A DNA stretch of 64,000 nt from Erodium maritimum (lineage: Eukaryota > Streptophyta > Magnoliopsida > Geraniales > Geraniaceae): NCBI GenBank assembly GCA_963921825.1, contig OY997594.1:11351001-11415000 (forward strand). The letters are read 5' to 3'. Shown piece after piece: positions 1 through 64,000 of this stretch. The notes under the pieces were generated by a model. That model was not told the origin of the DNA. It saw only the letters and a list, made by a program, of their open reading frames with translations, and searched no databases. Each line of letters begins with the position of its first letter. Within the stretch, counting starts at the first letter, position 1. The translations under genes and the position numbers were made by a program.

Positions 1-559
1 ATTCTTCTTCGGGATAGTTCGCCATTAAATCAAACAAAGAGAATGCAAGATAAGAATGGATTGTGGAAGATTAGAATCACAACTTCTGATTTTTGTGTAC
101 AAGAACAACACAATTTATACTAGTTTCGGGATCAATTATCATTTATTTATGTCTTAAAGTCGATTTTTTCAATTTTTTATTTTTATTTTTTTGGGGTTAT
201 CCATTGGTCCACAGAAAAGATTTCTTGGCGCTAACAATTTCATGCAGCGTTTTTTATCCCGGCACAACGAAAATATTGCACCGAAACGCCACCTGCGCGT
301 TGATTTAACAGCGTTTACAAAACACTATCTGAAAACCGATTTCATCGGCGTTTACAAAATACCAGTAATCCGATGCTAATTGCAGAGGCTACAAATCACC
401 AATAGAATTTAGAGTATGTGCATAATTAATCGTATATTTATACAATTATTATTTTTGTAATAATTTCCTACAAAATATCACGAGTAAAATATATTTCTAT
501 TTTTAAAGAATTCATTTTCTGTCTCATCTAATCATCTTATAGTTTAAATGTATATAAAT
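1..559. other. AT-rich intergenic DNA
   Basis: No coding sequence, RNA gene or bounded repeat is recognisable here. The short open frames are low-complexity and resemble no family. Confidence 0.6.
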
Positions 560-1436
560 TTTAAGAAAAAAAATAGGTTTTTGGGTTTTGTCGTCTCTCT
601 ATTTTTGTCGCTCACCATTCGAGTCTTCTTTGCCGACCACCACCAACTCCTCTACTCACCTACCTTCATGGCTCCAACACCACCACCTCTTTTGGACGTC
701 TCGGTTCTGCCAGTTGCCGATAAGGCACACCCTTGCGCGACACCTCAAATTGTTCCTCAATTGATTTTGGCGGCGGGAGACCCTCGATATATGCCACCAG
801 CGTCAAGCTAAGAGCATACCAAGCCTCTCTACTATCAGAAGAAGGCAAAACGACCGCTTTGCTTCCCGTCCCCGTCCCCGGCCCCATCTCGTGATCATCA
901 CTCGGAATGGCCGTTTCCATTGCTACTTTAGTGATCGATGCTCTACAATCGTCAACACCGTCCATAGAAATTGCAGTCCCCACGACTGCCACCCGATTGG
1001 GATCCGTGGCACATGCCCTGTTTCAAGGAAGAGCCAGAGCAAGGTCTTGGAAAATTTAGGGGGCCGGCAGCCTAGGGTTTAATGGGGGAAGGGCGTTTCT
1101 TGAGGAGGACGCAACCAAAGGACGTCGCGTGGGCCGTCCTATTGGTGGAGGCCAAGGAGGCAGTGGCGGCTGCAAAGGTAGTGCCGGAGGAGAAGGTGGC
1201 GCTGAAGGAATCCCGTGTAGAGATTGCTTCGACGTCCTCCCGCGTCGGGCCTTCAAAGGCAGATTCACAAGAGGAGACGACAGAGGCTCCGAGAGAAGAG
1301 TCTGCACCAGAGACGCCATGGCAGAACCGACAGGAAGAGCAGCAGCAACGTCAACGAGATCGTCGACATCAAAGACAGGGCTAGAAAATTCCATAGTCAC
1401 AAGGGGATGATGGCTAGATCTAAGGTTTTCTCTCAA
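560..1436 (-). pseudogene. LINE ORF1 N-terminal remnant
   Basis: Minus-strand reading gives a proline-rich N-terminal region from about 1436, with a basic patch (PLKARRGRTSKQ) followed by a 'GIPSAPPSPP' stretch. The same arrangement (PLKAQRRRKPKQ, then 'VGLPSAP') occurs on the plus strand near 52830, and a third version lies near 27795. That recurrence marks it as the start of the ORF1-type protein of the local non-LTR elements. The lower half (666-992) continues in other frames and is broken. No A-tail or target duplication was found, so the boundaries are estimates. Plus-strand frames over the same bases are shadows. Confidence 0.55.
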
Positions 1437-1481
1437 GTTGCGAGAAAAGTTTTTGTACAGTTGTGTTTATATGCATACAAC

Positions 1482-1588
1482 ATATGGTTGAAGGAAATAT
1501 TGATTTTGATTTTGTATAGATATTTCCAACATAAAAATATGGTTGAAGGAAATATTGATTTTGATTTTGTAGAGATATTTCCAACATA
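1482..1588. repeat. 55-bp tandem duplication
   Basis: Two head-to-tail copies (1482-1536 and 1537-1588) beginning ATATGGTTGAAGG and ending in TATTTCCAACATA are nearly identical. It is a local duplication in AT-rich DNA with no coding role seen. Confidence 0.85.
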
Positions 1589-1759
1589 ACCTTAGTCTTT
1601 GTCAGGAAAGGCTAATCTTGGTACAGGTTCTAATATTGAAAATAAACTAGCCTAGTTTAATCCAAATGTTAATCTTTAAAACTAACATCGTATTTCCCTC
1701 GCTTCCAAACAAATGTGTTATTAAGATTCAATTATTCGATTTTTAAAATCACTAATTAG

Positions 1760-3084
1760 ATCAAACCTGATGTTTTGAACTTAGGTATAGTTGATGGAAT
1801 AGTGTTCGACGTCGTTGTTCGTGCTCTCGGTGATTGTTCACTATGGTTCTTCCATGGGATCGAGCAATTGTATGGTATGTATGGTGCTTCTGTACTCTTA
1901 TTAGTTTGCCGATTCTAACTGGAGATGTGAGACTGGTTGTACGAGGGCAAGGTTTTTGGTTTGTCCCATTGCTAGCTACGCAGACCCTCTCAATCCTAGG
2001 GTTTCTGCGATTTTGTGGCAGCGGTGGTGGTGTCCTTCCGACCACTATTCATGGGTATACGAGGGAGGCAGAGCCACGACCGACGGGAGAATCTCACTTG
2101 TCGCCACAGTTCTCATCTCCATGCGCAAAATCCTCCCCGACGGTGGATCAAGGTCCTAAGGTTTTCGTCTCCCCAGTGATGAGCTGTGATCCTCCCACGA
2201 AATCTCGAGCGTGGGGAGGAAGAGGGATACAAGGACTTCTCCTACATAAGTCAACATTCCCGCCCATGGGTGGCCGACTGGACGGATGAGGGGTTCCGGT
2301 GATCTGCAGGTTGCGGCCAAGGAAAGAACCCACTAGGACTCCAAATGAGGTCCCGAGGGAGTTGGGCCCTCAGCATGGGCCTGGGGGTAGTGGGTATCCG
2401 GAAGAAGGCTTTAAGGCTCGGGTGATGGGTACCGGTCCAAGGAAGCTTCACGGGCGTGGGTCGGGGCAGGCCGAAGTACTGGGGATGGATCATGGGCCTG
2501 GCCAGGGCCAGGTCAAGGTTCCCGGGTCTAGGTCGGGTCGGATCAAGGCCTCGGGCCGGGTCGGATCAGGTTGATGGACCACTTGGGTTCAACAACCAGC
2601 TCGGGTCCACTATATTGGACGGGGCATCACATATAGCGGCGGGGGGCTTTAAGCACCATCGCCTCGTCGAATGAGTCTGAGGTGGTCCAGAGGAGGGTCA
2701 GCCGGTTGCACTGGCCTTCTGAACGTAAGGTGGCAGCGGTCCCACCAAGCAATCCCGTGTTTTGGAGCCTTACCATTATCAGTCAAGGGAAGACGATGCA
2801 TGCTGACAGCTCGGGGGAGTACTCTGTCCACCATTACTTTTATCTGGTAAGGGGTCTGCTCTACCCTAGCTTCCGTTAGTCTAGAGTCGCCGTATTACAA
2901 GAGGTAGTCCGTGGTCCGTGCATTGAGCTCTTTAATGTATTGTTTGAGTATCCTCCATCGTGGGAACTCGTTTCATTTCTTTTATTTCATTTCCAGTGTT
3001 TTATTGTTGTTTTGCTCTGTAAACACTCATTATTTATAATATACAATCGTTCGTTCGCAAAAAAAAAGAATATCAAACCTAATG
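1760..3084 (+). mobile_element. non-LTR retroposon with target-site duplication
   Basis: Direct repeats ATCAAACCTGATG (1760-1772) and ATCAAACCTAATG (3072-3084) match at 12 of 13 bases. An A-run at 3059-3067 lies immediately inside the right repeat. This is the signature of target-primed reverse transcription, so the insert is about 1773-3071 in plus orientation. Its 3' part (2650-2770, 'GAATGAGTCTGAGGTGGTCC') matches 58090-58190, near the 3' end of the element at 56055-58552, so the two are relatives. The inside is GC-rich with short broken frames (1834-2289, 2299-2574) and no recognisable RT or endonuclease. It appears non-autonomous. Confidence 0.8.
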
Positions 3085-4641
3085 AATCCGATTCTTAATT
3101 TTTCTTTATATATTTTGGTTGAGACAGTGAAGTTTAACGTATAATTTCTCATCCACTTCCAACATCACTTGTGTACTCTAACCAAAACGGTTGATCTATT
3201 TATAAATTGTGAACATACTTCCAACCAAGCTCAAGTGCACATAATAACAAAGGGTGAGTATATATTGCACAAGCTGTTGATAATAGCCAGATAGAAAGAG
3301 AAGTTATAAGATTGGAAGAGGTAGAAGAGAAGTTAGCACTTAGAAGTGAGCAGGGTGGGTTAGCATGGAGATATGTTAATATGAACAGTATGAGCCACAG
3401 ATTCTTCTGCTCACAATAGAGAAAGAGATAGAGAGCAGCAGCTTTGTATTGAAGCTCTGTTACAATTACGCTAGACAGATATGGCTGATGGATGACTCTT
3501 TTCCCCCTTCCCCTCTCTCTCTCTCTGAATGTGTCTGTGAGTCACTCTCACTCAGACTCAGACTCGGCAGAAGCAGAAGCAGCAGATCAGTAGTCATCAC
3601 CTAACTGAGACCTTCATACCTATCATCCAATATGGATCAGTCACTACTGAGTCTCTGATATACAGACAGTGATGAGTGATGTGTCTCTACTCTCTATCAC
3701 CCAACACACCCACTTCTAGTAATTTACACTTTGATCCACCTCCTCCTCTCACTCCTACTCCCTCATAATATTATGTGCATGGGACCACCTCTTCTCTTCT
3801 TTAATATTATTATTATAACCCATAAATTAATATATTTTTATTACTGCTTTTGGGGTTTCACCCAATGGGTTGCCTTTTTCCTTTTCAGGCCAACTATAAA
3901 CAGACACTGAGATACCCTCTCTCTCTCAGTTATTCACTTCCATTTTCACCTCTTGATAATTAACTTTAATACACTCCCTAATGTTCATTTATTTATGAAA
4001 TACTCACTGTCTGGTTATAATTGTATTCACTATCAGTGATCAGATAGATGTGTTCATTCTTTTCTTTTGCATGTCTTTACTTTACCCTTTGCTCTTCATT
4101 ACCTTTTACTGTTTCTTCATCACCATTTCTTTCACTTTATCATCTTTTTGTCCTTTTCCTCCTCAAATCTATCTCTCTAGCTTGTCTTAATAATTACACC
4201 TTCCTTTTTTGCTAGCTTCCATGCCATGCATTATTTTGGATTATGGGTCTCATCTATTACTACCTTTTTCTTTTTTCTGATTCAACTTTCATCGTTCCGA
4301 TAAGTGTTTCTTCGGACTCTAATTTGACTAAACACACATGCATCAATAATACAAATATTACTTGTTCTTCTCTATGGATTTATAAAATTATTAATGACAT
4401 TGTGCTACTAAATTGTTGGCAATATATAGTTGCTTTGGTGGATGAACTTGGTTTTCAACGAGTACATTAAATTTGTTTTATGCCGTTTCCTCCGGTCCAT
4501 CATTACCTTGAACCCGATCATCTTTATTTATGTTGTGAGGAAGTTCGTATATGTACTAGCGGAATCCAGGAATTTATATTTGGGTGTGCGGCCAATACTA
4601 ATTAAATGTAAAGAAAAAAATCGACGAAACTAAAATATAAA
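3085..4641. other. intergenic DNA with CT/AG microsatellites
   Basis: Purine- and pyrimidine-rich stretches include (CT)n near 3508-3526 and CT-rich runs near 3915-3928. No open frame longer than 75 codons looks real. No known microRNA sequence or hairpin was recognised. Confidence 0.5.
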
Positions 4642-4775
4642 GGGTTAATTTCATCTCATTATCTTAAAAAAATCTTTCTTTTTCATCTCACTACCCTACA
4701 AATCTTATTACGCATCTTACTACCCTGAAATGAAAATAATTCCATTTTCATATCCGCCGTTAATCTTCGTCTTCA
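4642..4775. repeat. partial arm of a GGGTTAATTTCATCTCA-type MITE
   Basis: The stretch starts GGGTTAATTTCATCTCAT and repeats 'catctcactaccct' units, the same building block as the arms of the foldback element at 18372-18956. Only one arm is visible and no matching inverted arm was found to the right, so this is probably a degraded or half copy. Confidence 0.5.
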
Positions 4776-5094
4776 CGGTGGTTGGACCAAGTGCAACAAA
4801 GAGTTTAGATCTAGGAATCTGTGTTCAGATTTTACAGCTAAGATACCTCCCGAGTTCAGAGGTGTGGTCAATCAATGCCTCACTCCAACTCGTTCTAGTT
4901 TAGCTGCAATTCTTGAAGCGAGGAGGTGAAGGTACTGATTAGTTATGTGTATTAGGTTTAGTTTAGATACATACTTAGACTTTTAATTTATGTTGTTTTA
5001 TAATTAATTCAATAAATTAACAATTAATAATTATTTAGTTATTTATTAGTGAATGAGGGTAAAATCATAATTTCCTCTATAAATCCATAATTTT

Positions 5095-5811
5095 CAAATG
5101 AGTGAGCTTCTTTTTTTTTGGATAAGCTCGATTTTTTATTTAGAAAAAATTAGATCCAAGAAAGATCTAACCAAAGGCAACCATTACAAAAGAGCTCTCA
5201 GCGGGAGCTGCGGGTACAATACCCGACAAAAACCAAAAAACGTCACTAACTTAGCCATCAGTGACCCACTCTTCGTCTTTCGAGGTCAAAGTCGGATCAT
5301 CAAAAGCTTTAGCTGAATGAGCTAAACGAGCAGCTTGAGCTTCTAAAATCTGTTTTCCGACGTCAACAGGATACCGATTCAAGGATCGAACTGGTTTGAT
5401 TTCAGCAGTATAATAATCCCCAAAAAATTGTGGAGGCCGTCTTTGACGATTAGAAGCTCTAGGAGGAGCCTGCTTCGAGTTGCGACCTTAAGCATTGGTT
5501 TCAGAGGTTGAAGGAGAGCCTCATTCCACGGACTACTTTGAAACCCGATCTGGTCACCATTTCCTACGTGAAGTGGCGAGAGATCTGTTGTACTTCCCGA
5601 AACAACCACGGTGGAAGTTGGAGGAATTTGGGCTTCCAAACTCGAAAACGACCCAAGAGAACCTGAATCCAAACCCCCTAAACTATTTGAGGTTGGGTTC
5701 AATGAAAGCCCAGTTCCAGGCACAATAAAAAACGGTCCAGAGTGCTCCAACAAATTGTCCGCCCCATCATCCTCGCGCGAGAAACATGGATGATTTGCAA
5801 ATGAGTGAGCT
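5095..5811 (-). mobile_element. young non-LTR retroposon, minus orientation, perfect 14-bp duplication
   Basis: CAAATGAGTGAGCT occurs at 5095-5108 and again at 5798-5811 without mismatch. A T-run at 5111-5119 lies just inside the left copy, so this is a minus-strand insertion (body 5109-5797) with its A-tail at the left. The body is about 690 bp, so the copy is 5'-truncated or short. The perfect duplication makes it one of the younger insertions in the window. Confidence 0.85.
5258..5797 (-). pseudogene. C-terminal part of an unrecognised retroposon-carried protein
   Basis: On the minus strand a frame runs from the inner edge of the duplication (NHPCFSREDDGADN...) through a Ser/Gly/Leu-rich part. 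It shifts frame near 5489 and continues as RASNRQRRPPQFFGDYY and EAQAARLAHSAKAF to a stop near 5258. About 150 bp of 3' untranslated sequence then lead to the A-tail. I do not recognise the family. It could be the C-terminus of a LINE ORF1-type protein or a retrocopied cellular mRNA. Low-complexity and Arg/Pro-rich composition give no catalytic motif. Confidence 0.45.
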
Positions 5812-5876
5812 AAAATCGTCATTTTACTATCCACTAATTGTTACATGGGATCACATGACTAACAAAATAAGATATA

Positions 5877-7250
5877 TTTTTTTTGATCAACAAGACATAT
5901 TTAAATTAAAACCTCCTTAGAGGATAATGAGGAGTACAAGCTTAAGATCCAACTGCAGACCAAGCACAAAAAAGAATACCCAACAAAAAAAACAACAGGG
6001 GATGAAAATGAAAACCCCTCCACAACAACACAAAGACAAACTGCACTTGACAAACACCACACCAACAAAAGACACAGGCCTAATACACAAATACAACAAC
6101 ACTTAGTCTTGAAGAGCCTTCCCTGATCTGAAATTCTGCAGCAACTGAAGTATGAAATGCACCTAAAGGACGAGGGAATGAAATGAACACCCCCCCCCCC
6201 CCCCCAGGAAACTTGCAATGAAAAAGCCGTAACAATGAAGGTTCGAGGAAATGATATGAGCCCAAATGAAGGTTATCCAAAATGAAACGATTGAAGAAGA
6301 GCCTCCAAAACCCCAAGCCGAGTCAGCTGGCAACTTGAAACCCTAACCTAAGAGGGCAGGTCAATTCCCAAGCCATATAATGTAATCCCACAAGAGAGAG
6401 ATCCAGGGTTTATTGCCGGCGGCCAGCACCGCAACGGAGAGGCAAACCCAAATTACCTTCCAAACCCTAACTGTTGCTTCTGAATGGGCAGAAAGTGCCC
6501 TGAAACCTCGCCGACGGCCAACCCCTTGACCGGCGAGCTCGACCCACACATGGGCGAGATGAAGTGAAACAAATTAGCATATGGAAGAAAGCACGAGATG
6601 AAGAAGACTTACCCAGCCAAAATAGGGAGAAGAACTTACCAAGGTAGCAGAACGTCGTTCAGATCCCCAAAATCAGAACGCGAGCCCTGCCATCCCTACG
6701 TTTCGGCCAACCCCAGAAAACGATCATCGAATGACGATATTTCTACCGAGCACTGTCCTGGGCACAAAGGGTTGTCCGATCTGAAACCCAAAACAACGAC
6801 CGAAGAAGGGGGAAGCGAAGAGAAGAAGCATCATCGCCAAGAGCCCACCACAAACAAGAAGGAAACTTCAAATAACCGCTTCGATCCACACCAGAGTAGC
6901 ATGGAAGGGAGTCCCACAGCCGGAATTTGGAGACCCTACTGTCGACGAAAAGTCCGACAACCACATCGACAAAACCGAGCAAAACCCACCACGATCCAAG
7001 TCGGAATGAGCGAGGAAACACGCCCCACCTATAGATTTTACTTCGAATAGAACCAACTGGAAGAGACTCGGGCGACCTGAGGACAACAGGCAAGGCTAGA
7101 GAGAAGGGACGAAGAAGAAGGGTAAAGGAGAAATTGGGCGAGGGGAAAGGGAAGGGAAGGTCAGGTCAGGGAAGTAGAGCTACGCTGGCAGCGACCACAG
7201 CCGTGGCTGTGGTCGTCATCGGCGAGATCGAGAAGGCTCGCAAGGGTTGT
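5877..7250 (-). mobile_element. non-LTR retroposon, minus orientation, with 16-base G-run
   Basis: A T-run at 5877-5884 followed by a T-rich-to-GC-rich gradient marks the 3' end of a minus-strand retroposon. The 3' part is pyrimidine-rich in sense and the 5' part (6400-7250) is GC-rich. A homopolymer of 16 C (6190-6205; G in sense) lies between them. The organisation resembles the element at 32690-33764. No target duplication was found, so the right limit is approximate, and no protein domain is recognised. An A-run at 7288-7297 lies outside and may belong to something else. Confidence 0.5.
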
Positions 7251-9301
7251 GCACATGCACGTTATCTTGTTTTAACTTTTAAGTGAGTCTTCACAAAAAA
7301 AAAATCTGTTTGTTTTTTAACGGAATATGCTCAAATCATTCGTGAACCGAACATAAGGCTAACAAATGTATTAAACAAACATAAAGATATCAAAAGATAA
7401 GTGAACTAAACATATTTGTACTAAAATGTATTCAACCCTAATAATTATTATATTAATAATATTAATCATAAACATAAGCACGTTTATATACAATATTATT
7501 TTAAAATATGAGTTTTTGATATATTTCAATTCTTTTACATCATTTTTTATTTTTATTTGTTTTGAAAAATCAGATTCTAATTTTTCTTATCAAATTATAT
7601 ATAAGTATAATCCATTAATTTGAGATGAGGCCACCGATTTTTTTTTAATCGAATCAGAAATGAGAAGATGGGCCACATATGGGCCCTTACAATCCAGGGC
7701 TCAAGTTAATGCCAACAGATGATCTTCGTTGGACCTACTAACGGGCCCAAATAAATTGGGTTTATCCAATTTATTGTACCTTAGCTTCAGTCCAAAACTG
7801 AAAGCAGACAACAATTGCATATGGATGGTTTCTACAAAAAAAGAAAGAAAGAAAAACATCACATGTTTTGTGCTCACATAGTATCAGAAACCACAAACAT
7901 AGAGTTTAAAAGCTTAACATTAAGCTTAATTAACTTAAGTAATTACAAACTAACTCACCTATATTTCTTGCAGATGCACCCTGACGTTCAACTACAACAT
8001 GTCTTGTATAGACTTGACGTGTAATTATTATATTATTCGAATTCTCCACATCTCCCGTGACCTGGTCAAATATTTTGTGTGGTTGCGATAGATATATTAT
8101 TTATGCACAGTGCCGTCATTGTTAATGTAGAAGTGCCTAATTTGACTGGCAATTGTTGACATTATCATGTAATTATATATTTAAGCAGATTAGAATATTC
8201 GCATAATGTCAAATTGGAACTGTATATAATATTGGCAGAGGGTTGATTGCGTTTCAATTCAAATCTTGACATGAAATCTCATGCAGCTGGAAGTGGGAGA
8301 ATAATAATATTTGGTGGTACCATTGTCAACAATAATTCAGTGCAATGCATGCACCGTATATATAATTATCAACTGCATGTTATCGTAATCTTTTCGAGTA
8401 ACAACAATGCAATCTGGTTTAATTATACAACTTGTGAGGATATAATATATAAGCTTTGTATCCGTGGTTTGACCGCCGTACTTGGAGGAGGTTTGGAGTA
8501 CAATAAGTACCCAATTCGTTGAATCTCGGATCGTGAATGAACAAAGTCATGGATCGTTAAAAAGTATACCACTTGGGTGTAGTGTTGATATAGGTCGAGA
8601 AAATTAAGGCATGAAATTTAATGCAGTGTGCGACCAAGTCTTGGGGACCTGATGAGCATCATAATAATCTCAACTAAAAACATTTCTGGGTGTTAAAGGA
8701 CACAGTATAAGGTTGAAAATTTCTAACATATATAGTATCGGAATTGTCCTCTTCAAAGATTTGTTGGTTGATGAACAGTATGTTTTAAGAAAAGATCTTT
8801 TGAGTTTTGTTGGGATCAATTATGTTTTCTCTTAAGGTAAACAAAAAGATGTCCAAAACCACTTGATTCAAGCACCAATTAGTTAACACACTCGATCTCT
8901 TTTTGGGGACAAAAGTCCTCCGTACATACTTTCTTCCTTTAACATGACATAGTTTTTTTTAAATCTGGGCATTCTGATATTTTTAGAAAAGAAGCCAATT
9001 ACAATACCATCCACAAGACCAGAATATCATATATGAGATCATCATCACATATAAATCTGAAAAACAATAGAGACAAAAATCAAACTCAACCGTTACAAAT
9101 GAAATGAGTTTTTTCTTCATTTCTTTGTTGTTGTTGTTGTTACTTTTGTTGCACCCAGTTTCAGCTTTCTTCAGCTGTCCTTGCTGTCATCTAATATACA
9201 ATTGACATGCTTTTTCTGTTGCAACACCATCACCTTCCCTTAAACATTCACAAATTATCCTAAAAAGAAAAAAAAGAAGAAGATTCAGATTACAACTTGT
9301 G
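7251..9301. other. AT-rich intergenic DNA downstream of the RAV-like gene
   Basis: No TE ends, RNA genes or convincing coding frames were seen. A (TTG)n microsatellite lies near 9125-9142. Because the RAV-like gene is on the minus strand, the part nearest 9301 should hold its 3' untranslated region; no clear canonical polyadenylation hexamer was picked out. Confidence 0.5.
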
Positions 9302-10363
9302 TTACAAAGCTCCAACTACCATCTGTTTCTTGCTCATACAATACGAGGACAACACATCCATCTCCCTCAATCTCTTCCCATTGCAGCCACTTTCGGCTGG
9401 AGCGCCGCCGTTCACGGCTGAGGGTATTTTGAAAATGTTGACCCCGAACAGCCTGACCATCTCAACTGGCTTGCTGAGGGCGGCGTTGCTGGTCCTGGAT
9501 TTCCAGTCAATGTAGAGCTGGTTGTCAGGTCCGGTGGACTTGTGGAAGGTGACAATGTCTCCGGCGCGGAGGTTCTTCTCCTTGACGAAGCGGCTCCAGC
9601 CTTTGGTGAGCACGTAGCTCTGGCTGCTGTTCCAGTACGAGTACCGGAACCGCCACACCTTCCCGCCGACGTCCTCGAAGTTGAGCAACACTCCCTTGGA
9701 CGGCGTCGCAGCGGACGCGCTCCCGCTCTGCAGCGGGAAGTGCTTTTCCGCGTGCTGTTTCGGTATCACGAGCCTGTTCAGCTTCCCCACGTCACTCGGC
9801 GTAACCGCCTTCTCGAACAGCTGCTCACGCGCCTTCGCCGCGCGTTCCGCCCCGAACACGCCTTCCGCGTTGTTCCCGTGGCAGTTGGTCCCGGCGGAGT
9901 TGCGCTTGCTCTGCTGGAGCTCGTCGTCGTAGGTGTGTTTCCGGAGCATGTCCACGATCTCCGCCTTGGAATGCGCGTTCAGGAAGGCCGCCTCCACGGC
10001 GTCGTTCTGGGCGGGCTTGAAGTTGGTGACGGCGTCGCGGCCGCGGAAGCGGAGGGCGGCGATGTCGTAGGCCCTGGCGGCCTCGTCCTCCTCGTTGAAG
10101 GTGCCGAGCCACACGCGCTGGTGCTTCTCGTAAATCTGGGCCCCCCACCTGCCGTTGGGCTGTGGGACCACGCCCTTGAACTTGGAGGACGGTAGCTTCC
10201 GGGACTCCGCCTCCACGCCTCCGCCGCTAACCTCGACGGAGTCCAGCACCACGCTGCTCGCCCCGCTGCCGACGCGGCAGAGAGTCTTGATTTCCGGCGG
10301 CGACTCATTGGTGTCGATGGTTGAGCTCTCGTCTATACAAGTAGTATTGCTGCTTCCATCCAT
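9302..10363 (-). CDS. TEM1: RAV-family AP2/B3 transcription factor, TEMPRANILLO-like
   Basis: A 353-residue intronless nuclear DNA-binding protein. The AP2 domain spans about residues 60-115 ([46 protein letters not shown]). The B3 domain spans about 182-290 ([49 protein letters not shown]). A C-terminal RLFGV repression motif is at 304-308 (VRLFGVNIF). The order and the length of about 350 residues are typical of RAV proteins. FRGRD and RLFGVNIF favour the TEM1/TEM2 branch over RAV1. The start is the ATG at 10361-10363 ([14 protein letters not shown]), matching family N-termini; the open frame extends upstream to 10486, but that passes the TATA box. Known TEM/RAV proteins bind bipartite CAACA/CACCTG sites and repress FT and gibberellin genes; that role here is inference. 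The CDS is intact and GC-rich against AT-rich flanks. The assignment to RAV is secure; the exact paralogue is less so. Confidence 0.96.
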
Positions 10364-10430
10364 TTCTGTAGTAACAAATTGAGATGAGATAGAGATAGAG
10401 ATAATTGGGGGTGTGGGAATGAAGAACTTG
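10364..10430 (-). promoter_or_regulatory. probable 5' UTR of the RAV-like gene
   Basis: Between the start codon and the expected start about 30 bp below the TATA box lies a CT-rich leader in sense, with a GAGATA-type microsatellite on the plus strand (10381-10402). No in-leader upstream ATG was noticed. The transcription start is inferred from TATA spacing only. Confidence 0.5.
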
Positions 10431-10458
10431 ACTTGGTATTGAGGAATTGAGGAGGAGG

Positions 10459-10468
10459 TTATATATAG
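10459..10468 (-). promoter_or_regulatory. TATA box of the RAV-like gene
   Basis: CTATATATAA in sense lies about 96 bp upstream of the start codon, flanked by purine/pyrimidine-rich DNA. Its position fits a plant core promoter with a leader of roughly 65 bases. Confidence 0.7.
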
Positions 10469-10486
10469 GAGGTGGCAAGTGTGCAC

Positions 10487-12412
10487 AATATTATAGGAAA
10501 AAAGTAAGAATAAAGAAAGAATGGGAGGAGATATGGTGAGGTGGGGTCAAGGCAAATGGGGAAGGTGAGGAAGTAGGAAGATTCATGGAGAGAGAGAAGT
10601 TTCTAACAAACACTGTACAGCATAATCATATTGCATATGTAGTGTATTGTGTATGGTATAGATATAGTATAAGACTAAAATATGCTTGGAATTAATTAAT
10701 TAAATAAAAAGGGGAGTGTAGATGTAGAGGAAGAGTAGTGTAGTGGGACCCAGAGAAGCCAAGTTGATGGGGTTCACATGAGTGTGGACCTTCTTTTGGA
10801 GAAGTTCATCCCCCCCTGAATTTTGCTGCTGACCACCAGCATGGCCTCTTCTCTCTCATCTTTTAGAATCATTTGATATGTCATTATTCATTATTTTACA
10901 ACTAGGATTATAATATTCATATTAATATTATAAATCAACCAGACCATAGCAATAGCATAGGATATGGTGGTGACTCAAAACCTGCTCTATTTGATTAGCT
11001 GTTGCTGCTTTTATTGGACCAATTGGAGAGCAGATATGCATTGGGTGTGAAAGGGAAGGCTTGGGATTACTTGTGTTTCAACTGTTTATTTGGTTCTAGT
11101 TATGGGAAGTGGGTCCTTGTGAGCAAGCAATGGCCGTGTCATGTGTTTGTGTATGGACGCTAACAATTTTGTTCTTACCATCACTTTTCTGCTTACGTGT
11201 CAACAAGTAAAAATTACTCATGACAGACTGTAGATAAATATATAAAAAAATTCAACAGAAATGGAGGGTTGATTTCTAGGTATACGTGGCTTAAGATTAT
11301 TGGTTGTGATCCGAACATAGGACTGGGCCTGGCCAGGTTCCAGGATTCAACATAAAAACCTCACCCATAATTTGCAAGCAACATGTACATTGTACAGTCC
11401 TTTTCTAAAATTAAAAGTCTCCCATTCCAGCCCCATTTCGGTCCGTATTTGCCTTTTGGGTTTATCTGTTTTGTTTTTACCTATTTTCCTTTGTTCATGC
11501 ATGCACTCTACAATAATAATACACACTTCGGCCCCTCATCTCTCATTATTTGTGCCACCAACCCATAATAGGCAAATTTAATGATTGGAGTCGTTTGTTT
11601 CATTCATTAATTTCACAATACCTGATTCAGTACATATATAATTATGGTTACCTAATTTTAACTCAATTATTTTCACTTGATATAGTGAACACATTTGTTT
11701 GTTTTGAAAATATCATTCTTAAAACATGTTTGTGTAGCTGTTACGTTTTTAAATACCATTGATGTATTTATGAAAAAAAAAGGTTTAAAACACATTTTCT
11801 TATTTTATGTGTGACTCGCCGACAATTCATATAATACAAATTGACTGTATTTTACTTTATCCCTTTCAATAATGAAACTTGAAAACAAATTTATATCATA
11901 GACATGATTGAACTGTTATTTTGATTTTTAACTATTTTTTTTTAATTTTGTAAACTACGAACAATTTAAATTTTACAAGTATATATCATAACATTGAGCT
12001 TATGTATTGTGAAATAACAAAATCATTAATGTGTGGAAGATAGATGTGATTGGACATAGACTTGCAAACAAATGAATTAATGAGGTACCGATGTACGTAG
12101 CAGCATGATGGATCTGGAATCTGTGGTGAGGCACATTCCTAATTCTATTTAACGATTTTTGAGATTTTCCATTTTAAGCGAATAATGGATAATATCGTAC
12201 GGAAAAGTCCTCTCGGTTCGTGAAGGAGCCCACACGGCATATACACGTGCAAGTGGATAGAACCGCTAACAAAGCGGTGGGTAATCTCACCTCGCTCGGA
12301 CGCGTGGTTTTAATGGGTTCGTCTTCGTACAATTATATATCTAAGTAAATGGGTCCCTCCTAAAATAATTCACATATTTTCATAATTGATGAATTATAAT
12401 CATTGTTTCATT
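10487..12412. other. upstream region of the RAV-like gene, AT-rich
   Basis: About 1.9 kb without recognisable TE ends or coding sequence. It is the likely location of distal regulatory sequence for the minus-strand gene. A CACGTG core lies near 12245, too far away to assign. The part from about 12180 to 12330 is more GC-rich and unidentified. Confidence 0.45.
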
Positions 12413-12414
12413 TG

Positions 12415-13410
12415 TTTTTTTTTTTCACTTCAAAGTTATAGATTTTATTCATAATCAATAAAGCGAGAGTACAAAAAAGGATTAGAATCCAAATTAAAAC
12501 AGACCGGAAACTCCAGTCGATTTAGGTTACTTCAACTTTTATAAATGAGGATTAACGGTAATAATATTCGAAGGAAAAGGACGTCCCCGTCTCGCACAAA
12601 GGGAAAAAACCTAGCCGTCATGGCTCCGTCCTCTCTCTCCTAAGAAAGTCCCTGAAGTCATGGTTGCCTATCATTCCTCTTGACAAGGCTGCTTCCCAGC
12701 CCTCGTTTGATCTTTACGGGATTCTGCAACTGACCCCCTCTTCACTCTACAACTCCAGTTGAGGAAGTTCCCGAGCCTTCGGTCTCCCTGATCCTTGAGG
12801 CTGGTTCAGCTACCAAGTTTTTCCAACCGGGATCCTCTGTCCCTCTTGGGATACCTGCCCGTCCCACTACACCGTTAGGTATAATGTTCAGGGTTACTAT
12901 TGGGCCCCTTCCTCGAGGTGAGGCGCCCTTAGGTACAGTGTGTAGGGTCAGAGGCGCAAAACCTGGTGGGATGGACACAGGGAAATCTTGATGTCCCAGT
13001 CTACCGTATACTGCTTGTCCTTCAAATCGTTTTGAAATTCCAACAATGAATTGTTGAAACGAGGGGCCCCGATCATTTTCCGGTGACACCCCCGAGCCAT
13101 TTGGCCAATCCTCCCATAGTTGAAGTAGAATATGGGAAGCTTGGTATAGGTTAAGGAGACCCGGAAGGGGTTCCGGAACTCCTTAAACCATAGCACCAGG
13201 TTTCCACACGAGGTGCAAAAACCGGGCCCTTACCGTCCCACCCCAACAGAGACCCCACTAGTCACACGGGACCTCCACGCAGGTACTTGGGGAAGCCCCC
13301 AGCGGTCTTTCTAGTGGTGTTAGTCCGGACCAGCGGTGGAAGGCCATGAGGTACCCAGAGCTACATGCAGTTCAAATCTGAAAGGTACCTAGCCATCAGG
13401 TCAATGTCCC
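12415..13410 (-). pseudogene. LINE ORF1 remnant with zinc-knuckle region, minus
   Basis: An 11-base T-run (12415-12425) marks the 3' end. Minus-strand frames give RVSLTYTKLPIFYFNYGRIG, the counterpart of RVWLTYTKLPLFYFNCGRIG on the plus strand near 28980. Downstream come PPGFAPLTLHTVPKGASPRG and DPGWKNL, also shared with the 27640-29690 copy. These are the DUF4283-like end and CCHC zinc-knuckle region of L1-type ORF1 proteins, which bind nucleic acid. A cysteine of the knuckle is replaced by Tyr (FNYG for FNCG). Frames are broken and no RT follows, so it is an ORF1-only or truncated copy. No target duplication was found. Confidence 0.65.
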
Positions 13411-13423
13411 TAAGGAAGGGAGG

Positions 13424-14770
13424 ATGGACATCAAAGCGCCAATGGACATTACCCCGGACCCATGCTTTAAATTTGGGCATGAAGGGAAATGCCTCACAAG
13501 CACTCTAGAGCGCAAAGATGTCGTACGGACAATTGGCGTTATAATTCGTACATACATCCCAATGAACAAGCCAACTTTTGCAAGTTTGGATGAAACTGAT
13601 AAGGAGTTTCTATTTTTTCAGTTAAGCCTAAGTGCATTACCTTTTCGTTCTCCATAGGATATTTATTTAGGTTCCTTATATAATTACTAATGTATTGCGT
13701 TTACTCAGTGTATGTACAAGTTCAAGGGCAGACAATACCACTACAACCTTCTAGATTTTATCATGGAAATGACCTCCAGTCGTTTTAGAGATTTGAAGCA
13801 TGATATCAAGAAATGGATTGACAAATGGGAGCTGAAGTACACAACCCTAGAGAACCTGAATCACGAGGTGCCCACGCCGCTCGAGTTCATTCAACGTGAG
13901 GACTAGTTCCTATGGCTTCACAGACGCTTCAAATCAACTGAATTCATAGTAAGAAATCTCCTACTCATTTCATAATGGATCCTTTGTTTTTAAAATTTTT
14001 GTTCTAGCAACTAACATTTTTTTTCTTCATACACTTAGAAATTGAGCGACTGTGGAATGACATCTCAAAAAAGAACCTTCTCTCTCACCATGAGGGTAGT
14101 AAAACACTCCATGATTGGGCCAAAGATAATCTTAAGCAGTCGTCCCTACTTCCACACTACGACGCATACATAGAGGCTTACCACAAGGAAAATGACCTCA
14201 ACGAACACAACAAAGAACGAGTGGTATATACTGCTTTCAATAAGTGTTATTGTATTTGTAGTTATATGAATAAAAATTTAGGTTTATTCTATTATGTTTT
14301 GTCGAGTCTCATAAAAACTTCTTGTTGTATATCAGGTACATGCCAAGAGAATTGTGAAGGAGGCCCGAGAGAGGTATTCAGACTCATAGGTGACCAAGTG
14401 CGAGGATTCATCCCCTACTGCCCCCAGGCCAATGAGTCTGGAGGAAGAGCTCCCCCATATCCAATAAATCTCGGGTAAACAACAGAAGGGTCAATTACAA
14501 TCTGGCATTGGGAAGGAAGTGAAGCTCCTAACGACGAGGAAAATAGAAGGTGGTGGCTGCTCCAATGCAAGATCTGTAAACTCGTCTAAGGAGATAGAGG
14601 AGTTGAAGACTCGCATTGCTGACCAACAGGCCATGTTCGCGCAACAAATAGAGGAACATCGTATATTGATGGAGGAGGAGCGCAAAGAGATGGGAAAAAT
14701 GCTTGTTGCACAAGTAGCACAACAAGCCAAGCTTCAAGAGATGTTTATAGTTTGGGAAACCTCCTAGCAA
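13424..14770 (+). pseudogene. CACTA (En/Spm) element Transposase_24-like remnant
   Basis: Plus-strand pieces resemble the plant 'PTTA/En/Spm' (Transposase_24) protein carried by CACTA elements. Piece one has a conserved block ending in RKDVVRTIGVIIRTYIPMNK. Piece two has YHYNLLDFIMEMTSSRFRD with an RFRDLKH core (13712-13906). Piece three is near 14041-14220 (KKNLLSHHEGSKTLHDWAKD). Piece four is a coiled-coil-like, Glu/Gln/Lys-rich C-terminus (14519-14767). They are separated by AT-rich gaps that may be introns or decay (13655-13710, 13915-14040, 14225-14335). The 38-bp array to the right fits the subterminal repeats of CACTA elements. No intact CACTA termini were seen, so it is truncated and inactive. 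Confidence 0.65.
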
Positions 14771-15069
14771 GCTGTCATCCCTTCATCAACCAATCCGTCT
14801 TCGACATCCCCTTATTCAACCCCCTAGTAGTAACTTCATTTCTCAACACTTTACATCCAAACATTATTTATTTGGATGTGTTTATTAATTGTTTAGTACC
14901 GTTTTGTTATATTTGTCGTGGACTACTGTAGAACAAATAATGTATTGTGCTGTATTGAAACATTTTCTAGTCTATGTGCATTTTTTATTATTATCACAGG
15001 TACATGTACAAGCCCATATAGGGTACAATGCACGATTGGGTGCAATATTTCCAAAATGTTTTTTTTTCT

Positions 15070-15265
15070 GGTTCTGGACAACATTTTCCCGATGGATGAC
15101 ATTCATGGGTAATGTGTAGTACTTCGCCAACAAACAACATCCATGGGTAAGGTTTAGTAATTCACCAACGGATAGCATCCGTGGGTAAGGTGAAGTACTT
15201 TACCAGCGTATATTATCCGTGGGTAAGGTGTAGTACTTCACCAACGGATCCTATATGTGGCTAAG
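15070..15265. repeat. 38-bp tandem array, probable CACTA subterminal repeats
   Basis: Units beginning GGGTAAGGTGTAGTACTTCA recur at 15107, 15145, 15183 and 15221, with a partial at 15259, each exactly 38 bp apart and mutually diverged. Each contains an inverted motif ACGGAT...ATCCGT. CACTA transposases bind subterminal repeats, so the location right after the Transposase_24 remnant fits. Degenerate versions of the motif continue to about 15410. Confidence 0.75.
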
Positions 15266-15424
15266 TTTTTGTCCTTATCGATATATATTCTGGTTAGTTG
15301 GTCAAAATCTTTGCCCACGCGACCAGGACGACGGATCTTGGCCGATGGATGCATCCGTCAGCTAAGAAGTTGGTCGATGGATAGTACATCCTACGTAACG
15401 GATGACGGGCCCGGGAACTGGCCG

Positions 15425-17065
15425 ATCTTGGGTCAATAGGGGATCAAAGACATGTTCCCCTACTCCCGTGGTTGTTAGGACTGGCTAACACCAGGTGTCC
15501 AACATAGTTGAAACCAAAGCAATGGTCTGGCAGGCGTTCATATGAAATACATAATAAAGTCCGTACTTTAGATTAAGAAATCCGGAACCACAACTGGCTC
15601 TAGAGAGGGAGACATACATCCACCCGCACTCTGATATGCATGAAGCCCCTTAACTCATACCATCCACATCGTCTTCCAGTTCAAGACAAATGCCAAAAGC
15701 GCTCCCGAATAGGAAGCCAACACCCCAATTTCAAGCTCCCATTGGTAAGTTCGAGATACGAGACCACACCGAGAAGTGTGTGAATATGACATTTCGAGGC
15801 CTCATCTGGGGCCTTAGGTCCGCAAAAAGCACTAGGGAGCAACATAATGCCTACTGTTCCTCGGCTAGCACCCGAGCCCATCTTTTTACAGCCCGAAAGA
15901 ATAAACCCAAAACGTCGCCCTCTGTAGGATGGGCTTCCAGTTCCTTAAGTTTCCATAAGTTACTAAGCTAGTCGAACAGGGATATCAAGAATAAAGTCTT
16001 TGTCGTTAAATCCGTTGTTACTACCACATAGGCAAAATTAAGACCACACCCGTAAATATTCGCCGGGGAACCACCACCTCTGTAATGGATATTCCTCCCA
16101 TCCGACCCCCCAAATCTTCCATGTTAGGGTGTTTGTTGTACTCCTCCCTAAAAGGTTTCTTTCCGCGAGCCTACTAACATTGTTGACTCTGACCCCCCGG
16201 TCCTACATGTAAAAATGCTCCAAGACCCAGTCCGCCCTAACTAGGACCATCTTGTCTCGGTAGCGCAAAGTGGAATCCTCATAAGCCTGATTCACCATGT
16301 TTGGGGCCGCGACTTCTTGGCCCAAAATGACCCGAGCCCAACGGGCCTTGTCCAAATTAAACGAGACACGCCCACTACGACTCGTCCCATCTATGAAGCA
16401 AAGGCCCGCCTGATTAGAAGAAGCCCTAGGGAGTCCATGTCATCCCTGACACCGCCAACGACTTGACACACCCTAGGTTGGAACCCCAAGTCGTTGTGTC
16501 GCCACCGACGAGACAGCTAGTTCTTGCCCAACATGTTTCGTCTGTTCCTTCAGGAAATCTGATTCCTCTCGCCACTAGTATCTTCGTATCCCCATTCGTG
16601 GATCCCTCATCACCCATTGACCCCCACCTCTGACCTCGAATTCTTGACCCTGGCCTCTGATTTGCATCATTTCCGAAGAGGGATTTGAAAATATGAGGGA
16701 GGAGAAGAACCTGTGAACATGAGCTCTGGAGGGACAAGGAGATCGGGCGAGGTTGAAAAGGACGAGGGCCCCTCATTGGAGTCCACCTAAGTATCCTCAG
16801 ACGATCCAGGAGAATCCCTTGACGGGATCCCCTACCACCCAATCGTGTCGTCAGATTCACACCATTTTTACCATCGCCTGGGTAGAGAATATCAGTCCCA
16901 CCGCTCCTATCCCAAGGCAAGGTGGGGATGAGGGGCGAGACAATAAGGGTACGCCATGAGAGACCGAAGGAAGGACGGAACATCCGATCTTATGCTTATT
17001 GTCCTTGTCACCTGAGCATTGGAAGTCGAAGTTAGATTCTAATCCTAAAGAAGGAGCGAGCACTT
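15425..17065 (-). pseudogene. degraded LINE ORF1-type remnant, minus
   Basis: GC-rich, frame-broken sequence. The part near 15700-15780 aligns with 23350-23420 ('AACACCCC...' then 'GGGACCAAACTGAGAA' against 'CGAGACCACACCGAGAA'). In reverse complement it also aligns with 57385-57430 inside the ORF1-only element. The longest minus frame (16426-16983) covers the putative N-terminal region. No catalytic domain is present. Its right edge meets the AT-rich target of the LINE at 17126-18355. Confidence 0.55.
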
Positions 17066-17110
17066 TACTAAAATTTCAACTTAATTTCTTTTGTAAACAC
17101 AATTATTTCG

Positions 17111-18370
17111 CATATAGTAATATAATTTTTTTTGAAGAAAACATGTTTTTTTTATAGTAAATACGAGGTATTTTATTTAAATGTCGGCAATAAGGATCCG
17201 ATGAAATGGCTCCGGTATAAACCCTCCCTACCATTCCCAAATAGGGGATGAACAGGCCGCCTTAGCAAGCCAAGCCAGTGAGCCGCTTTGTTCGCTGTCC
17301 ATTTTACAAAATGAGTTGCACGTTCTCGAGTCTGGATATAAGGGAAATGCAATCGCTAGCGACTATCCTTATAGGAGAAGACAATCTTCCTTGTTTGTTG
17401 ATCATATCGACTATGACCTTACAATCACTTCGACTGTTGACTTTCTGTTGTGGCCTTTGGGTTGCCCATTGTAGCGCATCTCTTATGGCATAGGCCTCCA
17501 CCAATCCTGGATCTTGGGGACCCCGGAAGGAGGAGTATCTTGCCTTCATGATTCGGCTTGTATCGTCTCTACACACCCAGCATGTACCTACGTGTCCTGT
17601 TGCTGCGAAGAGTGCTCCGTCCGTATTAATATCCCAAGAGCCCTGGGGTGAGTAGGACCATCTGGTTTCTGCTCCCTGACCCACTGGATTATGGGTAGAG
17701 TGTGCAAGCCACTGCCGAGATTTTGCTTCCACCCTACCTGCATTCAGACATGTGGTCGAGTAGTGGGTTGAGTTTGCTACCGGTGTAATGTCATCCCACA
17801 CTTTCCTGTTTCTTGCCTTCCAGATTTCCCATATAAGAAACCTACTTCTCCCCTTTATCCGGAGGGTTTATGTGTAACGTGTCTCGTAGCCATTCGATAA
17901 AATCTCCTTCTTCATTGGAGAGGGACATACCGCTCCTCCTCCAGCAAGCTGCAGCCACCGGGCATTTGACCAATAGATGCATTTCTGATTCCTCCCCCCC
18001 CCCTTACAGACAGGACATGTCGTCACTACGTCTACCCTTTTGGATCGAAGTCTAATTGCCACTTGGAGGCATCCTGCGCAGGATCGCCAAAAAAATTCCA
18101 AACTTTTGGAAGGACATCCAGTCCCCAAATAGTCGGCCAGATGTCTGAGGAAATGACTGGGAATGGATGTCTTTAATTGAGCAAGCCATAAGCCGACTTG
18201 ACTGAGCACTGTCCTAATTGTTCTTCTGACCAGTGCCACGATTCTGAACTTGCCGTGGTACTAATTGACACCGACAGAATGGTAAGATTATCCCTTTCAT
18301 CGAAGAGCTCCTGAATCTTCCCCTCATCCCAATTCTTAGAATTTGGTCTCAAAAACATGTAGTAATATAA
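17111..18370 (-). mobile_element. 5'-truncated LINE, ORF2 3' end, with target duplication
   Basis: CATATAGTAATATAA (17111-17125) and CATGTAGTAATATAA (18356-18370) match at 14 of 15 bases, and a T-run (17126-17133) lies inside the left one, so the insert is 17126-18355, minus. It carries the zf-RVT-type region (FFWRSCAGCLQVAIRLRSKR, CPVCK, about 17990-18100) and a C-terminal RNase H. RNase H residues visible are DINTDG, VEAYAIRDAL and SDCKVIVDM, then after a frameshift TANKAAHWLA, ending ...LIADI at 17177. The same ending (LADI) and 3' sequence occur in the LINE at 34129-38718, so they are one family. A run of 10 C (17994-18003; G in sense) breaks the zf-RVT frame. Confidence 0.85.
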
Positions 18371-18965
18371 AGGGTTTACCATCTCACTACCCTAAAAATA
18401 GTTAAATTGCATCCCACTACCCTAAAATAGTTAAGTGGTACCCCACTACCCTAAAAATTCTTAAATTTCATCTCACTACCCTAAAAATAATTTGTGGCAC
18501 CTCACTACCCTAACTATGCATTTTTGTTGCAGTTTAGTACCTGTCGTCAAGCTGACATTCATTTTTGGATGGAAAATGGTCATGTTCCTGGCACATGGCC
18601 TTAACTTTGTTAAAAATGACAAAATTACCCTTTTATTTCAGCCCCCATTTTCTCTTACTCAGCCCCTTTTCTGATTTTTTGGGAGCTGAAAGAAAAGGGT
18701 AGTTTTGTCATTTTTTAAAAGTTAGGGTCATGTGCTAGACACATGACCATTTTCCATCCAGAAATGGATGTCAAGTTGACGGCGGGTACTAAACTGCAAC
18801 AAAAATGCATAGTTAGGGTAGTGAGGTGCCACAAACTATTTTTAGGGTACTGAGATGAAATTTAAGAATTTTTAGGGTAGTGAGGTGCCACTTAACTATT
18901 TTAGGGTAGTGTGATGCAATTTAACTATTTTTAGGATAGTGAGATGAAATTTACCCTAATATAAA
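18363..18965. mobile_element. foldback MITE, MULE-like, 9-bp duplication
   Basis: TAATATAAA flanks the element at 18363-18371 and 18957-18965. The 585-bp body (18372-18956) is almost one large inverted repeat: the left arm (GGGTTTACCATCTCACTACC...) matches the reverse complement of the right arm (GGGTAAATTTCATCTCACTA...) for roughly 280 bases with scattered mismatches. Inside each arm a 'ctcactaccctaaaaa' module is repeated four to five times. No coding sequence is present. A 9-bp duplication is typical of Mutator-like elements. Transcription through it would give a long hairpin. Confidence 0.88.
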
Positions 18966-19938
18966 TATTAAAGCCTTAACATGCATCTCGTGGGCGGCCA
19001 TTGTAAAGAAAACAATTGCGGGTACTAAACTATAGTGAACTAGCACATGACAGCAATGCAAGGTCCAATGTTTGGCACCGTGATTGGTTAGAACAAGTTT
19101 ACATTTATCTTAATATTTAAATCCCAAGAGCAGATTAATTTTTGTATTTCGATTGGTTCGTAGCTTTCCACATTTAGAAAGAGCTAACAGAATCTTGATC
19201 CAAGTGGGTAAGGCCTGTTTGGCTGTATCTCTCTGGTTCCATGATGTCTTCTAATACGTCACTCTATTTTCATCTTACTCTTTTCTGTTTCGGCCTTCCC
19301 TTCCATGAGCTAATTTTTAATTAATTAGTGAAATTTACTTAAAAATTAATGTTATCTCTCGAGTGCTTACTTAATTATGGATCCCACTACAACTAGAGAA
19401 GAGTCGGCTGTGTTTTTTTTATATAAAAGTAAATAGGTTAAACGTGGGAACTATATAATTAAATATTGTGGGACTCATTACCTAATTACACGGATAACAC
19501 ACGAAAAGCTAAAGCCCAAGCGGAGAGAGGATTTTAGTTATCGTGTAAATGTAAAGTTTTATTTTATATATCAACAGATAAGAAAAGTGAGGCATTAAGT
19601 ACTCAACTAATTGTGTTTCCACGTCAAGTCCAAGCTTTTAGAATCAAATCCAATCTATGTCATGATAGAGGAGAATAATTTCCGGTTGAACTACACGGCT
19701 CTCTTTTGACGATTTCGATCCGAGCCTCTTACCTTAAAAAAATATACTAAGGTAAATTGATCCTATAAGTCTATTGGGACCAACAAATCAGTTGGGATGC
19801 CATCATCGGAAATCCAATTGGGTTAGTGCCCGTATGAATCGAGAGATAGAATACGTGCTTATCTTCATTTAATTTATTAAGCAACATAAGCTTATAAATT
19901 GTTTCATGTGGGATTAGTGTTACCACTTTCTGGACTTA
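18966..19938. other. AT-rich intergenic DNA
   Basis: No gene, RNA or bounded repeat recognised. The left end is the AT-rich target shared by the neighbouring LINE and MITE insertions. Confidence 0.5.
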
Positions 19939-20605
19939 GAGCATTTCTAATGGTTAGACACTGTGCAGTGTCTAATCATTGTTTTTGGCTTCCAGACACT
20001 GCTCCTCCAATGGTAGTATCTACGCAGTGTCAGGAGCAGTGTCTACACAGTTTTAGTTAATTAAAAAAACACCCAAATATTTGTGACACTTTTAATTAAA
20101 CCCAAATACGAATTGCATAACTATTTTTTTATTACAAACAAAATAGAAATTACATTAACGTTGCTGATTAATATTTAATTGCGGCCGCCATCTCCAAATT
20201 TTGCCCAAATGTGTTCGATGAGATCATCGTGGAGTTGGTGATGAACATTCCGATCCCGAATCCTTGCTCTATGGCCCAGGATACTCTCGTTGGTCACCGC
20301 TGGGGGTGGTCCTCTACGTACGGTGTGGTCCGGGACAACAAGATCTGCAAGCGGATCAGTGGGCCACGGCCTACGCTCATCCTCAACGATCATGTTGTGT
20401 AGGATCACACAAGCAGTCATGATAACTGCGAGTGAGCCCCTATCCCACATTCGACCCGGGCGAGTAACGATGTGAAACCGGGCCTGTAGAACTCCAAACG
20501 CTCGTTCGATGTCCTTCCTACACGCCTCTTGGTATCTAGCAAAGCATCGTTGTTTCAGCGTTTGTGGAGCAGGTATGGACTTCACAAATGTTGCCCAACC
20601 CCATC
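19939..20605 (-). mobile_element. truncated PIF/Harbinger DNA transposon
   Basis: The left end GAGCATTTCTAATGG follows TTA, the expected kind of 3-bp target, and resembles the terminus of the complete Harbinger at 30393 (GAGCATGTACATTG). Several CAGTGTCT-type subterminal motifs occur at 19960-20055 in both orientations. The transposase fragment lies at 20175-20605. The right part is missing, where unrelated GC-rich sequence begins at about 20606. Confidence 0.75.
20175..20605 (-). pseudogene. PIF/Harbinger transposase, C-terminal fragment
   Basis: The minus frame reads WATFVKSIPAPQTLKQRCFA, then RYQEACRKDIERAFGVLQ, ACVILHNMIVEDER and ends in HHQLHDDLIEHIWAKFGDGG. This is the C-terminal third of the plant Harbinger DDE transposase (Plant_tran, ALP1-like). 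It includes the third catalytic acid (E of RKDIERAFG) and the conserved ILHNMIVEDER block. The catalytic domain upstream is lost at the breakpoint near 20605, so it cannot be active. The frame that remains is open for 136 codons, more conserved than most TE sequence around it. Confidence 0.85.
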
Positions 20606-22116
20606 TCCAGTTTGTTTCGTCATTGTGTGCCGCCTACCCCGTCTCTCTTCTCGGGACTCGAAAATCTCTGTTTCCAACCAATTTGTCAAATCCGTCCTCG
20701 TGCCCCCTCGATCCACATGTCAAGAATCGTTTCCCCTCACTCTACCACTGTAATCCCGATCATGTCCCAGCTGCACTCGCTACCAACCCCTCTCGGTATC
20801 ATGTTTCCAGCTACATCCCGTGAATTCCTCAAGCAAATCCGACCAAAGAAGACGAGAGACTGTCTACCTCGCCCTCCAAATGCAACGCGATTTCTACCCT
20901 CCAGTCCTGAGCCTCCACCCGCTATGATGATGAAATGGACTGTCGACCCCGCCTTGCCTATGTTGGAGGAATCTGAAGGGATGTCTATGATCCTCACTTC
21001 CATTGATGTCGAGGCGAACTACTATGGGGTTCATCTCTACCCCAACCCTTTGGTAACCTACCCATCACCATCGGCCATTACTCACCTCCTGAATCCTACG
21101 ATCCGATCATTGAAAATCGTCGTTGGACCTGCTGCACATACCGACCCTCCCCGATCCAAAGAGGAGGGAGTAACGGAGCATCATTCCTAGTCCTCGACAT
21201 GATGGTAATGACCCCCTCCTTAGGCAATTCAATCTAGCCTCCTTACACGTTCCACCACCTAACTTGCCGACGAGACCTCCCACGAGCACCCACGAAGGTT
21301 ACAACAGAAGACTCTCGCGGGGTTGGGAATTCTACAAGGTGGAGCCAACCTGGTAGGATGGAGAACCAATCACCACAACCAGCACCGGCCTCCCGATCAC
21401 CCCGGATATCCTATCTCTGGCCCTCTAGCCAGCGAGGATGGACAACCGGGACCTCAACCCACGATCTCATGCCTAAGCTGAGAGCGTGTCCTTGGAGTTG
21501 AAAGCACTCTTGCCTCGGCTTGGTACCATTGTTCCATACCCCGAGGGAACCATGACCAAGCGAGTCTGGTGTAACCCAAGACCTCCTACCTAATCAAGGG
21601 GAGCATGTTGCGTATCCCAACGCCTGAACACTCCATGAAATAGGGCTTCAGACTAGCTGGGTATCTCAAGGGAAATGATTTCTCTACGGCCTCACCTAAG
21701 AGCTTGAGCGACCCACCGAGCATCGAAGCGTGTATAGGGATGCAAGCCTCGCCCTGACACATCGATGCAAGTCCGATGACCCTATCCCCCCTTTTTTTGG
21801 AGTTCTCCTTGGCTACCCGTTATTCCCTCAACCGCCCGGGATCCTTCAGTGCATGAAGCTTCATGTCGAGTCAGACAATGAGTACTATGAGCTAAAACAA
21901 AGTAGCATTCCGTATGGATAGTCCATTTTTAGCCTGTCCCAGAAATAGTCGGGTATATTGTTATAGGGTTAGCGTCGGGTACATATGGGTCACGACTCAA
22001 ATCTCTCCCTTTTATTTCATCTATCTTAGTTGCATGTTAATTCATTCCATTACCCTCTGGGAGTGGTGTCTGTAAACTTTTCAAATTATCAATAAAGTTC
22101 CCCGTATGCTAAAAAA
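20606..22116 (+). pseudogene. degraded GC-rich non-LTR retroposon remnant
   Basis: GC-rich sequence with a 208-codon plus frame (20564-21190) that overruns the Harbinger breakpoint, then broken frames, then an AT-rich tail ending in an A-run at 22111-22116. Composition and layout match the other ORF1-type elements, but no domain is recognised and no target duplication was found. The strand is inferred from the A-run. Confidence 0.35.
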
Positions 22117-24260
22117 CCGCTTTTTGTGGAAGTATAATTTTAGTGGAATACGACGATGTAATATTACCAAGAGAAAAATCGCCCAACCCAAAGTGGAAAC
22201 CACAGAATAAACAATAAAGTACTGAAAAAACGGTTCGAGCATCATGGGACCAAACTGAATATAAAATTGCTCAAGTAGCTAAACCGCTCCTTGAGATGTT
22301 AAGAAAAAGATGATGCGGTAACGTCAAAGGACACTGATACAGAGGATCCAAATTGGGAGCAAGGGTAGAGACAACCCATTTCCAAGTTAGCTCCAATCTC
22401 TCGGGTCGCTAGCGTGCGGCGTCCTCCATGAACTGATAGAGTAGGGCCTCAAAAATGCGAGAGGGGTGACCTCCGAGATGGTAGGAGAGTCCTTTACCAG
22501 AACTTGGTGGAACTATTTCCACTTTACGTCTAGTAAGGCTATGTTGTTGGTCGATCCCCTATTGGACCACAAACTTCTCATTGAGCAAGACGAGGGTGCT
22601 TAGCACCCCCTACTGTACTGTATGCTCCATCGGTGCGTGATGAACATTCCGAATCCAGGTCCTAGGTGTCTCCTACCAGACACTTCCTTCCTATTGAAAG
22701 AGAGTTGGTCGCAAGTTCACAAGGTCCCTTCGACCGCTCCTCCGCCCGATTCCGAGGAAATGAATTGGAGAATGCCCAAGGTTGGCCCAAGGGAGTCTGA
22801 GTTCCACTTCCACGTAAGGAGGATTCCCCGGGGAAACCCGGCAGCCTCCCGTAATAGGAAATGACTTGGCTTATGGCCTAAGACCTCGGGTCAAGTAAGC
22901 ATTCCTAACGGGAAATAATCTGGCTCGTTCGAGGGACGAGGCTTCCTCCTTCACCAATTTCCCCTTCCGCTTGCGATCTCCATTACGGGGCCCGACATGG
23001 GAAAAAATTGGACTAGGTCAGCTCGAGGATTCCTTAGATAGGACCAGTTAGTTCAAGGGGTTGGTCTGTCATGCCTAGCTCTGGAGCCAGCCAGTCTCGG
23101 GTCCGCTAGGGATCGTAGAGAAGGTCTCCGGTCCCCTTCCCCCGCGTGACAAGCCGACACTAGATGTCCGACACAACTGCATCCATAATAGTGGTCCGCT
23201 AAGTGTGTACCTCTGACTGAAAGAGTCTAAATCAAATCTGACTCTACAATGACAATCTGATGTCCACACGAATGCGAATTCTCACATAATCGCCCATATA
23301 ATTCTATCTACGTCCCCATCCTCCTCCTAACAAGAGCCCAAGGAATTCCCCATTCAAAACCCAACACCCCTATTCCATGCTCCGACCGGAAGATTAGAAA
23401 TTCGGGACCAAACTGAGAAATGGGAGAAGATGATATCACGAGCTGAAGATGACCTATTTTTTCCAAAGGCCACATGTTCCTCGACCCGTCGGTCCTCTGC
23501 TCCTTCTTGGCCCGCTACCAGTATAGGGCCCTTAAACCGACCTAGAGGCTCCTTGAACTGTCTGTCTCAAGGGTCCATTGTCCCAGCCCAAAGGGGTATC
23601 CCCTCAGCCCACGCCAACTATCTCATCCCCAATGAAGGTAGCCCTCGGCTGTCGTCAACACTCCCCCCGCCATCGACTCTGCTCTAATGCTGGTCTCATC
23701 ACCGTCGTAGGGGACTCCTTACCGCCCAACTCTCTGTCACCGCACCAGAACCAATGTCCTCCTCCTTTGTGACGGATCCCCAGACTCGTCCTTGAAGGTT
23801 CTAGAATAGGTTCTCCGGTAGATCTTGGCCGGACCCCGAATCTTCGACAGCAGCGCCTCTGTCTACTATATCACCCATTTATGGGGATGTTGTACTTCGC
23901 TCCTTTGCGATCCCGACCGCCCGGTAACACCGTGGTCAAAATCCTCTCACCTGAACCCCGCGAACTAAACCTTGAGCAAGCACCGTCGCACCAACCGTCT
24001 TTCACTGGCTGCTCAATTGGGGAAGGGGACGCCACCACCTGAGTAGAGAAAACCAGGCCGCCCATTGCCACCGGATCAACCTTGAAGGGCACAATCGTCA
24101 GGGTCGATAACTACGACCCACCAAGGGAACCAGAGAGAGGAGTACCTGGTTCACTACTATCACTGAGGACCGGTGAAGAGGTTACCGGTATCGTCAAGCC
24201 ATCATCATCTATATTCTTGATCGAAGATGAGGGGTACTATAAATCCTAACCGCTAGAGAG
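22117..24260 (-). pseudogene. degraded LINE ORF1-type remnant, minus
   Basis: Minus-oriented relative of 15425-17065: 23341-23425 aligns with 15695-15785. It contains only short frames, with no EN, RT or CCHC motif recognisable. Boundaries are estimates: left at the A-run of the previous element, right just before the T-run at 24274. Confidence 0.45.
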
Positions 24261-24273
24261 AAAAAGAGATATT

Positions 24274-25005
24274 TTTTTAAACTTCGACATGTATTCTCAT
24301 TATTTAAAGAGTCACAAAGTGCATAAGAGTGCTTCCGGTATAGTAAAACCGGACCACAATTGGACAGACACAGAACAAACATCCCGAGCTAGCCAATGGG
24401 TTGCTCCGTTCGCTGTCCTGGGAATGTACTCGAGTTTGAAATCTTCAAGAGATAACAAAATAGATCGACATTAAACAAAACACCGACCTAGAGGTGAGAA
24501 TAGGGGAATTAAGTTAAGAATCAGGTTGACCACATACTGGGCATCACTTCGGATCACCACTCTCGTCCTAACCTGCGCACGGGTCCACTGTAGAGCTTTC
24601 TGGACAGTTGTGGATTTAGCATACTTGGCTCATAACTATCCCTGCAATACCCCATTCCGGGCGTCCATCACATAGCCTGTGTCCGACCTGCATATCCAAC
24701 TCAAACCCAATTGACTCGTATCAGCAAAGACTACCCATCTACATCTATAGTGACCTATTGTTCCGGTGGTAGGGCCCATCCTTTCACCCGTGAGGGGAAG
24801 AGATTAGGTGGACAGTATACCCCTCTATGTGCTTCCGACCAGCTATGCAGGTGGCTTTGCACGGTTGCAACCACGTCCTCGGTCGGTTGTAGGGTATGTT
24901 CCCAAACGACCCTATTCCGGGCCTTCCAAATTTCCCACAAGGTCATTACTATCCGACTCTTCAAGTCCATGTTCGGGATTTCCATAACCAGGGTTAACCA
25001 TTATT
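24274..25005 (-). pseudogene. 5'-truncated LINE ORF2 3' end (RNase H region)
   Basis: A T-run at 24274-24280 starts the element. Minus frames give VMTLWEIWKARNRVVWEHTL (about 24900-24950), equivalent to LLWEVWKARNKVVWEQ in the LINE at 34129-38718. RNase H-like remnants with IRSDAQYVV lie near 24540-24600, and a HWLA-type motif equivalent near 24390. Frames are broken several times. A target duplication was not found. Confidence 0.65.
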
Positions 25006-26209
25006 CTAAAGTATGATGTGGGAAAATAAGAACTTGTAAATGTTATTTTTCCCATACCATCGTGACAAACTTACAGTGCAAAAAAAGAGAGAGATAGGGT
25101 GACAACTCTGAAACAAAAAATTTGTGGGAGGACATTTAGAATCTTTAGACAAATGTTCGACATAAAATATATTTATTGTATATGTAAAATTGTTATAAAA
25201 TATAACAATATGAATATAATTTTTCAATAAGGTGATGGATTTTTGAAGAAATAAACGAGATATTTTTTCCGGTGATAAAGGTGCAATTTTATTAATTCAC
25301 ACTTCAAATACATTCGAGCGCATAAGGGATAAATCCCTGAACACGAAGAACTAGATAAAGAACACAAAGTATTCACTATTCTTTTTAAACTATAACCGTC
25401 CCTGACGGTATTAGATGGGGCGTCATATAGGCAAGCTAACACTAAAGTATGACGAAATAAATGATCGCTGCTCAAGGTGCAGCCTTAATGCTGAATTGGT
25501 TGTATTAAACTGAACCTACGATTAATTGATTTCAAGAGTAGACAAAAAAAAACTCATTCGATTAGCTAGATCCATAATTGTGAGAGGGGTTGAGGAGGGT
25601 GCGGAGGTGGATGCCAAAGGACAGGCAGTGTCTGAAACGACGACGATGGTTTCAACGACGGCGGCGACGGCTTCAGATGGTGCGGTAGTGGAGACCAGGG
25701 TGGAGGACGCACCAGTGGAGGCTTTACCGACAAAAGGGGTTGATCAGTATCGATGCCCTAATACAGGGAGGCCGCGAGACTCAGAGGCAATGAGGTTGAT
25801 CGATGACGTGGTGAGCCAAACAAAAACCAGGATCGGGAAACACGTCTTTGGTGGTGGGAGGGAGACAACGTCGCGGTGGCTAGAGGCGGCTCGAAGGGAG
25901 TCCTAACAGTAAAAAGTCTAGCCGAACTCATAGGAAGAGACACAGAGGAGTAGCGGTTTGTGACCATCATCCAAGCAAAGCCGTTGTTGAAAGCGAAACA
26001 GTAGAATACGATTAAGAAGGAAGGAGTAATGAAAAAGTCATGGCAATGACCATGACTACTACGGCCTTAGGCAACGATTAGGTTAGAGAAAATAATTGGA
26101 GAACTCTCTAAATCGGTACCCTCCTTCGTTATTTTTGAGAAACCTTAATTGCTTCATTTTTAACAAACGAGATATATTAATTAGGAGATTCATTATATAT
26201 AAAGGGTAT
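25006..26209. other. AT-rich spacer, then unidentified GC-rich fragment
   Basis: 25006-25520 is AT-rich and holds nothing recognisable. 25526-25906 has a 126-codon plus frame rich in Thr, Val and Ala, also open in part on the minus strand. Its composition is like the N-terminal part of the local LINE ORF1 remnants, but no motif is shared clearly. It may be another retroposon fragment of uncertain strand. Confidence 0.35.
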
Positions 26210-27513
26210 CAATTATGATGCATAGTGTAAAATCCTCGTCCAAAAGACTCTTAACTAAAAATATCACAAAAAAATACACGCGAAACACGTTTCTAGGGTT
26301 TTGCAAACCGTTGTCTTTGCTCTTCTCATATGTTCTCTCCCTCCTAGACCACCTCCATGGATCCTGTTCAACACAAGCTGATGAATCCAAGTATCATACC
26401 CACAACCCAGGCGCCCACCGATTGCCTATCCATTATGATCCTCTCCATGATCGAACATCCCTTGGTTTTGACTTACCCGAGCCCTACTTTGGTGCATGCA
26501 TACCTGAACGATCACTTCGCGGTGATCGTACCGAGATGACGGACGTGCACGAACCCCCCAAGCGTCGATCACGATCAGCATCTCCGGGTGCAGATGGGTT
26601 AGTGGTGGAGACGAATCACCTAGTTTACTCAGGTTGTAGGGAACAGGGAGTTCGGCCGGAGATCATAAGAGATTAGGAAGTTGGCCCATGCAAGGTAATA
26701 TGATGGGCTATTGACAGGGTCTACAACGACGTACCCCGACGATTGGACCTCGTCCTCAACATCGAACATGGGGGAGGAGATCAGGGAACACTAGTGAGAG
26801 TAACGCCCGGGATCGGGATATACCTGTGAGAACAACCTTTTCATTTTTAGGTGCAGGTGCATAGGTGAACAAGTCCAAATGTAAGGGACGCTGAAGGAAC
26901 ATCAGGATCAATATGAAGGAGTGGGCCCTATTCGGTCAAGGGGGATGAAGTCGAAGGGTAAATGATTTATGCGTCTACACCACGTTGGAGTGGGTCGGGC
27001 AACGCTACGTTCTCGAGGGGAGTCGGAGACCTATTTCATCATGCATCCGATAAGGGATAAGGGGGAATGTCAGGAGCCACAGACGAAGGTGCCACAACCT
27101 CATTCGGAGAAATGAGAGGACCTGTCGGGGTGGGAAGGCTCCAATAGGGCCTATACCCACAGACCCGGGACTGCCGGTAGTAGGAAGTCTCGGGAAAACC
27201 GCAATTAGAGCACTCTTTTCAGGATTGTTTTATGCTAGTTTCAATCTCCATCACACTGTTATTTCTTTTCAGTATTATGTTGGAATTTGGTATTTGGTTT
27301 CTCGTTTATGTTGATCGGCTTGACCATAGGGAGTTTCGTTGTTTTCTAGGATGTCAACTAGACTGTTTTTACGGGTTCAGAGCGCTGGGTATCCTACGGG
27401 AGGCCCAGACACTATTTTGTTCTTAGGACTTTTTTCCGCCATTTGTATCGTTTTCTCAAGCATTAATATAATTCCATCCCTCGACTTGCCTTTCAAAAAT
27501 AAATAAAAATAAT
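26210..27513 (+). pseudogene. non-LTR retroposon remnant, ORF1-type, plus
   Basis: The layout matches other local retroposons: a start with CTAGGGTTTTGC and pyrimidine-rich leader (26295-26345), a first ATG at 26357 (MDPVQHKLMNPSIIPTTQAP), GC-rich broken coding sequence, and an AT-rich tail ending in A-rich sequence (27496-27513). No domain is recognised. Flanking GTATCAA at 26206-26212 and near 27517 could be the remains of a target duplication but is too short to rely on. Confidence 0.4.
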
Positions 27514-27639
27514 ACAGTATCAAAATTGGACAAATAACTTTTGATGGCATGATAAAATATGAAATACATGTGTTAACAACTATACAAGTTAGTGTAAGAA
27601 ATACTCAAGCCAAAGGAACTCTTTCGTTTATCGAGTGCC

Positions 27640-29690
27640 TCTCATGAAGAATCTTAGTCATAGTCTGATTATAGTGCTCTCTAATCTTTTTATCGTCGTT
27701 GACACGATTACGCTCCCAACCGGTCATGTGTCGTCGTCGCTATAGTTCTCTGCCATCCCACCCCCTCATCCATCCTCTGACGTCTTGCCTCCCTTAAAGT
27801 CCCGACGTAAGAGGAAGCCGAAATAAACCCTAGCTGGCCTTCATCCTTCTCATGTGCTGCCTCATCCACCTCCGTCATCGTGGGTGCTATTTTCCACGAC
27901 AATTGTGTGGCTTCACCCAGAAGAGGCTCCTTCTTTGCATCCGCATTCGTCTCCTTCATCACCAGCTTCAACTGGGGTAATCGTGTCGCCTCCAACCACG
28001 ACGATCATGTTGTTCTCTCTAGGGCTCACCACAACATCGACAAGGACAGTGGTGAAGCCACGACGAGGTCGCCCAGTAAAGAACACAACCGTAACTTCGA
28101 CTGCAAGTAACCCGCCCCCGCTAATCGACACTCCCTAAATTGGATGGTCTGAGTCTTCTTCTCAGTCGCTGCGTTGGGACCCTAGATGGAGGAAGACACC
28201 GACCGAGGATGATGGGAGACAAGAGTTGGAGGCACTGCATGAGGGTCTCTTGTTCCTTAATGTTGCTCGGATCCATGTGATCCCGTCGTTATTGTCTCCT
28301 CCCGCATGTATGAACCACCGTTGAGGACAACCACTATTACTGGAGGAAGAATTGGCCTTGGAGGACCTAGAGCCGACGGGATTTTTCGAGTCCACCATAG
28401 TTAACCTCTACGACAACCTCTCTTCTTGTTCTCTCTCTCGAGGAGAGGTCAAAGTCCTGCTTCCATACTCGCCGATCAACCCATCGGTGGTAGCGTCCCA
28501 ACAGTTTGGCTTGGTTGGAAAATTTTTAGACCCAAGGTCTCCCTAAAAGGAAATTCTACTCTGTATCACCACCACCGCTTGGGAACGATCTGCGGAGGGG
28601 CTGGTCATCAAGTACATCGACCCTGGAATCTTTGAGTTTTACTTCGAATCCTAGGAGAATAGGGCTAGGGTACGGGGTAATGAGCCCTGGTGTTTCGATG
28701 GTTTCCCTCTCCTTTTTGGGGATAGTGATCTCATAGCCAGAGAACTTCTGGTTTTGGATCGGCTACAACTCTGGGTCTATGTTCATGGTCTCCCTTCACT
28801 GGTCTGGACACGATCGACTGTGGAGACGGTTAGTGGGGTGTTGTGGGTCTTTGTGGAGGTCACATGCGAACAATGGGTTTATGTTGGGGAAGGGCGATGA
28901 AGGTCCGATTCTGGAACCTCGTGGAGCGCGCGCTTCGTCCTCACATGTTGTTGCGCTTCAAGGAGTTTCCGGACCTGGTTAGGGTTTGGCTCACCTATAC
29001 AAAGCTCCCCTTATTCTATTTCAACTGTGGGAGGATCGGCCATAGCGTTCAGGAGTGTACCCTAGAAGTGAGCGCCCCCTGTAATTTGGTACCTCACTGA
29101 TGGAGGATCAGCAGGTCAAGCAGTATGTGACCGACATGGAGAATAAGGAATTGCTGGACGTCCCACCAGGTTTTGGCTCCCTGTCTTCGCACACTGTACC
29201 TACGGGTGTCTCACCTCGAGGAAGAGGCTTGATCGTATCCCCAAATATTGTACCTAATGGTACAAGACAACGGGTGCGCGTATCAACTGGTAAGGTCGAC
29301 CCGAACTAGAAGAATTTGGAGGCCGACCAGCTCTCTGGTAGAAAGGAAACCGAAGTTTCAAGTTCCTTCTTGGTTGGAGCTGGAGGCATTAGGACCCTTT
29401 GGATTTACGGACTCGCCTCAAGAGGGGTCCCTAATAGAAGCTATGCCTCCTACAACTGATGACGATTTCAAGTTCGGTCACTCCGCCCCTAATATGTAGC
29501 GTTTAGGCACTACCTTGAGCGGGGCTCCTAGTTTCGTTTTCCACCCCCACCATTTCTTCATGCCTATATGGCGAGTCTAATACCATTTATAACGGTTACT
29601 TTGTTACAGAGTTATGTGTGCGGAGCCTTATAAGTACTCTTTACTTGTACTGACTCTTTTATTATTAATGAAGTTATGCATTTTTATTCA
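27640..29690 (+). pseudogene. LINE ORF1-like element with DUF4283-like and CCHC zinc-knuckle domains
   Basis: Plus-strand frames, shifted several times, give the best ORF1 in the window. A basic N-terminal patch is near 27795 (LKSRRKRKPK). SQQFGLVGKF is near 28497 and ENRARVRGNEPWCFDGFPLL near 28660. QLWVYVHGLPSLVWT follows near 28765. RVWLTYTKLPLFYFNCGRIG and a CCHC-like knuckle are at 28980-29060, and PPGFGSLSSHTVPTGVSPRG near 29165. This is the DUF4283-like plus zinc-knuckle order of plant L1 ORF1 proteins, RNA-binding chaperones of retrotransposition. The tail at 29640-29700 is AT-rich without a long A-run. No RT follows. Stops and frameshifts make it non-functional. Confidence 0.7.
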
Positions 29691-29739
29691 AATAAATTAT
29701 ACCAAGTACACATTTAAAAATTAAAATATCAAGAAGTCT

Positions 29740-30300
29740 CTGTTCTCTCAAACGCTTTAAAAAACTACAATTAGAAATAGAACGTACAATGGCTTCGATG
29801 GGGGATGTGACTCGGTTGAAAAGGACGACAAAGGCATCGATGCAATTCTCGAGTCAGGGAAAAATGGGAGGATGCTGATTTGGACCAAGTGGAGGGGAGA
29901 CAGGGTAAAGTTTCTTTGGGGGAAGAGTGGGCAGATGAACTAGATGTACCAGTGCCAGATTTGGACATGTTCATCGATCGTTTTGACCACTCTATGGCAG
30001 AAAATCTTCTCACGTCAAAGTAGTACCATAAAGGAATGTTTAGTGAAGTTTGCCTCTTTGTGTGTTATGTCATAAAGAGCAGTTGGACTTATCAAGAACA
30101 TTTAGGAGGATGCCTCCATATAGATGTTGACAAAACCTATAAGTGGTAGGGGAGTATATCATAATCCGACTGAACATTACATCATCTATGCGAAGCAAGA
30201 TAAAGTTCAACCTGGGTGCTCAGTTTTGGACATGACGAGTCATATAGTTACCAATTTTAGATGAACTTTGTAATGTCATAAATTTAAAATTGTTAGAATC
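29740..30300 (+). other. unidentified sequence with a possible gene fragment
   Basis: Plus frames include WGKSGQMN near 29920 and, near 30145, VYHNPTEHYIIYAKQDKVQP, a compact block that looks like real protein. Stops interrupt both sides. I do not recognise the family. A short minus frame (29771-30013) overlaps and looks like a shadow. Confidence 0.3.
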
Positions 30301-30773
30301 ATAATCTCACTAATTATATTCATATAAGGTCTGTGTTAGACTTTAAATATCTAATAGATGGAATATCTCAATGAGGCATCATACGTCACTAAGAGCATGT
30401 ACATTGAGGGTATCATATATGGGGATCATGATGCACGAATCATGTGGTGATTGGGATGAATAGTGATGTGAATCCCTAAAACTGAGCTGAGTTCCACAGT
30501 GAGGGGATCACATATGGGGATCATGGTTAACAGAAGTGCTGACTGTATAATTAATTATTTTTTTACTGAATTTATTAAATTTATATTTAAAAAAATAAAT
30601 ACTAAATAAATTGATAAAATTAACTAATTAATAAATAAATAAAAATTCAAAAATAATTAATAAATAAAATTAATTAAGTAACTAAAATGGATAATTAAAC
30701 TTGAAATTTCATTACTCCCCGAATGATACATCAAACTACAATGCTTTTGGTACATGAAATTTATTAACTCATC

Positions 30774-32123
30774 TCACTCATTATCGTCCTCGTCTGAGTC
30801 ATGGTAAGTTGCTCCAACCTGACCCCAAATGTGCTCAAGAAGGTCATCTTGGAGTTGCCGATGGGTCTCATCATTTGTGACATTGATTCGAGCACACAAC
30901 TGTTCTCGGTAGGACAAGGGCCCTCTTTCATATCATCGCTCAGGTGGTGTCCAACCTGGTATTTCTGGAGGGGACTTGTAATACAATTCGTCATCCCCTA
31001 CTTTGTACCGGCCGCGTTCATCCTCCACAATCATGTTGGGTAGAATGATACAAGTATGCATCATATCAGCCAAACCCGTTCTGCTCCAAACACAAGCGGG
31101 CCCTGAAATCATGTGTCACCATGCTTGGAGGACTCTAAAATCTTGTTCAATATCTTGACGAGCACCTTCTTGGACTTTAGCAAACAATTTCTCTTTGCAA
31201 GTATAGGGATTACAAATCAACTTCACGAATCGACTCCGTAAGGGGTAAATGCCTTCAACTAAAATATATGGGCGGTCGTAGGGATGCCCGTTGATCTCGT
31301 ACTCCACGTCTAGTTCACGACCATGGAAAGCGTCTGGGAATAAGTGGCCAACGTGGAAGACGTTGATGTCGTTGTTTAAGCCAGACATCCCGAAAAACGC
31401 ATGCAAAATCCACAAATCACAGGACTCTACCGCTTTCAGCATAACAGTTGGATCCCCATGGTGGTCTCCCCGACCGTAGGCTCCTTGCAATGCAATTGGT
31501 GAATTCTTCCACTCCCAACGCATGAAATCAAGATTTCCAATCATACCGAGGAACCCTCGGTTTGTACCTCGATTCGAGTAATCGTTACATGTCCTCTGCA
31601 ATTGGCTTCCGCTCGTATTCCTCTATGAAAACCTCAATAACGGACTTACAAAAATGTTTTACATATTTGAGTATAGTACTTACCCTATACGTAGGATTTC
31701 GTCCAATAAATTGGCTGATCACCGATACACTAGCATTTGTATCACGGCGGTGCATTTCTGGTACGTTGATAACCCCAAGCGTCCTGCACAGTCCGGATTC
31801 TGAACGAAGTAATCGTCATGCTCCGCTACCGTATCCATAACCCGTCGAAAGAGCGGTCGGGACGTACAAAATTGACGCCTAAATATATCGAGCCCATAGG
31901 TTGGGTGGTCGACGAAACAATCCTGCATCAGTCGGTTGTGGACTTCAAGATGACCTCTGTCAATCTGTTGTGGGAAGGTTCCCCACTTTCGATCCTTTTC
32001 TTCCATGAGTTTATTTGTGACATTGCTCTGTATCATTCTGTCGGTCCTCTGCTGGAGTCATTGCACCTAAGCACGAAGTTCGGCTTCGAACTTCTCCTTT
32101 GTTTGAGCCTCATCGTTAGACAT
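30774..32123 (-). pseudogene. PIF/Harbinger transposase, broken
   Basis: Starts at ATG 32121-32123 (MSNDEAQTKEKFEAEL) and runs to a stop at 30774. The N-terminal helical region (GRLGLSTYQKCTAVIQML) is followed by the catalytic part. First acid: GMIGNLDFMRWEWKNSP. Then HHGDPTVMLKAVESCDLWIL, and the second acid in GLNNDINVF. Then ILVEGIYPLRSRFVK, and the third acid in ARQDIEQDFRVLQ. The C-terminus is NMIVEDERG and LQDDLLEHIWGQ. All three DDE residues remain, but there are two stops after about residue 18, a break near 31600-31715, a stop after VLQAW (about 31113) and another near 30940. It is inactive as is. It is a diverged relative of the fragment at 20175-20605. Confidence 0.88.
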
Positions 32124-32389
32124 TTTTGATCGAAATAAGTGTGGGAAGTTGTAGAAGAAAAATCAAAACAATTTTGAGAGAAATGTTGGTGGTTTGATGA
32201 ATAGGGTGAGGGGTATTTATAGGTGGGGAGAAAATATATTTTTTTTATTTAATTTGAATTTACTTTGTTTTTTTTTAAAATGTCGTTAAGGACTGTTGGG
32301 GGCAACGGTCCGATTTTATTTCCTCCCCCTTAACCACATGTCGCATTGTGATTTGCGGCCGGCGAACCAGTGAACCGCAAACCAACGAC

Positions 32390-32530
32390 TCACTTTTGTG
32401 AGTCGCGTCTCGTGTCCCGACTCACATGATTATGATTCGCGGCTGCGAATCACGCACGCCACAATGTGCGAATCGCGAATCGCAATTTCGCGATTCACGA
32501 ATCGTGATTCGCGTGAGAGTTCGTACGGTG
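32390..32530. repeat. subterminal inverted motifs of the Harbinger element
   Basis: About 140 bp packed with short direct and inverted GATTCGCG/CGCGAATC-like motifs, including the pair GAATCGCG...CGCGATTC near 32470-32500. Such clusters next to a TIR are plausible transposase-binding sites; that function is inferred. Confidence 0.55.
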
Positions 32531-32693
32531 TACATACTCTAAAATTGAGCTGCTTATTTATAGGTTCACCTAGAATGTAAAAATTAGCTTTATATGAAAA
32601 TTTTCTGATTGATAATTGGATGACAAGATATCCGCAAGAAAATGATATTCAACTGCAATTTCATAGGCGAAAAATTAGTAATTAAAAGTTATA

Positions 32694-33764
32694 GAGAGAG
32701 GTTGCTCTGACCTCTCTCTAGAAAACTCCGGAACTAAACCCTACTTCACACAACTTCGTTGTCGCCCTCGGTGGCTCACACGGCTCTGGCCATGTGAGCC
32801 ACCGGTCTTTCCTCCTTCCCACCCCTTTCTTCACCATTCGTCCTCTCCCCCTCCTGCTTCACACTTCCTTCTTTTCCTCTGACTCTATTTTGGCCCAATC
32901 CAAGCCTTCCATCCGCCTTCTTCGGCCACTGTCTCCGGCTTCTATGGCCTCTGGTTTGGGTAGTTTCGATCCATATGTCGGTGTCTCCCTCTCTGCTCTT
33001 CATCCTTCTTCCCCTCCTCCTTCCTTCTCCCTGAATTGATCGTTTACCTTTGCTTCGCTCCGACCTAGAACCCCTTTTGAAGATCTAGTGTTTGCCCAGA
33101 TCTGCTTGTCTCCTACCCGTCCAAAGCTTTTCTTGCCTGTTTCGACCCTTCACCCTCTCTCTTCTTGTCCGGTAAAGATTAGAGATTCTAGGGCCGAACT
33201 CTCCCAAGGGATCGTCGCGGGTGTTGGTCTCGACGGGCTAGCTCTATAGTCGAGCAGTACAGGTTGTGAGCCGCTTAAGCTGGTGGGGGGGGGGGGGTCG
33301 AATTCCGTCGTTAATTTCCGCTGCTCACTGGGTCCGGCCGTGTTTCCTCGTTTGTCCGAAGTCGAGGTCGAGGGTCGGACTTTCTTCTCTTCCGGCGGTG
33401 TTGGCCTCGGGGTGCCCGTTGGTGCCGAGAAGCTTGCGGGTATGGTTCGTTTTTGTCTCGTGAAGGCTCGGGTTCGGAGCGTTGTCAGGGGTGAGATCGG
33501 TTTAGTTTTCTTTTTGTTTTCTCTTGGTTTCTTTGTACTTCCTAGGTATTCATGGTTGGCAAATCTGTTTCTAAGAGATGTTCTCTTTGTTTGTTGTTGT
33601 TTAGAGCTTCAAGGTTTTAAAATTTGATTATAGATCTTTTTTTTTTCTTCTGGGTTCTTATTGATCGGAACGTCTTTGTCTGTATTTGTTTATGAGGTTT
33701 TGCCCTTGTTTCTTCCTTATTTTTCAAGGTCGGATCTTATATACCATTGCTGATTAAAAAAAAA
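32694..33764 (+). mobile_element. non-LTR retroposon with G-run and A-tail, plus
   Basis: An A-run at 33756-33764 marks the 3' end. The GC-rich 5' part has AAACCCTA at 32736-32743, there is a 13-base G-run at 33285-33297, and a T-rich 3' part follows. Short proline/serine-rich frames (32794-33039, 33283-33627) are probably not protein-coding. The layout resembles 5877-7250. The start coincides with GAGAGAGGT...ACCTCTCTC, an inverted pair at 32694-32718. No convincing target duplication was seen, so the left limit is approximate. Confidence 0.55.
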
Positions 33765-34116
33765 CTGTGACTTCATAATAGTGTAAAATGTCGTCTCTTA
33801 ATGTATCGCATTAATTGTAAACTTGAAAGAAATCAGACGACACCATAACTATAGTCATGTAGCATCGCCTCTTTAAGAATATATAGATGTCTTAATCCAA
33901 TTAATTTCAGAGTAAGGAAAATTTAATTATAAGTATATATTGAAGATAAAGTTAGGGTCATATATAGAGATCACTCGACCCTTCAATCCATCCGTCCCCG
34001 TTTCTTGTGATTATTCCAAACCGAATTTTAAATTCATCTACTTTAAGGCGTATGACATAGTTCCACTTTTTGTTATAAAACTAAGTTGATAGTTATCTAC
34101 CGACTTTCTTTTTTTG
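33765..34116. other. AT-rich spacer
   Basis: Nothing recognised. It separates the retroposon from the target duplication of the next LINE. Confidence 0.5.
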
Positions 34117-37100
34117 TGTATGTGTAATTTTTTTTTTGAGAGGTAATGTAAATTTTATTTAAATATCGGCAAGAAAGATATTTTGAAGAGGTGTCGGGAT
34201 GTGACCCCCAGACCAATTCCAGACAGGGGATGAACAAGCCGCCCTGGCTAGCCAGTGAGCTGCTTTGTTCGCTGTCCGCTTTACAAAAACGAGTTGCACG
34301 TACTCGAGATTAGATAACAGGGAAATACAATCTGTGATGATCGTCCCTAAAGGGGAGAGAAGTCTTCCCCCTTTCTTGATCATATCCACTATGACCTTAC
34401 AGTCGCTCCTTACTGTCGCCCTCTGGTGCGGATGTTGCCTAAGCCAAGTCAACGCATCTCTGATAGCATATGCCTCCACCAGACCCGGGTTCTGGGGGCC
34501 ATGGAAGGATGTCGATCGGGCCGCCATAACACCCCCCGATCATCTCTACCTATCCACCCTGTCCCCATCAGGTTAGCCGCCGCAAAGAGCGGGCCATCGG
34601 TATTTACTGCCCACGTCCCCTGCGGCGGACAGGTCCACGCCTCCGCCGCTCTGGGTTGATCCTGTCCTGGTGTGGCTTGCTTCTGCTTCTTCCGCCGCAT
34701 AGCTCCAAGCCATCCTGACTGTAAGTGGAAAGCTGTCTGGAAAACTGTGTGCGCCTGCTGTGTCTGTTGTTCCCAGACCACCTTATTCCTAGCCTTCCAC
34801 ACCTCCCATAGTAGACATCCTATTAAACCCCCACTTGCCGGGGGATTACTGCTCAACGTCCGTTGCAACCATTCAGAGATCGAGAGAGCATCATTAGGAG
34901 TGTTTAGCCCCGACTTAGCCCAACATTCTGCCGCGAGTGGGCACTGTACTAGGAGATGGAGCTCTGATTCTTCCGCCCTTGAACAGACCGGACACACCAC
35001 TTCCACCGCCACGTGTCTGCGTCTGAGATTTACTGCGACCTGAAGACACCCTGAGCATGTTCTCCAGAGGAACGATCTTACTTTAGGAAGAACCTCCATA
35101 CTCCAAATACGTGTCCAGACGTCTGTTTGAGGTTGGAATACCGCTTGATCTTGTTGACACAACCCATATGCCGCCTTTACCGTATACTGCCCTAGGTAGC
35201 TCCCCACCCAGTACCAAGAGTCCGAAGTTGCTGAAATACTTATTGGAACTGCCAGGATAGCCCTTTGATCATCCTCATCGAACATTTGTCGAATTTTGAC
35301 TACGTCCCACCTCCGCTCGTGGGGTAACATAATGTCTGAGACCGGGGTTACAAACAGATCGACCCTCAGGGATTGGACTCGCGGCTCGATTCCCACCAGC
35401 CACGGCTGGTTACCGATCATCGTGGATGACCCCGGACCAATCGACCTTCTAGCCCCGTCCCTAATCAACTCCTGAGCCGATAACAAACTTTGCCAGACAA
35501 AGCTTTGGTTGGGTTTCCGGACCGCCTCTAGGACCGAGGAGTCCGGATAGTACCTTGCTTTCAGTACCCTTGCCACTAGGGTGGACTCGTCCTGGAGGAG
35601 TCTCCACAATTGCTTTCCCAGCAGAGCTGAATTGAAATCATACATATTCTTGAACCCCAGTCCCCCCTCCTCCTTAGGGCGGGACATGGTCGTCCACGAC
35701 TGCCAAATGACTCCTTTCCCATCTCCCCTAGATGATTCCACCAAAATCGGGCCAGCGCCACATTCATCTTCTCCAGAAGGCCTTTTGGCAACCGCATCAC
35801 ACTCATGGTATACGTAGGTATCGCTTGTAGAACGGACTTGACTAAAACCTCCTTCCCCGCTCCATTCAGTAGCTTCCCGTCCCACCTCTGAATCCTCCTG
35901 ATCACTCTTGTCATAATATACTGCAGGCCCTGCTTGCTGCTTCGTCCCATCATATTTGGGATTCTCAGATAGGGGGACGGATGGCTCAGTTCCGGGATTC
36001 CCAAAATCCGAACCCCATCCACCCGACACGATGGGGACGTGTTGGCACTAAAGAAGAGCGACGATTTTTGCTGGTTCACCACTTGCCCTGACGCCTCCTC
36101 AAACATACTTAAGTAGCCCTTGACCCGTCCCATCTCCAGCGGCGTCGCCTTACAGTATACGTAACAATCATCTGCAAAGAACAGATGGGTCAATGGCGGC
36201 GCTCGAGGGGTTATCCGAATTCCATGCACCTCCCCTGTCGTCTCCGCCCCTTGAAGCAGTCTCGAGAACCCCTCCATACAGAACAAGAACAAGTACGGGG
36301 ATAACGGATAACCTTGTCTGATCCCCCTCTCCGGCTGGACAAACCTTGTATGTTGCCCACCCGCCACTATGTTATAAGTAACAGAGTACGTGCACCTTCG
36401 TACCAAATTAATCCAGTCCTCCCCAAGACTGAAACCCCTCATCATGTCCCACATAAATCCCCATTCAACCCGATCGTAGGCTTTGCTCATATCTAACTTC
36501 AGAGCCACCCACCCTTCCTTCCCTTGCTTCTTGTTTTTCAAGTAATGGAGCGTTTCATAAGACAAAATAATATTATCCTGGATAGAGCGACCAGGAACGA
36601 ACACACCTTGTGTTTCCGAGATCAGCTCGTGCAGGAGGCCTTTCAGACGATTTGCCGCCACCTTCGAGACAATTTTGAAGATCACATTACACAATGCGAT
36701 GAGGCGTAGATCCTTCAGGGACATCGGACATTCCACCTTCGGAATCAGTACTAATGTAGTTCTGTTCAACTATGGGGGGATATCCTCCCCCGCAAATACC
36801 CTCCTTGCCCAGGAAGTGACATCCGCCCCTACCGTACTCCAGTACTTCTGGTAGAAATACGGATTCAGACTGTCCGGTCCCGGAGATTTATTCGGACCCA
36901 TAGAAAACGTAGCCTCCCTGACTTCCTCCGAGGACACCTCACTCATGAGAACCCGGTTCTGTGCTGCCGTCACTTGCTGTTAAAACATAGGGCCGTTTAT
37001 CCCATCCCCCCGAGTCCTCCTAGACAAAGTCATGTAGAATTCCCGGATGTGGTCACCCAAACCCGTGTCCCAGGATATGACATTTCCTTCAGTATCCTTC

Positions 37101-38730
37101 AGTTCCGACACCCTGTTTATATTTTTTCGCTGTGCCGCCGACGCCTGAAAGAACTTCGTGTTCTGATCACTCTCCGTGAGCCAGTGCTGTTTAGCCCTCT
37201 GTCTCTAGAACTCCCTTTTTTTTCCAATGCAGAGACATAGAGTTTCTGTAACGCCCTCCTACGCCGAATACTCGTCCGATCAAGACGTCCATTCAGCCAC
37301 ATGATATCCTTTTCATATCGGGAGATTTTCCGAGCTAGAGCATTATAGAACTCCTTCCCCCATATATCCAGAGCCTCCCCAGTTTCCTTCGTTTTGACTC
37401 CAATATCGCAATCTCCAGGAGATCCCCACCACGCCTGGATTAAATGGCCGCACTCCGGGTCTTCCGCCCACATGTTTTCGAATCTGAACTATCTAGACCC
37501 CACCGGGTCCACTCGCCGTTCAGAGTCCAACAGGATAGGCAAATGATCCGATGTTGAGATACCCAGATTAACCAGATGGGCATCCGGCCACCACACCTTC
37601 ATTTCTCGCGACATGAGAGCCCTATCCAGTTGGACCGTCATTCGCGTCTCCGGTTCACTGCCACTATGCCACGTAAACCCATACCCTTGAAGTGGGACAT
37701 CCATAAGTCCTGTCTCCCGCATCGCTCCCCTGAACCCCTGGATGAGACCCACCGGATACTGATTCCCCCCCCCCCCCCCGCTTCTCCCGTTGCCTGAGGA
37801 TCCCATTAAAATCCCCCATAAGAAGCCACCGGTCCGACATCCCCACCCGGTTGCCAAGGGATCGAATCATCTCCCAAGTCTGCCACCGCAGATCCCGATT
37901 CGCCTCCCCATAAACTCCCGTGAACCGAAACGATTCCCCATTTGCGTCTGTAATGTCCACGTCAATATAGCGATCTCGGCTATCAACCTTTGTAACCGTA
38001 ATCCCCATTGCCAATAACAGGATAATACCCCCTTTATGTCCCACAGCCGGGACCTCGCATCCCCTCGCAAATCCCGTTTTTAGCCGCAGAATATCCACTT
38101 CTCCTTTCTTTGCCAGCGTCTCACTGAGGAAAATCACATGTGGCTTTCTACGCCGAATCGCCCCTTTGAGGTACTCCACTGCCGCAATTTGTCCAAGACC
38201 CCTGCAATTCCAAGAGAGCACCCGCATTTTGTTTCCCCCCGAGACAACCTCGACCAGACCACCAGCTAGATGTGACACCCTTTGCCTAATCAAATCCCGG
38301 TTCGACACCCCTGGTCCCAGCTAACACCTTCCCTACCATCGAAAATTGAGTGCCGCCGATGCACACAACGCACGCCCCGTGAGCACCACCCCTGATTCTA
38401 GCAAGTGCTCACAGCGCCACCAGTCGACCACGTCCCGAGTAAAACCCCGTAGACCGTGGGACAACACCCATCTTCCCCGCCGGATCGAACACAACCCCAG
38501 CCGAGCAAGCGAGACAAAATCCCGCAACCAACCCTCCAGAACGAGTTAAGAATTGGGAGAAACACTAGAAGAAGTATGTACCTTCCCCTGTCGACGCCCT
38601 GACCTCGCCGGCAACCACACGCCGCCGGACGCGCCCTAACAGCTCCGATACTGATGTAGACGGGAGCACCTAGGGCCGGCTGTTTACTCCTTTTTGGTGT
38701 AGCAATACATTTTTTCTTTGTATGTGTAAT
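34117..38730 (-). mobile_element. L1-like LINE, minus orientation, 4.6 kb, perfect 12-bp duplication
   Basis: TGTATGTGTAAT at 34117-34128 and 38719-38730 is a perfect target duplication. A T-run (34128-34137) at the left is the A-tail of a minus-strand insertion; the body is 34129-38718. It holds a complete-length ORF2 and about 490 bp upstream that may be the end of ORF1 (SKQPALGAPVYISIGAVR), so the copy is 5'-truncated in or near ORF1. The perfect duplication and near-complete domains make it one of the younger LINEs here. The next retroposon's target duplication begins only 8 bp to the right. Confidence 0.93.
34159..38227 (-). pseudogene. LINE ORF2: endonuclease, reverse transcriptase, zf-RVT, RNase H
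   Basis: The start is most likely ATG 38225-38227 (MRVLSWNCRGLG). The APE-type endonuclease shows WNCRGLG, FLSETL, YGEANRDLRWQTW, GDFNGIL and, after a frameshift at a 15-base G-run (37765-37779), GYGFTWHSG and STSDHLPILL. The RT follows: NKSPGPDSLNPYFYQKYW, LRLIALCNVIFKI, KLDMSKAYDRVEW, RGIRQGYPLSP and the catalytic FADD (36167-36178). Next are the zf-RVT region (VRSFLWRTCSGCLQVA, CPVCS) and WEVWKARNKVVWEQ. The C-terminal RNase H has VNTDG, VEAYAIRDAL, SDCKVIVDMI and NKAAHWLA. A C-terminal RNase H is known in a subset of plant L1 elements. At least four frame breaks (37.77, 37.48, 36.97, 35.8 kb and near 34.5 kb) inactivate it. Confidence 0.93.
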
Positions 38731-39258
38731 AATAATAAACATGTTTACGAATAATTATGAAACTTATATACTTTTAACTTTAGTTTTAGTCACGCAGCCT
38801 CTTCTCTCTCTGCTTTCTGCCTGAGGCCGTAAGTTTTGGCCATGATCAAGGCCTGCGTCATGGACCTCTTCCCTATGCTCTAACACAAAGTGTTCTCCTT
38901 ATTCTTTTTGGGGTTTCTCCTTATTCTTTTTGAGGTTTCTCCATACACTTTCTGGGGTTAAACTCTCGTCGTCGTCGATCACCCTCCCGATCGACGTATG
39001 CCATCGTATCGCATCACTCTAGACAACCAACTACCCTCCCTTCGTGCCACACCCTCCTTGGAACGAACAGATCCCACACCGTCGCTATCGGTCTCCTCGC
39101 TCTCCATGACGGCGCCATCGAGAACGGGGTGCAACCACCGATAGGGCCGCCTAGGCGCCGGCCCTATGTAGCTCCAGGGCAGACTCAATCACACCCGAAC
39201 ACCAACGTGGCCGTGACCGGAGTGATCGTGAAGGCTCGCTGGATCTGGTACCCGGGAG

Positions 39259-39446
39259 TGTTGGGGAGAACCGGGCCTACTAAGGAGGAGCACACAACTA
39301 GAAGCTCATAATATACACATTGCCCACCACACTTGACCCAAAAGACTAACCTATCAGGTCCTGGGTCCAAGGTGTATATTAAGTATATCTTTATTCCTTA
39401 AGTATCCGATGTGGGACTTCTGACTCACATGTGGACACGCCTAACA
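39259..39446 (-). repeat. TRIM 3' LTR (188 bp)
   Basis: Left copy on the plus strand, downstream LTR in the element's own minus orientation. TG...CA ends; aligned without gaps to 39665-39852. Confidence 0.93.
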
Positions 39447-39664
39447 ATCTCCCCCTCCACATTGAGTCTCATCACATCGGCTTGCTCGCACTCCTAAGCC
39501 CAACTTTTTACATGTTCTACTCAATCCCGTACGGGCCCACTTCATCCTATCTGGGCCCACCACCATGAGAGCAGGGATCATGGTATCCTGGTGTTTCTGG
39601 CCCTAGGAGATATACCCCGACCCACTTCTTGGGAGAGTCCACATAACCTGGCTCGGATACCACT

Positions 39665-39852
39665 TGTTGGGGAGAACCGGGCCTACTAAGGAGGAACACA
39701 CAACTAGAAGCCCATAATATACACATTGACCATCACACTTGACCCAAAAGAATAGCCTATCAGTTCTTGGGTCCAAGGTGTATATTAAGTCTATCTTTAT
39801 TCCTTAAGTATCCGATGTGGGACTCCTGACTCACATGTGGACACACCTAACA
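39665..39852 (-). repeat. TRIM 5' LTR (188 bp)
   Basis: Right copy on the plus strand, upstream LTR in minus orientation, next to the primer-binding site. Confidence 0.93.
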
Positions 39853-41319
39853 GGGAGGAGGGCCTCGACAACCAAATCCGGTCACCTCGAGACTGGACGA
39901 CTCAGTTTGGGTCAACCCAATAATGATCAATCTGCTTCGGCGTGAAGTATCGATGAAGTCACATCCGGAGCACCGAGCATACGCTCGGTCCTCTCAATTC
40001 CACAGTCCAGCGATCCAAGCCGGAGAGCTAGCAATACCAGGAGGCCTCGCTATGAAAGTTATGGGATCTCAGACGAATTGGCATTGCAGGCTACTTAGGT
40101 CATTAGGTTCGTTGTTCTGTTGTTCTTGGTCAGCGATCAAACAATACGAGTCAAGTGCACTAAAAGCCATACGGGGGTTTCGGACAAATGCTAGAACCCA
40201 AGGTCAGGGACCCAAGTTACATTTATGTTTATGTTTACGAGTTCTTTCATGATCAATAAAATTTCTCTACTTTCATTTCAAAAAAAAAGTAACATGTTTA
40301 CGATAATCTCAAATATCTAGGGGAGTTCCCTTGCCTTAACTCTAGAATTTGTTTCTAGTTTTCAGTGGTGTTGACCATATTATTGTTTCTCCCAAAATCC
40401 CTTTATATTCTTTAATCATCCCGATAGTAGTGTCCGCAATCATGCTCTCACGACCTTTTTATTTTAATAAATTTCGAGAGGTCTCGAAAACCCTTAGACG
40501 ATTTACGGGCACGCCTCCTCAAGCGATCTACAAGTTTGTATCAACCTTACTACCCATCTCCCAAACCATCCATGTCGTTGTTTCTGACCAACGGGAGAGT
40601 CCAATTCACAACGGTTCATACTATGTCGAGTCCCTCCAAATCGAAGCTAGCTCGAAAGTCCCGTGTTGTTGGGACGTTTCAACCAGCCCTCCCATTACAA
40701 TCGCCTACCGTCAATTGATAGATGATATCCATGATGAACGGTCTGTGTGTTCCTTGACTATGGATGGGGATGCAGTTATTGCGGTCCCATTCACTCAAAT
40801 TTCTCATGAGGCCCTTGCATGACGACAGTTTGGTATGGTTGGCAAACTACTTACGTGTCTGTCAACTGGAAGGATATTATGCTGAAAGTGGTCACTAAAG
40901 CGTTAGGACGGTCTGCATCAGGGCTAGTGGTCAAAAAAATGGAGCCAGTAACGTTGGCAGTGTATTTTGGATTCCAAGAAGCCAAGTAGTGGGTCCGTCA
41001 AGACGAACTTTGGTGTATCAACAAGGCTTCGCTGAGATTAGGGGACATAACTAACCCATTAGGGGTGGTAATCCCTCGGCCAGATCGACTCTAATTATTG
41101 GCCCAGGTGTGGGGCACCTACCTTTGGTCATGACCCAAGTTATGGGACCCTCATCGACAATATCCTGGGAGAATGTGTGCGTGTCTCGTGTGTTTAATGG
41201 GGGTTTTGCTGGGGAGGCAAAGTTTGGGTCCACTATTGGATGCTTCTAGATCTCCCATTCCGGCGGCCAATGATACTCTAGTTTCAGAATACTTGGCATG
41301 CATCCAGTTCGGGTCAACC

Positions 41320-43867
41320 TTGCTTGTAAGAACCGCCCCCGGTCGACCCCGGTCGAACCGGTGAAATTCGGCGAAAGTTGACTTTCCGTCAAAAAAGTCA
41401 ATCGATGACTCCGGGAGTCATTCGTGACCTTTCCGGTACCCAAAAGCTTAGCCGTCGTTACAGTTAGCTTAGTTGGGTCGTTTCCTTTCTAATGACTACT
41501 TTTGTGAAAAAGTCAACCACAGGTCAAACGGGGTCAAAGTAGAGGCTAAATCGGATTAATTTAATGGTGCTAGAATTATTAAGTGTAAAGGTGGACCCCA
41601 CATAGACACTTGTCCATGGTGTCTTGGAGGAGAAGAAATGGGTCTAGAAAGACCCATTTACCCTCATTTGGGCCAAATTAGGATGAAGGGAGCTAAAGGG
41701 TAAAATAGGTAATTCAAATCTAGGTTAACGACAACAATTGAAAGCATTTCAGCTCATTTTCTTTAATGTTGGCCGAAATTTGGGTAGAAGAGAGAGAGAG
41801 AGGAAGCCATGGAAGCTTGAAGAAGAAGAAAGAGAGAAAAGAGAGAACTTTGAGTGGTTTCTTCACCAAAAAGCTTCAATTCGTCTAGTTTCTTCATCCT
41901 CTCTTCATTCCTAAGGTGAGTAATCTTGAAAACCCACTTTTAATGAAGTTTAAATTATGGGTTTGAGAGAAAAAGCATGAATAAGGTTGGGTTTCCATGG
42001 ATTTTGGGTTTTTGAGGTTTAAGTAGATGATTTGTGGATAAAAGTAGAGTTGGATGATGAAATTTCAATGGGTTTTTGTTGTTTTTGATGAAACCAACTT
42101 GGGGATTGAAGTATCGAGTTTTATGGGACCGATTTGGAGGTTTTTGATTGATAAAAAATGGAGTTTGAGGGTTTTTTTTCGTGGAGAACAAGTTGGAGGA
42201 AGAAGAAGGACGGAGCTGTCAGACTCGTCACAGATCCGTGACGGGGACCGTGACGGAGTGCGTCACGGCTCCGTGACGGAGGCCGTGACGGCACCCGTCA
42301 CGGTTCCGTGACGTCACCCGTCACGGTTCCGTGATGTCACCCGTCACGGTTCCGTGACGTCACTCGTATCAGGGAACATCACGGTTCTGTGACCTGAACC
42401 GTCACGGAGTCCATCAAGGCTCCGTGACCCGAACCGTGATGGATCATAATTGGGCCTTTTGTGCCCATTTTAGTCATTTTCGGTTAATTAGGAAGGTTAT
42501 CTATAACCGAGCCTATTGGGGATTAAATTGGGATGTTTCCTCTTTAAACCGTCCTTGAATTACTATTAATTCTTGTATTACTTGTGATCTTAGACGTTGT
42601 TTCCGAGCGCGACGGAGGAGGCTACTAGGCGACCCGTTTTGGCTTGCGTTTGGATAGCGATTGAGGTAGGGAAAAGTAGCGAATACTGGTTTAATTGCGG
42701 GAAGTTACTAGTATGCATATAGGTTATGAACAAATGATATAATTATAGAATTGCATGTAGGATGTGTGGAACGAGTGTAGCCGTGTAAAATGAGGGATAA
42801 CTTGCGAGCCATGTCGTGCCCGTAGGTTTGGGAATTGTTGTGCTGTAGTATCACATATGGGTCCCTGGTTGGGCCCGTAGGATTGCGTGTTGGCTGTGTT
42901 TTTTTGTGACTGATGACTTGTAATGCTTGTTATGTGGTATATCCGTTGTTAAATTGAGGATCATGATATGGTATGCTCGGTATGATATGTTGGTATGATA
43001 TGTCAAGTATGATATGTTTTGGTATGACGTGAACTAATGCCTTGTGATATGATCGGGTGATTGATAGACCGATGTGATGTGTTTTGGTAAGATTGTTTGG
43101 TTTGGTATGCTGTTAGTTGAACGATGACCTTATGATATGTTTGAGACATTCGTGGGTGTGATCCGATACGATAATTTCCGAGACGAGGTGTTCCGGTACG
43201 ATACCTACATCGAGGGAGGATTCCGGTGTAGGATATCTAGGCAGAGGATGGTGTTCCACGTACGCGGTCCCCCGGGGCTAAGGGTTCCGGTATGATGTCT
43301 ATACCAACGGAGAATTCCGGTATAGGATATCTAGGCTGAGGATGGTGTGATCTGTACCCCGATGATGTATGGTCCGGGAAGATATCCGACCGAGGTGTGT
43401 GTCGGTCCGGTATGTTTATTATGAGTTGTACCCCGATGCTGTGTGGTCCGGGAAGATATGTGTGTTCCGGTACGATATGGTTGAGCCTTGTGGTCGTTTT
43501 ACTGTGTGTTGGTTGTTTGATGATTGGGTAAGTGATGTGATTAAGCGTGGTTTTAGTCATGTGAGTATGGTTTGTGGTTATGTGATTCCTGTGGATGTCT
43601 TTAGTTGTTGTGCTTTTTTAGTATGCCCTAATTGGACAGTTACCCGTGGTGGTGAGCTGATAGCTCATCCCCTTAACTACTTTTTCCTACTGAGCGAAAG
43701 CTCACCCCTCTCCTTTACCTGGTTTTCGAGCTGTTGACTCGTATTGTCAGAACTTTTGGTTTGGATTATCATTTGAAGTTTATTTCTTTTAAAATTGCTC
43801 TTATCATTATTATTCTTAGTTCACGTCTCGAGTCCGGTCCAAATCGGATTTGGGGCGTGACATTGCT
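41320..43867 (+). mobile_element. solo LTR (2538 bp), Ty3/gypsy-like
   Basis: The body 41325-43862 starts TGTAAGAACCGCCCC and ends TTTGGGGCGTGACA, with a perfect TTGCT duplication (41320-41324, 43863-43867). TG...CA ends and a 5-bp duplication define an LTR; there is no interior, so it is a solo LTR left by recombination. A second copy with the same ends lies at 47882-50532. Internal features are a GTCACGG/CCGTGAC-rich cluster (42225-42450), TATGATATG-like repeats (42960-43060), and TACTGAGCGAAAGCTCACCC near 43690, a sequence type I associate with plant Ty3/gypsy LTRs. Family assignment is inferred; no coding region is left. Confidence 0.92.
42292..42364. repeat. three 23-bp units with TGACGTCA palindromes
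   Basis: Units 42292-42314, 42315-42337 and 42338-42360 each read CACCCGTCACGG then TTCCGTGACGT, with one change in the second. Junctions create TGACGTCA at 42309-42316 and 42355-42362, and a mutated TGATGTCA between. TGACGTCA is the core bound by plant bZIP (TGA/CREB-like) factors. The second LTR copy keeps one perfect TGACGTCA at 48892-48899. Confidence 0.85.
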
Positions 43868-44689
43868 TATGAGTGAATTATTATCGTCTTCTTTAACTAT
43901 GACTGAATTGGCAATGCAACTCTATAATATGACAGAGAGACAACAGAATACCGTGATATGATATGTCTTTAGCTGTGAATAGGATGGATAAGTTGGGAAT
44001 TTTTTTTGCAACCAACTAGGTCAAAGCTCCATCTCAACATCTAACGTTCCTCCCAGGCATTGAACATGTGACACCAAACATCTTACCTACAACCCCACAA
44101 CATCCAAGGACGGTATCCCCAGTGACATCAAACATCTTACCTAATCCACAAGTAGGAAGGGGGTGGGTGCGACTTGGGATAAAGGCTCCCCTCACCCCGG
44201 AGGGATTGCTGGTCCTATGGCAGGGCTCGTACACCCATTAGTGGTTGCCCAAGTTGGGGATCCAGCCCAAAAAAAGGATGTATGTAGATGAACCACTCGA
44301 AGATCAGGCAAAGGAAGGTAAACAACCTCACCATGTCCATGATTAGTGAGCATGGATTCATGGCCCGAGGGATGGAGAAGCCTTTGAATCTAATCGGGAT
44401 TCCTCGACCTTTTGTTGAGAGTTCGGTTCGATGTCACATCTAATGAGAAACGAATCCTCACCACGGGATCAAGAAGCATCCAGGCACCATCCTAGACAAA
44501 TTTCCTATGTTGGTTATGTTTTTACAATTCTTTATCTTAGTTTCTACCCTCTTTCTAAAATCGAATTTGTCTTCTGCAACTACTTCGGAATTCATGAATA
44601 GGGGACTAAGGTCCCATGTTCTTTGTATTAACTCTTTTATTTTTCATTAATAATATAAGTTTTTTCCGCTAATAAAAGGACATGATTAC

Positions 44690-45875
44690 ATACCTCACCA
44701 ACTTATTTTTAAGCTTAACGTGAAATTTTCATAAAGAAAAATAACTGACAGCATAAAGGAAAACAAAATTGAAGAGTGAGACATAGTTTCAAACATGACC
44801 GAATCTTTTTACGCCGTAACTAAAATGTCCTCTTGATATAAGTGACAAATTAGGGGGTGTGTCCCTATTCTCGCGGGGTGTGCATCTATTACTTCTCTTA
44901 TTTTTACTGGCTCGACTTGTTCTGCCTAAATAACACGTTGGTCACTCAATGGAGACCCTTGGGGAAGTGAGGATGATGTTAGGTAGCCGAGGAGGTCCCC
45001 AGGTATAGTGGTGGGATCGGGACATTCCTCCTCATCTGCGTCCCGTGATCTTCAGTACCCATGTCCATCGCTTTCAGGCTCTATTTCGTTGATGCTTCTT
45101 ACCAAACTAAAGTATATGTGAACCACCACATAGCCACCCGAAAACACCTCTAGCCTACACATCTCACCGGAGAACAGATCCATAGTAGTACAGTAGTACT
45201 TATTCTAAGCCTCCACATCTCACAGGGAGATAGGTCGAGGAAACCTTAAAAAGTGTGACCTTAATATGTATGATGAAAATAAATAGCCGAAAAAGAAAAA
45301 TATTGGAAAGGAAGAAGAGCCACCATCGGAGGTGACAACAGCAACATGTACGGTTTATAGGGTTCTCTTACCTAGAAAGTGTGGATAAAAATTTACACCA
45401 CTTCCATATCCCCCAACTTGATTTCATGTTATATCATTGATTTATAAATTCCTCGTTAAAGAAACAAATAAAAACCATCCATCACATAGTAGTAAAAAAA
45501 ATTGTTCTTTTAATTATTTTAGTTAATATAATCAAGTTTAAATCCACAAAATTCAACTCTAGTAAATTTCATTTTTTGTATACTCGTCCAGTTTATATAA
45601 TTACAAAAATTGACCCCTTAACGATATTTTGTTTCAAAACTAACCCATCGTGACCTTTGTTCTCATGTATATACTTGGTAATAGGTCATAACTCATGTGC
45701 TTACCGATTTTATTTATTTTTAAGATAAAAAACTCCTTTAAATTAATGGTTATCTCATGTACGTTCTCCCGTTTGTTTTGGTATTTTTTTGCCCCAAAAC
45801 AAATAATACGGGTAAGTACATGGGATTTGACCTTTTACCAGGTTTTTATGAAATCATAGATCATACCGGGTTAAT
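44690..45875. other. unidentified, partly AT-rich sequence
   Basis: 44870-45260 is moderately GC-rich and may be another decayed retroposon fragment. The rest is AT-rich. No frame, tail or duplication supports a call. Confidence 0.4.
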
Positions 45876-47876
45876 TTTTTACCTTTGTTTAGCGAAAGGG
45901 ATTGCATACTATTAATTATTATGTGGATCGGGCATAGATTGGCCTGACACATAAGGACAGGGGATGAACATGCCTCCCTACCGAGCCAATGGGAGGCCTT
46001 ATTCGCTAACTTTTTGACAAAGATGAGTTTTGAGTCCTTGGTTTGAGATAGCAAAGCAGGTATATCTTGAAGAATGAAGCCTAAAGGTGAAGTAAGGGGG
46101 TAGTCGAATTGACCATGTGAGTAATTGTCTGGGCATCTAATCGAATAAGTATCTGAGTGCATTTCATATCTTTTGCGAACGTCGGGGCTACTGACACAAC
46201 GTGAGTGTCAATTATCGATGGGGACCATAGAGCAAAGACAACACCATTCCTTGCTGCCTGAACTTGGTCATATGTTGAGCGGGAAATAAACCCCTATCTT
46301 AACTGCATGTTGTCGGAAAACACTGGTCCATCGATGTTGAAAAAAATCCCTTTGGCAGTGGCGGGATACAACTCGTTTGTGCCTTTGGGTTGTACTTGGT
46401 GGGAGAAGACCGGGGTTGGGAGTTGTCCTCTTTCCAAGTTAGCATTTTTTTCATAGCACCATACTTGAGTCTTATGTCTGAGGGGGTACTATCGCTCTAA
46501 AACTTGGTATTCTGGGCTTTCCAAATATCCCATAACCAACCCAAGACTCGAGTCAAAAACTTAGGTATTGCCTCGACAGTGATAATTTCTTAGCATTCTG
46601 CAAAGTAGAGTTTGGGAGAAAGTACTGGGAGGGTCCCAGACATCGACCAACAACATTTGGCGAAACCACAGTAGAAGAGATGGTGGCTAATTGTTTCCTG
46701 ATGACGACCATACATTGGGCAGGTTGAGGATACCTTGACCAATTGTTGCAGGAAGAATCGTCAGTTAAGGCTCTCTAGAGTAAGATACAAAGGTAGGGTC
46801 GTGTGGGGATACTTAATAGGTCAGGCCATGGTGGTAAGGTAGCTGAAAATCTTGCTTGGGCTCTAATCTAATTTAGGACCTTGAATCATGCACAAGTGAT
46901 GTAAGATCTTTTGGAATCCGTGGCCCAATACCACTCATCCTTAGTACGGTGACAGAGAGAGGTACGACCAGGATCTCATCTTGGTCTTCTTAGTAAAAAA
47001 TATGCCTTATGAGGGTTACATCCCATATCCTGGTGTTGGGGATCATAAGGCATGCGATCGGGGCATTAAGATGAACTGGGGAGACAGTTTGAATGGTTGG
47101 GGTGGACCTTAATAACCATGGATAATGAAGAATATGAGTGTCCGTTCTAGGCTTAATAGCCCGACGGAGGCCTGATTGCATGAGAGGTTGAATGGAAAAT
47201 ATGCTAGCACATGTATAACTGAGGTTATTACCTAAAGTGGCCGATAATAAATCCCTCGATGGGTAATACCATGCACGTAGAAGACGAAAAACTAAAGAGT
47301 TAGGTCGCAAAAAAGACCTCGTGCCTTTTTCCCAAGAAGCGTCATATTAGTACCATGCAGATGACGGAACCCAATTCCACCTTTCACATTAGGGTTGCAA
47401 AGTTTTTCTTAGTCCTGCTGGATAATTGGCCACCCCTTGATGACATACCTTCCCCACCAAAACCCGGCTAAGGCGATATGGATCTTGTCTGTGATACTAC
47501 ATGGTACCTTGAACATCAACATGATATATATTGGAATAGGCGTAATGACGGAACATATCACCACCTCCAACCATGCCGGTGATAACATATTTCCATCTCA
47601 AGACTGAATACGTCGGACCACCCGGTCCCCCAAGTACACATATGAAGAGTCATACTCCTCCCAGTCATGTTAGTATCTTTGAGGTAAAAGGATGACTATG
47701 ATATTTATGCTATGTTTAGGGTGGTACAACAAGATTATCGGTTTGCGAGAGGGAGTATTAGAGCTAAAGAAAATTGAAAACTTTTGATTATTCGGAACTT
47801 GGTCTGATAATGTACCAAACAACGTCAGGATGTCTTGGATGGAGGTAGAATCCTCAATATCAACTTTGTAGAAAAT

Positions 47877-50537
47877 GTAACTGTAAGAACCTCCCCCCCG
47901 GTCGATCTCGGTCAAACCGGTGGTTTTTGGGGAAAATCTACTTTCGGCCGGAAAAGTCAACCGATGACTCCGGGAGCCATTCGGGACCTTTTCGGGACCC
48001 AAAAAAGCTTAGCCGTCGTTACGGTTAGCTTAGTTGGGTCGTTCCCTTTCAAATGACTATTTTTACGAAAAAGTCAACTTTCGGTCAAACTAGGCCTAAT
48101 TAGATGTTAAACCGTATTAAATTAAAGGTGCTGGAAATTATTAAGGGCAAGGTGCCCCCCACATAGACACTTGTCCATGTTGCCTTGGAGGGGAAGAAAT
48201 GGGTCTATAATGACCCATTTACCCTCATATATGCCAAAATAGAAGAAAAGGAGCAAAGAGGGCCTTTTAGTCTTTTCTCCCTTAGGTTTAAGAGCCATCA
48301 AAGAGAAATTTCAGTTCATTTTCCCTTGTTGGCCGAATTCTATAGAGAGAAGAGAGAAGTTGGAGAACTCCATTGAAGCTTAAAGAAGAAGAAAGAGAAA
48401 GGGAGCTCCTTTGGTGGTTTTTCTTCCCAAATTTTCTCCAAAGCTACATAATCTTCATCATCTCTTCATCCCCAAGGTAAGTAAACTCTAACAAACTACT
48501 TTTAATCAATTTGGGGTTATGGGTTTCCATAGAAATTGCATGAACTTGTTGGGTTTTGAGTTATTTGTTGTTAGATGATTGTTTATGAGAAGAAGGAGGT
48601 TGATTTATGTAGAAATCAATTGGGGTTTTGGTTGTTTTAGATGGAAATCTCTTGGGTAATTGTTGTTTTGATGAAACCCACTAAGGGTATTGAAGTATTG
48701 AAGTTATGAGACTGATTTGGAGGTTTTGGGTTGAGAAAAATGGAGTTTTTGGTGTTGATTTCGTGGAAAAGAGGCTGGAGGAAGAAGAAGGGCGAGTCTG
48801 CTCGGACCCGTCACGGATCCGTGACGGGTACCATGACGGAAGATGTCACGGCTCCGTGACGGAGGCCGTGACGGCATACGTCACGGTTCCGTGACGTCAT
48901 CCGTGACGGGGAGCCTCACGACTCCGTGACCCGAACCGTGGCAGATCAGTTTTGGGCCTTTTTGGTCCATTTTGGGTGTTTTTCGTTTAATTAGAAAGGT
49001 TATCTTGAACCGAACGTTTGGGGGTTTTAACTTGAGTGTTTGCCTCTTAAACCACCCTTGATTTGTCATTAATTCTAGTACTATTTGTAATCTTAGACTA
49101 TGTTCCCGAGCACGGCGGAAGAGACTTGTATGCGGCTCTCAAGTGACTAAGCGTTTGGATAGCGTTTGAGGTAGGGAAGAGTAGTAATAACCGCTTTTAA
49201 TTAAAGAATGTTAATAGTATGCATATAGGACGTAATAAAAGGTAAAGTCTTAGCTTGCATATAGAATGTGATTAACTAGAATCACATGTGGCCATGTGGG
49301 CCTTAGGATTGTGTGTTGGTTGTGATTATTAGTCCTTAAATGTTGATGTATAGTATCGTCTTTGGTTACTTTAAGAATCATAGCATGCTATATGAATTGT
49401 GATGAATGTGATACGAATGGTTGTTTCTGGATATGATTGGTAGAATAAATGTGATACGAATGGTTGTTTCTTGATATGATTGGTTGAATGAAAGTGATAT
49501 GAATCGTTGTCTTGTGATATGATCGGGTGAATGATAAACTGATGTGTTGGGTTGGGTAAGTGTATCGGTAAGTTTGATGGTATGATAAGTTCGGTGTAAC
49601 ATGTGTGGTATTGTATTGTGTGGTGTGACTTGTACCCCGATGTGCGTTTCTGGGAAGATACTTGACCGAGGTGTGTGCCGGTCCAGTATGTTTGTTCAAG
49701 ATTTACCCCGATGTGCGTTTCCGGGAAGACATCTAGGCCGATGTGCGTTTCCGGTATGATGTATTGTTTGCTTACCCCGATGTGCGTTTCCGGGAAGACA
49801 TCTAGAACGATGGGTATTCTGGTATGATGTATTATTTGTTTCACCCTGATGCTATGTGTTCGGTAAGACATCTAGGCCGATGGTGTATTCCAGTACGATG
49901 TATGTATTTCACCCCGATGTACGGTTCCGGGAAGATATCTAGGCCGATGTTGTGTTCCGGTACGATATGTTGAGTTATGAGTGATGATCGAAGTATCACG
50001 GTGTACCTTCCTCATGTCCATATGATGTCGGTTTGAGTGTTTGTTTGTAGTTGGCATTGTAATGTAATAGTTGGTTGTCTGGGTGTTTCTCTAGCTGAAT
50101 CTGTTGTCATCAATGTTATATTCCTGGTGGTTTTGGTCTGAGTTGTCACTTACTAGTATGAATTATTGACCGAGCAATTGTGGTGACGGTGCAGGAGTCA
50201 TTTCTGTTACTACTTTTTCCTACTGAGCGCAAGCTCACCCCTTCTATTTTACTGTTTTTACAGGTTTCGATGGTGAGTCGGTTTAGAGGACGTCTCAGAG
50301 CTCGGGAGCTCATCGAGAGTCCGGGGGTTTATCTTTTAGTAGAGACGTACTTTCTGTTTATGAACTAAACTGTGTTTTTACTTATTTGGATTTGAGCGTT
50401 TGACTCGTGGCATCGGATTTGATTATGAACTATTCAGAGATTTATGTTACTTAAATTTACTTGTATTATTGCCTTTATTTTATTTTAGTTACGTCTCGAG
50501 TTCGGGCAAAAAACCGGATTTGGGGCGTGACAGTAAC
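47877..50537 (+). mobile_element. solo LTR (2651 bp), second copy
   Basis: The body 47882-50532 starts TGTAAGAACCTCCCC and ends TTTGGGGCGTGACA, with a perfect GTAAC duplication (47877-47881, 50533-50537). It matches 41325-43862 along its length, including the shared 5' 300 bp, the CCGTGAC cluster (48800-48945) and the TACTGAGCGCAAGCTCACCC motif (50220). It is about 113 bp longer, mostly from the tandem array at 49634-49979. It interrupts a LINE RT directly after its catalytic-motif codons. No internal region remains. Confidence 0.93.
49634..49979. repeat. tandem array of five 68-71-bp units inside the LTR
   Basis: Units begin ACCCCGATGTGCGTTTCCGG at 49634, 49705, 49774, 49843 and 49911 and contain GGGAAGACATCTAGGCCGAT followed by a second TTCCGGTATGATGTA half. 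The other LTR has only about two comparable units (43357, 43431). The 166-codon minus frame at 49371-49871 is a by-product of this array. Confidence 0.85.
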
Positions 50538-52617
50538 AATCCTCAACAAAGAACATGTGAGATATAATGGGGCCCCTCAAGCCACTGCTATCTCGTGAAT
50601 CCTGACTTCCTATTGCATTTTACTTGGCAGACGAGACAGACCCTCCATATAAAAAAGGAATAGATACGGGGATAAGGGGTCCCCCTGTCTTAAGCCCTAT
50701 CTCAGAGAGAAAGTTTGAGTTTCCTTCCTTCCTGAGCTAACCAAATAGGATTTTGATCTCATACGGACCACACTTAGAGCCCGTCATTTAGATGAAAAAC
50801 TCATCCTTTCCATTACTAAAAGAATGAACGACCACTCGACTCGATCATAGGCTTTACTCATATCGAGTTTCAGCTCCATAAACCCCTCATAACTCGTTGA
50901 TTGTGAATGTAATGGAATATCTCAAAGGAAATCAAAATATTATCTAGAATACATCTTTTGGGAATGAAGCCGTCTTGGGCTTGGGAAATAATCCCATGCA
51001 AGAGAGGTTTCAAACGATTACCCAATACTTTATAGAAAATTCGAAAGATCACATTGCATAAAGCGATAGGTCGGAGATCAATAATCAACAACAAATTTGG
51101 TTTCTTGGGAATCATCACCATATTGATCGCATTCAGGCATGAGTCAAAAGTTCCTTCATAGATCGTTTGTTGTAAAAATCTAACCACCTCCTCCTGAACT
51201 CTTTTCCAATAGTGTTGAAGGAACCGGAATTGAGGCCGTCATGACTTGGTGCCTAATCAAGTCTCATTTGGAACACAACTTCCAACACCTTTTTCATTCA
51301 ACACCGCTTGTAGAAGGGTAGTGTTTTGTGAGTTAGTTATACCAATTCCCTAAAACCAAACAGGAAAATTTTGGAGTTTAGGAAGCTCGGTAGTGAATAA
51401 GATTATGAAGTTCGAGAAGACAAGGTCTTTGTTCCCGTATTCCAAGTGGCCAACTCCCTCTCATCACTCTGAGCAGTGAAACCCGCATTGCCCTTGCAAC
51501 GGAATGAGGAAACTACGACGAACTTGTCCCATTTGGTTGAACCATATATCCACACTCCGGATCCTGAACTCAACGATACTCAAAACAAAACTTCCTGGTA
51601 CTTGATGATGATTGACATGGAGAAAATAGTGAGGAGTAGGGGCTAGTGGTTTGAGGTCGTGGTTCCTGTATTCCGTAACTCCTCGTTCGATAACGAATAG
51701 TACATATCTTGGGATATTATAGCTCGATCAAGGAAATATTCTACATGCGCATATTATTTCTTTCCCGAAACCATGTAAATGGGTGACCCAACATCGGCGT
51801 ATCACGTAGGTCTAAATCATCTATCACATCTTGAAAGGCTTGAAGGAGAGTCAACGTGTATTATTGACTTCTCAAGGTTCCAATTGATGAAGAATATTTT
51901 TGAAGTGCCTGATGACAACACATGATCTCTATTTATCCCCAATGGTCATAAAAGATCCCAAGATTGATTCCAGTGATCTGTTCGTGCGTGTCCATAAAAT
52001 CCTGTAACCTCGATCAGAAGTTTACCTAGAGATGTTATAGTGACATCGATTTGGTTTGTGGAGGAAGTGCCCATCGTGACGTCCAGACCCGCAACCCACA
52101 TCATTTCAAAACCCTGTTTTTGTCCATCGTCAGGACCGTAGTCCTCAGGTGGAGTCCCAAGCTCCGCTGCAATAGTGTGAGTTTTGACTCATGCGTTAGT
52201 GTCTTAGATAGAAAAATTAGGTGCGGATGATGAGCATCCAATAGTTGTTTCAGGTGTTGGGTGTGGGTAATGAAGCCCATCCCCTAGCAATTTCAGGCGA
52301 AAATTCAATGGTCCGGTTTCTAAGAATAGGTAGAGTTGGTGGGAGTTAGAGATCGGGGGATTCAGCTAGGAGAGAAGGCATGCTGGTGAAGGCGATTGAG
52401 AGGATGGGGAGGTTGGTTGAGAGAAAGGACAAGTGGTGGAGTGGTAACCGAAGACGGGATAGTAGGATAACGTGTTGTCGGACGCCTTGGCGGGCCAAAG
52501 GATGAAGACACCAGTAACGACTTGAATTTTATGGAGATCTCGATGAAGATTTTATTGAGGAACTCTAAGAGACGACATATCTTACTACTCTCAGGTATTT
52601 ATCAGTTTTTGACTTAG

Positions 52618-54299
52618 TAACTTTTCATCGTGTATTAGAAATCTCTCTCGCGCCTCGAGAGTAAACCCTAGCCCTAGTCCCTGCGACTATGGTGCTCCCT
52701 AGTCCTGTCTCTGCTGCCGAAACCGCCACTAACAATGTTTTTGTAACTATCGGCTTTGTCATGGCGTCTCCGGTACAACCTTCTCCTTTGAAGTCCTTTC
52801 TCTGTCCTCCTTAAGCGGTTTTGCCTTTAAAGGCCCAACGTAGGAGGAAGCCGAAGCAAACACTAGTTGGGCTTCCCTCTGCACCTCTTTCTCTTTCAGT
52901 GGAACCACCACTACTTCCACTCTTCGACCTTAGTGCTCCTCGTGATAGGGGCCCCATACCGTCCCCTATCGGGAAACCACTTTGAGGTCAACCAGTGAGG
53001 GCTACGGTCATTTCTTTGTCTGCAAGCAACTCCCCTTTGGTTCTCCATCCACCTCCTCTAGCCGTCATCTCTCTAGTTCCTCATACTTCTCGTGCTCATA
53101 TTCTTCATGTTGAGGTCGGGCCTCAGTTCATCCCTCCACTTTACTAGGCCTCGGCACGTGGGAAAGCTCCAGCTGCTGATCCCCCAAGGTTGGCCATGGA
53201 AGCTTTGGGTATAGGCCGTTTGATTCCTAACAAGGATCGGATTCCGCTCATCCCATCCCTTCTCACTGCACCGGTTGGCCTGAATCATGGCGGAAGATGG
53301 CTCAATCCTAGGAGGGGTCCCCATCATCCATGGCTTTCGTCGTGACGAATCTGTTGGCTTCCATGGTGTCACTTCAGGACTGGTTCTCGCCCTGTTCCCT
53401 CAAGGAGGCTGAGGGGGTGGAGATGGTGGCCCCAAAATCCCCGGTCGCCTCCTCTGTGCTTGTGTGACAACAGTTCGGGTTGGTAGGCAAGTTCAGGGCA
53501 CCAATGCCTCCCCAGAAGAGTGTTCGTCTCGATACCACTACATGGGGGTGATCTACGGAGGAGTATCAGAAGGACAAACCGGTGAAGCCATACGCAACAG
53601 ACTAAAAGGAGAGTTCATCGTCGACCATATCTCCGAGGTTTAGGTTTTTATCTCCGAGCACTATATCTAAGGGCTCCTCGTCTCGTGGGAGGAGCTCATG
53701 TGTTTCCCCGATCACTGTATCTAAGGGTACAAAACCTTAGGTCATCACCCATATCGGGAAGATAGATCCCGACTGGAAAAATTTGGTGATCGTTCATCCC
53801 TCTGGTGGCACGGTCACTGAAGTTTCAACGCCCTCTCCGCTTGGGCACAGAGATGTTAAAGGAGCTGCTACTAGAGGACTGTTAAGGCCCGCTGTTGGGG
53901 CTCCCTAGGATGATCAGGCGAGAGCTGGTAAGCATCCTCGTCAGGAGGGATGCTTTCCTCCTCACGCTTCAAGCACTGGCCCTGGGAGGGGTCTATGTGA
54001 AAGTCTTGCCTCCTATTACTAATGTAGTCCAAACTCGGATTTTTGAGCAGGAGTTCCAGTTTTCTTTTCTTTCCCCCACTGTTTTCCCGCTTATGTGGCG
54101 CCTCAATACTGTCTGACGGTTATAGTATTACAAGAACTGCGAACCATTCGTTCTTTGTCTGTTCTTTCTTCGTGGTTAGAGAAATTATTCCTTTTCGTAC
54201 ATCTATATAGTTGAAAATCTTATTAATTTTTTTGAAACAGTTGAAATCTGATTAATAATATTGTACCTTTCATTAAAAAAATAACTTTTCACCGTGTAT
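52618..54299 (+). mobile_element. ORF1-only non-LTR retroposon with 18-bp duplication
   Basis: TAACTTTTCATCGTGTAT (52618-52635) recurs at 54282-54299 with one mismatch, with an A-run at 54275-54281. The body is 52636-54281 (1646 bp), plus. It begins with a CTCTCTCG leader and AAACCCTA (52663-52670). It carries only ORF1-type sequence (see the pseudogene entry), then a T-rich 3' region. There is no EN, RT or RNase H between ORF1 and the A-tail, so it is a non-autonomous half-LINE or an internally deleted copy. Confidence 0.88.
52690..53910 (+). pseudogene. ORF1-type protein of the half-LINE, broken
   Basis: Starts near ATG 52689 (MVLPSPVSAAETATNNVFVT). The basic patch PLKAQRRRKPKQ (about 52830) and VGLPSAPLSLS correspond to those in 560-1436 and 27640-29690. 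Further on are RLAMEALGIGRLIPNKDRIP (53190-53250), QQFGLVGKF-like sequence near 53470, and KIDPDWKNLV near 53770, equivalent to DPGWKNLV at 12780-12860 and WKNLEA at 29310. The DUF4283-like and CCHC segments present in the 28.7-29.1 kb copy are not recognisable here, so the middle is shortened. Several stops and frameshifts. Confidence 0.6.
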
Positions 54300-54373
54300 A
54301 GTTTTAATTAATAATAATATAATATAATCATATGTATGTATAAATGTGTCTCGTGATTACACCATAACAAAAT

Positions 54374-55349
54374 AATACCCATAAACTTTTTGACGCGCAG
54401 AGCCCTCTCTCTCAAAGGAAACCCTACGCCTCCCTCTTCTTTTGCAGCTGTCGCCATCGACGGTCGCCGCCACTCCGGTCATGGTGGTTGTCGGCGGCTC
54501 TGTCTCCCTCTCTCGTACCTAATCCCGCTTCTCTCCCTTGCCATGGTCAGTCGCTGCCCTTCCCCACCCGCCGCCCTCCTCCTCCACCCGGACGTGGTCG
54601 TGTCTTGCTCAGCCACACCACCTCTCCGGTCTCCTGCAGCGATCGTCAGTCGTCGCCCTCCTCCACCTTGACCTGGTAAGATATCCACCCCACCCACATC
54701 GCCGGTTCATCCCCTGTTTCACCCTCTCGTTGACCGATTCCATCCGACACCCGCTGCCCTTACGCCTCCAACGTCCTCCTCCGGACGCCCCTCCCGCCCC
54801 TGATCTTGGCTTGGTGTTCAAAGTCCCTACCTCCACCTCTCCGTTCAGATCTGTCGGCACAGTCCGAAGCTCAGGGATTCGAGGACCCACACGAACCCTA
54901 GGGTTTCTCTTGAACCTTCGGGTTGTTTCATGGTTTCGTTCTTTTGTTGGGTTTGGGATCCGGGAGGAGGTGCGTTAGGTTGAGGTATGTCTCCACGGTT
55001 TCTTGGCCGTCCCAGGAGGAGGAAGGAAGCAGATCGCCCCGTTGGAGCATTTCGAGAACCCGGCGTGCGCTTGGTTTTTTTCTATCTTAGTTTGTTTTGG
55101 TTAAGACTTATTGTATGCTGGATTATTTACATTATGTTTCGTACTTTTGAAATGTAGGTAATGGAATGTCGTGAATTAGTGACTACGATCAAAAGTAGAT
55201 TATTACTATAGGCTCATGAGCGTACGGCTTGCTAAGGTCGGTCCGGACAAATATCTGGAACGTAGGGTTTTTACGCCCTATCTTGTATGATTATTTGTTC
55301 ACAGTAATGCACTTCCTTAATTACTCGTTTCAAAAAAAATACCCATCAA
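54374..55349 (+). mobile_element. short non-LTR retroposon with 12-bp duplication
   Basis: AATACCCATAAA (54374-54385) and AATACCCATCAA (55338-55349) match at 11 of 12, with an A-run at 55332-55339. The body is 54386-55337 (about 950 bp). It begins CTCTCTCAAAGGAAACCCTA (AAACCCTA at 54419-54426) with GC-rich Pro/Ser-coding frames (54538-54978), a T-rich 3' half and no recognisable domain. It probably represents a 5' leader joined to a 3' end, mobilised in trans by LINE proteins. Confidence 0.82.
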
Positions 55350-56039
55350 TTGTTAAAGATAATTTCAATTTTTCCCACATGTGAATCTGTTAAAAAAATA
55401 CTTGTTGCATTTTGATGTATTTGAGATGGCTAATCCGCCACATCATGCCCGCTTATGACTTTGGGAGTTTTGTGTCATGTCACACACACCTATAAGACAT
55501 GTAAAATAATAACAGATGGAAAGTGACGAAATCGATTCTTTATTATGGATGAGCGTACTGATAAGAAGTGTAAACTAAACGTTCAAATTATGGTTAAGAG
55601 GATAATAATAAAATAGTTGTGTCGATAACCTTAACATTTCTTATAGCGGATGATCTCACGACCACTATATCCCAACCCACTGTTCCTTTCTTGATTAACA
55701 TGACCTCAGATAGTCCCGCTTATTCTTCTGCAACATGTGTATACTAATGGGCACATAATGTCCATTTCATGACCAATTATCACGTTATTAGTCAGTCGAA
55801 TTGGGAGATTGGTTGGATCGAATTGAGACCGTATTTCTGCTCAACCAAGTAAATCAGGATGGTGAAAAATCCGATCAATTCAAAGTAGTTGTCATGAAAA
55901 GTTAATTTTAGTTCATGATTGATTATTCTTTTTCCCACAACGAATAAACTAAAAATTGGTTTGCATAAGTTAAAACAAAATAAATAAAACAGTCAAAGGT
56001 GTTACAAGTATTATATTACGTATGAAATGCCCTAGGATT
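55350..56039. other. AT-rich intergenic DNA
   Basis: No gene or bounded repeat seen between the two retroposons. Confidence 0.5.
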
Positions 56040-58567
56040 AGTATACCTTATAATGCACAAACCCTAATACACCAGCAGCCTCTCTCTCTCACGAATCTGA
56101 TTTTTGCGATCCATGACAGCAACGATAAGGATGACTGAATCCAATACCGAAAGTAACCATGTTCCGAGCAGCGATGACGGGCCAAGGTCGACGAGTTTCT
56201 CCCCTCCGGCGTCACCGGTGTCTCGTGTATGATCACGTTCTCCTCCTGTCTTCTCATCGGAGAATGGTGAGGGAGGGAACCAAGGAGGAACGAAGATGGT
56301 GCTTTCGGCGAGTAAGACGGCGTTGAACACGAAGATCGTCACCGTTTTAGGTGGTAGAAGATCTCATGGGCTGGCGTACAAGATTGTACGTCGTACGTCG
56401 GCAGTGGGGCCTCGCCCACGAGTAAGGAAAGCGACGCAGGCGACGCCGAAGTTGGGACGAGATCGGACACCTTCGGGTTCCCCTTCTCCGACGTCCCTGC
56501 GAGATCTGGCGAATTTGGAGATGGTTCACTAGAGGGCGGCGCCGGTAGAGACAGGGCCGGTGGAGAATACGGAGACGGAGGAGGGCGATACTGACTTGGT
56601 GGCGACTTACGGTGGGGGACTGCCGGTTTTTCGATGAGGACCGTGATCGAGGAAGGTCTAGCTAGCGACGCGGCCACCACCACCTGGAAACGGAGGCCGG
56701 GCAAGGAACCCGCTAGGGTTCCGAGCCTCGGCGAGAAAGAAGATGAGGTATGGGCTGTTGGCGTGGGCCTGGACCGGCTGCATCTTGGGCCAAGGAGGCA
56801 GAATGGGGCGGTGGTTATGGACTTAGGCCTGGGCTCCACCCATCTTAGGCCGCGGAGGGGCTATGGACAGGGTCGGCCTGCTGCAAGGTCGGGTAGGTCT
56901 GACCCAGACCATTTCAGCGGGGAGGGGATCCGAACTGAGTACCAACCGAGCAAAGGGCCTCTTGGGATCGTACCAGAGCTGCCTGGAACCCGAGAACTAA
57001 CAGCAAAAGTGGGGGACCCTCTCACCAGTCTGAAATGGGGAACCTCAGAGCTCAGATAGGGAGCCTATGCATCAAAGAGGCGGTGTTTCTCCCATCAAAA
57101 GTATGTGGTAGGGGTACGAATTTTTCGTACACTATAATTGCAAAGGTTCTGTCCACGAGAGCGTTCTTTTGGAAGACGTTGATGGAATGACTGGAAGACA
57201 AATGGGAAATCCAAAACGTGGAGGCAAGGATGCTGGAGGAAGGAGTAGTCGCCTTCTTCTTCAGGAATGTCGTAGAAAAGGGCGAAGGTCTTAGTAGGGG
57301 AGCCATGGGAGTTCCGAAATTCCTTGGTTCTGTTTGCTGACCTCCGGCCACATATGAGGCTTGGAGATATGCTATTCACGCACTTCTCGGCATGGGTAAG
57401 AATCTCGAACATGCCAGTGGGAAGGTAGAACAGGGGGCCGACTTTAGGTTAGATAGTACGTTGGGAGTCTGTCAGGCAGTTGACGACGATGCCGACGGGA
57501 TGTGCTGGGGAGACTTTATGAGGATCCAGGTTCGAGTAGACATTTGCGTCCCCTCCAAAGCCAGCTTTGGTTTAGACTCACTGAGTCTTAGGTACGTACG
57601 ATACTCCATGTCTCGTATGAACGTCTACCCAATCATTGTTTCGGTTGTAGTTGTGCGGTGCGGGCCACCTATTCAACGCTTGTCCAGTGGAGGGGGAGTC
57701 AGAGGTCCCTCGCTAAGATCATCATCAGACCCTAGGTCGGTTTTTGCGCGATGAAAGCACTAGAAACCTGACCGGGAACAAACTGGACTACTTAGGAGGT
57801 TCCTTGGGACATCAAAGTTGGTTGTTCACCCCGGAAGCACCGACTCAGGGCAGGCCTGCTCGAGGTCGTATAGAGGAGGCTCCAGTTTGGCCACCTCGGG
57901 AAGATAGAGACTTTCGTGGAACTAGGCTGAACAACCCGGATTTTATTCCGGACGATCAGGCCGGCACCTCAGTGTCTGCATGACGAAAGAGGCTGTTGCA
58001 GGAGGAGGGGGATGAGGAGTCTGAAGGTTCCTCGAAAGTAGGGGAGGCGAAAAATGCAGCGGCGGGGGGTTACAAGCACCCTCACCTCACGGAATGAGTC
58101 TGAGGTGGTCCAACGGGGGGTCGATCGACATCACCGCCCCATTGGACATAAGGTGGAGTAGGTTCCGCCAAGATCCGACAAGATACACCTCTACTTTCCG
58201 GGGGAAAGCAATTTCGCGTTTAAGAGCACTACTTCTATCAGTTCAGGGAGGACGACGCAAGCTGGTATCTTGGAGGAGTATCCACTCCACCGCAGTAACA
58301 ATCCGGAAATGGGTCCGCTCAACCCTATCTTCTAGATAAGATCAGTTATATCGGTGTCAATCGACGCTAACGTAGTATCCCCCTCTGAACGCCTCAACGA
58401 AGCGGTTCGGTTTAATGAGTCAGTTTTAGATTTTTATTATTGCAAGTTAATTTTCTTGTTTTCCAGTTTCAGAACTTTATTTTCGATGATAGGTGGTTGT
58501 AACTGTCTTTCATTCGCTTAAATTTATAATACAACTCGTTTACCTAAAAAAAAGTATACCCGATAAT
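56040..58567 (+). mobile_element. ORF1-only non-LTR retroposon (2.5 kb) with 15-bp duplication
   Basis: AGTATACCTTATAAT (56040-56054) and AGTATACCCGATAAT (58553-58567) match at 13 of 15. An A-run ends the element at 58546-58552. The body is 56055-58552, plus, starting with ACAAACCCTAATACACC and a CTCTCTCTCTC leader. It has ORF1-type coding sequence and a 3' region whose segment 58090-58190 matches 2670-2770 in the 1773-3071 element. No EN, RT or RNase H sequence lies inside, although 2.5 kb is ample for ORF1 alone. Confidence 0.85.
56296..58090 (+). pseudogene. ORF1-type protein of the 2.5-kb half-LINE, broken
   Basis: Frames 56296-56532, 56634-57059, about 57390-57754 and 57744-57983 follow one another. 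The first is a basic N-terminal region (MVLSASKTALNTKIVTVLGG). The region 57385-57440 aligns with the minus ORF1 remnants at 15.7 and 23.4 kb. WGDFMRIQVRVDICVPS near 57510-57560 fits the LRIRVxID block that follows the DUF4283-like domain in plant L1 ORF1 proteins. The CCHC knuckle is not clear. Antisense frames at 57052-57412 are shadows. Stops and shifts make it inactive. Confidence 0.55.
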
Positions 58568-58599
58568 CTTAAATTATAAGATTGACATGTCTATATTCC

Positions 58600-61262
58600 A
58601 TAATGATTAAGCATGTACAGTGGAACTTTTGAATATGGATTCTAGGGTTTCACCCTCGTCTCGGGGTCTTTCGGGATCGTCCAACACTCCTCCTCGTCGA
58701 CGAGCTCATCCTCGGGCGGCTCTTCGTCGGTATGTTGTCCTCATCCCTCTCTTTTTTCGCTGCATGCTTCTCTTCAACCGTCATCTCAGATAGTTACTTT
58801 GTCGCCGTTTCCACCAGGTTCACGGGCGTCGACACCTACTCCGCCCCTCCAGATGTTGCGAATCATTTCTTGCAATTTTCAGGGGATGGGTCTAACACCC
58901 ACGCTCAACATCTCCAACACCTTTTTTCCCAATAGACCTCACGCCATGTTTCTCCATAAAACGTTAACTACGGAAGTAAGGATGGCGATTGTCTAACAAA
59001 ATTTGGGATTTCACGTGGGTACCTGGATCGTTGTGATGGAAAATCCACGGGGCCTGACACTATTCTGGGTTGAAGGGTTTCATATCACAATAGGGCCAGA
59101 CTCCTTTCATTCTATCGATCTGGAAGTCACAGGCCTGGATCAAAACCCCTTCTTCCTCGCACGGTTCTATGGCGAAGCACGAAGGGATCTCCGATGGCAA
59201 TCATGGGATCAGCTCTACACACTTGCCAAGGCGGGTAAGGATCGCTAGATCATTATTGGCGACTTCAACAATTTCCTCAGTCATTAGGAATTTATGGATA
59301 TTCTTCCTTACTTGACTGCTCGTATTGTTGATTTCCAATTAATGATTGACGAACTGGAACTGAAGGATATCCCGCTTCTAGGGCACCCGTTCACCTAGTC
59401 TCATGCAAGGACCACGCAACACTTATCCAATCACGGCTAGACCGAGCCCTTATATCTCGTGAGTTCCTCTCCTTGCTATTGCACGTGGAACTCCGCAACA
59501 CGGGCATGACCACCTCCGACCACTGGCCAATCCTTATCACTATCAATACACGTCGCCCAATATCGGGTCCTTCCTAGTTTTAATTCGATTCTTGATACCA
59601 CTGACCCTAAATGTGGTCATTATTACAGAATGAATGGGACAATGAGCTCAAACCGCCCATTTGTAAGGACATAAGCAAGATCAACATCTCGTTAGATCAT
59701 TGAGGGAAATCCAATTATCAAAAAACCTTAAACAATAATCGTTGATGCACAATTCAGATACAATACGAGGAAACTCTTCGTATTCAGGCCACATTATGGA
59801 AAAAAAGAGCTAAGCGCCGCTGACTGGTAGATGGGTATCACAACATGAAGTTATTTCATGTTGCGTGTTTGTATTGGAGGAAGTTTAATTTTATTTGCTC
59901 GATTCAGAATAGTTTTGGTCAACCGGTTACATGTGAAATCGGGCTCCGGAATTTAGTGATCGATTACCATACCACGTTATTCACCACCTCCAACCCAGAC
60001 CTCGTCGACTTCCCTATCCACTCCGCCACAAGGGGGTCAAGGAAAGTCAGAATGCAGAGTTGTTACAAAAAGTTTCGGCTGAGGAGGTTCGGCAAGCGGT
60101 TTTGCAAATGAGTCCGATAAAGCTCCGGGTCTGGATGGTCTAAACCCCCGATTCTACCAACATTATTGGTCAGTGGTGCAGGAGGAGGTCATCAGATTTG
60201 TTCAAACAACGATCCGTGAGTGGTCCTTTGATCGGTCTCTAAATACCAAAAATGTGGTGTTAATCCCAAAAAAGGTCAACCCATAACTTATCACTGATTT
60301 ACGGCCTATCACTCTTTGTAACGTGATCTCTCGTATTTTATCCGAGGCCATGTCTAACAGATTGAAGCCTTTGTTGCAGAATCTTATAGAACCAACTCAA
60401 GGGGCATTCATCTAGGGCAGACGCATCTAGGATAATATTCTTATATCCTTTGAGATCATTCACTTCCTTCGGAAATGGTGATCGAGCAACATGAGCTACA
60501 TGGCAGTAAAATTGGACATGAGCAACGCGTATGTCAAGGTGGAGGGGCCATTTCTGCTTTTCATTTTACAGCGGAAAGGTTTTTCATTAGAATGGATGAC
60601 ATTATTGGCTACATGTGTGGGATCGGTGGAGTACTCGGTAAATTCAGGCGGTAATGAGACCCATATATTTTCTTCGTCGAGTGGAATCCGTCAAGGGGAT
60701 CTCTTGTCACCCTATATGTTCATGTTTTGCATGGAAGGTCTGTCCAACCTACTCAATAAGGCGCAGGCCGTAGGCCACCTCCATGGTATAATGGTAGAGT
60801 AGCCCCCCGACCATATCTCATATGTTCTTCGCATATGATTGTTATATTTTCTGTTGAGCCATCCCAGAAGAGGTCAGCAGGGTCGATACCCTCCTTACAA
60901 CATTTGGAACGCTATTTGGCCAAGTCTTGAATCACCAAAAGTCTTCAATTTTCTTCAGCACAAATACTGATCCGACGACTCCTAGGGAGTGTTGTTTGAC
61001 GCTCCATATTTGGGAAGGTCTCGGAAGAATCCTTAGATCTCGGGGTCCCAAACATGATTGGGAGGCACAAGAAACGAAAAATGTGATATTTGGCGGATAT
61101 GGTGGTCCGATGATAATTCAATCGAATACTTAGGTCCTCTTAAATATGATTCGAAAAGAGGATCATCCAGCTTTATCAGTGGGAATCATTATCCGAAAAA
61201 TTCGACACTTGCTTCTTCAAAAGGGGTATTACTCTCAAATTTATTAAAAAGATTGTGAACAT
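58600..61262 (+). pseudogene. LINE ORF2 remnant (endonuclease and reverse transcriptase), plus
   Basis: Upstream leader with CTAGGGTTTCACCC (58646-58660). The endonuclease shows RIISCNFQGMGLT near 58860, MFLHKTL, FYGEARRDLRWQSWDQL (about 59165) and IIGDFNNFLS (59250), then a TSDHWPILI equivalent near 59520. The RT has KAPGLDGLNPRFYQHYW (about 60120), LRPITLCNVISRI (60300), KLDMSNAYVKVEG (60510), SGIRQGDLLSPYMFMFCMEG (60680) and an active site that reads FAYD (about 60825), with an Asp replaced. SIFFSTN and PNMIGRHKK follow near 60945-61065. Sequence similarity to the other LINEs fades at about 61130-61260; zf-RVT and RNase H are missing. Multiple stops. No target duplication was found. Confidence 0.8.
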
Positions 61263-62270
61263 GACATCTTTTTGAAACGGGTAATTGGAGAAGGGCATTA
61301 CTACAAATAAGTAACCAAACAAGGTAAGACATAACCGCCCAGGGTTCCAGATATTTTTCTGGGCCGACCGTAGCAAGCCCAGCGCTCATGGACCCATAAA
61401 GATAGCCTACTTGACATCGTAGACAAAAACTTAGGACATCCCCTTGCAACCGTCTCAAAACAACGAGATATAAAGAAAAAAAAGTCCTAAACCAACCTAA
61501 CCAAACACTTATTTGACCTAGAAAGAAATACAAAGCAGACATAAAAGCTGAACGTAGTGCCTTGAATACGAATTTCCCGAGACTTCCCAGTACTGGTAGT
61601 CCCGGGTCTGTGGGTATAGTCCGTAGACGTACCCTCCCACCCCCGTTGGGATGAGGGCTCCGTCTATCATCGAACCCGGTTTGTCCTTCAAAGGGGGTAC
61701 GCTTCCGGCGAGACGCCGGATCTCGAGAGTGGGGCTATCGCCCGATGATGGCGAGAAAGTGACGCCGGGCAGAAAATACGACAGGGGTAGTGGGGCGAGT
61801 CGCTGGTGGTGCAGGTGCGGGGCGAGTTGCTGCACGGGGGAAGGTTCGCGACGCATCCCCACCGGCCGAGCGACACCCTGTTGCAGACGACCGAGCGTGG
61901 TCCAGGGACGACGACGCTGGGCTGTGAACGGGAAAGCAACGGGAGCAGGTGGCTGCATGGTCGAGTCGGGAGAGAAGGCTGAACACGGATGAGGAGCCGG
62001 AATGACGCAGTATCGGAACCAACGCCGATCTGGAAGGATCATTGACGGTGAAGTGTAGCCCGAGGGGTTATGTTTAACCCAACCTAAGGTATCCGAGAGC
62101 TTGGAAGCAAAAAGCTTCACTCGTGAAAATAACGTGACATCTTATTTGCTAGCTAAAAAGGTTTATTCTATGTCTATTTTTTTGTAGTTGGGAGTTGAAC
62201 TCCTCGATGGACTTCTTTGTATTTGATTTCATATAATTAATACCATATGCATTTTTTGCTATAAAAAAAA
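61263..62270 (+). mobile_element. probable short non-LTR retroposon with A-tail
   Basis: An A-run at 62263-62270 preceded by a T-rich 3' region (62160-62260) indicates a plus-strand retroposon end. The centre (61640-61990) is GC-rich, as in 54386-55337 and 32694-33764. The 200-codon minus frame (61518-62120) is Pro/Ser/Arg-rich and antisense to the tail, so it is probably not a gene. No clear duplication was found; it may also be a rearranged end of the LINE to its left. Confidence 0.4.
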
Positions 62271-64000
62271 GCACGGTAATGAGGTGAGAACTTGGACGAC
62301 TGCTTTGATTTTATACACATCGACATGGACGAACAATGAGGCACATTTCCGGGTCAACCCACATTTCTCTTATTATTAAGTATCCTCTCTATGTGGTAAC
62401 TAGGCCAAAACTCATTACAAAAACCAATTTAGTAGACTTGATATTGTGCTATAACTAAAACTAGTTGCATTTGTTGACTAAAAGTCAACCCATCCCTCTG
62501 GTCACGACAAATACGAAGAAGAAGGTAGTAGGACCCACTGAATTGGACCAATTCTCGACTCTTACCTGTAACTCCCAAACTTCAAATTACGAACAGAAAA
62601 TATATATTTTGGAAATAAAGCTAAAAATTGATTAGAAATATATGTTGGTGGGATCCACAGCAGTAGCAGAGAGCTTGACTCAAACTTAAACCAGTGGCTT
62701 GTAGCCCTTTGAATTTTCTAAAGCTGGAAGAAAAATAAAAGCTATCTGGAATTGGATGATATTGGAATTGGAGGTCATCTGTTTTTTTTTATTTACTTTA
62801 AGATATTTGTAATAGAAGTTTCGTATAAGAGGACAAACTGATGGCGGCTGATGGACCTACATATTTACTCTATCTTAATTATTGTTTGGTTGGTTGGAAA
62901 ATCATTACTCTGATTTCTCCAACTTCACTTCCTATTTCAGTATTTGGTGTGTAAAAATAGAATGCATACATATGTTCAAGACACCTTTATAAATGCATCT
63001 AAGATTTTGTTCACTTATTGGATTTTCTTTTTACAGTGCAGAAAATATATGACAAGAATCAATCGAATAATAAAGGTAATTAAAAGAGCAAGCTGTATGT
63101 TTTTTGTAATATCTGTCGACTACCCTTCAAACAAAACAACTCAATTATAGTATGTACGGTTGACCCATAAAAATAATGGTGGGTTTGGTACCGAATTAAT
63201 GAGCCACATAGTAAGAAGAAACTAGTGGCTATTTTCGTAACTCTTGACCTTTTCTGTTGAATAAATAATAAAATAAATATTTCTAAATATGGATTTATGT
63301 TGCCGACAGATAAAGTAGTGGTTCCAATAAATAAAAAAAGGGACCCATCATATAGGTATCGTTGTGTAGTGCAGCAGCAGATAAGCACTTATCTCTACTC
63401 ACCCAATCGCTCCTCTTCCATCGTTATATCACCCAATGACTTTTGCGTTCCACAAAATGAAGTGTCATATATATAATATAATATGATTATTAATAATGTA
63501 TTTTTTGAGGTCAACCGAGTCAATTGGTCAGAGATTTTTTTCTGATTAATTTTTTAGATACAATGGGTGTGACTTGTGAGGGGCGCTATGGCTTTTATTG
63601 AAATCAATGGTCTTTAGCTGCCCACTTGTATCATTTCTAAGTCAACAAATTGGGTGGCTTTCATATTCTTAATCAAAATCAGATTTACATTTTTGCTTCA
63701 AAATTATAATCTGGCTACTGGGGACGACGTTTCTTACTGTCACTATTATTTGCTGGACCTACTGTAATATGTTTTAAAAAAAAAATTATTTATAATAACT
63801 CAAGTTCCAAATTCCAATACATCTTTTTACCTCTCAAATGTTTAACACATGATCTTCAAGATATTTGGATATGATATTGATAGATTGATATTCATAAGTT
63901 TTTAAGAGGACACCACAATGGTTAAAAATGGTTAAAATTGAAGTTTTTATGTATAAGATATTGAGTTTGATTCTTGTTTGAGACAATAATTATATTTAAT
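62271..64000. other. AT-rich intergenic DNA
   Basis: No coding region, RNA gene or bounded repeat recognised. The 102-codon minus frame (63080-63388) is hydrophobic and low-complexity, with no family resemblance. Confidence 0.55.

Follow-up and report, generated by a model that had tools for sequence, protein, structure and literature searches.

ORF1-only elements beside ORF2-only L1 LINEs in Erodium maritimum are probably copied by ORF2 machinery acting in trans

The genome of Erodium maritimum carries L1-type elements of two separate architectures, one with only ORF1 and the other with only ORF2, with common ends and target site duplications (TSDs), recent whole insertions, and an ORF1 core that has been kept under selection in elements that contain no reverse transcriptase (RT). 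We propose as the likely explanation that an L1-derived ORF1-only lineage exists beside ORF2-only L1 LINEs, and that the ORF2 machinery copies the ORF1-only RNA. The sequence analyzed (the window) is a stretch of 64,000 nt (GCA_963921825.1, contig OY997594.1, positions 11,351,001-11,415,000, forward strand), and the region under study occupies window positions 52618-58567. The initial annotation had suggested that plant ORF1 units spread separately, possibly as a split two-partner system, an idea that is largely supported by our analysis and for which TSD-flanked ORF2-only LINEs now provide independent support.

Results

The family A element at 56048-58552 (plus strand) is decayed and consists of a CT-rich leader, an ORF1 remnant, a 3' UTR and an A-tail. 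Its TSD is weak, with 8 bp matching exactly (AGTATACC at 56040-56047 and 58553-58560), and reaches 13/15 if mismatches are allowed, a score equalled by mismatched control pairs. The ORF1 core, located by tblastn at 57233-57654 (plus strand), is frameshifted and of the DUF4283/zf-CCHC_4 type, as assigned by Pfam on a sister copy. Pfam matches to DUF4283 and zf-CCHC_4 were obtained in three of six fragments, a single one of them (zf-CCHC_4, 27.2 bits) lying above the curated cut-off. No EN or RT was found inside 56055-58552. The TSD, A-tail, CT-rich start, ORF1-type sequence and lack of EN and RT originally described for this copy are all confirmed, the TSD being weak.

The family B element at 52636-54281 (plus strand) is an ORF1-derived short form with an A-tail and a TSD (52618-52635 and 54282-54299, 17/18), and it too was found to have no EN or RT. 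These parts of its first description stand; its ORF1-type sequence is present only in part, and 544 bp of core sequence that longer copies possess are missing. An open ORF1 is absent from both window copies (56055-58552 and 52636-54281).

Fragments of both families are scattered through the window. Those of family A are 3' UTR pieces at 2603-2873 (plus strand; conserved box, described below, at 2748-2808) and 22258-22656 (minus strand; box at 22411-22475), and sequence matches to the ORF1 core at 15492-16105 and 23207-23437 (both minus strand). The first of these bears out the 3' segment said to be common to 1773-3071 and 56055-58552. Family B is represented by three separate matches to long-form pieces within 27782-29361 (plus strand), one of them in the middle part missing from the short form, and by sequence matches on the minus strand to its 3' end (25240-25441), to its 5' part (1190-1452) and at 12812-12940. 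ORF1-only sequence had been reported at 12.4, 15.4, 22.1, 27.6 and 40.3 kb; the first four places were recovered, that at 15.4 kb as a match over 15512-16105, and the last has no match to either family.

Searches of the plant's own genome, in which the best 40 of 2723 candidates (family A) and the best 40 of 1661 (family B) were scored, gave at least 51 matches to the family A body and at least 65 to that of family B. Near-full-length family A copies start at body positions 5-68 and end at 2491-2498, most long family B copies run from positions 4-9 to 1643-1646, and several copies of both families are co-linear across nearly the whole body with ends identical in place. These are thus real ORF1-only families with 5' and 3' ends common to their copies rather than private truncation points. 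The possibility of a chance assembly of LINE fragments, either 5'-truncated or degraded, which might be suggested by the decay of both window copies and by the many partial matches, is refuted by the common ends, as well as by the TSDs and the co-linear copies, and its probability is close to nil.

ORF2 was found inside the element in none of the 34 family A loci read (20 loci, another 10 located by their 3' UTR matches and read for about 1.1 kb on the 5' side of these, and the 3' regions of four intact ORF1 copies) and in none of the 14 family B loci read, which represent 11 distinct places. The join between ORF1 and the 3' UTR is spanned by a single alignment in 16 of the 34 family A loci. 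A 3.75-kb gap at this join in one copy (L013) was considered as a place where ORF2 might be concealed and rejected, the insert being an unrelated nested element that resembles the non-coding element at 41.3-43.9 kb of the window. LINE pieces do occur outside the element, at L015 and L019 (family A), L029 and L030 (family B) and L045 (family A, antisense). Short family A copies without the ORF1 core also occur and spread. Among the 18 copies in which a TSD was sought, 8 gave none. The loci read are a sample of best-scoring copies and not a genome-wide census, and none of them holds a two-ORF LINE; as only the best candidates were scored, such LINEs may exist elsewhere in the genome. A by-eye comparison over part of the contigs showed no RT and ORF1 candidates as neighbors, with so few candidates listed that little overlap would be expected even if the two were linked.

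The ORF1-coding lineage is recent. A protein search with ORF1 gave 18 stop-free frames of 603-684 aa among the best 150 of 8828 candidates, and in all four intact copies in which the 3' side was read, ORF1 is followed by the 3' UTR, an A-tail and unrelated flanking sequence. Two intact copies were read at their 5' and 3' ends, and here the ATG, the core match and the stop lie in one frame, of 642 and 653 codons (the program-listed open frames are 623 and 610). Their TSDs are perfect, 14/14 in one and 47/47 or more in the other, where 16 mismatched-pair controls gave at most 11/11.

Purifying selection has acted on the family A ORF1 core between subfamilies, as shown by a dN/dS of 0.123 (bootstrap 0.103-0.163; 123 pairs of 18 copies, L017, L022 and L028 left out, windows picked after a periodicity scan). 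Within subfamilies the value is 0.42; control frames in the 3' UTR gave 0.71-0.86 and wrong frames 1.2-1.6. The signal is weaker in the N-terminal window of ORF1 (0.44), and no periodicity was found at body positions 376-675. Core dS between subfamilies exceeds 1, and the core has been under selection throughout. Trees of the ORF1 core and of the 3' UTR recover most subfamilies in both, disagreeing in subfamily order and in the placement of L019, and the ORF1/3' UTR join can be aligned across subfamilies and in the intact copies L065 and L066. The question raised at the outset, whether ORF1 is under purifying selection, thus has a positive answer for the core of family A. It does not for family B, in which there is no consistent codon signature and periodicity is confined to single windows (p 0.008 and 0.024 among 27 windows); we make no claim of selection there and regard family B as a decayed or non-coding rider.

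The ORF2-bearing partner is represented by an L1 LINE of about 4.6 kb at 34129-38718 (minus strand), which has an exact 12-bp TSD (34117-34128 and 38719-38730), an A-tail, and matches to Exo_endo_phos, RVT_1 and zf-RVT, that is, an EN/RT ORF2, here broken, with the hallmarks of target-primed reverse transcription. An RNase H (RVT_3) match was seen only on the related 17.3-kb element. The endonuclease part lies at 37667-38320 (minus strand), the leader before it begins GCCGGCCCTAGG, and there is no ORF1 upstream of ORF2 of the kind that characterizes plant L1s; TSD-flanked copies start about 0.5 kb before EN. Because this element has its TSD at both ends and no ORF1, it is not truncated and the absence of ORF1 is no defect. 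Three ORF2-only copies are flanked by TSDs (15/15, 13/13 and 12/12), and 19 further copies share their 5' start with one of these three; in 18 of the 19, EN follows after 446-688 bp. Another 20 rows of this 5'-end search match the EN side only. For one ORF2 copy (L061) no TSD was found, and its leader holds an unmatched open frame of 144 aa. There are many ORF2-only copies, and open ORF2 frames among the best 104 of 17972 RT candidates reach 1375 aa. The window contains two further ORF2-type LINEs, one of another lineage at 58856-60977 (plus strand), with an EN about 30% identical to that of the 34-kb LINE, and one of a third lineage at 46326-52304 (minus strand), interrupted by another element. 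No ORF1 lies between the former and family A or between the EN of the latter and family B. The original statement that the LINEs at 34.1, 45.9 and 58.6 kb have no complete ORF1 is correct; no TSD was found for the last two, which may thus be truncated.

A conserved box in the 3' UTR (58207-58264, plus strand) occurs in the family A subfamilies as well as in the four intact ORF1-only copies that were read, and was not found in ORF2-only loci. RNA structure in this box was considered and is unsupported, as the RNAalifold energy is about zero. Over their last 32 nt the ORF1-only families are more like the ORF2-only 3' end than shuffled sequences are (simple one-sided comparison, the null being built on three of the seven ORF2-only ends; L013 and L041, in which no A-run was found, were left out). 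The likeness between the partners is confined to the last 25-30 nt, which are AT-rich.

Discussion

Each half of an L1 is found, in the sample of loci, as a TSD-flanked unit without the ORF of the other, and the features that bear indirectly on mobilization in trans are the TSDs, the A-tail and the resemblance of the 3' ends. We put forward the following mechanism. The ORF1-only element, with its own 5' leader, its ORF1 (gag-like and presumably RNA-binding, with DUF4283 and a zinc knuckle), its own 3' UTR and an A-tail, would give rise to an RNA that is translated, and the selection on the core suggests that the most likely target of ORF1p is its own RNA. We infer that ORF2p is supplied in trans by ORF2-only LINEs. 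The EN/RT that copies the ORF1-only RNA into new sites by target-primed reverse transcription would be that of ORF2-bearing LINEs, most probably of the ORF2-only kind. Forms that have no ORF1 core, such as 52636-54281 and the short family A copies, would ride on both proteins.

Two versions of the partnership can be envisaged. In one, compatible with the mechanism above, the ORF2-only LINEs need no ORF1p and the ORF1-only elements borrow ORF2p one-sidedly; the abundance of ORF2-only copies, with their long open frames, and how little their ends share with ORF1-only RNA beyond the terminal nucleotides are in accordance with this, and we see it as a serious possibility with chances not quite even. 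In the other, which we put forward tentatively, an L1 may have split into two mutually dependent transposons, each supplying its protein in trans to the RNA of the other, to give a multipartite LINE that would have been kept for long, given a core dS above 1 between subfamilies.

It is improbable that the ORF1-only copies are instead repeated internal-deletion derivatives of two-ORF L1s that are still present, with no lasting ORF1-only lineage. Such derivatives do form and multiply in this genome, as the family B short form and the short family A copies demonstrate, mammalian HAL1s have several independent origins (PMC5753468), the copies read are the best-scoring ones, and subfamily order differs between the two trees. 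However, the subfamilies and the intact copies L065 and L066 can be aligned over the ORF1/3' UTR join, most subfamilies recur in both trees, the loci read include no two-ORF copy, and the core remained under selection while subfamily dS passed 1. Still less probable, and disfavored for family A and the intact lineage, is that the elements are SINE-like RNA parasites with a protein irrelevant to mobility and open frames that are leftovers. The spread of short forms without the ORF1 core means that ORF1 in cis is not strictly needed, and family B has no consistent codon signature, but the low dN/dS of the family A core together with the 18 listed stop-free frames point to selection on the protein.

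LINE proteins are thought to favor the RNA that made them, and the two ORFs would hence be expected to remain together on one element. A selected ORF1 without RT, beside TSD-flanked LINEs without ORF1, makes the purpose of ORF1p and the strictness of cis-preference testable, and the same genome allows the possibility of a multipartite LINE to be tested. If our explanation is true, some of the DUF4283 zinc-knuckle reading frames annotated in plants may represent a separate kind of transposon. In the open-access full-text literature searched we found no ORF1-only LINE, ORF1-bearing non-autonomous LINE or LINE without ORF1 for plants, which is weak evidence of novelty.

SINEs that ride on L1 are non-autonomous and have an A-tail, a TSD and a 3' end resembling that of the partner LINE, all of which the Erodium units share. 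Unlike SINEs, which are short and non-coding, these units are 1.6-2.5 kb long, and family A and the intact lineage, at about 2.5 kb, encode a selected or open ORF1. HeT-A of Drosophila telomeres, a non-LTR element with gag alone, relies on RT supplied by another element, as we propose for the Erodium ORF1-only units; it is confined to telomeres, and TART and TAHRE, the partners that bear RT, have a gag of their own, whereas the Erodium units are dispersed and the RT-bearing lineage has no ORF1. The HAL1 elements of mammals relied on complete two-ORF L1s. They are described as L1-derived, non-autonomous elements encoding ORF1p only, with several independent origins (PMC5753468). The Erodium elements are similarly L1-derived, encode only an L1-type ORF1, with no EN or RT inside in the loci read, and have their own 5' and 3' ends, an A-tail and, leaving aside the copies for which none was found, a TSD. 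They differ in their plant host, in their DUF4283/zinc-knuckle ORF1, in a core under purifying selection between deep subfamilies, and in that the ORF2-bearing L1 lineage examined is itself without ORF1. As the likeness is one of architecture and the genome is that of a plant, we do not class them as HAL1. Canonical plant L1 LINEs are exemplified by Celine, a poplar L1 described as having a DUF4283 ORF1 of 1617 bp and an EN/RT ORF2 of 3765 bp in one element, with TSDs and poly(A) (PMC11288735). The same DUF4283 ORF1, EN/RT ORF2, TSDs and A-tail are seen here, but divided between one kind of element of about 2.5 kb and another of about 4.6 kb, and thus the ORFs that are joined in poplar Celine sit apart in Erodium maritimum.

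Families A and B are ORF1-only repeats

The window lies at C7:11351001-11415000 of a 763-Mb assembly, nearly all of which is held by nine large contigs, and searches of this genome returned at least 51 matches to the family A body (56055-58552) and at least 65 to the family B body (52636-54281). The two bodies are repetitive and end at reproducible positions. In a sensitive alignment, the family A copies L010, L011, L013, L015, L016, L018, L020, and L027 span body positions 5-68 to 2491-2498 (counted along the window copy), with an unrelated element nested inside L013, and most long family B copies start at body 4-9 and end at 1643-1646; these ends are common to the copies and are not private truncation points. 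Target site duplications (TSDs) were sought in 18 family A and B copies and are clear in the window family B copy (17/18), L010, L015 (16/16), L034, L038, and L040. Those of the window family A copy, L011, L030, and L032 are weak, with scores inside the range of a mismatched-pair control in which 6 of 16 pairs gave something, at most 11/11. The search was negative in 8 of the 18 copies (L013, L016, L018, L021, L031, L036, L041, and L042), among which L021 has lost its 3' end.

The initial annotation described these elements as half-LINEs, and this is borne out in the A and B loci that were read, none of which has ORF2 within the element, while both halves are present in the window. The EN and RT probes, taken from the 34-kb LINE, pick up the window's LINE lineages at ~30% identity, and their sensitivity is therefore fair. 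They found ORF2 inside the element in none of 20 family A loci; outside the element, LINE sequence occurs at L015, in antisense orientation apart from a short sense piece >1 kb upstream, and in sense orientation 2.7 kb upstream of L019, a 5'-truncated copy. Sense ORF2 was likewise absent from the ~1.1 kb read upstream of each of 10 further family A 3' UTR matches, where antisense matches occur at L045 (RT) and L052 (EN, weak, E 0.005). Seven of these loci lack the core (the DUF4283/zf-CCHC_4 part), so that the N-terminal part of ORF1 abuts the 3' UTR, and in three no ORF1 was seen over that distance. Among 14 family B loci, representing 11 distinct places, none contains ORF2, and the LINE sequence seen there is a neighbouring antisense LINE beside L029 and a sense RT piece 0.8 kb past the A-tail of L030.

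Shortened forms occur in both families. A 544-bp deletion of the middle is common to five family B places (window/L029, L030, L031, L032, and L033), six long copies (L037-L042) measure ~2.14 kb, and no consistent codon signature was found in this family. Short family A copies without the ORF1 core (L048, L050, L044, L046, L049, L028, L017, and L052) have a nearly identical 3' border of the gap, at body 1983-2007, which suggests a coreless subfamily that has spread. Family B copies and short family A copies would be riders.

Intact ORF1 and selection on its core

Of six fragments from sister copies, three match DUF4283 (PF14111) and zf-CCHC_4 (PF14392), with E values between 3e-6 and 2e-3 and a single match that passes its curated cut-off, and DUF4283 is a mark of ORF1 in plant LINEs such as poplar Celine (PMC11288735). 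A query of 136 aa from the L026 core matches many ORF1s, and at least 18 of the matches listed have an open frame of 603-684 aa without a stop. All four intact copies that were read at the 3' side run from the frame end through a ~430-500 bp 3' UTR, containing a highly conserved box, to an A-tail and unrelated flank. Two were also read at the 5' side and have ATG, core match, and stop in one frame of 642 and 653 codons, the ends being read directly and the middle taken from the search's open frames of 623 and 610. In both, a CT-rich leader with AAACCCTAG precedes ORF1; the TSD is 14/14 in one and at least 47/47 in the other. The latter length is unusual: the intact ORF1-only insertion L067/L064 (C1:119.87 Mb) has a target duplication of at least 47 identical bp.

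Purifying selection on ORF1, raised as a question in the initial annotation, is seen in the family A core. Substitutions peak at third positions (0.40 versus 0.12 and 0.19 at body 1051-1200), while the same scan gave no periodicity at body 376-675 and, in the 3' UTR, one window at p 0.04 and none in the remainder. Between subfamilies, core dN/dS is 0.123 (bootstrap 0.103-0.163; 123 pairs, 18 copies) in windows that were selected after the periodicity scan, and within subfamilies it is 0.42; the corresponding values are 0.71-0.86 for the three frames of the 3' UTR control, 1.2-1.6 for the wrong core frames, and, for an N-terminal ORF1 window, 0.44 between subfamilies and 0.74 within them. Trees of the ORF1 core and of the 3' UTR both recover the window copy's subfamily, L020/L023/L024, and L026/L027, and disagree on L019 and on subfamily order. 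In 16 of 34 loci, covering five subfamilies and two intact copies, the sequences can be aligned across the join between ORF1 and 3' UTR. From the core dN/dS, the tree agreement, and the alignable join together, we conclude that selection has kept the ORF1 core and that these parts have moved as one unit in the absence of ORF2. A long history of this ORF1-only lineage is suggested by a core dS above 1.

The ORF2-only LINEs

On either side of the 34.1-kb LINE (34129-38718, minus strand) lies an exact 12-bp TSD (34117-34128/38719-38730), a word with no other occurrence in the window on that strand. The LINE starts with GCCGGCCCTAGG, followed by a leader of ~0.5 kb and the EN start codon, and ORF1 is absent from the TSD-flanked element. 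Two further long-ORF2 copies have the same layout and TSDs of 15/15 and 13/13; for a third, L061, no TSD was found, and its leader holds an unmatched 144-aa open frame. A genome search with the 5' region of one of the TSD-flanked copies, L059, gave 54 rows, 20 of them matching on the EN side only. Nineteen copies besides L059 start at query position 14-21, and in 18 of these EN lies 446-688 bp downstream; as far as sampled, full-length members of the lineage are therefore normally ORF2-only. ORF2 frames are open for up to 1375 aa among the RT matches listed.

Other elements in the window

ORF1-only sequence had also been claimed at 40.3 kb, where we find a LINE-like A-tail near 40276 and no match to family A or B. 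A long mobile element is present in two copies that are 71% identical (41325-42766 and 47882-49270, flanks to 43.9 and 50.5 kb), and a 3.75-kb relative is nested in L013. A retro-unit of ~0.95 kb at 54380-55336 has a CT-rich start, the motif AAACCCTA, an A-tail, and a possible TSD, AATACCCAT, with a score inside the control range; 61269-61482 (minus strand) is 71% identical to its 3' part, in opposite orientation. AAACCCTA occurs in the CT-rich leaders of L067 and L068, at window position 54420, and at the family B 5' end, and resembles the telo-box of plant promoters. The window also contains a Plant_tran transposon and, at 9302-10546 (minus strand), an intronless, open 414-aa frame for an AP2-B3 (RAV-type) transcription factor; both point to a plant genome.

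Proposed mechanism and comparison with known systems

We propose that an L1-type enzyme makes these units by target-primed reverse transcription, which fits the TSDs, A-tails, and defined 5' ends, and that the ORF2-only LINEs would supply this enzyme to the ORF1-only elements. Over the last 32 nt, the score for likeness to the ORF2-only end exceeds that of shuffles: it is 17.8 for family A (shuffles 15.3, sd 0.43), 18.5 for family B (15.7, sd 0.57), and 19.5 for the intact ORF1-only copies (15.2, sd 0.9), in a simple, one-sided shuffle whose null drew on three of seven ORF2-only ends. The 3'-end likeness is modest and partly compositional.

In poplar Celine, ORF1 and ORF2 are on one element (PMC11288735). 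The ORF1-only side of the system in Erodium maritimum resembles HAL1 in architecture (PMC5753468); the HAL1 comparison is one-sided, however, in that the ORF2-bearing lineage examined here is itself without ORF1.
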